From the NCBI GenBank assembly GCA_022844545.1, contig JALHLN010000009.1, forward strand, positions 1 to 32,376: a stretch of DNA of 32,376 bases, in the 5' to 3' direction. The notes beneath the pieces were generated by a model. That model was not told the DNA's origin, searched no databases, and worked only from the letters and a program-made list of their open reading frames with translations. How positions within the stretch are numbered: position 1 is the first letter of the stretch; each line of letters starts with the position of its first letter. The stretch is from Burkholderiales bacterium (GTDB lineage: Bacteria > Pseudomonadota > Gammaproteobacteria > Burkholderiales > SG8-39). The position numbers and the translations under genes are program-made. Positions 1 through 32,376 of this stretch are shown piece by piece.

Positions 1-1025
1 TAGATCGCGCCGTTGTTGTGGAAGGCGCCGCCGCCCTCGTGGCGCCAGGCGCCGGTCACCGCGGCGATGCACAGCGCGGCGTGCATGTTGACCGCGCCGT
101 TGCGGTTGCGCGAGAAGCCGTAGCCGAGGCGGAAGTAGGTCTTCGGCGTGCGGCCCACCAGCCGCGCGAAGGCCTCGATCTCCGCCACCGGCACGCCGGT
201 GATCCGGGAGGCCCACTGCGGCGTCTTCGCCGCCAGGTGCGCTTCCAGTTCGCGCGGCGCGTCGGTGTAGCGCTCGAGGTAGTCGCGGTCGGCCATGCCC
301 TCGCGGAACAGCACGTGCATCACCGCGCAGGCGAAGGCGCCGTCGGTGCCCGGGCGCAGGATGATCGCCATGTCCGCGGCCTCGCTGGTCGCGTTGCGGT
401 AGACGTCGACGTGCACGATCTTCGCCCCGCGTTCCTTCCTCGCGCGCACCGCGTGGGTCATGACGTTGACCTGCGTGTGCACCGGATTCGTGCCCCAGAT
501 CACCACGCAGTCGGACTTCGCCATCTCGCGCGGGTCGGCGCCGGCGAGTTTCCCCGTCCCGGCGATGTACCCGTTCCAGGCCGGCGTCACGCAAATGGTG
601 CTGTACTGGCCGGAGTAGCGCTTCACGTTGCGCAGGCGGTGGATGCCGTCGCGCATCACCAGGCCCATGGTGCCGGCGTAGTAGTACGGCCAGACGGCCT
701 CCGGGCCGTGGCGGCGCTCGGCGGCGAGCAGGCCCTCGGCGGTAAGGTCGAGCGCATCGTCCCAGGACACCGGCTCGAAACTTCCCGACCCCTTCGGCCC
801 CTTGCGCCGCAGCGGCTGGCGCAACCGGTCCGGGTGATTGGCGCGCTCGGCGTAGCGCGCCACCTTGGCGCACACCACGCCGGCGGTGTAGCTGTTGTCC
901 CCGGCGCCGCGCACGCGGCCGATGGTGCGCGCATCGAGGCGCTCGATCTCCAGCGCGCAGGTCGAAGGGCAGTCGTGCGGGCAGACCGAGTAGCGCAGTT
1001 CGGGCGGCGCGGCGGGTGCGTTCAT
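1..1025 (-). CDS. Molybdopterin oxidoreductase (FdhF/nitrate reductase-like), N-terminal part, runs off left edge
   Basis: Open frame absent from the ORF track because its stop is outside the window. Reads MNAPAAPPELRYSVCPHDCPSTCALEIERLDARTIGRVRGAGDNSYTAGVVCAKVARYAERANHPDRL...WGTNPVHTQVNVMTHAVRARKERGAKIVHVD; N-terminal Fe-S cysteines and MGD-binding signatures. Confidence 0.9.
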   Translation of the reverse strand, partial: MNAPAAPPELRYSVCPHDCPSTCALEIERLDARTIGRVRGAGDNSYTAGVVCAKVARYAERANHPDRLRQPLRRKGPKGSGSFEPVSWDDALDLTAEGLLAAERRHGPEAVWPYYYAGTMGLVMRDGIHRLRNVKRYSGQYSTICVTPAWNGYIAGTGKLAGADPREMAKSDCVVIWGTNPVHTQVNVMTHAVRARKERGAKIVHVDVYRNATSEAADMAIILRPGTDGAFACAVMHVLFREGMADRDYLERYTDAPRELEAHLAAKTPQWASRITGVPVAEIEAFARLVGRTPKTYFRLGYGFSRNRNGAVNMHAALCIAAVTGAWRHEGGGAFHNNGAI

Positions 1026-1038
1026 GATGGACGCAATC

Positions 1039-1647
1039 TTACGCCCGCGCGGTCGGGCGGCCCGTGACTTCGGCGAACCAGCGGCCCAGGTTATTCAGCT
1101 CCGCGGGAATCGGCGTGCCGGTGTTCTTGCCCAGCAGCAGCCCGCATTGCGCGGTGATATCGGCGACGGTATAGCGCTCCCCCGCGATGAACGGCCGCGT
1201 GGCGAGTTCGCCATCCAGCCACGCCATGCGCGCCAGCGCCGTCTTCCGGGCGAGCTTGCCGGCCTCCGGGACCTGCTCGCGCTTGCCCGCCCAGAAGGGA
1301 GACAGGTGTACGAAGGCCTCCTGCAACGGCCGCGCGATCTCGAGCTCCATGCGGCGGTTCCACATTTCGACCAGCGCCCGTTCCAGCGGCGTCACGCCGA
1401 AGAGCGGCGGATTGGGATGCAGTTCCTCGAAGTAGCGGCAGATGGCCATCGACTCGGCGATGTGGGTGCCGTCATCCAGCTCCAGCACCGGCAAGGTGCC
1501 CATCGGGTTGATCTTCAGGAACGGCTCGCGCCGGTTCTCGCCGCCGGGCATGTCGACTTCGACGCGCGGAACCGTCAGCCCCTTCTCGGCGAGAAAGATG
1601 CGCACGCGGCGCGGATTGGTACCCGCCTTGAGGTCATAGAGTTTCAT
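1039..1647 (-). CDS. Glutathione S-transferase family protein
   Basis: MKLYDLKAGTNPRRVRIFLAEKGL...INPMGTLPVLELDDGTHIAESMAICRYFEE thioredoxin-fold GST N-domain. Confidence 0.9.
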   Translation of the reverse strand: MKLYDLKAGTNPRRVRIFLAEKGLTVPRVEVDMPGGENRREPFLKINPMGTLPVLELDDGTHIAESMAICRYFEELHPNPPLFGVTPLERALVEMWNRRMELEIARPLQEAFVHLSPFWAGKREQVPEAGKLARKTALARMAWLDGELATRPFIAGERYTVADITAQCGLLLGKNTGTPIPAELNNLGRWFAEVTGRPTARA

Positions 1648-1662
1648 CGTTGGTCTCCCTGG

Positions 1663-2508
1663 TTACTTGTCGAAATCCCTGGCGTCATGCCGTTCGGGCA
1701 ACTGGCTGTCGGGCTGGCCCCAGGTGCGGTTGACCATGCGGCCCCGGCGCACCGCCGGGCGTTTCGCGATCCGGTCGGTCCAGCGCAGCACGTTGGTGTA
1801 GGTCTGCACCTGGAGAAATTCCCCGGCTTCGTAGAGCTGGCCCTTGGCCAGCGCGCCGTACCAGGGCCACACCGCCATGTCGGCGATGGTGTATTCGTCG
1901 CCCGCCAGCCAGGGGCTCTCGGCCAGGCGCCGGTCGAGCACGTCCATCTGCCGCTTCACTTCCATGGCGAAGCGATCGATCGGGTATTGCAGCTTGGCCG
2001 GCGCATAGGCGTAGAAGTGACCGAAGCCGCCGCCGAGGAACGGCGCGCTGCCCATCTGCCAGAACAGCCACGACAGGCACTCGGCGCGCGCCGCGCCCGT
2101 GGCGGGCAGGAAGGCGCCGAACTTCTCCGCCAGGTACACCAGGATGGCGCCCGATTCGAACACGCGCACCGGCGCGGGTCCGCTGCGGTCGAGCAGCGCC
2201 GGGATCTTGGAGTTCGGGTTCACCGCCACGAAGCCGCTGCTGAACTGCTCGCCCTCCTGGATGCGGATGAGCCAGGCGTCGTACTCCGCGCCCGCATGGC
2301 CCAGGGCCAGCAGCTCCTCCAGCATCACCGTGACTTTCACGCCATTGGGCGTGCCGAGCGAGTACAGCTGCAGCGGGTGGCGGCCCACCGGCAGGTCCTT
2401 CTCGTGCGTGGCGCCGGCGATGGGACGGTTGATGTTGGCGAAACGCCCGCCGCTGGGCTTGTCCCAGGTCCAGACGGCGGGCGGGGTGTATTCGGCCTCT
2501 GCAGTCAT
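1663..2508 (-). CDS. yghU: YghU-like glutathione-dependent disulfide-bond oxidoreductase
   Basis: YTPPAVWTWDKPSGGRFANINRPIAGATHEKDLPVGRHPLQLYSLGTPNGVKVTVMLEEL is YghU-type. Confidence 0.88.
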   Translation of the reverse strand: MTAEAEYTPPAVWTWDKPSGGRFANINRPIAGATHEKDLPVGRHPLQLYSLGTPNGVKVTVMLEELLALGHAGAEYDAWLIRIQEGEQFSSGFVAVNPNSKIPALLDRSGPAPVRVFESGAILVYLAEKFGAFLPATGAARAECLSWLFWQMGSAPFLGGGFGHFYAYAPAKLQYPIDRFAMEVKRQMDVLDRRLAESPWLAGDEYTIADMAVWPWYGALAKGQLYEAGEFLQVQTYTNVLRWTDRIAKRPAVRRGRMVNRTWGQPDSQLPERHDARDFDK

Positions 2509-2520
2509 GTCCCGGCTCGC

Positions 2521-3153
2521 CTACAAGCTGAATGCCGGGCGCCGGGCCAGGGCCTCGCGCCAGCGCCGCAGCTGCGCATGCTGCTCGCCGGGCTTGACGC
2601 GCACCACGCGCGCGAAGTCCACCGCCACCGCGGCGGTGATGTCGGCCACGCTGAACTGATCGGCGGCGACGAACTCGCGCCCGGCCAGGCGCTGGTCGAG
2701 CGTGTCCATGAAATGCTGCAGCCGGGCCAGCCCGCGCTGCGCCAGTTCCGGAATCTGGGCGTATCCCTCAGGCCCGGGCAGCGCGCGACCCGCCATGGCC
2801 GGCGCGCTGTTGCGCAGCGCCTCGGCAACGGCCATCAGCCCTTCGAACTCGACGCGCCAGTTCCAGCTCGCGATCTCGGCCCTGGCCAGCGGCGTGCTGC
2901 CCAGCAGCGCAGGTTGCGGAAAGCGCGCCTCCAGGTAGGCGGCGATGGCCGCGTTGTCGGTGAGCACCGGACCCTCGTCGGTACGCAGCGCCGGCACGGT
3001 GCATTGCGGGTTGACGGCCCGGAAAGCTTCGCTGAATTGCTCACCCGCCCGCAGGTCGACCTGCACCGTGTCGTGGGCCACGCCCTTCTCGGCCAGCAGG
3101 ATGCGGGCGCGGCGCGGGCTGGGGGCGGTGCTGCAGTCGTACAGGGTGATCAT
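2521..3153 (-). CDS. Glutathione S-transferase family protein
   Basis: MITLYDCSTAPSPRRARILLAEKGVAHDTVQVDL...VNPQCTVPALRTDEGPVLTDNAAIAAYLE. Confidence 0.9.
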   Translation of the reverse strand: MITLYDCSTAPSPRRARILLAEKGVAHDTVQVDLRAGEQFSEAFRAVNPQCTVPALRTDEGPVLTDNAAIAAYLEARFPQPALLGSTPLARAEIASWNWRVEFEGLMAVAEALRNSAPAMAGRALPGPEGYAQIPELAQRGLARLQHFMDTLDQRLAGREFVAADQFSVADITAAVAVDFARVVRVKPGEQHAQLRRWREALARRPAFSL

Positions 3154-3165
3154 CGCAAGGCGCTC

Positions 3166-3954
3166 CTATTTCAGGTCGGGATTGCCGGCATGGTTCCACC
3201 AGGCCAGGTCGGAATGGGCGCGCAGGTCGAGCTCGAAGGTCCAGGCCGAGCGGTGCTGGTGCGCGATGTAGAAGTAGGTGTTGGCCACTTCGGCCGGCAC
3301 CAGCAGGCCGTCTTTCTCCAGGCCCTTCTTCTCGCGCAGCGCCTGGAAACGCTCGGGGCCGAGCATCCTGCCCAGGGTGTCTGGCGCGTCCACCGCGCCG
3401 TCGATGACGATGTGCGCGACGTGGATGCCCTTGCTCGCGAACTGGGCGTTCAACGACTGGCACAGCAGGCGCCGCCCGCCCATGGCGGAAGCGTGCGAGT
3501 GCTGGCCGGCGTTGCCGCGCACCGCGGCGGTGGCCGAGGTCACCAGCAGCGCCCCTTTGCCGCGCTGCTCCATGTACGGAAACAGCACCTGGGCCAGGCG
3601 GAACAGGCCGAAGGTGGCCATGCGCCAGCCCATCTCGAACTGCTTCAGCGTGGTGCTGGCCAGGCCGCGGTCGCCGATCTGCGCGCCGAGGTTGAACACC
3701 GCCACCGCGATCGGGCCGACGTTGGCCTCGATGTGGGTGACCAGCTGCTCGATGCTGCCTTCCTCCACCGCATTGAGCATGAAGCCGCTGGCCGAGCCGC
3801 CCTCGGCCTCGATTTCGGCCGCCAGCCTGTCCAGCCCCGCCTTGTCGGTGCGACGCGCGAGGCAGGCGTGATAGCCCTCGCGGGCAAAGCGCCTGGCCAC
3901 ATTGCCGCCGATACCGGCACCGGCACCGATCACGAGACAAACGGGCTTGGTCAT
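3166..3954 (-). CDS. Short-chain dehydrogenase/reductase-like protein
   Basis: MTKPVCLVIGAGAGIGGNVARRFAREGYHACLARR Rossmann N-terminus; start taken inside ORF 3166..4080. Confidence 0.82.
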   Translation of the reverse strand: MTKPVCLVIGAGAGIGGNVARRFAREGYHACLARRTDKAGLDRLAAEIEAEGGSASGFMLNAVEEGSIEQLVTHIEANVGPIAVAVFNLGAQIGDRGLASTTLKQFEMGWRMATFGLFRLAQVLFPYMEQRGKGALLVTSATAAVRGNAGQHSHASAMGGRRLLCQSLNAQFASKGIHVAHIVIDGAVDAPDTLGRMLGPERFQALREKKGLEKDGLLVPAEVANTYFYIAHQHRSAWTFELDLRAHSDLAWWNHAGNPDLK

Positions 3955-3994
3955 CTTCTGCTCCTCGTCGGGACGTTCAGCGAAACGGCCTGCC

Positions 3995-4450
3995 TCACGC
4001 CCGCGGCAGGTCCCTCGCCCGCCGAACCGTGGTGCGCAAGGCCTTGCGCAGGGAGAGCCACTGCCGGTCCCCGAGCACACCGAGGAGCTGCCGCTGCGCC
4101 TGCTCCCAGCGCTTCTTCGCGCGGCGCACGACGGCGCTCCCCTTCGCGGTCAGCTCGAGGTTGCGCACGCGGCGATCGTCGCCGACGGATGCGGTGACGA
4201 GTCCGCGCTCGAGCAGCGGCTCGATGACGCGAGTGACGCTGGTGCGGTCCATCGCCATTGACTGCGCCAGGCGCGCCATGCCGACCGGCTGCAGCGCCTC
4301 GATGCCGCGCATCAGCGAGAACTGCGCGATCGTGATGCCGCAACCGCGCAGGCGGTCGTTGTAGAGGCCGCTGACGACCCTCGAGGCGCGCTGCAGGTCG
4401 AACAGCGCGCACTCCTTGAGCAGGGAACTGTTGTTGCGCAGCCCGGGCAT
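3995..4450 (-). CDS. MarR-family transcriptional regulator (alternative start at 4480)
   Basis: LFDLQRASRVVSGLYNDRLRGCGITIAQFSLMRGIEAL...MAMDRTSVTRVIEPLLERGLVTASVGDDRRVRNLELTAKG winged-helix. Confidence 0.85.
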   Translation of the reverse strand: MPGLRNNSSLLKECALFDLQRASRVVSGLYNDRLRGCGITIAQFSLMRGIEALQPVGMARLAQSMAMDRTSVTRVIEPLLERGLVTASVGDDRRVRNLELTAKGSAVVRRAKKRWEQAQRQLLGVLGDRQWLSLRKALRTTVRRARDLPRA

Positions 4451-4457
4451 ACGGGCT

Positions 4458-4486
4458 AGGATAGGTGTGTCTACACCCATTTGCAA
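4458..4486 (-). promoter_or_regulatory. Candidate MarR-gene promoter (-35 TTGCAA, 17-bp spacer, -10 TATCCT) with inverted repeat GGTGT-N4-ACACC inside the spacer
   Basis: Minus strand TTGCAA (4486-4481), spacer 4480-4464, TATCCT (4463-4458); IR 4464-4477. Confidence 0.5.
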
Positions 4487-4547
4487 GGTTTTCTTCCCGT
4501 GAACGCTCCGGACGCCGCACTGGCGGTCGGCGCGGTGAGGACCGACG

Positions 4548-5135
4548 ATGGCCAAGAGCGTTGATTTCTATTTCGACTACGGCAGCCCGACCACCTACCT
4601 CGCCTGGACGCAGCTGCCGGCGCTTGCCAGGCGCACCGGCGCCACGGTGAACTGCAAGCCGATCCTGCTGGGCGGCGTGTTCCAGGCCACCGGCAACCAA
4701 TCGCCTGTGCAGGTCCCGGCCAAAGGCAAGTACATGTTCGAGGACCTGAAATGGTTCGCCGCCCGCTACGGCGTGAAGTACCAGCGCAACGCGCATTTCC
4801 CGATCAATACGCTGAACCTGATGCGCGGCGCGCTGGCGGCGCTGCGCGACGGGTACTTCGTTCCCTACTCCGACGCGATCTTCCAGGCGATCTGGGTGGA
4901 CAACGTCAACCTGAACGAGGCAGCCGAGATCGGTAAAGTCCTCTCCGCCGCCGGGCTGGATGCGCAGAAGATCATGGCCGCGACGCAGGAACCGGCGATC
5001 AAGGAAGCGCTGAAGTCGGCGACCGAGGAAGCGGTCAAGCGCGGCGTGTTCGGCGCGCCGACCTTCTTCGTCGGCGAGCACATGCATTTCGGGCAGGACC
5101 GCCTGCCGTATGTCGAGGAGCTGCTGGGCGCTTGA
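4548..5135 (+). CDS. DsbA-family 2-hydroxychromene-2-carboxylate isomerase-like protein
   Basis: MAKSVDFYFDYGSPTTYLAWTQLPALARRTGATV...VKRGVFGAPTFFVGEHMHFGQDRL. Confidence 0.9.
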   Translation: MAKSVDFYFDYGSPTTYLAWTQLPALARRTGATVNCKPILLGGVFQATGNQSPVQVPAKGKYMFEDLKWFAARYGVKYQRNAHFPINTLNLMRGALAALRDGYFVPYSDAIFQAIWVDNVNLNEAAEIGKVLSAAGLDAQKIMAATQEPAIKEALKSATEEAVKRGVFGAPTFFVGEHMHFGQDRLPYVEELLGA

Positions 5136-5218
5136 CGCCCGAGGAAGCGCTTGTGCCAACCTATGCGTTCACCACCGCGAAGAACCTGACGCCCGCGCCG
5201 GATCCGGAGAACCATCGC

Positions 5219-6097
5219 ATGACCACGCCCCTGCCGCCCAAGCAGTTCATCACCGTCAAGGGCCGCCGGCTCGCGCACGTGGAGATGGGCCGCGGCGACC
5301 CCATCGTGCTGCTGCACGGCAACCCCACCTCCAGCTACCTGTGGCGCGAGGTAATGCCGCCGCTGGCGGGCCTGGGCCGCGTCATCGCGCCCGACCTCAT
5401 CGGTCATGGCGACTCCGACAAGCTGCCGGCCAGCGAGGGTCCCGGGCGCTACACGCTGGAGGGTACCTATGACCTGCTGGCCGCCCAGCTCGCCGCCCTG
5501 GGCGTGGACCAGCGCGTCACGCTGGTGCTGCACGACTGGGGCAGCGCCCTGGGCTTTCACTGGGCGCGGCTGCACCCGCAGCAGGTGCGCGGCATCGCGT
5601 ACATGGAAGCCGTCGTCATGCCCCTGCCGAACTGGGACCACTGGCCGGAGAAGGCGCGCGGCATCTTCCAGGGCTTCCGCTCGCCCAAGGGCGAAGACCT
5701 GGTGCTCAAGCGCAACCTGTTCATCGAAGGCGTGTTGCCCAGTTCCATCCTGCGCAAGCTCTCGGACGCGGAGATGGCGGCCTACCGCGCGCCGTTCGCC
5801 AGGGAAGAGGACCGGCAGCCGATGCTGAACTGGCCGCGGCAGATCCCGATCGCCGGCGAGCCGCCGAATGTGGTCGCGCTGGTGCAGCAGTACGCCCAGT
5901 GGTTGAGCACGAGCAGCGTGCCCAAGCTCTTCGTCAACGCCGAGCCCGGCTCCATCCTGGTGGGCGCGCAGCGCGAGTTCTGCCGCGGCTGGCCCAACCA
6001 GCAGGAAGTCGCCGTGCCCGGCCTGCATTTCATCCAGGAAGACTCCGGCGCGGCCATCGGCCGGGCGGTGGCGGCCTGGCTATCCAAGCTCGATTGA
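5219..6097 (+). CDS. Haloalkane dehalogenase, LinB/HLD-II-like alpha/beta hydrolase
   Basis: LLHGNPTSSYLW, VLHDWGSALGFHWARLHPQQVRGIAYMEA, WPRQIPIAGEP, PKLFVNAEPG, LHFIQED: nucleophile D, acid E, base H and halide-binding N/W positions present. Confidence 0.93.
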   Translation: MTTPLPPKQFITVKGRRLAHVEMGRGDPIVLLHGNPTSSYLWREVMPPLAGLGRVIAPDLIGHGDSDKLPASEGPGRYTLEGTYDLLAAQLAALGVDQRVTLVLHDWGSALGFHWARLHPQQVRGIAYMEAVVMPLPNWDHWPEKARGIFQGFRSPKGEDLVLKRNLFIEGVLPSSILRKLSDAEMAAYRAPFAREEDRQPMLNWPRQIPIAGEPPNVVALVQQYAQWLSTSSVPKLFVNAEPGSILVGAQREFCRGWPNQQEVAVPGLHFIQEDSGAAIGRAVAAWLSKLD

Positions 6098-6106
6098 CGG
6101 CACATC

Positions 6107-6838
6107 GTGACCAATCCGCGAAAAGCATTGATCATCGGCGTGGGCGCCGGGAAAGGCCTGGGCGCAAGCGTCAGCGCGCGCTTCGCGCGCGAAGGCTTCC
6201 ACGTGTTCGTCGCAGGGCGCACGGCGCAAAGCCTCGAGCTCGTGGCGCAGCGGATTCGATCCGCAGGCGGAGCCGCCACGGCCATCGTCGCCGACGCCAC
6301 CAGGGAAGCCGACGTGCGGTCGCTGTTCGATCAAGTGTGCGCCGCCGAGGGCAACCTGGATGTCGCCGTCTATAACGTCGGCAACAACACCCCCGGGGCC
6401 GTCACGGAGATGGAAGCGGACTATTTCGAGAACGCGTGGCGCGTGTGCTGCTTTGGCGGCTTCCTGTTCGGCCGCGAGGCGGCGCGCCGCATGCTGCCCA
6501 GGGGCGGCACGCTGCTGTTCACCGGCGCGAGCGCCTCCCTGCGCGGGCGGGCAGGGTTCGCCGCATTCAACTCCGCGAAGGCCGCGCTGCGCAACATGGC
6601 GCAGGCGATGGCGAAAGAGCTGGGGCCGAAGGGGCTGCACGTCGCCCATGTCGTCGTCGATGGCGGCATCGACGGCGACAAGCTGCGCCAGCGGCGCCCG
6701 GAGGTGGTCCAGCAGATGGGCGAGGCGCGCCTGGTCGACCCGGACGGACTGGCGGATGCGTACTGGTTCCTGCATCAGCAGCCGCCGCGCGCGTGGACGT
6801 TCGAACTGGACCTGCGCTCGAAGATCGAGCCGTGGTAG
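6107..6838 (+). CDS. Short-chain dehydrogenase/reductase
   Basis: MTNPRKALIIGVGAGKGLGASVSARFAREGFHVFVAGR; FNSAKAALRNMAQAMAKELGPKGLHVAHVVVDGGI; GTG start. Confidence 0.85.
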   Translation: MTNPRKALIIGVGAGKGLGASVSARFAREGFHVFVAGRTAQSLELVAQRIRSAGGAATAIVADATREADVRSLFDQVCAAEGNLDVAVYNVGNNTPGAVTEMEADYFENAWRVCCFGGFLFGREAARRMLPRGGTLLFTGASASLRGRAGFAAFNSAKAALRNMAQAMAKELGPKGLHVAHVVVDGGIDGDKLRQRRPEVVQQMGEARLVDPDGLADAYWFLHQQPPRAWTFELDLRSKIEPW

Positions 6839-6840
6839 CC

Positions 6841-6936
6841 ATGAAGACCCGCATCACTGAACTGTCCGGCGTCCAGCACCCCATCATCCAGGGCGGCATG
6901 CACTACGTCGGCTTTGCCGAGCTCGCGGCGGCCTGA
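6841..6936 (+). pseudogene. Truncated 5' end of nitronate monooxygenase (2-nitropropane dioxygenase) gene
   Basis: MKTRITELSGVQHPIIQGGMHYVGFAELAAA* matches the family N-terminus and stops after 31 codons where V/S-NAGGLG is expected. Confidence 0.8.
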
Positions 6937-6947
6937 GAACCGGCCCG

Positions 6948-6969
6948 GATGTAACCGATCGGTTACATC
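6948..6969. promoter_or_regulatory. 22-bp perfect palindrome GATGTAACCGATCGGTTACATC
   Basis: Exact self-reverse-complement; core related to the palindrome at 18390. Confidence 0.85.
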
Positions 6970-7390
6970 GCAGCCTCAGCGCGGCAGCGCCGCGAAGGCC
7001 TCCACCTCCACCAGGAAGTCCGGGTGCGACAGGCGGCGCACCTCCACCGTGGTGCTGGTGGGCAGCGCGGCGCCGAAGTAGCGCTGCCGCACTTCGACAT
7101 GGCGGAAGAATTCGTCGATGTCGGTCACATAGGTGGTGGTGCGCGCGAGGTCGGCCAGCGTCGCGCCGGCCGCCTCCAGCGCCACGCGCAGGTTCTCGCC
7201 CACCTGCGCGATCTGCGCGCCCATGTCCCCCTTGCCGACGATGTTGCCGGCCGCGTCACGCGCCAGCAGCCCGGAGACGAACACCAGCCGCGCGTCCTCC
7301 AGCGTCACCACCGGCGAGTACAGCAGGTGCCCGCCGACGACGCGCCATGCCGTGCAGCGCCTCGACGGTGAGGCCCCCGGTGTGCGGCGA
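6960..7390. repeat. Direct-repeat copy 1 (431 bp) of 14526..15086, with a 130-bp internal deletion relative to copy 2
   Basis: 6960-7346 aligns to 14526-14912 (offset 7566); 7347-7390 aligns to 15043-15086 (offset 7696); three substitutions seen by eye (7006, 7042, 7376). Confidence 0.93.
6976..7311 (-). pseudogene. 5'-truncated RidA-family gene (copy 1)
   Basis: Same as ridA at 14542..14955 but lacks about the first 14 codons; remaining start is an internal GTG. Confidence 0.8.
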
Positions 7391-7750
7391 TGAGGTGCAA
7401 GCGCGCTCGCGGCACCAGCGCGGCCAGGCGCTGCATGAATTCCTGCGCCGACATCACGATGTGCGTGGTACCGTCACGCCAGGGGCTCTTGATTTCGAGC
7501 ACGACGTTGCCCGCACCATCGCGTCTGAGCCGCTCGTTGGCGATCGCCAGGTGGTGACGGTGCGGCACAAGCGTTCGAGTTCCTTGCGCTGATGCTCGCC
7601 GCAGCGCACCCCGGCATGCAGGGTGAAGCCGTGCGCATCGGCGCACAGGCCCGCCGTGGCTTTCTCGTCCCGGCCCGGCACGGTTCGCAGGCTCGGCACC
7701 TGCAGTCCGGCACGCGGCCCCAGCGCAGCCGCTCCTTGCCGCGTGGATTC
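7391..7750 (-). pseudogene. IS91-family (Y2-type) transposase remnant, frameshifted and truncated
   Basis: CADAHGFTLHAGVRCGEHQRKELERLCR in one frame continues as LAIANERLRRDGAGNVVLEIKSPWRDGTTHIVMSAQEFMQRLAALVPRARLHLI in another; IS91 C-terminal signature (K-S/T-P-W-R-D-G-T-T-H, L-A-A-L-V-P-x-P/A-R-L-H-L-I); upstream limit approximate. Confidence 0.82.
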
Positions 7751-7845
7751 TTCGGTCTCTGCGTCGGCCCGTCGGGACGGATGTCGACGCACGCTGACCG
7801 CCACACGCAAGTGTGGGCCGCGCCGGGAAGCGTGCCGGGGGCCGA

Positions 7846-8835
7846 TCAGCCGAAGCGCACCACCGCGCGTCCGCGGATGCCGGCGGCGATGACCCTGTCG
7901 CAATAGTCCTTCAGTTCGGCGAACGGCATCTCGACGCAGATCGCGTCGAGGTGGCGGGGCCGCAGGTCGCCGCCGCGCGAAAGCCGCTTCCAGGCGTTGC
8001 GGCGCGCCGGCACCGGGTGGTTCGCATTGATGCCCGCGAGCGACACCGAGCGCAGGATGAAGGGATAGATCGAGCTGGTGAAGGTCTCGCCCGCCGCGTT
8101 GCCGAAGGCGCAAACCACGCCGCGCTGCTTCATGGTGCGCAGCAGGTCGTCCAGCGGCTTGCCGCCGACCGCATCGATGGCGCCCGCCCAGCGCTGCGGC
8201 TGCAACGGCGCATCACCGCCGGCGATGGCGTCGCGGCCGATGACCTCCGATGCGCCGAGGGACTTCAGGTACGCCGCCTCCGACGCCTTGCCGGTGCTCG
8301 CCACCACGGTGTAGCCCAGTCCCGCGAGCATGTCGATGGCGAAGCTCGAGCAGCCGCCGGTGGCGCCGGTCACCGCGATGGGACCCATCTCGGGGGTGAC
8401 GCCTCGCGCCACCAGTTCCTCGACGGCGAGCGCCGACGTATACGCGGCGAGGCCCAGGGCGACGGCGTCGAAGGCGTCGAACCCCGCGCCGAGGTGCCCG
8501 ACCCATGCCGCCGGCACGCGCACGTACTCGGCGTACGCGCCGTCGTGGCGGATGCCGAACTCCCTTCCCCCCTGCACAGTCACCGCGTCGCCTTCGCGGA
8601 AATCCGCCTGCGTCGAAGAAACGACGACGCCCGAGACCTCGACGCCCGGAACGCAGGGAAAGCGCTTGACGACGTTACCCGCGCCGGTGACGGCGCGCGC
8701 ATCCTTGTAGTTGACCGCCGCGAACTGCGCGCGGATCACCACTTCTCCGGGGTCGAGATCGTCCAGCGTCTGCGAGACTACGCGGCTGACACGCCGGCCG
8801 TCTTCCTGGTACAGCCTGACAGCGTTGAATTTCAT
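7846..8835 (-). CDS. YhdH/acrylyl-CoA reductase-like MDR oxidoreductase
   Basis: MKFNAVRLYQEDGRRVSRVVSQTLDDLDPGEVVIRAQFAAVNYKDARAVTGAGNVVKRFPCVPGVEVSGVV; GPIAVTGATGGCSSFAIDMLAGLGYTVVASTGK. Confidence 0.9.
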   Translation of the reverse strand: MKFNAVRLYQEDGRRVSRVVSQTLDDLDPGEVVIRAQFAAVNYKDARAVTGAGNVVKRFPCVPGVEVSGVVVSSTQADFREGDAVTVQGGREFGIRHDGAYAEYVRVPAAWVGHLGAGFDAFDAVALGLAAYTSALAVEELVARGVTPEMGPIAVTGATGGCSSFAIDMLAGLGYTVVASTGKASEAAYLKSLGASEVIGRDAIAGGDAPLQPQRWAGAIDAVGGKPLDDLLRTMKQRGVVCAFGNAAGETFTSSIYPFILRSVSLAGINANHPVPARRNAWKRLSRGGDLRPRHLDAICVEMPFAELKDYCDRVIAAGIRGRAVVRFG

Positions 8836-10028
8836 CGCACGGCTCCCGAACTGAACAGTGCGTCGATCTCCTGCGGCGCGAAGCCGAACCCGGCCAGCAC
8901 CTCGCGGCTGTGCTCGCCGATCATCGGCGGCGGCAGGTGCACGCGGGACTGCGCGTCGCGATCGCCGAGGGCCGCACCGACGGTGCGCACGCGGCCGGCC
9001 TTCGGATGCCGCATCTCGACGATGGCGCCGTTGTGCGCGAGTTGCGGCGACGCGAGCACCGCGTCGTACCCGGCGATCGGGCCGCAGATGACGTCCGCGG
9101 CTTCGAGCGCCGCCTGCCATTCGGCGGTGGACTTCGCTGCGAGCAGGCGCGAGAGTTCCTGCATCAGCTTGCCGCGGTTGGCGACACGCAGCGGGCTGGT
9201 GGCGAACTCGGGTCGCGCGGCGAGGCCCTCCTCGCCCAGCACCTCGCACAGCGCGCTCCAGCGGTCCTCGTGGTACGCGGCAATCATGATCCAGCCGTCG
9301 CGCGTCGGGTACGCCTCGTTGGGCGCGGAGTAGGGCGCGGCGCTGCCGCTGCGCGCCGGCAGCTCGCCGGAGGAGAGGTACGAGGCAATCGCCGACTGCT
9401 GCAGCATCAGCGCGCTGTTGTAGAGACTCATGTCGAGGTGCTGCCCGCGGCCCGTGGCATCGCGCACGCGCAGGGCCGCCAGCACCGCGGTGGCCGCGAG
9501 GAAGGCCGTCACCAGGTCGGCGGCGGGAATCTGCAGCTTCATCGGCGGCGAGCCTTCCGCGCCGACCTGGCTCATCAATCCGGAAACGGCCTGGACGATG
9601 CCGTCCACGCCTGGCTTGTCGCGCCAGGGACCGTCCTGACCGTAGGCCGACACCGAGCAGAACACCAGCCGCGGGAATTTCGCGGACAGCGCGGCATAGC
9701 CCACGCCGAGCTTGTCCATGACGCCAGGGCGGAAGCTCTCCAGCACCACGTCGGCGGCCGCCGCCATGCGCTCCGCCACCGCGCGCGCCTCGGGCTTCTT
9801 CAGGTCGAGCACCAGCGAGCGCTTGTTGCGATTGAAACTCATCGAGACCACCGACTCGCCCTCCTGCCACGGCGGGCCGAGCTTGCGGCCGATGTCGCCG
9901 CCGGGCGCCTCGATCTTGATCACTTCCGCGCCGAGGTCTCCCAGCAGCATGCCGCACGCCGGCCCCGCGCCGACCTGCGAGAAGTCGAGTACCGTGATGT
10001 TGGCGAGCGCCGCGTTGATGGAGACCAT
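8832..10028 (-). CDS. CaiB/BaiF (class III) CoA-transferase
   Basis: ITVLDFSQVGAGPACGMLLGDLGAEVIKIEAPGGD; NRNKRSLVLDLKKPEARAVAERMAAAADVVLESFRPGVMDKLGVGY. Confidence 0.93.
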   Translation of the reverse strand: MVSINAALANITVLDFSQVGAGPACGMLLGDLGAEVIKIEAPGGDIGRKLGPPWQEGESVVSMSFNRNKRSLVLDLKKPEARAVAERMAAAADVVLESFRPGVMDKLGVGYAALSAKFPRLVFCSVSAYGQDGPWRDKPGVDGIVQAVSGLMSQVGAEGSPPMKLQIPAADLVTAFLAATAVLAALRVRDATGRGQHLDMSLYNSALMLQQSAIASYLSSGELPARSGSAAPYSAPNEAYPTRDGWIMIAAYHEDRWSALCEVLGEEGLAARPEFATSPLRVANRGKLMQELSRLLAAKSTAEWQAALEAADVICGPIAGYDAVLASPQLAHNGAIVEMRHPKAGRVRTVGAALGDRDAQSRVHLPPPMIGEHSREVLAGFGFAPQEIDALFSSGAVR

Positions 10029-10036
10029 GCGCGCCG

Positions 10037-11017
10037 CTACTCCAGCTTGAGGCCGATGTCGGCGATGGATTTCTGCCACCGCGCGAGGTCGCGCTTCATC
10101 ACTTCGGTCATCTGCTCGGGGCCGAGGTAGCTGACCTCGAAACCCTGTGCGGTGAGCCGCTCACGCGTCTCCGGGAAGGCGAGCGCGCGCTCAACCGCGG
10201 CGGAGAGGCGCGCAACGATCTCGCGGGGCACGCCCGCGGGTGCGAGGATCGAATACCACAGCGGCACCTCGAACCCGGGGAGCGCGGCCTCGGCGATGGT
10301 CGGCACCGTGGGCATTGCGGGGGAGCGCCTCGGTGTCGTCACGCCCAGCGCGCGCAGCTTGCCGGCCTTGACGTGCTGCTCGAGCGAGGCGAGGGTGCCG
10401 ATCGCCGTCTGCACCTGCCCACCCAGCAGGTCGGCGATCGCCGGGCCGGTGCCCTTGTAGGCGATGTGCGTGACCTTCACGCCGGCGGCGTGGTTGAACA
10501 CCTCGTAGGCGATGTGCTGCGGCGTGCCGTTGCCGGGCGTGCTGTGGTTCAGCGCGCCCGGGTTCGATTTGGCTAGCGCAATCAATTCCTTGACGTTCTG
10601 CGCCGGCACCGAGGGGTGCACCGCGAGCACCATCGGCACCGAGGCGGCGAGCGCCACCGGCGCGAAGTCCTTCTCGATGTCGAACGGCAGCTTGGCGTAC
10701 AGCCAAGGGTTGATGGTCACCTGGTTGGAGGCGATGAGGATGGTGTAACCGTCGGCCGGGGACTTCGCCGCCGCGTCAGTGCCGATGTTGCCGCCGGCGC
10801 CCGCGCGGTTGTCGATGACGACGTTCTGGCCGAGGAACTCGCCCATTTTCGGTGCGAGCGCGCGCGCGAGGATGTCGTTGCCGCCGCCCGGCGGGAAGGG
10901 CACGATGAAGCGCACGGGCTTCTCCGGGAACCTCTGCTGCGCATGGGCGATAGTCGCGTTCGAGGCGGCGAAGAGCGTGGTGCAGGCGATGGCGAGCGTC
11001 GCGGCGATCCGGTTCAT
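10037..11017 (-). CDS. Bug-family (tripartite tricarboxylate transporter) substrate-binding protein
   Basis: Signal peptide, then FPEKPVRFIVPFPPGGGNDILARALAPKMGEFLGQNVVIDNRAGAGGNIGTDAAAKSPADGYTILI. Confidence 0.93.
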   Translation of the reverse strand: MNRIAATLAIACTTLFAASNATIAHAQQRFPEKPVRFIVPFPPGGGNDILARALAPKMGEFLGQNVVIDNRAGAGGNIGTDAAAKSPADGYTILIASNQVTINPWLYAKLPFDIEKDFAPVALAASVPMVLAVHPSVPAQNVKELIALAKSNPGALNHSTPGNGTPQHIAYEVFNHAAGVKVTHIAYKGTGPAIADLLGGQVQTAIGTLASLEQHVKAGKLRALGVTTPRRSPAMPTVPTIAEAALPGFEVPLWYSILAPAGVPREIVARLSAAVERALAFPETRERLTAQGFEVSYLGPEQMTEVMKRDLARWQKSIADIGLKLE

Positions 11018-11131
11018 GCGTCCTCCTGGGTTGACGGTACGACAGTGTCGCCCAGCCGCGGGCCGCGGGGCAACCGTGGTTTCGCGGTCTCGATCTGGCA
11101 GAATCGGCCCTCGGCACCCGCGGACGACACC

Positions 11132-12370
11132 ATGGACATCAAGCCTCCGGCGCGCATTGCGCCGATTCTGGAGCAGATCGAGCGCTTCCACGCCGCCGAA
11201 GTGCGTCCGCGCGAGGACAAGCTGCGGCACCGGCTGGAGAACCACCGCGAGTACCTCGACGCCGACGGCCGGCTGCATCCCGAGGTGCAGGCGGCGCGGC
11301 GCGAGATCATGCGCGCCGCCGGGCGCGAGGGCATCTTCTCGCTGCATCTGCCGCAGGAGATCGGCGGCGGGGGGCTCACCCGCCACGAGATGTTTTTCGT
11401 CGAGGAAAAGGTCTACAGCTACGGCGTCGGCCTCAACCCGGCGATGCTGGCGTGGACCGACGGCGCGACGCCGCGGCTGATGTTCTGCCGCGAAGAGCAG
11501 CGCGCGCGCTGGGTGGCGCCGCTCGTCGCGGGCGAGAAGACCTGCTTCAACGCGGTCACCGAGCCGGGCGCGGGGTCCAATCTCTTCGACATGAAGACCA
11601 CCGCGGTAAAGAAGGCCGAGCGCTGGGTGCTCAACGGCCACAAGTCGCTGATCACCAATCCCTTCGAGGCCGACGTCGGCCATGTGCTCGCGGTCACCGA
11701 CCCCGGCAAGGGGGCGCACAGTTTCACGTATTTTCAGTTCGACACCGCGGCGCACCTGGGCCGCGGCTTCCGCCATGGCCGCGTCTACAAGACCATGTTC
11801 GACGACGGCCTCACGGGCGAATTCTTCCTCGAGGACCTGGCGCTCGACGACGACGCCATCATCGGCGAGCGCGGCGGCGGCTTCCAGATCGCGATGGCGT
11901 CGATCAACTGGACGCGCATGCGCCGCGCCGGCATGTGCTCGGCGTGGTCGAAGTACCTGATCGATCGCACGGTCGAGCGGATGCGCTCGCGCGACGTGGG
12001 CGGGCGCCCGCTGGGCAGCAACCAGGGCGTGCAGTGGATGGTCGCCGACATGGTGCTCGACTGGGCGCAGGCGCGCGCGCTGTCGCTCGCCTGCCTGCAG
12101 GCTTTCGAGGCATCGGGCCCCTGGTGGGGGACGCGGCGCTCGCCCGAGGACATCCGCAACATCGCGCTGATCAAGCTCTCCAACGACGAGAGCTTCTTCC
12201 GCGTCGCGGACCGGGCGGTGCAGCTGCACGGCGGCGCGGGCATCATGAAGGACACCACCATCAACAAGCTGTTCCAGATCGCGCGCAACCTGCGCATCCC
12301 GGGCGGCACCGACGAAGTGCAGCGCACGACCATCGCGGAGACGCTCGGGCTGCGCTCGCGGGGCGAATGA
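11132..12370 (+). CDS. Acyl-CoA dehydrogenase family protein
   Basis: CFNAVTEPGAGSNLFDMKTTAVKKAERWVLNGHKSLITN; RVADRAVQLHGGAGIMKDTTINKLFQIARNLRIPGGTDEVQRTTIAETL. Confidence 0.92.
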   Translation: MDIKPPARIAPILEQIERFHAAEVRPREDKLRHRLENHREYLDADGRLHPEVQAARREIMRAAGREGIFSLHLPQEIGGGGLTRHEMFFVEEKVYSYGVGLNPAMLAWTDGATPRLMFCREEQRARWVAPLVAGEKTCFNAVTEPGAGSNLFDMKTTAVKKAERWVLNGHKSLITNPFEADVGHVLAVTDPGKGAHSFTYFQFDTAAHLGRGFRHGRVYKTMFDDGLTGEFFLEDLALDDDAIIGERGGGFQIAMASINWTRMRRAGMCSAWSKYLIDRTVERMRSRDVGGRPLGSNQGVQWMVADMVLDWAQARALSLACLQAFEASGPWWGTRRSPEDIRNIALIKLSNDESFFRVADRAVQLHGGAGIMKDTTINKLFQIARNLRIPGGTDEVQRTTIAETLGLRSRGE

Positions 12371-13683
12371 AGAAGATCCTGCTGGTCCTGCTCGACGGCA
12401 TCGCCGACCGCACGGACCCGGAGCTGGGCGGCCTCACCCCGCTGGAGGCGGCCGCCACGCCGAATCTCGACCGCATCGCCGCGCTGGGCGCCTCGGGAAT
12501 CCTTTATCCGCTCGACCCGGGCCTCGCGCCGCCCAGCGAGATTCCGCACTTCCACCTCTTCGGCTACGCCGACGAACCCTTCCCGGGGCGCGCCGTGTTC
12601 GAGGCGTTCGGCTGGGGCGTGACGCCGCCGCACGACACGGCACTCGCGCATCTGGGCATGAGGCACGTCACGCCGAGCGCGGATGGCTTCGCCATCACCG
12701 AGTGGTGGCCCGGCGACGAGGACGCGGACTGCAGGAAGCTGCTGGCCGATGTCGCGCGCTACCGCGCCGAGGGGATCGAGCTGGAAGTCATCGGCCTGGG
12801 CCGCTCGGATTCGCTGCTGACGATCCGCGGCGGCAGCGAGTACGTCACGGACTCCGATCCGTTCTTTCACACCGGACTTCCGGTAATGCGCGTCGACGCG
12901 CTGGAGGAGGCGCCCGATGCGGAACTCGCGGCGCGCACGGCGCGCGTGCTGAACGCCTATCTCCTGTGGTCGCACGGCGTCCTTGAGCGGCACCCGGTGA
13001 ACGCGGAGCGGCGTGCGCGCGGCGCGCCGCCGCTCAACATGCTGGTGACCAAGTGGCACGGGCGCCATCGCGGCCTGCCGCCTTTCGAGACGCGCGCCGG
13101 GCTCCCGGGGACGCTGATCGCCTCGACGCGCATGTACGCCGGCCTCGCGGCGGCGCTCGGCATGCGCTACGTGCAACTCGATGAGCGCATGGACGCGCCG
13201 GATCTCGAGGTGACGCAAAAGCTGGAGGCCGCCTTCGCCGCGTGCGACGCCGGCGCGGGATTCGTGCACCTGCACACCAAGACGGCGGACGAGGCGGCGC
13301 ATGCGCATTCGCCGCAACTCAAGCGAAGCGTCATCGCCGCCATCGACCGCGGGCTGTCCGCGCTGTGGCAGCGCCCGCGACTGCTGGAGGATTTCGTCGT
13401 CGCCGTGACGGCCGACCACACCACGCCGAGCCGCGGTCCGATGTTGCACTCCGGCGACTCGGTGCCGTTCGTGATGGCGGCGTCCACGGTGCGTATCGAT
13501 TCGGTGGAGGCCTTCGGCGAGCGCGCCGCGGCGGCTGGCGGACTGGGCACGCTGCGAGCCCGCGACGCGATGCCGCTGATGCTGAACGCCGCCAACCGGG
13601 TGCGCTTTCTCGGCGGCCGCGCGACGCCGAACCGCAGCCTCGGCCTGCCGCGCATCACGCCGCTGCGCGCCACAGATGACTGA
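12367..13683 (+). CDS. ApgM-like (archaeal-type) 2,3-bisphosphoglycerate-independent phosphoglycerate mutase family / alkaline-phosphatase-superfamily metalloenzyme
   Basis: KILLVLLDGIADRTDPELGGLTPLEAAATPNLDRIAALGASGILYPLDPGLAPPSEIPHFHLFGY; FVHLHTKTADEAAHA; VAVTADHTTPSRGPMLHSGDSVPFVM. Confidence 0.82.
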   Translation: MKKILLVLLDGIADRTDPELGGLTPLEAAATPNLDRIAALGASGILYPLDPGLAPPSEIPHFHLFGYADEPFPGRAVFEAFGWGVTPPHDTALAHLGMRHVTPSADGFAITEWWPGDEDADCRKLLADVARYRAEGIELEVIGLGRSDSLLTIRGGSEYVTDSDPFFHTGLPVMRVDALEEAPDAELAARTARVLNAYLLWSHGVLERHPVNAERRARGAPPLNMLVTKWHGRHRGLPPFETRAGLPGTLIASTRMYAGLAAALGMRYVQLDERMDAPDLEVTQKLEAAFAACDAGAGFVHLHTKTADEAAHAHSPQLKRSVIAAIDRGLSALWQRPRLLEDFVVAVTADHTTPSRGPMLHSGDSVPFVMAASTVRIDSVEAFGERAAAAGGLGTLRARDAMPLMLNAANRVRFLGGRATPNRSLGLPRITPLRATDD

Positions 13684-14263
13684 GACGCCCGAAAGGGTGC
13701 GCTACGCGGTGGTCCATGGGCGTTTCCAGCCCTTCCACCTCGATCACCTCGCGTACTGCCGGCTTGCGCTCGAGCGCGCCGAGCTGCTGGTGGTGGGAAT
13801 CACCAACTTCGATCCCGCGCTCGCCGAGGTCGAGTCCACCAGCCCGCACCGCCACCAGGCGGCGGCCAATCCATTCAGCTACTGGGAGCGCACGCTGATG
13901 ATCCGCGACGCGCTGCTGGAGGACGGCGTGCCGGGCGCGCGCTTCACGATCGTCGCGCTGCCGGTGCACCATCCGGAGCGCTGGTCGCACTACGTTCCGA
14001 CCGATCCCGCGATTTCCGTGCATGTGCTGCGCGTGTTCTCGTCGTGGGAGGAAGAGAAGGCGCGGCGGCTCGCCGCGGCCGGCATGCGCGTCGAGGCCGT
14101 GCGCGGGCAGCCCAAGCGCGTTTCCGCGACCGAGGTGCGGGCGCGCCTCGCGCAGGGCGCCGGCTGGCAGGAACTCGTACCCCCGGCGGTACGGGAGTGG
14201 CTGCCAAGATTCAGCGCACAGGCGCGGCTGCGCCGGCGGCTCGAGGCGGAGCCGCAGAGCTAG
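13676..14263 (+). CDS. NadM-like nucleotidyltransferase (nicotinamide-nucleotide adenylyltransferase family)
   Basis: VVHGRFQPFHLDHLAYCRLALERAELLVVGI nucleotidylyltransferase motif, C-terminal KRVSATEVRARLAQG; overlaps the preceding gene by 8 bp. Confidence 0.8.
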   Translation: MTETPERVRYAVVHGRFQPFHLDHLAYCRLALERAELLVVGITNFDPALAEVESTSPHRHQAAANPFSYWERTLMIRDALLEDGVPGARFTIVALPVHHPERWSHYVPTDPAISVHVLRVFSSWEEEKARRLAAAGMRVEAVRGQPKRVSATEVRARLAQGAGWQELVPPAVREWLPRFSAQARLRRRLEAEPQS

Positions 14264-14524
14264 CGCGCCGGGTATCGGACTGCGGCGCGTATGCGCTGAG
14301 CCAGGCCAGCACGGCGCCCAGGTCCGCCACGCGCCGCAGCGCGCGGGTGTCCCCAGGGCCGACCTTGATTGTGTGGCCGCCGAGCGCATGGACCGCGTCA
14401 AAGCGGTCTTCATTGGTCCGGTCGTCGCCCACGAACACCGGCCGACGGCCGGCAAACGGCGCTTGCGCCATCAGTTTGCGGATGGCGCGGCCCTTGTCGA
14501 GGCCGTGGGGCTTGAGCTCGCAGT
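14211..14524 (-). pseudogene. otsB: 3' fragment of trehalose-6-phosphate phosphatase (OtsB-like)
   Basis: ELKPHGLDKGRAIRKLMAQAPFAGRRPVFVGDDRTNEDRFDAVHALGGHTIKVGPGDTRA; open frame meets the repeat boundary at 14526 without the N-terminal region. Confidence 0.8.
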
Positions 14525-14525
14525 C

Positions 14526-15086
14526 CGGTTACATCGCAGCCTCAGCGCGGCAGCGCCGCGAAGGCCTCCACTTCCACCAGGAAGTCCGGGTGCGACAGGC
14601 GGCGCACTTCCACCGTGGTGCTGGTGGGCAGCGCGGCGCCGAAGTAGCGCTGCCGCACTTCGACATGGCGGAAGAATTCGTCGATGTCGGTCACATAGGT
14701 GGTGGTGCGCGCGAGGTCGGCCAGCGTCGCGCCGGCCGCCTCCAGCGCCACGCGCAGGTTCTCGCCCACCTGCGCGATCTGCGCGCCCATGTCCCCCTTG
14801 CCGACGATGTTGCCGGCCGCGTCACGCGCCAGCAGCCCGGAGACGAACACCAGCCGCGCGTCCTCCAGCGTCACCACCGGCGAGTACAGCAGGTGCCCGC
14901 CGACGACGCGCCGCGACAGCCCCTCCGGATGCAGGTTCTGCCGCCGGAACGTCACCGCCGCCCCCACACCTCGGGGTTGACCAGGTGCGGCGGGCGCTCG
15001 CCGCGCAGCGCCTGCAGGATCTGGTCCGCCGCCGACAGCGCCATGCCGTGCAGCGCCTCGACGGTGAGGCCGCCGGTGTGCGGCGA
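14526..15086. repeat. Direct-repeat copy 2 (full-length form) of 6960..7390
   Basis: See copy 1; contains the 130-bp segment missing from copy 1. Confidence 0.93.
14542..14955 (-). CDS. RidA-family protein
   Basis: VTFRRQNLHPEGLSRRVVGGHLLYSPVVTLEDARLVFVSGLLARDAAGNIVGKGDMGAQIAQVGENLRVALEAAGATLADLARTTTYVTD; GTG start overlaps upstream stop (GTGA). Confidence 0.9.
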   Translation of the reverse strand: MTFRRQNLHPEGLSRRVVGGHLLYSPVVTLEDARLVFVSGLLARDAAGNIVGKGDMGAQIAQVGENLRVALEAAGATLADLARTTTYVTDIDEFFRHVEVRQRYFGAALPTSTTVEVRRLSHPDFLVEVEAFAALPR

Positions 15087-15941
15087 CAGGATCACGTTCT
15101 CCAGGCCCGCCAGCGGGCTCTCGGCGGAGAACGGCTCCTCCTCGTAGACATCGAGCGAGGCCCCGGCGATGCGCTTCGCGCGCAGCGCCTCGGCCAGCGC
15201 CTTCGCCTGCACGATCGGGCCGCGCGCGGTGTTGATGAGGATGGCGTGCGGCTGCATCGCGGCCAGTTCCGCCGCCCCGACCATGCCCCGGGTCTCCTCG
15301 TTCAACTCGGCGTGGATGGACACGTAGTCCGATTCGCGCCAGATGCGCCCCAGGTCGGTGACCCGCTCGGCGCCGGCGCGCGCGAACTTCTCCGCCGGCA
15401 CATGGGGATCGCAGGCGAGCACGCGCATGCGGAAGGCCTGCGTGCAGCAGCGCACCACTTCCTCGCCGATGTTGCCCAGGCCGACCACGCCCAGGGTCTT
15501 GGCGCGCAGTTCGGTGCGCCGGTAGTCCTTCTGCGCCGGCCAGCCCTGGCCGGCGTGCGTCAGGCGGTTGAGCGGCAGCAGGTTCTTGGCGAAGGCGAGC
15601 ATCACCGCGATGGTGTGCTCGGCGACCGGCACGACGCCGAAGGCGGGGTTGTTCACCACCGCCACGCCGGCGGCGGTGGCGGCGGCGAGGTCGATGGCGT
15701 CGGTGCCGCGGCCGGAGCTGCTGATGATCTTCAGCCTGGCGGCGCCCGCAATGGCCTCGGCGCGCAGCTTGTTGGGATAACGCACGAACACCCCGTGCGC
15801 CTCCCGCAGCGCATCGCGCACGCTTTCGGGGGTCGGCTTCTCGAGCACCTCCACCGTCGCCCCGGCGCGCAGGCGCGCGTCACCTTCGGGGTGGTACATG
15901 TTGCCGAGCAGGACCACCCGGAACTGCGAAACTGCCGCCAT
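14952..15941 (-). CDS. D-isomer-specific 2-hydroxyacid dehydrogenase
   Basis: TLGVVGLGNIGEEVVRCCTQAF NAD-binding; HAILINTARGPIVQAKALAEALRAKRIAGASLDVYEEEPF; ILSPHTGGLTVEA. Confidence 0.93.
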   Translation of the reverse strand: MAAVSQFRVVLLGNMYHPEGDARLRAGATVEVLEKPTPESVRDALREAHGVFVRYPNKLRAEAIAGAARLKIISSSGRGTDAIDLAAATAAGVAVVNNPAFGVVPVAEHTIAVMLAFAKNLLPLNRLTHAGQGWPAQKDYRRTELRAKTLGVVGLGNIGEEVVRCCTQAFRMRVLACDPHVPAEKFARAGAERVTDLGRIWRESDYVSIHAELNEETRGMVGAAELAAMQPHAILINTARGPIVQAKALAEALRAKRIAGASLDVYEEEPFSAESPLAGLENVILSPHTGGLTVEALHGMALSAADQILQALRGERPPHLVNPEVWGRR

Positions 15942-16033
15942 GCGAACGCTCCATTGGGATTAGGCTTGCCGGACTATCCCCTGCCCCAGCGGGGATGACA
16001 AGACTTGTTCCGAAACCAAGGGAGAACCCAGAC

Positions 16034-16723
16034 GTGAGCACGCAGCCGGACCCGAAGCACATGATCGCCGAATACCGCATGCTCTCCACCGCCAATGTGT
16101 CCGACGGCCTCGACCGCCTCGGCATCAAGGGCTGCCCGCACGGCATCGGCCCGTTGTGGGATGCCTGCGCCAAGATCGTCGGCCCCGCCGCGACGCTGAA
16201 GCTGGTGCCCGTCGGCCAGGCCACCGAGTCCCCGGTGCTGGGCACGCTGGAAGCGATCAAGCTCGGCAAGCCGGGCGACGTGCTGGTCATCGACCAGGCC
16301 GGGCGCATGGACGTCAACAGCTACGGCGGCGTCGCCGGCTTCACCACCCGGCACCTGGGCCTCGCGGGCTGCGTCATCGACGGCGTGACGCGCGACATCG
16401 ACGAGTACAAGCAGTTGAACCTGCCGGTGTTCGGCAAGGGCTTCATCCAGCAGTCCATCCGCAACCGCTGCGCCTGCGCCGGCTACGGCATCGAGGTGCA
16501 GCTGGGCGGGGTGCCGGTCAAGCCCGGCGACCTCATCATGGCCGACGAAAACGGCGTCTGCGTGGTGCCCAGGGACAAGATGGCCGAGGTGCTGGAGTTC
16601 GCCAAGCTCTTCAAGTCCATCGAGGACAGCGTCATCGAGGCGGTGCGCGGGGGCATGGACCCGGTGACGGCGCACGATCGCGTGCGCTACGACATGATGA
16701 CCGCGGCGGGGTACAAGCCCTGA
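16034..16723 (+). CDS. RraA-like protein (4-hydroxy-4-methyl-2-oxoglutarate aldolase/RraA superfamily), paralog 1
   Basis: GCVIDGVTRDIDEYKQLNLPVFGKG; PGDLIMADENGVCVVPRDK; GTG start with upstream purine-rich RBS; alternative ATG at 15995. Confidence 0.87.
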   Translation: MSTQPDPKHMIAEYRMLSTANVSDGLDRLGIKGCPHGIGPLWDACAKIVGPAATLKLVPVGQATESPVLGTLEAIKLGKPGDVLVIDQAGRMDVNSYGGVAGFTTRHLGLAGCVIDGVTRDIDEYKQLNLPVFGKGFIQQSIRNRCACAGYGIEVQLGGVPVKPGDLIMADENGVCVVPRDKMAEVLEFAKLFKSIEDSVIEAVRGGMDPVTAHDRVRYDMMTAAGYKP

Positions 16724-16739
16724 ACCGAGGGGACAGGCC

Positions 16740-17420
16740 ATGAACTACGCGCTGGCGATGCAGGGCCTGTCCATCTGCGACCTGTCGGACGCCTGCGACG
16801 CGCTGGGTATCGTCCCCGCCACCAGCGGCGCGATCAAGGCCGTGTACCCGGGCTGCGCGCCGGTGTGCGGGCCGGTCGCCACCTGCGCCATGTCGCCCGC
16901 CGGCGGCATCGAGATCGTCATCGGCACCATCGAGCTGATGGAAAGCGCCGCGCCCGGATCGATCCTGCTCATCGACGCCCACGACCACCCCGAACAGAAC
17001 ACCATCGGCTCGCTGGTCAGCGTGGTGGCGGTGCAGCGGCGCCTGGGCGGCGCCATCATCGACGGCAGCGTGCGCGACGTGCAGGGCTGCCGCGAACTCG
17101 CCTTCCCGGTCTATGCGCGCGGCACCGTGGTGCATTCGGTGCGTGGCCGCATGGCCATCGACAGCATCAACGCGCCAGTCGCGCTCGGCGGCAAGGCGGT
17201 CGCCCCGGGCGACATCGGGGCCGCGGACGAGAACGGCGCCATCGTGTTTCCCGCGGCGCGGGCGAAGGAGATCTTCGAACTGGCCTGGCGCGCGATGGCG
17301 CTGGAAAAGAAACTGTTCCAGCAGATCCGGCACGGCGGCGACGCCATCGCGCTGCACAAGGCAATGAAGTACGACCTTTCCATGAAGGACCAGCTGGACG
17401 ACAAGGAGTTGCTCAAATGA
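16740..17420 (+). CDS. RraA-like protein, paralog 2
   Basis: GAIIDGSVRDVQGCRELAFPVYARG; PGDIGAADENGAIVFPAARAKEI. Confidence 0.87.
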   Translation: MNYALAMQGLSICDLSDACDALGIVPATSGAIKAVYPGCAPVCGPVATCAMSPAGGIEIVIGTIELMESAAPGSILLIDAHDHPEQNTIGSLVSVVAVQRRLGGAIIDGSVRDVQGCRELAFPVYARGTVVHSVRGRMAIDSINAPVALGGKAVAPGDIGAADENGAIVFPAARAKEIFELAWRAMALEKKLFQQIRHGGDAIALHKAMKYDLSMKDQLDDKELLK

Positions 17421-18382
17421 ACTTCGCTCGCACCCTCGCAGCCTTTCTCGGCGGCCTGCTCGCGCTCTCGGCGCAGGCCCAGACCTACCCCGCCAAGCCG
17501 GTGCGCATCGTGGTCCCGGTCGCCACCGGCGGCATCGCGGACTACTACTCGCGCGTCATCGCGAGGCACGTCTCGGAGGCCTGGGGCCAACCGGTGGTGG
17601 TGGAGAACCGTCCCGGCGGCGGCGGCAACATCGGCGCCGACCTCATCGCCAAATCCGCCCCCGACGGCTACAACCTGGTGATGGGCTTCCTGGGCTCGCA
17701 CGCGGTGAACCAGTTCCTGTTCGCCAAGATGCCCTACGACACGCAGAAGGATTTCGCGCCGGTCGCCATGGTGATCGAGGCCGAGGGCCTGCTCGCGGTG
17801 CACCCCACGGTGCAGGTGCAGACCGTGGCCGACCTGCTCGCCATGGCGCGCGCGCATCCGGGAAAGCTCTCCTACGCCTCGGGCGGCGTCGGCACCGCGA
17901 GCCATCTTGCGGGAGAGCTGTTCAAGTCGATGACCAAGACCGACATGGTGCACATCCCCTACAAGGGCAACGCGCCGGCCATCGCCGACCTGCTCGGCGG
18001 CCAGACCCACCTCACCTTCGCCACCCTGCCCACCATCATCCCGCACGTTCGCGCCGGCAAGGTGCGCGGCATCGCGGTCATCGGCAGCACGCGCTCGGCC
18101 GCCGCGCCCAACCTGCCGACCGTCGCCGAGGCCGGCGTGCCGGGCTTCTCGGTCAACAACTGGATCGGGCTGTTCGCGCGCGCGGGCACCCCGCCCGAGA
18201 TCGTGCGGCGCTGGAACGCCGAGGTGAACCGCATCATGCAGCTGCCGGAAGTGAAGCGCCGCATGGACGTCGAGGGCGAGCGCTACACGCCCAACACCCC
18301 GGAACAGTTCGCGCAGTTCCTGCGCGCCGAGATGGCGAAATGGGAGAAGGTGGTGAAGGACGCGGGGTTGAAGGCGGAGTAG
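17417..18382 (+). CDS. Bug-family (TctC-like) substrate-binding protein
   Basis: Signal peptide; YPAKPVRIVVPVATGGIADYYSRVIARHVSEAWGQPVVVENRPGGGGNIGADLIAKSAPDGYNLVMG; ATGA overlap with the previous gene. Confidence 0.93.
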   Translation: MNFARTLAAFLGGLLALSAQAQTYPAKPVRIVVPVATGGIADYYSRVIARHVSEAWGQPVVVENRPGGGGNIGADLIAKSAPDGYNLVMGFLGSHAVNQFLFAKMPYDTQKDFAPVAMVIEAEGLLAVHPTVQVQTVADLLAMARAHPGKLSYASGGVGTASHLAGELFKSMTKTDMVHIPYKGNAPAIADLLGGQTHLTFATLPTIIPHVRAGKVRGIAVIGSTRSAAAPNLPTVAEAGVPGFSVNNWIGLFARAGTPPEIVRRWNAEVNRIMQLPEVKRRMDVEGERYTPNTPEQFAQFLRAEMAKWEKVVKDAGLKAE

Positions 18383-18389
18383 CCGTGGC

Positions 18390-18413
18390 AAATGTTACCG
18401 ATCGGTAACATTT
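18390..18413. promoter_or_regulatory. 24-bp perfect palindrome AAATGTTACCGATCGGTAACATTT followed by TT
   Basis: Exact self-reverse-complement by base-by-base check; operator and/or terminator candidate. Confidence 0.8.
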
Positions 18414-18677
18414 TTCGCCTCGAAACGCCGCGCGCGACAGGCAGGCAGTCAGGTCGTCGCCGCCAGCCCGCGCTTGCGGCGCGGCTCAGTCCGGCGCGAT
18501 TCCGCGCTCCTCGATGATCTGGGCGTAGCACGCGCTGTCGGCCAGGGTGAGCTTGCCCAACAGGCGGGAGATCGGGCTCGCCCCGGAGCGCGGCTGTGCT
18601 TGCGCGACCCAAGCCGGCGCGGGCAAGATGCGTCACAACGCCGATTGCGCACCGCTCGAATTCCCGGAGGCACGCTC

Positions 18678-19628
18678 GTGACCGGTCTGGATCCTGTCGT
18701 CGGTTTCTTTGCCCTGGGCCTGGCGGCGGGCTTCCTGCGCTCGGACCTCAAGCTCTCCGGCGGCCTGATGGACACGCTCAGCCTGTACCTGCTGGTCGCG
18801 ATCGGGCTCAAGGGCGGGATGGAGCTCGCCCTGGTCGCCGAGCCGGGCGCGCTGCTGCTGCCGATCGCCATCGCCGTGCTGATGAGCGCGGGCACGCCCC
18901 TGCTCGCCTACCCCGCGCTGCGCTTCCTCGGCGGCCTGCGGCGGCCCGACGCCGCCTCGATCGCGGCGCACTACGGCTCGGTATCGGTGGTCACCTTCGC
19001 CGTCGGTACCACGTACCTCTCCGGGCGCGGCATCGGCTACGAGAACTACCTGTCGGTGCTGCTGGTGTTCCTGGAGTTCCCCGCCCTGATCATCGGGGTG
19101 CTGCTCGCCAAGGGCATCGGCCAGGGCACGGACTGGCGGCGCCTCGCGCACGAGGTGTTCACCGGCAAGGCGATCGTATTGCTGGTCGGCAGCCTGGCGA
19201 TCGGCTGGCTGTGGGGCAAGGACGGGGCGAGCGCGCTGACCTTGTTCTACGGCGACCTGTTCAAGGGGTTCCTGACCCTGTTCATGCTCGGCATGGGCGT
19301 CATCACCGCGGCGCGCTTCGCCGACTTGCGCAGCGCCGGGGCGTTCCTGATCGGCTTCGGCATCGTGGTGCCGGTGATCTCGGCCGTCGGCGGGGTGCTG
19401 ATCGGCTGGTGGCTCGGACTGTCGATCGGCGGCGCCACGCTGCTGGCGACCCTGTACGCCAGCGCCTCCTACATCGCGGCCCCGGCGGCGATGCGCATCG
19501 CGATTCCCGACGCCAACCCGGCCCTGTCCATGGGCGCCTCGCTCGGGGTCACGTTTCCCTTCAATCTGCTGCTCGGCATCCCGCTGTACCATGCCATGGT
19601 CGAGTACCTTTACCGCGCCGCGGGGTGA
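18678..19628 (+). CDS. sbtA: SbtA-type sodium-dependent bicarbonate transport permease
   Basis: DPVVGFFALGLAAGFLRSDLKLSGGLMDTLSLYLLVAIGLKGGMEL; AAHYGSVSVVTFAVG; YASASYIAAPAAMRIAIPDANPALSMGASLGVTFPFNLLLGIPLY; GTG start after CGGAGG. Confidence 0.92.
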   Translation: MTGLDPVVGFFALGLAAGFLRSDLKLSGGLMDTLSLYLLVAIGLKGGMELALVAEPGALLLPIAIAVLMSAGTPLLAYPALRFLGGLRRPDAASIAAHYGSVSVVTFAVGTTYLSGRGIGYENYLSVLLVFLEFPALIIGVLLAKGIGQGTDWRRLAHEVFTGKAIVLLVGSLAIGWLWGKDGASALTLFYGDLFKGFLTLFMLGMGVITAARFADLRSAGAFLIGFGIVVPVISAVGGVLIGWWLGLSIGGATLLATLYASASYIAAPAAMRIAIPDANPALSMGASLGVTFPFNLLLGIPLYHAMVEYLYRAAG

Positions 19629-19631
19629 ATA

Positions 19632-19928
19632 ATGGAGCGCATCAAGCTGGTGGTGGTGGTCTGCGAGGACGCGCTGGAGCCGGTGATCCAGCCCGAGCTG
19701 CTGGCCGCCGGCGCCAGGGGTTACACCGTGTGCCAGGCGAGCGGTCGCGGCAACCGCGGCGAGCGCGACGCGCGCTGGTCGCTTTCGGCCAACATCCGCA
19801 TCGAGGTCCTGTGCAACGCCGAGGTGGCCGGGCGCATCGTCGGCACCGTCTACGACAAGTTCAGCGCCAATTACGGCCTGGTGGTGTACGCCGTGGACGT
19901 GGAAGTGATGCGCGCGGGCAGATTCTGA
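19632..19928 (+). CDS. sbtB: SbtB-like PII-family protein
   Basis: GARGYTVCQASGRGNRGERDARWSLSANIRIEVL; immediately downstream of sbtA. Confidence 0.85.
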   Translation: MERIKLVVVVCEDALEPVIQPELLAAGARGYTVCQASGRGNRGERDARWSLSANIRIEVLCNAEVAGRIVGTVYDKFSANYGLVVYAVDVEVMRAGRF

Positions 19929-19952
19929 ATACGCGCGGGCGAGGTAGCCCAC

Positions 19953-20074
19953 CGATTTGCCCGGGCTTGAGGGAGGGATACTGATCGAGGATGCGTTGCG
20001 CAGTCTCACCGTCCGCCAGATTGTCGAGAACGACGGACACAGGGATTCGTGTGCCCCTAAATTGCGGGTCCAGT
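19953..20074 (-). pseudogene. DUF433 (VapB-like antitoxin) gene fragment
   Basis: DPQFRGTRIPVSVVLDNLADGETAQRILDQYPSLKPGQI, DUF433 signature truncated at both ends. Confidence 0.7.
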
Positions 20075-20356
20075 GCCACGACTCGAATGCCACACTGACA
20101 AGACTTCGAGGCGATTTCGCCGAACACGGTAGTAGACCCAATACCGGATGCGATCAAGATGGAACCGGCGCACGTCGGGTGAGCTCGCTTCGTTGACGCG
20201 GACCCCGATGTCCGGCTGCACAAGCAGAAGATTGAGAGCGGCTTGCAGATCTTGCCGTACAGCGCCTGGAGTTGCCGGCCTGTTGAGCGCCCATCACTGC
20301 ACAACGCGTTCGACCTCGCGAGCGGCGCGTCGCGAGACGAAAAGGTCAAGCGGCAT
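20057..20356 (-). pseudogene. RelE/ParE-family toxin with in-frame TGA at codon 21
   Basis: MPLDLFVSRRAAREVERVVQ*WALNRPATPGAVRQDLQAALNLLLVQPDIGVRVNEASSPDVRRFHLDRIRYWVYYRVRRNRLEVLSVWHSSRGTGPAI*; 100 codons in a single frame. Confidence 0.85.
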
Positions 20357-20358
20357 CC

Positions 20359-20586
20359 CTACCCGTGGCGACCCAAACGAGCAAAGAACTCGTCGCCCGG
20401 AATCATCTCTCCTCGATCGGCCTCGGCGATGCCGGCTTCGAGTTCGGCTAGTTCTTCGGCACAGAGGTGAACCTCGTCTTCACGCTCGCGCGTGAGGATG
20501 AAGACCTCGGTTCCCTCCTTGAACTCCGGATCGTCCACGATGATCGTGCCCTTGACTACAGTGCCGGTGGCGATTTTCACGAGCAA
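20359..20586 (-). CDS. Small antitoxin-like protein partnered with the ParE-like gene
   Basis: MLVKIATGTVVKGTIIVDDPEFKEGTEVFILTREREDEVHLCAEELAELEAGIAEADRGEMIPGDEFFARLGRHG; ends 2 bp before the toxin ATG. Confidence 0.72.
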   Translation of the reverse strand: MLVKIATGTVVKGTIIVDDPEFKEGTEVFILTREREDEVHLCAEELAELEAGIAEADRGEMIPGDEFFARLGRHG

Positions 20587-20659
20587 ATGATACTCCGGAC
20601 GTGCGTCGGATGCACGATTGACGCCGGGAAATCGGCCCCCTAAGCAGGGCGGTTGTCTT

Positions 20660-20675
20660 GCCCCGAAATCGGGGC
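20660..20675. terminator. Candidate hairpin GCCCCGA-AA-TCGGGGC downstream of the nar operon
   Basis: 7-bp perfect GC-rich stem about 30 bp past the ppiC-like stop; no clear U-tract. Confidence 0.35.
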
Positions 20676-20706
20676 TGAAGCAAGGAAGGCTACTCCCAAA
20701 TCTGAG

Positions 20707-21369
20707 TCAGACCGCGAGGCCGCGCACGTACTCCCCGAGTGCGCGCTCGGTGGCGCGCTGGCCCAGGTAGGCCCTGACCTGCTCGCGCGCCTCCTCGAAC
20801 GGCAGCAGCCGGCCCGGGATGCGGCGCGCGACCAGCACGACGTGGAAACCGAAGCGCGTCGCCACCAGGTCCGGCAGCACGCCCACCAGTTCCCCCTCGA
20901 GCACGGCCTTCTCGAACTCCGGCACCGAATCGCCGCGCCCGAGCTGTCCCAGCGCGCCGCCCTGGGCGGCGGACGGGCAGTTGGAGTATTCGGCGGCGAG
21001 CTTCGCGAACGCGGCGGGATCCCTGCTCGCCTTCGCATGCACCTCGGCCGCCTTGGCGCGCAGCCGTTCCGGCGGCACGCGCGGGGTGATCGCGAACAGG
21101 ATGTGGCTCGCCTCGACCAGCTCCCCGGCGGTGAAGCGGCGCGGGTTCTGCTCGTACCAGCGGCGGCAATCCTCGTCCGTGGGCTCCGCAGCGGGCACTT
21201 CCTGCTCCAGCAGGCGCTCGATCAGCTCGTCCTCGGCCTCGCGGCTGGCGAAGGCGACCTCGCCCGCGCCGCGCCCTTCCAGCCATCCCAGTTCGCCTGC
21301 GCGCGCCAGCAGGCGCGCGCGCACCGCCTCCAGGTCCGGCTTGGCGTGCTCGTTGGTTTCCATGTTCAT
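20707..21369 (-). CDS. PpiC/parvulin-type peptidyl-prolyl isomerase (nar-operon associated)
   Basis: LVEASHILFAITPRVPPERLRAKAAEVHAKASRDPAAFAKLAAEYSNCPSAAQGGALGQLGRGDSVPEFEKAVLEGELVGVLPDLVATRFGFHVVLV. Confidence 0.9.
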   Translation of the reverse strand: MNMETNEHAKPDLEAVRARLLARAGELGWLEGRGAGEVAFASREAEDELIERLLEQEVPAAEPTDEDCRRWYEQNPRRFTAGELVEASHILFAITPRVPPERLRAKAAEVHAKASRDPAAFAKLAAEYSNCPSAAQGGALGQLGRGDSVPEFEKAVLEGELVGVLPDLVATRFGFHVVLVARRIPGRLLPFEEAREQVRAYLGQRATERALGEYVRGLAV

Positions 21370-21374
21370 TCCCT

Positions 21375-22061
21375 TCAACGGGTCCGCACGATCTGGTAGG
21401 CGCGCGTCAGGTAGCCCACGACGGCGAAGCCGCTCCAGACATGCACCAGGCGCGAGAACGGGAACAGCAGGAACACGGTCATGCCCATCACCAGGTGCAG
21501 CTTGTAGATCCACTCCACCTCGCGGATGAAGTCCGCCGCCCCGGCGCGGAAGGTGACGATGTACTGCGCCCACTGCCCCAGCATCACCATCACGCCGCCG
21601 TCGCGGTGGCCGAGCGACCAGTAGATGGACGCAAGACCAAGGAGCAACGTGGCGAGGATCCACAGCAGGATGAAGATGTCCATGCGCGTCGAGGTGGCGC
21701 GGATGCGCGGCTCGGTCAGGCGCCGGTGCACCAGCAGCAGCAGCCCCACCAGGCACATGGTGCCGAACACGCCGCCGGCGACGATGGCCACCATCTGCTT
21801 GGCTTCGGTCGAGAGGCCGACGGCGTGGTACAGCTCCTTGGGCGTCAGCAGGCCGAACAGGTGGCCGAAGAACAGCGCCAGGATCCCGATGTGGAACAGG
21901 TTCGAGCCCCAGCGCAGCTGCCCGGTGCGCAGCATCTGGCTGGAGTCGCTCTTCCACGTGTACTGCTCGCGGTCGAAGCGGATCAGCGACCCGAGCAGGA
22001 ACACCGCGAGGCAGATGTACGGGTAGATGCCGAACGCGAACTGGTGCAGGAATTCCCTCAT
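21375..22061 (-). CDS. narI: Respiratory nitrate reductase gamma subunit
   Basis: MREFLHQFAFGIYPYICLAVFLLGSLIRFDREQYTWKSDSSQMLRTGQLRWGSNLFHIGILALFFGHLFG; ATGA overlap with narJ. Confidence 0.97.
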   Translation of the reverse strand: MREFLHQFAFGIYPYICLAVFLLGSLIRFDREQYTWKSDSSQMLRTGQLRWGSNLFHIGILALFFGHLFGLLTPKELYHAVGLSTEAKQMVAIVAGGVFGTMCLVGLLLLVHRRLTEPRIRATSTRMDIFILLWILATLLLGLASIYWSLGHRDGGVMVMLGQWAQYIVTFRAGAADFIREVEWIYKLHLVMGMTVFLLFPFSRLVHVWSGFAVVGYLTRAYQIVRTR

Positions 22062-22714
22062 GGCCTGGCTCCCTTGGCGTAGAACTTGACCGGCTGCGGC
22101 GCCCCTCCGGGCTGCAGCCCGTCCATGAACGTGACCGGCTCCTCCATCCACACCTTGTCGATGGCGGCGGGCGAGTTTTCCTCCCCCGGCGTCAGGCGCG
22201 GCGCGAGCGCCTTCGTCAGGCCTGCCTCGCGGCCGGCGGCGAGGACCGCGGCGAACAGCGCCGAATAGCGGCTGCCGCGGTCGGCGAGGCGATCGCCCAG
22301 GCTGCGCAGGATCTCGGCGGTCTCGCCGATCATCCCCTCGGCCTCTTCGCGCGGCAGCGTGGAGAGGAACTCGAGGAACGCCGGCAGGTAGTCCGGCAGC
22401 TCGCCATCGGCGACCTCGAAGCCGCGCGTGCCGTAGGTCTGCGCGAGATCCACCATCGCCTGGCCGCGATCGCGCGATTCGCCGTGCACGTGCTCGAACA
22501 GGTGCAGCGACAGCGCCCGCGAGCGGTCGAACAACTCGACGTAGCGCTCCTGCAGCACGTGCAGCGGCTCGGCGCCCAGTTCGTCCAGCAGGGCCCGCAC
22601 CCCCTTGTCCTTCGGGAACAGTGCCTTGATTTCCGGAACCGCCTCGACCAGGTCCGGTTCCGGATAGGCGAGCAGCGCCGCCAGCGCCTTGAATTTCGTG
22701 GATTCGCCCGTCAT
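22058..22714 (-). CDS. narJ: Nitrate reductase molybdenum cofactor assembly chaperone
   Basis: FKALAALLAYPEPDLVEAVPEIKALFP...LSLHLFEHVHGESRDRGQAMVDL. Confidence 0.96.
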   Translation of the reverse strand: MTGESTKFKALAALLAYPEPDLVEAVPEIKALFPKDKGVRALLDELGAEPLHVLQERYVELFDRSRALSLHLFEHVHGESRDRGQAMVDLAQTYGTRGFEVADGELPDYLPAFLEFLSTLPREEAEGMIGETAEILRSLGDRLADRGSRYSALFAAVLAAGREAGLTKALAPRLTPGEENSPAAIDKVWMEEPVTFMDGLQPGGAPQPVKFYAKGARP

Positions 22715-24237
22715 ACCGCCGCCTTGATCGGAATGGTGCGCTTCTTCTTGCCGCCGAACAGGCTTGGCTCGCTCTCGCCGTCCGAGCAGCCGTTGCCGAA
22801 GCTGAAGCCGCAGGAGCCGCGCAGGTCGTAGGCGTCCTCGGCGTACTCGCGGTGCGTGGTCGGGATGACGAAGCGGTCCTCGTAGTTGGCGATCGCCATG
22901 GTGTGGTACATGTCCTCGACCTGCGCCTGCGTCAGGCCCACCTGCTCCAGCACCGCCGCGTTCTCGCGCTTCTCGACGTGGCGCGAGCGCATGTAGGCGC
23001 GCATCGCCAGCATCCGCTCCAGGGCCAGCTTCACCGGCGCCTCGTCGCCCGCGGTGAGCAGGTTGGCGAGGTATTTCAGCGGGATGCGGAGCTGCGACAC
23101 GTCCGGGATCTCGCCGTTGGCCCCCAGGTGGCCGCTGTTGGCGGCGGCCGAGATGGGCGACAGGGGCGGAACGTACCAGACCATGGGCAGCGTCCGGAAC
23201 TCCGGGTGCAGCGGGAAGGCGACCTTCCAGTCCATCGCCATGCGGTAGACCGGCGAGTTCTTCGCCGCCTCCAGCCAGTTGTCGGGCACGCCGTCCTTGC
23301 GCGCCTGCTCGATCACCTTCGGGTCGTTGGGATCGAGGAACAGCTTGAGCTGTTCCTCATACAGCTGCTTCGGGTCGGCCACGCTCGCCGCCGCCTCGAT
23401 GCCGTCGGCGTCGTAGAGCAGCACGCCAAGGTAGCGGATGCGGCCGACGCAGGTCTCCGAGCACACCGTGGGCTGGCCGACCTCGATGCGCGGGTAGCAG
23501 AAAATGCACTTCTCGGCCTTGCCGGTGGACCAGTTGTAGTAGATCTTCTTGTACGGGCAGCCCGAGACGCACATGCGCCAGCCGCGGCACTTGTCCTGGT
23601 CGATGAGGACGATGCCGTCCTCCTCGCGCTTGTAGATCGAGCCCGAGGGGCAGCTGGCGACGCAGGTGGGGTTGAGGCAGTGCTCGCACAGCCGCGGCAG
23701 GTACATCATGAAGGTGTTCTCGAACTGGCCGTAGATCTCCTTTTCCACCTCGGCGAAGTTGGCGTCCTTGGAGCGCTTGGCGAACTCCCCGCCCAGGATC
23801 TCCTCCCAGTTCGGGCCCCACTCGATCTTCTGCATGCGCTCGCCGGTGATGAGCGAGCGCGGCCGCGCCACCGGGGACGCCTGCTTCTGCAGCGGCGCGG
23901 TGTGCAGGTGCTCGTAGTCGAAGGTGAAGGGCTCGTAGTAGTCGTCGATCTCCGGCAGGTTGGGATTGGCGAAGATCTTCATCAGGATCGACAGCTTGCC
24001 GCCCTGCTTGGGGTGGATGCGGCCATTCGCGCCGCGCGTCCAGCCGCCGTTCCAGCGCTCCTGGTTCTCCCAGTCCTTCGGGTAGCCGATGCCGGGCTTG
24101 GTCTCGACGTTGTTGAACCAGGCGTATTCCATGCCCGGGCGGTTGGTCCAGACGTTCTTGCAGGTCACCGAGCAGGTATGGCAGCCGATGCACTTGTCCA
24201 GGTTCAGGACCATCCCGATCTGCGCGCGGATTTTCAT
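22711..24237 (-). CDS. narH: Respiratory nitrate reductase beta subunit
   Basis: MKIRAQIGMVLNLDKCIGCHTCSVTCKNVWTNRPGMEYAWFNNVETKPG; CEHCLNPTCVASCPSG; CRGWRMCVSGCPYKK Fe-S motifs. Confidence 0.98.
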   Translation of the reverse strand: MKIRAQIGMVLNLDKCIGCHTCSVTCKNVWTNRPGMEYAWFNNVETKPGIGYPKDWENQERWNGGWTRGANGRIHPKQGGKLSILMKIFANPNLPEIDDYYEPFTFDYEHLHTAPLQKQASPVARPRSLITGERMQKIEWGPNWEEILGGEFAKRSKDANFAEVEKEIYGQFENTFMMYLPRLCEHCLNPTCVASCPSGSIYKREEDGIVLIDQDKCRGWRMCVSGCPYKKIYYNWSTGKAEKCIFCYPRIEVGQPTVCSETCVGRIRYLGVLLYDADGIEAAASVADPKQLYEEQLKLFLDPNDPKVIEQARKDGVPDNWLEAAKNSPVYRMAMDWKVAFPLHPEFRTLPMVWYVPPLSPISAAANSGHLGANGEIPDVSQLRIPLKYLANLLTAGDEAPVKLALERMLAMRAYMRSRHVEKRENAAVLEQVGLTQAQVEDMYHTMAIANYEDRFVIPTTHREYAEDAYDLRGSCGFSFGNGCSDGESEPSLFGGKKKRTIPIKAAV

Positions 24238-27200
24238 GCTGCCTCCCCGTCCATCCAGTCCACCTTGTTCATTTTTCTCACGATGACGAACTCGTCGCGG
24301 TTGGTGCCGATGGTGCCGTAGTAGTTGAAGCCGTAGCTCTGCTGCGCGTAGCCGCCGATCATGTGCGTGGGCTTGGGGCAGGTGCGGGTCACCGAGTTGT
24401 GGATGCCGCCGCGGGTGAGCATGATCTCCGAGCCCGGGGTGTTCACGATCTTCTCCTGGGCGTGGTACATCAGCACCATGCCCTCGGGCACGCGCTGGCT
24501 GACCACCGCGCGCGCGGTGAGCGCCCCGTTCAGGTTGTAGGCCTCGATCCAGTCGTTGTCGACGATGCCCACCTTCTTCGCGTCCACCTCCGACAACCAC
24601 ACGATCGGCCCGCCGCGCGACAGCGTGAGCATGATCAGGTTGTCGGTGTAGGTGGAGTGGATGCCCCATTTCTGGTGCGGCGTGATGAAGTTGAGCGCGA
24701 TCTCCTGGTTCCCGTTCGAGCGCTTGCCCAGCATCGGCGACACCGTCTTGGTGTCCACCGGCGGGCGGTAGGACACCAGCCCCTCGCCGAAGGCCAGCAT
24801 CCAGGGATGGTCCTGGTACAGCTGCTGGCGCCCGGTGAGCGTGCGCCACGGGATCATTTCGTGCACGTTGGTGTAGCCGGCGGTGTACGACACATGCTCC
24901 GACTCCAGGCCGGACCAGGTGGGCGAGCTGATGATCTTCCTCGGCTGCGCCTGCACGTCCCGGTAGCGGATCTTGTCGTCCTGGCGCGGCTTGGCGAGGT
25001 GCGTATGGTCGCGTCCGGTGATCACCGACAGCGCCTCCCAGGCCTTCACCGCCACCTCGCCGTTGGTCTCGGGCGCGAGCGCGAGGATCACCTCGCAGGC
25101 GTCGATGTCGGTCTCGATCTTCGCCTGGCCCTTGGCGTTCCTCTGGTTCAGGTCGCCGAGGAACTTCACCTCATGCTCGGTGTTCCAGGCGATGCCCTTG
25201 CCGCCGTTGCCGACCTTCGCCATCAGGGGCCCCAGCGCGGTGAAGCGCTCGTAGGTGGCCGGGTAGTCGCGCTCGACCACCGTCACCGCCGGCATGGTCT
25301 TGCCGGGAATGGGCTCGCATTCGCCCTTCTTCCATTCCTTGGGCTCGAAGGCCTGGCCCAGCTCCCCCGGGGTGTCGTGCATCAGCGGAGTGAGCACCAC
25401 GTCCTTCTCCACGCCCAGGTGGTGCTTGGCGATCTCGGAGAACTTCTTCGCGATGCCCTTGTAGATGTCCCAGTCGCTGCGCGACTGCCACACCGGGTCC
25501 ACCGCCTGCGACAGCGGGTGGATGAACGGGTGCATGTCCGAGGTGTTGAGGTCGTTCTTCTCGTACCAGGTGGCGGTGGGCAGCACCACGTCCGAGTACA
25601 GGCACGTGGTGCTCATGCGGAAGTCGAGCGTCACCAGCAGGTCCAGCTTCCCTTGCGGCCCTTTCTCGTGCCAGGCCACTTCCTGCGGCTGCGCGCCGTC
25701 CTCGGCGCCCTGCACGCCGTTGGTGGTGCCGAGCAGGTGCTTGAGGAAGTACTCATGCCCCTTGCCGGAGGAACCCAGCAGGTTGGAGCGCCAGACGAAC
25801 AGGTTCCTCGGGAAGTTGTCCGGGTGGTCCGGGTCCTCGCAACTCATCTTCAGCCGGCCAGCCTTCAACTCGCGCGCGACGTAGTCCTTCGGCTCGAGTC
25901 CCGCGGCGGCCGCCAGCTTCGCGATGCCCAGCGGATTGGCCTGCAGCTGCGGCGCCGAGGGCAGCCAGCCCATGCGCTCGGCGCGCACGTTGAAGTCGAT
26001 CAGGCTGCCGCTGTAGCGCTTGCGGTCCGCCAGTGGCGACAGGATCTCCTCCACCGTGAGCTTCTCGTAGCGCCACTGGTCAGTGTGGGCGTAGAAGAAG
26101 CTGGTGGAGTTCATCTGCCGCGGCGGCCGCACCCAGTCCAGGGCGAAGGCGAGCGCGGTCCAGCCGGTCTGCGGCCGCAGCTTCTCCTGGCCGACGTAGT
26201 GCGCCCAGCCGCCGCCCGACTGCCCGACGCAGCCGCAGAACACCAGCATGTTGATGATGGCGCGGTAGTTCATGTCGGAGTGGTACCAGTGGTTCATCGC
26301 CGCGCCGATGATCACCATGGACTTGCCCTGGGTGCGGTCGGCGTTGTCGGCGAACTGGCGCGCAACCGACACGACGTCGGCCCGCGGCACCCCGGTGATT
26401 TTCTCCTGCCAGGCCGGGGTGTAGGGGACGTCGTCGTCATAGGACTTCGCCGCGCCGACGCCGTACTGCGCCATCATCAGGTCGTAGACGCTGGCCACGA
26501 GGTGTTCGCCCAGCTTCTTCACCGGCACCGCGCGCAGCAGCACGTCCTGCTGGACATTGGACTTGAAATGCTCGTGCGCGATGCCGCCGAAGTACGGGAA
26601 GGCGACCTGCGCGGTCTCGTCCTTTACCGCCTCCAGCGATAGCCGCGGCTTGATGGCGGTCTTGGCGAGGTTCCACTTGCCCTTCTCGCCCCAGCGGTAA
26701 CCGATGGAGCCCAGCGGCGCCGCCGGCTGGCCGGTGGCCTCGTCGATGCAGATCGTCTTCCATTCCGGGTTGTTGGACTCGCCCAGCCTGTCGGCGAAAT
26801 CGGAGGCGCGCAGGAACCGGTCCGGCACCAGCCGGTCGCCCTGCTTCACCAGCCGCACCAGCATCGGCAGGTCGGAATACTGGCGGCAATACTCGCGGAA
26901 GTATTCGGACTTGTCCTTGGCGTGATACTCGCTGAGGATGACGTGGCCCATGGCCATGGCGAGCGCCGCGTCGGTACCCTGCTTCGGGTGCAGCCAGATG
27001 TCGCCGAACTTGGAGCCCTCGGCATAGTCCGGGAACACCGACACGATCTTGGCGCCGCGGTAGCGCGCCTCGGTCATGAAGTGCGCGTCCGGCGTGCGCG
27101 TCTGCGGCACGTTGGAGCCCCACATCATGATGAAGGTGGAGTTGTACCAGTCGGCGGACTCCGGCACGTCGGTCTGCTCGCCCCAGGTCATGGGGCTGGA

Positions 27201-27875
27201 GGGCGGCAGGTCGCAGTACCAGTCGTAGAAGCTCATGCACGTGCCGCCGATGAGCGACAGGTAGCGGCTGCCGGCGGCGTAGGACACCATGGACATCGCG
27301 GGAATCGGCGAGAAGCCGATGATGCGGTCCGGCCCGTACTTCTTCGCGGTGTAGACGTTGGCCGCGGCGACGATCTCGTTCACCTCGTCCCAGCTCGCGC
27401 GCAGGAAGCCGCCCAGGCCGCGCGCCTTCTTGTAGGAGGCGGCCGCGTCCGGGTTCTCGACGATGGCGCGCCAGGCGTCCACCGGCGAATCGGTCTTCCT
27501 CAGCTCGCGCCACAGGCGCAGCAGCGGGCTCCTCACCATCGGGTACTTGATGCGGTTGCCGCTGTACAGGTACCAGGAGTACGAGGCGCCGCGCGAGCAG
27601 CCGCGCGGCTCGTGGTTGGGCATGTCGGGGCGCGTCCTCGGGTAGTCGGTCTGCTGCGTCTCCCAGGTGACGATGCCGCCCTTGACGTAGATCTTCCAGG
27701 AACAGGACCCGGTGCAGTTGGTGCCGTGCGTGGAGCGCACGATCTTGTCGTGGCTCCAGCGCTGGCGGTAGGCCTGCTCCCAAGTGCGGTCCTCGCTGCG
27801 GGTCTCGCCGTGGCCGCTGGCGAACTTCTCCGTCGAGGAGGTGAGGAACCTGAGTCGGTCGAGGAAATGGCTCAT
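24234..27875 (-). CDS. narG: Respiratory nitrate reductase alpha subunit
   Basis: 1213 aa; HGTNCTGSCSWKIYVKGGIVTWETQQTDYPRTRPDMPNHEPRGCSRGASYSWYLYSG; YCDLPPSSPMTWGEQTDVPESADWYNS (Mo-ligand Asp region). Confidence 0.98.
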   Translation of the reverse strand: MSHFLDRLRFLTSSTEKFASGHGETRSEDRTWEQAYRQRWSHDKIVRSTHGTNCTGSCSWKIYVKGGIVTWETQQTDYPRTRPDMPNHEPRGCSRGASYSWYLYSGNRIKYPMVRSPLLRLWRELRKTDSPVDAWRAIVENPDAAASYKKARGLGGFLRASWDEVNEIVAAANVYTAKKYGPDRIIGFSPIPAMSMVSYAAGSRYLSLIGGTCMSFYDWYCDLPPSSPMTWGEQTDVPESADWYNSTFIMMWGSNVPQTRTPDAHFMTEARYRGAKIVSVFPDYAEGSKFGDIWLHPKQGTDAALAMAMGHVILSEYHAKDKSEYFREYCRQYSDLPMLVRLVKQGDRLVPDRFLRASDFADRLGESNNPEWKTICIDEATGQPAAPLGSIGYRWGEKGKWNLAKTAIKPRLSLEAVKDETAQVAFPYFGGIAHEHFKSNVQQDVLLRAVPVKKLGEHLVASVYDLMMAQYGVGAAKSYDDDVPYTPAWQEKITGVPRADVVSVARQFADNADRTQGKSMVIIGAAMNHWYHSDMNYRAIINMLVFCGCVGQSGGGWAHYVGQEKLRPQTGWTALAFALDWVRPPRQMNSTSFFYAHTDQWRYEKLTVEEILSPLADRKRYSGSLIDFNVRAERMGWLPSAPQLQANPLGIAKLAAAAGLEPKDYVARELKAGRLKMSCEDPDHPDNFPRNLFVWRSNLLGSSGKGHEYFLKHLLGTTNGVQGAEDGAQPQEVAWHEKGPQGKLDLLVTLDFRMSTTCLYSDVVLPTATWYEKNDLNTSDMHPFIHPLSQAVDPVWQSRSDWDIYKGIAKKFSEIAKHHLGVEKDVVLTPLMHDTPGELGQAFEPKEWKKGECEPIPGKTMPAVTVVERDYPATYERFTALGPLMAKVGNGGKGIAWNTEHEVKFLGDLNQRNAKGQAKIETDIDACEVILALAPETNGEVAVKAWEALSVITGRDHTHLAKPRQDDKIRYRDVQAQPRKIISSPTWSGLESEHVSYTAGYTNVHEMIPWRTLTGRQQLYQDHPWMLAFGEGLVSYRPPVDTKTVSPMLGKRSNGNQEIALNFITPHQKWGIHSTYTDNLIMLTLSRGGPIVWLSEVDAKKVGIVDNDWIEAYNLNGALTARAVVSQRVPEGMVLMYHAQEKIVNTPGSEIMLTRGGIHNSVTRTCPKPTHMIGGYAQQSYGFNYYGTIGTNRDEFVIVRKMNKVDWMDGEAA

Positions 27876-27913
27876 GCGGTCTCCGTCAGTGTTGCGTTCG
27901 GCGCGGCGTCATC

Positions 27914-29563
27914 TCAGGGGTTCCTGACGTAGGCGTCCCGGCGCAGGTAGAACCACCAGTTCAGCACCATGCAAAGGGCGTAGAACACGGCGAAGCCGTA
28001 CATCGCCGCCTGCGGCGTGCCGGCGCGGATCTGGTCGCCCATCACCAGCGGCGCCACGAAGGCGCCGTACGCCGCCACCGCGGAGGTCCAGCCCAGCACC
28101 GGGCCCGCCTGCTCGCGGTTGAAGATCACGCCGATGGTGCGGAAGGTCGAGCCGTTGCCGATGCCGGTGGCGGCGAAGATGACGATGAACAGCCCGATGA
28201 ACACGGCGAAGTACTGCTCGGAGGCCGGCGAGTGGTAGGCAAGGTACATGACGTAGCCGGCGCCGGCCGAGGCGAGCACCATCACCCCTGCGATCCACTG
28301 CGTGACGATCGACCCGCCCAGCTTGTCCGAGATCCAGCCGCCCAGCGGCCGGATCAGCGCGCCGACGAAGGGACCGATCCAGGCATAGGTCAGCGCCGAG
28401 GGCGCCGCCGGGTTGGGGACGCGCTTCATCACGCCGTCGACTTCGGCCATGTTCGAGCCGAAGATCACCGTGATCGACAGCGGCAGCGCCATCGAGTAGC
28501 CGATGAACGAACCGAAGGTGAGGATGTACAGGATGGTCATCGACCAGGTATGCCGGTCGCGGAAGATCGCGAACTGCCGCTTCGAGTTCTCCCCGATCTT
28601 GCCGGGGACGAGCCGCATCAGCACCAGCGTGGCCACCATGATCAGCACCATCGCCACCCACATGTTGAGCAGGCCCAGGCCGGTGGGCGCCGGCAGGTAC
28701 AGGTACAGGCCGATGCCGGCGGTGAGGAAGCCGATCAGGTACAGCCCCGCGACGCGCGCGAAGGCGAGCAGCGGATGCCCCGGCTCCGGCGTGATCGGCA
28801 GCAGGTTGTTCATGCCGAACCAGGCCGCGATCACCAGCGGTACGAGGATCGCCACCCAGACGTAGCCCGCGTTCTGGATCCAGGTCTGCGTGCCCGCCGG
28901 GATGCGCCCGATCAGCGTGCCGCTGTCCTTGACCAGCGCCATCGAATCCCCGGCGCCGACCGCGGTGAACACGCCCACGGTCATCACCGCCGGGATGAGG
29001 ATCTGCATCGTGGTGACGCCGAAGTTGCCCAGCCCGGCGTTCAGGCCCAGCGCCAGCCCCTGCTTGCTCTTCGGGAAGAAGGTGCTGATGTTGCTCATCG
29101 AGGCGGCGAAGTTGCCCCCGCCGATGCCGGAGAGGAAGGCAAGCAGCTGGAATGCCCACAGCGGCGTGGCGATATCCCGCAGCGCGATCCCGGCGCCGAA
29201 GGCGGGAATCATCAGCATCGCGCTGGTGAGGAAGATCGTGTTCCGCCCCCCGGCGATGCGGATCATGAACGAGGCCGGGATGCGCAGCGTGGCGCCGGTG
29301 AGGCCGGAAATGGCGGTCAGCGTGAACAGCTCCGCGGGCGTGAACGGGAACCCGAGGTTGATCATCTGCACCGTGATGATCCCCCACATCAGCCACACGG
29401 CGAAGCCGCACAGCAGGTTGGGAATCGATATCCAGAGGTTGCGGCCGGCGATCTGCTTCGCCCCGCCCTCCCAGGCGGCCTGGTCTTCAGGCTCCCACTG
29501 CGCGATGTCGGCCCGGCCGCGCCGCGCCGTGGACTGCGCCGCCTGTCCCGGGACCGCGCTCAC
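27914..29563 (-). CDS. narK2: MFS nitrate/nitrite transporter (NarK2-type)
   Basis: NLLCGFAVWLMWGIITVQMINLGFPFTPAELFTLTAISGLTGATLRIPASFMIRIAGGRNTIFL; GTG start overlaps narK1 stop (GTGA). Confidence 0.93.
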   Translation of the reverse strand: MSAVPGQAAQSTARRGRADIAQWEPEDQAAWEGGAKQIAGRNLWISIPNLLCGFAVWLMWGIITVQMINLGFPFTPAELFTLTAISGLTGATLRIPASFMIRIAGGRNTIFLTSAMLMIPAFGAGIALRDIATPLWAFQLLAFLSGIGGGNFAASMSNISTFFPKSKQGLALGLNAGLGNFGVTTMQILIPAVMTVGVFTAVGAGDSMALVKDSGTLIGRIPAGTQTWIQNAGYVWVAILVPLVIAAWFGMNNLLPITPEPGHPLLAFARVAGLYLIGFLTAGIGLYLYLPAPTGLGLLNMWVAMVLIMVATLVLMRLVPGKIGENSKRQFAIFRDRHTWSMTILYILTFGSFIGYSMALPLSITVIFGSNMAEVDGVMKRVPNPAAPSALTYAWIGPFVGALIRPLGGWISDKLGGSIVTQWIAGVMVLASAGAGYVMYLAYHSPASEQYFAVFIGLFIVIFAATGIGNGSTFRTIGVIFNREQAGPVLGWTSAVAAYGAFVAPLVMGDQIRAGTPQAAMYGFAVFYALCMVLNWWFYLRRDAYVRNP

Positions 29564-30828
29564 GTCCGGCCCCCGGCGGCGGCCAGTTCGGGTGGCGCGC
29601 CCGCGCCGCGCCGCTGCGGCACGATCTCGGTCCAGTACATCCAGACGAGGGACACCAGCGTGATGCCCCACATCAGCATGAAGATCGAGCTGTTGACGCC
29701 GGTAAGGTCGACCAGCGCGCCGAACATGATCGGCAGCAGGAAGCCGCCCAGGCCGCCGACCAGGCCGACGATGCCGGAGATGACGCCGATGTTGTGCGAG
29801 TACTCGTCCGAGATGTACTTGAACACCGAGGCCTTGCCGATCGCCCAGGCGATGCCGATCGTGAACATCAGCGCGGTGAACACCCAGACGTTCAGCCCGA
29901 TGTGGAAGGCGAGCTCCCCCTTCGTGGTGCGGATGACGAGGTCGGTCTGCGGGTAGGACAGGAAGAACAGGCACACCCACGACAGCAGCATCACCCACCA
30001 GGTCACCGGGTGCGCGCCCCACTTGTCGGACATCCAGCCGCCCATGGCGCGCAGCACGCCGCCGGGCAGCGAGAAGCAGGCCGCGAGCAGCGCGGCGACC
30101 TCGATGCCGAAGCCGTACTCGGTGATGTAGTACTTCGTCATCCACAGCGACAGCGCGACGTAGCCGCCGAACACGATCGAGTAGTACTGGCAGAGCTTCC
30201 AGACGTTCGGATCGCGGAGCGCGGCGAGCTGGTCCTTCACCGTCACCGACTTGCCCTGCACGTGCGACGGATCGGTGTGGGAAAAGAACCAGAACGCGAG
30301 CGCGGTGACCAGCATCGCGATCGCGTACACCTTGGGCACCATGGTCCAGCCCCAGGCGACCACCAGCGCGGGCGCGACGAACTTGGTGAGCGCGGCGCCG
30401 GAATTGCCGGCGCCGAAGATGCCCATGGCGAAACCCTGGTTCTTCTTCTCGAACCAGCGCGCGCAATAGGCGATGCCGACCGAGAACGAGCCGCCGGCGG
30501 CGCCGACGAACAGGCCGAGCACGAGGAAATGCCAGTACTTGGTCGCCTCGCCGATCAGCCAGATCGGCACCACGGTCGAGAGCATCAGGATGAAGAACAC
30601 GATGCGGCCGCCGAACTTGTCGGTCCACATGCCCAGCGGCAGCCGGATCAGCGAGCCGGTGAGCACCGGCGTGGCCGCGAGCAGGCCGAACTGGGTCTCG
30701 TTGAGCCCGAGCGACTGCTTGATCGGGATGCCGATGACCGCGAACATCATCCACACGGCGAAGCACACCGTGAACGCCACCGTGCTGGAGGTGACCACCT
30801 GGATCTGCTTGCTGCTGATGCCGGCCAT
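29560..30828 (-). CDS. narK1: MFS nitrate/nitrite transporter (NarK1-type)
   Basis: VCFAVWMMFAVIGIPIKQSLGLNETQFGLLAATPVLTGSLIRLPLGMWTDKFGGRIVF; EKKNQGFAMGIFGAGNSGAALTKF. Confidence 0.94.
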   Translation of the reverse strand: MAGISSKQIQVVTSSTVAFTVCFAVWMMFAVIGIPIKQSLGLNETQFGLLAATPVLTGSLIRLPLGMWTDKFGGRIVFFILMLSTVVPIWLIGEATKYWHFLVLGLFVGAAGGSFSVGIAYCARWFEKKNQGFAMGIFGAGNSGAALTKFVAPALVVAWGWTMVPKVYAIAMLVTALAFWFFSHTDPSHVQGKSVTVKDQLAALRDPNVWKLCQYYSIVFGGYVALSLWMTKYYITEYGFGIEVAALLAACFSLPGGVLRAMGGWMSDKWGAHPVTWWVMLLSWVCLFFLSYPQTDLVIRTTKGELAFHIGLNVWVFTALMFTIGIAWAIGKASVFKYISDEYSHNIGVISGIVGLVGGLGGFLLPIMFGALVDLTGVNSSIFMLMWGITLVSLVWMYWTEIVPQRRGAGAPPELAAAGGRT

Positions 30829-30901
30829 CGCTTCGCTCCCGGTACAGGTCGTGGTTTTGAATCGCGTTCAGCGCACTCTAGCGGTGCGGCCCGGCACCGG
30901 A

Positions 30902-30915
30902 TTGATGCAGGTCAA
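30902..30915. promoter_or_regulatory. FNR/DNR-type box TTGAT-GCAG-GTCAA between divergent narK1 and usp
   Basis: 9/10 match to TTGAT-N4-ATCAA; TACCTT -10 (30937-30942, +) and TAGAGT -10 (30880-30875, -) each place the box centre about 40.5 bp upstream. Confidence 0.72.
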
Positions 30916-30978
30916 ACCGCCGCCGCCCTGCCGGGATACCTTGTGCCTGCGGTCCAACAGAAAGAAAGGAAACCGACC

Positions 30979-31425
30979 ATGACCAAGCACATCCTCGTCC
31001 CCACCGACGGCTCGAAGCTGTCCCTCAAGGCCGTCGCCCACGCGGCGGCGCTCGCCAAGGCAACCGGGGCCCGCGTCAGCGGCCTGTATGTCATGGCGCC
31101 CTACAGCCCGTCGATGTACGGCGAGGCCGCCGTGTACGTGCCGGAGATGTCGCGCAAGCGCTATGAAGAGTTGGCGCGGCGGGAGGCCGACAAGGCCCTG
31201 GAGGCGCTCGCCAAGGCGGCCAAGGCCGCCGGCGTCACCCTGAAGGGAATCACGACGACGAACTTCAACCCCTGGGACGGCATCGTCGGCACCGCAAAGG
31301 CGAAGAAATGCGACCTCATCGTCATGGCCTCCCACGGCCGCAAGGGCCTGGCGGGCCTGGTGCTGGGCAGCGAGACCACCAAGGTGCTGACGCACTCCAA
31401 GGTTCCGGTGCTGGTCGTGCGCTGA
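30979..31425 (+). CDS. Universal stress protein (UspA family)
   Basis: KHILVPTDGSKLSLKAVAHAAALAKATGARVSGLYVM...CDLIVMASHGRKGLAGLVLGSETTKVLTHSKVPVLVVR. Confidence 0.96.
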   Translation: MTKHILVPTDGSKLSLKAVAHAAALAKATGARVSGLYVMAPYSPSMYGEAAVYVPEMSRKRYEELARREADKALEALAKAAKAAGVTLKGITTTNFNPWDGIVGTAKAKKCDLIVMASHGRKGLAGLVLGSETTKVLTHSKVPVLVVR

Positions 31426-31793
31426 TGAAGTACCTCACCATCGAGCAGCGCGAGCGCCTGCGGAAGGACCTGCAGGACCTGGCGGCGCGGCTGCGCACCG
31501 AGATCGCGGAGCACCGCCAGCTGGCCAACCACAGCCAGGAGACCGACGACGACGCGGTCGCGGACCTCGAAGGCGACCTCGACATCGCGGACCTGGAGCG
31601 AGACGTGAAGGAACTGGAGGCGGTGGACGCGGCGTTGAAGCGCATCCACGAGCCCGGCTTCGGCGTCTGCGCCGACTGCGCCGAGGAAATTCCCTTCTCC
31701 CGCCTCACCGCCAGCCCGGCGGCGACGCGCTGCGTTGCCTGCCAGGCCGCCCACGAGCGCCGCACGGGCGGCGGCACCGCGCCCAGGCTCTGA
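31425..31793 (+). CDS. DksA/TraR-family zinc-finger protein
   Basis: VDAALKRIHEPGFGVCADCAEEIPFSRLTASPAATRCVACQAAHER, C4 zinc finger preceded by acidic coiled coil. Confidence 0.9.
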   Translation: MKYLTIEQRERLRKDLQDLAARLRTEIAEHRQLANHSQETDDDAVADLEGDLDIADLERDVKELEAVDAALKRIHEPGFGVCADCAEEIPFSRLTASPAATRCVACQAAHERRTGGGTAPRL

Positions 31794-31795
31794 CC

Positions 31796-32224
31796 GTGTA
31801 CAGCCGAATACTCACCGCCACCGATGGCTCGCCGCTGTCGCGGCGCGCCGTGCGCGCGGCGGCGGAACTGGCGGGCGCGACCGGTGCGAGGCTCACCGTG
31901 CTGCACGTCGTGTCGCCTTACCTGCAGTCCGCGGGCATCTCGCTGGCAAAGCTGCCCGGATACGGGCGCGCCGTGGACAAGGCGGCGCGCGGCGTCCTCG
32001 CCGCCGCCCGCGCGCAGGCGCGCGCCTGCAACGTGAACGCCGAGGCGGCGACGGTTGTCGGCGGCGATCCCTGGAAAGCCATCCTGCGCGAGGCGGGCGC
32101 GCGCGGCTGCGACCTCATCGTCATGGCCTCGCACGGACGGCGCGGCCTGAAAGGCCTGATCCTCGGCAGCGAGACTGCCAAGGTCCTCGCCCACGCCAAG
32201 GTGCCGGTGCTGGTCTGCCGCTAG
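31796..32224 (+). CDS. Universal stress protein (UspA family)
   Basis: YSRILTATDGSPLSRRAVRAAAELAGATGARLTVLHVV...CDLIVMASHGRRGLKGLILGSETAKVLAHAKVPVLVCR; GTG start. Confidence 0.94.
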   Translation: MYSRILTATDGSPLSRRAVRAAAELAGATGARLTVLHVVSPYLQSAGISLAKLPGYGRAVDKAARGVLAAARAQARACNVNAEAATVVGGDPWKAILREAGARGCDLIVMASHGRRGLKGLILGSETAKVLAHAKVPVLVCR

Positions 32225-32376
32225 GCGGCCGGGATCACCGCGGTCGCCTCCAGCTCGATCTTCGCCGGATGGTCCAGCAGGTCGGCGACGAAGATCATGC
32301 TCATCGCCGGGTAGTGCCGGCCCATCAGCCGGCGCCAGATCGCGCCCAGTTGCGGCCGCGCCGCGAGGTAGGCGTC
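32221..32376 (-). CDS. RidA-family protein, C-terminal part, runs off right edge
   Basis: Minus frame DAYLAARPQLGAIWRRLMGRHYPAMSMIFVADLLDHPAKIELEATAVIPAA*. Confidence 0.75.
   Translation of the reverse strand, partial: DAYLAARPQLGAIWRRLMGRHYPAMSMIFVADLLDHPAKIELEATAVIPAA

Follow-up and report, generated by a model that had tools for sequence, protein, structure and literature searches.

A duplicated ridA segment joined to an IS91-family remnant: probably a rearrangement scar at a REP-like palindrome and not an IS91 capture

One contig of a Burkholderiales genome sets a truncated copy of a ridA-dehydrogenase locus directly against the remains of an IS91-family transposase. Did the transposon bring the copy there? 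A first reading, made from the sequence alone, proposed that an IS91-like event had mobilised or captured it. We examined the window, which is the whole 32,376-nucleotide stretch (contig C9 of assembly GCA_022844545.1; the host genome, G000, is a fragmented assembly of 3.25 Mb in 346 contigs, 85.6% complete), together with its near relatives, which are metagenome-assembled genomes labelled Burkholderiales or Betaproteobacteria. The locus is probably a rearrangement scar, left by duplication, truncation and a later cut at a REP-like palindrome, and not the product of IS91 capture.

The duplicated segment and its joints

Positions 6960–7390 hold, on the reverse strand, an incomplete duplicate of ridA together with the 3' end of a 2-hydroxyacid dehydrogenase gene; Pfam recognises a RidA/L-PSP domain in the open reading frame at 6976–7311. 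The sequence-only reading described this segment as a near-identical copy of part of 14526–15086 with three substitutions, and the alignment agrees, adding an internal deletion. Bases 6960–7341 correspond to 14526–14907 and bases 7342–7390 to 15038–15086; the intervening 130 bp of the other locus (14908–15037) are missing, and the deletion is flanked by GCGCC repeats, a 5-bp microhomology. Just 3 of 431 bases differ (C/T twice in the first 90 bases, and C/G near 7376), and the segments share a 387-bp match at 99.5% identity, far beyond chance. The partner locus is complete: a full-length ridA (14542–14967, reverse strand; PF01042), syntenic with contig C56 of the relative G001, and a full-length D-2-hydroxyacid dehydrogenase (14952–15941, reverse strand; PF02826/PF00389). 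The two repeats lie in direct orientation on either side of 7391–14525, a stretch of 7.1 kb that holds other genes; all the junctions are sharp. Which segment is the copy and which the source appears mixed when judged by G001, whose base is found in the 6960 copy at two of the three differences and in the 14526 locus at one.

The copy's left breakpoint had been placed at 6960, which proves to be the axis of a perfect 22-bp palindrome, GATGTAACCGATCGGTTACATC (6948–6969, detected as a self-match). This palindrome is form A of a dispersed repeat. The shared sequence starts at 6960 because the 14526 locus lacks the other palindrome half; the real left joint lies between 6932 and 6948. Beyond it is a gene fragment of 31 residues followed by a stop (6841–6936, forward strand), identified from DNA homology and translation, which we take to be the 5' end of a nitronate monooxygenase gene, the name given in the earlier reading and one that fits general knowledge. 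This very short piece yielded no Pfam match; DNA homology over 6840–6932 is 80% to contig C72 of G004 and 77% to contig C92 of G001, and ends at 6932. A second sharp joint, at 14260–14535, involves the same palindrome motif. Here a surviving half-palindrome adjoining ridA, CGGTTACATC (14526–14535, forward strand), is joined to a 3' fragment of otsB (trehalose-phosphatase; 14260–14525, reverse strand), which is cut at 14525, covers positions 158–214 of the 235 in profile PF02358, and has a 71% DNA match to contig C181 of G004.

The same arrangement in distant genomes would have spoken for an ancestral order, as the earlier reading recognised; the four relatives examined closely (G001, G007, G006, and G002) all lack it. 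In G001, which is 96% identical over window positions 1–1052 and 92.7% over 14541–16746, ridA directly abuts the gene at 1–1052, with no palindrome and with the 13.5-kb segment absent. Homology with G007 breaks off within ridA, at the point equivalent to 14707; in G006 another neighbour stands beside the ridA-dehydrogenase region; and homology with G002 begins only within the dehydrogenase. Because partners and breaks differ among these four genomes, breaks recur at the flank of ridA.

Three further features were seen along the way. Beyond the point in G007 where homology breaks within ridA (contig C74; locus L062, about position 7936), the sequence runs into an acyl-CoA dehydrogenase-like gene. 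Three consecutive glutathione S-transferase genes at 1039–3153, an apparent operon, are absent between the flanking genes in G001. Near the contig end, 31309–31423 and 32108–32222 form a 115-bp direct repeat with 80% identity, possibly paralogous genes or repeated domains.

The IS91 remnant and the origin of the scar

That a decayed Y2/IS91 transposase starts at 7391 is borne out. The Pfam profile Y2_Tnp (PF04986) matches the translation of 7391–7838 (E 3.2e-7) and the open reading frame 7305–7646 (E 4.3e-8), both above the curated cut-off, and this frame does run through the join as had been noted. DNA identity over 7391–7726 to elements in genomes of the same family is 88% (G107) and 83% (G078). 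The end assigned earlier, 7750, is too short: a second matching piece, further upstream in the transposase, lies at about 7742–7826, so the remnant (7391–7826, reverse strand) extends to about 7826.

What survives is an internal, dead slice, since it spans only codons 284–341 in one reading frame and about 342–396 in another, against a 457-codon reference transposase. It has no open frame and no zinc-binding N-terminal domain, and is therefore not a complete transposase. The element in G078 offers a measure of what is missing: it is multicopy, its copies are nearly identical, and each is about 2.08 kb (L150, 3260–5336) with a 457-codon transposase. Position 7391 corresponds to about L150 3789–3791, which lies 186 bp short of the transposase stop and about 530 bp from the end of the element, and no match to the ends of the G078 element (oriIS or terIS) was found in the remnant. 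At the joint itself the two matches overlap by 2 bp: the one to the dehydrogenase extends as far as 7390, and the one to the IS starts at 7389. A single other Y2 transposase was found in the host genome, on contig C131 (399 aa, with a zinc-binding domain); it has no DNA match to 7391–7826. A scan of genome contigs with the fused reading frame found no relative, and tblastn of plasmids gave only distant IS91 matches, of about 37–41%.

Could an IS91-like rolling-circle event nevertheless have brought the ridA segment, with the element then decaying and losing its oriIS end? IS91 homology directly abuts the copy, and G078, a genome of the same family, has several nearly identical copies of a related element. 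In IS91 and ISCR elements, however, transfer proceeds from oriIS to terIS, the region in which the promoter of the transposase lies (PMC13393415); read-through would therefore carry DNA lying 5' of the transposase. The 5' side of the remnant is above 7840. The join lies inside the transposase on its 3' (oriIS) side, which is where the ridA copy is found, and no passenger DNA lies beyond a terIS. One-ended capture was rejected on this polarity and on the missing ends. The GAAC at 6937–6940, put forward as an IS91-type target, carries no weight, because about 450 bp separate it from the closest IS91 sequence and it adjoins no IS end; nor does any target tetranucleotide lie next to an oriIS end at this locus. 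Moreover, the IS piece is frameshifted and gapped, whereas the ridA copy differs from its partner at only 3 of 431 bases; this suggests that the element was already dead when the copy arose. We accordingly regard capture as very unlikely, and as judged from the sequence it is unlikely that the transposon piece as it stands made the scar. Its likeness to the IS91/ISCR family is confined to homology with the C-terminal part of a Y2/HUH transposase (PF04986); it is otherwise a dead fragment that shows no sign of having mobilised its neighbour. Improbable too is an assembly artefact, in which the contig would join real fragments at short repeats into a chimera. The assembly is fragmented, the palindrome has about 100 copies, and ridA occurs twice on one contig; yet three substitutions and a cleanly bounded 130-bp deletion separate the ridA copies, the ridA/IS91 joint has no long shared sequence, and GC is fairly even along the contig. 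A repeat of 20–22 bp is also shorter than the word lengths usual for final assemblies, which counts against an artefact.

Duplication, truncation and a later cut at the palindrome would account for the direct repeats, the deletion, the joints and the palindromes, all of which can be read directly from the contig. In the history that we infer, a stretch comprising palindrome, ridA and dehydrogenase, and ending in the REP-like palindrome, would have been duplicated, giving what are now the complete locus (14526–15941) and the truncated one (6948–7390). The truncated copy would have been joined to an already degraded IS91 piece by end-joining or short-homology recombination, and would have lost 130 bp between the two GCGCC repeats; both the 7390/7391 joint and the deletion look like end-joining or slippage. 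Later, a cut near the axis of the palindrome would have left the complete locus attached to a broken otsB. The full palindrome stands beside the 6960 copy and only a half beside the complete locus, so the duplication probably came first and the cut later, an order that depends on a single half-palindrome. Two routes would fit: a tandem duplication whose first copy then suffered a deletion, or a circle carrying the ridA-dehydrogenase piece that integrated in Campbell fashion, by homologous recombination. The palindrome may favour breakage and joining; breaks may also fall near palindromes because these lie between operons, where synteny changes anyway. The scar is explicable by ordinary duplication, deletion, and decay; it is in itself routine genome decay. 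It serves as a warning that an IS fragment beside a duplication need not be its cause.

A dispersed palindrome at gene ends

The 18-bp core of form A, TGTAACCGATCGGTTACA, occurs in 79 exact copies in the host genome (about 5e-6 are expected from base composition) and in 111 copies with up to 3 mismatches; a reversed-core control in the same genome found none. Counts fall steeply among relatives: 11 exact copies and 49 with up to 3 mismatches in G007 (56% complete); 6 and 20 in G001; and 0–1 exact copies in other relatives. Core counts are 0–3 in other genomes of the genus and 0–3 in other family members, one of which has 6. Among 85,462 species genomes scanned, the core turned up on 29 contigs, of which 17 belong to G001 and G007; a metagenome-assembled genome of the Lysobacterales has 3, and one from the Betaproteobacteria has 2. 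The core is also present in one viral contig. Rfam gave no match on the window, and a 16-base core was absent from the literature searched, where sequences given in figures or supplements would escape. With form B, described below, the palindrome appears to constitute a lineage-specific family of about 95 perfect copies.

Form A sits mostly a short way behind stop codons. With gene context taken from a simple codon-usage predictor made for this analysis, 51 sites could be classified (3 could not): 28 convergent, 21 tandem, 1 divergent, and 1 inside a predicted gene. Palindrome-free gaps of 40–400 bp at the same loci divide into 7 convergent, 23 tandem, and 22 divergent. Where the site in a tandem gap could be decided, 19 of 20 lie nearer the upstream stop. 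Form A shares two features with REP elements: it is a palindrome of 21–65 bases repeated in extragenic space, and it prefers 3' ends and convergent gaps.

As RNA, the form A hairpin folds well (z about −3 for the forms in G000); it is followed by T, then C or T, then G-rich sequence; at least 4 T in 6 bases occur at 12 of 108 flanks. Because the U-tract is missing, the hairpin is not a standard terminator, and intrinsic termination was set aside. So was a role as terIS or oriIS: form B at C131:4503 lies inside the transposase frame, and the motif is genome-wide. A search for a RAYT flanked by repeats found one Y1_Tnp gene in each of three genomes, with no palindrome within the locus, and the RAYT link was dropped for want of palindrome copies beside the Y1 gene. 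That gene is the single RAYT-like Y1 transposase gene L218 (C70:4844–5173) in G000, with one counterpart in G001 and in G007.

How old are these sites? Three orthologous sites have a perfect palindrome in both G000 and a relative, and at two of them the intergenic flanks on either side have clearly diverged. Further sites and their flanks were compared over 2441 bases, at 13 of the 33 sites prepared; these were picked for being perfect in G000, and the comparison is biased toward that outcome. About eight of these comparisons pair a perfect G000 palindrome with a changed version at the same place in G001 and/or G007, one of which has matching changes on both arms (GTGACC/GGTCAC). At three compared sites nothing similar was seen in the relative. 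Because changed versions stand at the same places, many of the sites are old and not new insertions; 79 recent insertions are thereby rejected.

These comparisons bear on another account of the scar, in which a homing or transposing short palindrome settles behind genes and brings fragments along. The sharp differences in exact counts among close relatives (79, 11, 6, then 0–1) and the breaks at or beside the palindrome at 6948 and 14526 would fit such mobility. The changed versions in place at about eight sites speak against it, as do the absence of any conserved flanking sequence seen and the solitary Y1 gene with no palindrome adjacent; we consider it highly improbable. Form A is most plausibly a REP-like element of gene 3' ends that G000 has kept intact.

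Form B and the known repeats

A second palindrome, form B (TGTTACCGATCGGTAACA), lies at 18393–18410 in the window, 11 bases after a stop codon. It has 15 exact copies in the genome, and no hybrids of A and B were seen in G000. Form B also occurs in coding genes, where in those checked it is read in frame as MLPIGNI, with a TTA codon: MnmA (L235), GltX (L232), an FkbM methyltransferase (L240), and the C131 IS91 transposase (L242). In MnmA, the Leu of MLPIGNI replaces a Phe present in every aligned relative except G007, and the G001 site, ATGTTCCCGATTGGTAACATT, is two bases from form B. In GltX, MLPIGNI aligns without gaps to IFTREQF and IFTREEM of solved enzymes, and length is unchanged.

Perfect in this genome, both forms look eroded in its closest relatives; this suggests either a sequence-specific protein or a rewriting of near-matches. 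Tentatively, then, A and B might form a two-form system, A marking gene 3' ends and B lying also in genes, that answers to such a protein or process. A candidate, on which we would not insist, is a chromosome-organising or repair factor active in the lineage, with joints such as 14526 as by-products. No description of the palindrome was found in the literature searched, and it is conceivable, if rather doubtful, that the system is undescribed. The palindrome matters more than the scar, and the REP-like repeat deserves its own study: with about 95 perfect copies, and few outside one small uncultured Burkholderiales clade, it stays intact in one species and appears to be wearing away in the sister species. 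It would let one ask what keeps short palindromes at gene ends identical, whether a protein that binds them, a role in RNA or a process of copying.

DNA uptake sequences, too, are often inverted repeats at gene ends and are tolerated in coding genes. Those of Neisseria and the Pasteurellaceae resemble the present family as repeated motifs but number hundreds to thousands, against about 95 copies here, always as the full palindrome (PMC2346458, PMC3630211). HIP1 of cyanobacteria, GCGATCGC, is likewise a short, over-represented, clade-specific palindrome with a CGATCG centre (PMC4390886). HIP1 is 8 bp and occurs at high frequency, whereas the palindromes here are 18–22 bp in about 95 copies, and coding DNA contains almost no form A. 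Closest are the REP elements, repeated extragenic palindromes of 21–65 bases that are frequent between convergent genes and are known to be targeted by insertions, some of which fall at the axis of the palindrome (PMC1525189). Form A is similarly repeated, extragenic, and frequent in convergent gaps. It differs in its perfect symmetry and nearly invariant core of 18–20 bp, in having no conserved sequence seen outside the palindrome, and in a RAYT-like gene that lacks flanking copies; form B differs further in occurring also in coding genes.

Follow-up and report, generated by a model that had tools for sequence, protein, structure and literature searches.

An ApgM-like and NadM-like gene pair from a Burkholderiales genome lies at the core of a conserved cassette that may serve selenium metabolism

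An ApgM-like and a NadM-like gene, overlapping in a Burkholderiales contig, are the core of a conserved cassette of three to four genes. Because this cassette repeatedly adjoins selD, the pair probably helps to make a selenium-containing small molecule. We put at about even the chance that the cassette specifically converts selenophosphate to a selenium small molecule or cofactor outside the described selenium traits. The proposal is built on four observations, namely the cassette itself, its conservation, its selenium neighbourhood and its active-site residues.

The window, that is, the whole 32,376-nucleotide stretch of DNA analysed, carries the three genes on the forward strand. The first gene of the cassette (11132..12370, 412 aa) encodes an ACAD-like flavoprotein, assigned from Pfam ACAD domains, a PDB alignment and a family alignment. 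It is followed by the gene for the ApgM/PhpG-like phosphotransferase of the alkaline phosphatase superfamily (12367..13683, 438 aa) and by that for the NadM-like nucleotidyltransferase (13676..14263, 195 aa). Direct inspection of the reading frames confirmed the coordinates and overlaps reported in the first-pass annotation: 4 bp between the ACAD and ApgM-like genes, with the ApgM-like ATG inside an ATGA stop/start, and 8 bp between the ApgM-like and NadM-like genes. Divergent from the cassette, on the reverse strand, lie genes for a CaiB/BaiF-type CoA-transferase (CoA_transf_3; 8832..10028) and a TctC-type periplasmic solute-binding protein (10037..11020). The latter probably stands outside the cassette, and its adjacency is not conserved in other loci. 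A CaiB/BaiF-type CoA-transferase also lies beside the cassette in Polynucleobacter and Rokubacteria loci. The window contains no selenium genes.

A neighbourhood check across genomes, as the first-pass annotation had proposed, revealed a NadM-like gene directly beside the ApgM-like one in 67 of the 85 related loci fetched, which shows that the operon in the window is real. The contig profile search retained the best 80 of 131 loci and used a five-sequence query, two members of which were Rhodococcus sequences with an adjacent selD, a source of bias. The pair was found in betaproteobacteria, Rokubacteria, Actinomycetota, Desulfobacterota, Chloroflexota and haloarchaea, and is essentially absent from the same genus, family and order (1/61 relatives). 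One member of the order (G202) encodes a 32% homologue (L011); the short segment examined there contains neither NadM nor SelD. The viral contigs searched held no relatives. In a further 12/85 loci a PP-loop sulfurtransferase-type ATPase replaces the NadM-like gene. The two never occur together (0/85 loci), and their pattern implies at least five switches on the ApgM tree. By its fold, the PP-loop family resembles the sulfur-inserting ATPases YcfA, TrmU/MnmA, TtuA, NcsA and LarE.

The ApgM-like protein aligned with PDB 2zkt (E=5e-53) and matched the Pfam families Metalloenzyme (1e-30) and PhosphMutase (1e-21). It retains the residues of a two-metal site with a Ser nucleophile (D10, S57, D308, H312, D350, H351 and H361) and adds a family-specific HxH motif (H301, H303), the first His of which is invariant in the family, whereas F, L or Y occupies this position in canonical enzymes. 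Its scores stayed below the curated apgM cut-offs (TIGR00306, 284 against 320 bits; PRK04024, 248 against 489 bits). In a tree whose long branches make it provisional, PDB 2zkt, PDB 3idd and Macrococcus ApgM formed a separate branch (100/100), and the window protein fell in the clade with ACAD and NadM genes. The earlier label 'archaeal-type' is misleading, since the archaeal ApgM structures occupy a branch that does not include the window protein. A methanogen ApgM of the same kind (MJ0010) reportedly has phosphoglycerate mutase activity, which counts against the selenophosphate reading.

The NadM-like protein matched PDB 1ej2 (E=9e-11) and PF01467 (3.5e-7), and the NTP-site motifs GRFQPFHxxH and SATEVR are retained. 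For both proteins the similarity is well above what chance would give. The NMN-pocket loop of 1ej2, however, was not matched: the whole family carries a TNxD insertion together with other invariant residues (R59, N65, P108, W124 and K128). Judged from its sequence, the acceptor pocket is unlike that of NMNAT, and the protein scored below the NMN adenylyltransferase cut-offs (TIGR01527, 55 against 181 bits; PRK01153, 60.6 against 127 bits). These departures weigh against reading the pair as surplus housekeeping copies of phosphoglycerate mutase and NMN adenylyltransferase, as do the scores of both proteins below the enzyme-level cut-offs and the position of the ApgM-like protein outside the canonical branch; in favour of that reading are the retained ApgM fold and active-site residues. 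We rejected it because a standard GpmA (C277) and a NadD (C167, beside proA at a contig edge), both recognised by eye from their motifs, are encoded elsewhere in the genome, and we give it next to no credence. The best His_Phos_1 match (C38) reads as a GpmB/PhoE-like phosphatase. The first-pass annotation had also judged that the pair would be redundant as housekeeping enzymes and had proposed a dedicated phosphomutase or phosphohydrolase plus nucleotidyl-transfer module. Conservation, gene overlap and the divergent acceptor pocket agree with a dedicated module of phosphotransfer and nucleotidyl transfer, and neither protein reaches a named-enzyme cut-off that would place it in an already assigned family.

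The module had further been assigned to an acyl-CoA operon. An ACAD gene does adjoin the pair, but it belongs to the cassette itself, being present at 42/85 loci, including compact operons with no further acyl-CoA genes, and its product lacks the canonical catalytic Glu. At the MCAD position of this residue the window protein has Gly (RIPGGTDEVQ), and the family alignment shows Ala or Gly in 42/42 cassette ACAD homologues; at the isovaleryl-type position the window protein has Thr. Both positions are where, from knowledge of the family, we take the MCAD-type and isovaleryl-type Glu to lie. The loss of the residue is hard to reconcile with ancillary acyl-CoA catabolism, in which an ordinary ACAD dehydrogenase would operate and the pair would recycle a phospho-metabolite of the pathway. 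Such a role fits the CaiB-type CoA-transferase and further acyl-CoA genes close to the cassettes of betaproteobacteria and Rokubacteria, but the cassettes of Rhodococcus and many Pseudonocardia have no other acyl-CoA genes, and we consider it very doubtful.

The selenium association emerged from the gene neighbourhoods. selD lies within 3 kb of the cassette in 17/85 loci, the window not among them, a distribution that implies at least seven changes on the tree. The operon ACAD-selD-NadM-ApgM was found on Rhodococcus plasmids and in Pseudonocardia, Saccharopolyspora and an actinobacterial MAG; in Methylobacterium the same four genes lie together, partly divergent. The Rhodococcus cassette SelD is genuine, with 378 bits against a TIGR00476 cut-off of 125 and a CxCK active site. 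In Halobaculum, the cassettes include a SelD-like gene that has diverged and bears the motif CGCAGK (hhalign E 1.5e-4). Neither the Halobaculum protein nor the PP-loop family gave a match when searched by sequence against the PDB. In Desulfobacterota, methanogens and two further loci (L027, L030), ApgM-like genes occur amid SelA/SelB/SelD/YedE/YedF/DUF3343 genes.

Selenium genes and the cassette might simply be carried along together in selenocysteine islands, with the cassette performing a function in anaerobe or acyl-CoA metabolism that does not involve selenium. Such co-travel would account for the ApgM-like genes inside larger selenium clusters (L030, L067) and for the presence of SelA in 44/51 cassette genomes. 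It sits badly with the operons of Rhodococcus, Pseudonocardia, Saccharopolyspora and Methylobacterium, which contain selD and neither selA nor selB, and with the six of these genomes in which the cassette gene is a second selD. In the L097 genome the cassette SelD is the sole SelD, and SelA and SelU were not found. We regard co-travel as distinctly unlikely.

SelD scored above cut-off in all 51 cassette genomes searched, including the genome of the window. Its background is high (50/61 relatives, 82%; 207/299 in one actinobacterial family, 69%), so this co-occurrence is weaker than it appears. In the window's own genome, selD is next to the selenouridine gene SelU on a different contig, which explains its presence without the cassette. 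In the majority of ACAD-NadM-ApgM cassettes, among them those of Actinomycetospora, many Pseudonocardia and Polynucleobacter, selD is not adjacent. Support for the selenium link is good at the level of the family and weaker for the window. As for the first-pass annotation as a whole, its dedicated module is supported, but it overlooked the most telling sign, namely that selD and other selenium genes recur beside the cassette.

An NCBIfam search also returned the PhpG model (NF038358) among the relatives of the ApgM-like protein, at 190 bits. In a PhpF/PhpG-like module operating without selenium, the NadM-like enzyme would link a phosphonate or phospho-acid to CMP or AMP as an ester, which the ApgM-like enzyme would transfer to 3-phosphoglycerate to supply a small-molecule pathway tied to CoA; the selD neighbours of certain lineages would then be incidental. 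The NadM-like protein belongs to PF01467, as does the cytidylyltransferase PhpF (PMC6697681). The surroundings of the Polynucleobacter loci include CoA-transferase, thiolase and SDR genes, and NadM-like homologues that occur without ApgM are partnered with PPDK-type dikinases, not SelD. The PhpG cut-off of 545 bits is nevertheless far off, and no PEP mutase or other phosphonate gene was found among the annotated neighbours of the plasmid cassettes. A selenium-free module would also leave unexplained the second selD within operons of six genomes and the selenium clusters of anaerobes. We consider it unlikely.

For the selenophosphate reading, we infer all substrates and every step after the first. 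The cassette would comprise the ACAD-like flavoprotein, SelD (encoded in the operon or elsewhere in the genome), and the NadM-like and ApgM-like proteins. SelD would form selenophosphate from selenide and ATP, its known chemistry. With CTP or ATP as donor, the NadM-like protein would then transfer a nucleotidyl group to selenophosphate or a derivative and release pyrophosphate; anaerobes would instead rely on a PP-loop ATPase for the activation. To our knowledge, nucleotidyl transfer to selenophosphate would be without precedent. The ApgM-like protein, with its two metals and Ser nucleophile, would transfer the activated group to a phosphoglycerate-like acceptor, much as PhpG acts with CMP-phosphonoformate, an intermediate of its pathway (PMC12288639), and the product would undergo a redox or elimination step catalysed by the ACAD-like flavoprotein. 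More tentatively, and with less than an even chance, the cassette could represent a further, undescribed selenium-utilisation trait in which nucleotidyl-activated selenophosphate is loaded on a phosphoglycerate-type acceptor, giving a new selenium-containing small molecule or cofactor. Such a trait would come in two forms, one aerobic, with NadM-like and ACAD-like proteins and in many cases a SelD of its own, the other anaerobic, with a PP-loop ATPase and a TIM-barrel protein. It would explain why some selD genes are orphans or duplicates.

Very few uses of selenophosphate are known, and the unexplained trait based on SelD that was put forward in 2016 came with no convincing set of genes (PMC5029168). 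The defined three- to four-gene cassette with its own selD on Rhodococcus plasmids occurs in cultivated strains, which makes the selenium question directly testable. If the proposal is true, the labels phosphoglycerate mutase, NMN adenylyltransferase and acyl-CoA dehydrogenase would be wrong for many of the genes that now bear them.

Among known systems, PhpF/PhpG of phosphinothricin biosynthesis offers the same superfamily pair, with nucleotidyl activation followed by ApgM-like phosphotransfer and, here, a PF01467 partner in most loci; the cassettes differ in their selD, ACAD or PP-loop partners and in having no phosphonate genes around the annotated examples. Archaeal-type ApgM (TIGR00306; PDB 2zkt, 3idd) shares the fold, two-metal site and Ser nucleophile, whereas the window protein has a separate, well-supported branch, the HxH first His and a sub-cut-off score. 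NadM (TIGR01527; PDB 1ej2) shares the NTP-binding motifs GRxQPFHxxH and S-x-T-x-x-R and lacks the extra TNxD loop and invariant residues of the window family. With the known selenium traits (selenocysteine, selenouridine, the Se-cofactor with YqeB/YqeC, and selenoneine/ovoselenol) the cassette would share the use of selenophosphate, in keeping with SelD in every cassette genome searched; the literature searched does not name ApgM-like, NadM-like or ACAD genes for these traits. Nor do the passages of PMC5029168 consulted name ApgM, NadM or ACAD for the unknown SelD-based trait. The paper does propose as a candidate for the trait an isochorismatase-like family adjoining orphan selD (Peng et al. 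2016), and it lists Methylobacterium and several actinobacteria among orphan-SelD organisms. An isochorismatase-like gene (PF00857) also lies near 17/85 of our cassettes, and the cassette may be part of the trait suspected there.

Re-checking the reading frames of the window returned exactly the three plus-strand genes and the two overlaps of the first-pass annotation: an acyl-CoA-dehydrogenase-like (ACAD-like) gene (11132-12370, frame checked directly), an ApgM-like gene (12367-13683) overlapping it by 4 bp, and a NadM-like gene (13676-14263) overlapping the latter by 8 bp. G+C content is 70.5% in the cassette versus 68.8% in the window, and other contigs are likewise similar. The first relatives came from plasmid records, with the tight operon TetR - ACAD - SelD - NadM-like - ApgM-like in Rhodococcus and the order ACAD - ApgM-like - 'hypothetical' - NadM-like in Halobaculum. 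A scan of 84,980 genomes gave 131 relatives, of which the best 80, with the plasmids and the window, made up a comparison set of 85 loci. The neighbourhood comparison that the first-pass annotation had proposed for the pair bore it out, with a NadM-like gene adjoining the ApgM-like gene in 67 of these 85 loci. We regard the cassette as real with near certainty.

A direct repeat of 387 bp (99.5% identical; 6960-7346 and 14526-14912), containing part of a RidA gene, flanks on both sides a 7.2-kb stretch that comprises a CoA-transferase (8832-10028, minus strand), TctC (10037-11020, minus strand) and the cassette. This stretch may therefore have been recently inserted or duplicated, or the repeat may be an assembly artefact. 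A further 61 bp are repeated at 7331-7390 and 15026-15086. Immediately 3' of the NadM-like gene, and ending close to the repeat, lies a C-terminal remnant resembling trehalose-6-phosphate phosphatase (OtsB; 14264-14545, minus strand; identified by eye). Further along is a respiratory nitrate reductase operon (21375-30828, minus strand) with NarG (24234-27875), NarH (within 22711-24849) and NarJ/NarI-like and NarK-like frames.

The first-pass annotation had argued that the pair are not redundant housekeeping enzymes, and the genome agrees: an ordinary GpmA is encoded on contig C277 and an ordinary NadD on contig C167, where it adjoins proA and is truncated at the contig end. The ApgM-like protein is a member of the Metalloenzyme/PhosphMutase families and can be aligned to PDB 2zkt (E 5e-53), but with 284 of 320 bits it falls short of the curated apgM threshold. 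Both NTP motifs are intact in the NadM-like protein, which reaches only 55 of 181 bits with the archaeal NMN adenylyltransferase model. Its family carries throughout a TNxD insertion and invariant R59, N65, P108, W124 and K128, all absent from the NMNAT 1ej2. The ApgM-like gene was not found in 60 relatives and is nearly absent from the order, which makes it accessory here. A housekeeping role for the pair is thus very improbable.

An ACAD gene lies beside the pair in 42 loci of the 85-locus, best-80 set. In all 42, the usual catalytic glutamate is aligned with Gly or Ala (ARNLRIP-A/G-GT), whereas PDB homologues carry IYEGT. The window protein has Thr at what we take to be the alternative, isovaleryl-type catalytic position. 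Because the glutamate has no counterpart at either position, the protein is, judging from its sequence, probably not an ordinary dehydrogenase.

In the same best-80 set, a PP-loop ATPase adjoins the ApgM-like gene in 12/85 loci, 6/85 have neither partner and 0/85 have both, an exclusion with a chance of ~1e-10 assuming independence and uncorrected for relatedness. Partners switched at least five times on the ApgM tree. The PP-loop family (L067:6190-7023, L080:7204-8001, L098:7160-7990 and others; A/S-GRDS and CxGCH motifs) had no match in Pfam or NCBIfam; its AlphaFold model (pLDDT 86.8) matches YcfA, TrmU, TtuA, NcsA and LarE, PP-loop enzymes that for the most part insert sulfur. Both partner types split NTP to pyrophosphate, from which we infer that either one may perform the same activation. 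In anaerobes the PP-loop gene often sits inside selenium clusters. A xylose-isomerase-like TIM-barrel protein, weakly CbiR-like, adjoins the same genes (L067:7036-7836, L095:4219-5031, L034:6232-6999, L098:6483-7130), and genes resembling HgdB/HgdC, the 2-hydroxyacyl-CoA dehydratase D component and activator, recur close to ApgM-like genes of anaerobes (L067:4005-6053; L098:1720-2451 and 5238-6356; L040, L078, L089, L090).

Selenium genes recur near cassettes of this family. selD lies within 3 kb in 17/85 loci of the best-80 set, far beyond chance given one to few SelD genes among thousands per genome, with at least seven gains or losses of adjacency on the ApgM tree. The Rhodococcus cassette SelD scores 378 bits against a curated cut-off of 125 and has the C-x-C-K active site. 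The Halobaculum 'hypothetical' is AIRS/SelD-like, though diverged, and bears a CGCAGK motif (hhalign against SelD: E 1.5e-4, probability 51%); it is found at 481-500 aa inside haloarchaeal cassettes (L017:10263-11708, L018:9272-10768, L108:7263-8765). The cassette SelD is an extra copy in six genomes (those of L035, L046, L047, L066, L074 and L083); in that of L097 it is the sole copy, SelA and SelU not being found, although absence from a MAG is no proof. The ApgM-like gene of Desulfobacterota, anaerobic Actinomycetota and methanogens stands amid SelA, SelB, SelD, YedE, YedF, DUF3343 and LysR, named by sequence resemblance. All 51 cassette genomes searched had SelD above cut-off (SelA 44/51, SelU 9/51), but co-occurrence alone is modest evidence because the background is high (50/61 genomes around the window's own; 207/299 of one actinobacterial family).

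An isochorismatase-like gene (PF00857) lies near 17/85 cassettes of the best-80 set, in Polynucleobacter, Methylobacterium, a Burkholderiaceae MAG and Actinomycetospora. Peng et al. 2016 (PMC5029168) list 26 organisms whose selD is an orphan, Methylobacterium and several actinobacteria among them, and propose a SelD-based trait of unknown nature with an isochorismatase-like gene as candidate partner; ApgM, NadM and ACAD are not named in the portions of the selenium-gene literature searched, this paper included. Taken as a family, the cassette is likely linked to selenium.

The window ApgM-like protein groups with a Rokubacteria homologue (L028, 66% identity) and Polynucleobacter within an ACAD+NadM clade that is separate from canonical ApgM (100/99 support for the clade, in a tree of 43 rows). 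As selD-bearing cassettes fall in a different subclade, its selenium role is drawn from the family, and for this copy we lean only slightly towards one. The genome encodes SelD (C62:5299) adjoining SelU (C62:4292), and a second SelD on contig C101 (L105), an 816-residue frame fused to an NDH-like flavoprotein.

Outside the cassette, NadM-like homologues are partnered with PPDK-type dikinases; SelD is likewise a dikinase, so a NadM-like role on a dikinase product fits. Such loci without ApgM (L109, L110, L111, L112, L113) have a PPDK_N-type partner in Enterococcus, Rhodococcus and Treponema, the last with a cysteine desulfurase and a viperin-annotated radical SAM gene, and a DHH/DHHA2 gene in Rhodococcus and Halorussus. 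MJ0010, a methanogen ApgM of this kind, reportedly has PGM activity, and this would be in keeping with a pocket that binds phosphoglycerate. Selenophosphate resembles phosphonoformate in being an analogue of phosphate that bears a single unusual substituent. By analogy, the NadM-like protein would activate selenophosphate or a compound derived from it, the ApgM-like protein would transfer the group and the ACAD-like protein would act on the product, a chemistry we consider speculative and rather unlikely in this exact form. Phosphinothricin biosynthesis offers its best model in the pair PhpF/PhpG. There PhpF, a member of PF01467, acts as cytidylyltransferase on phosphonoformate (PMC6697681), the pathway passes through CMP-phosphonoformate (PMC12288639), and PhpG, whose model the ApgM-like protein matches far under cut-off (190 of 545 bits), is the CMP-5'-phosphonoformate--3-phosphoglycerate phosphonoformyl transferase of NCBIfam.
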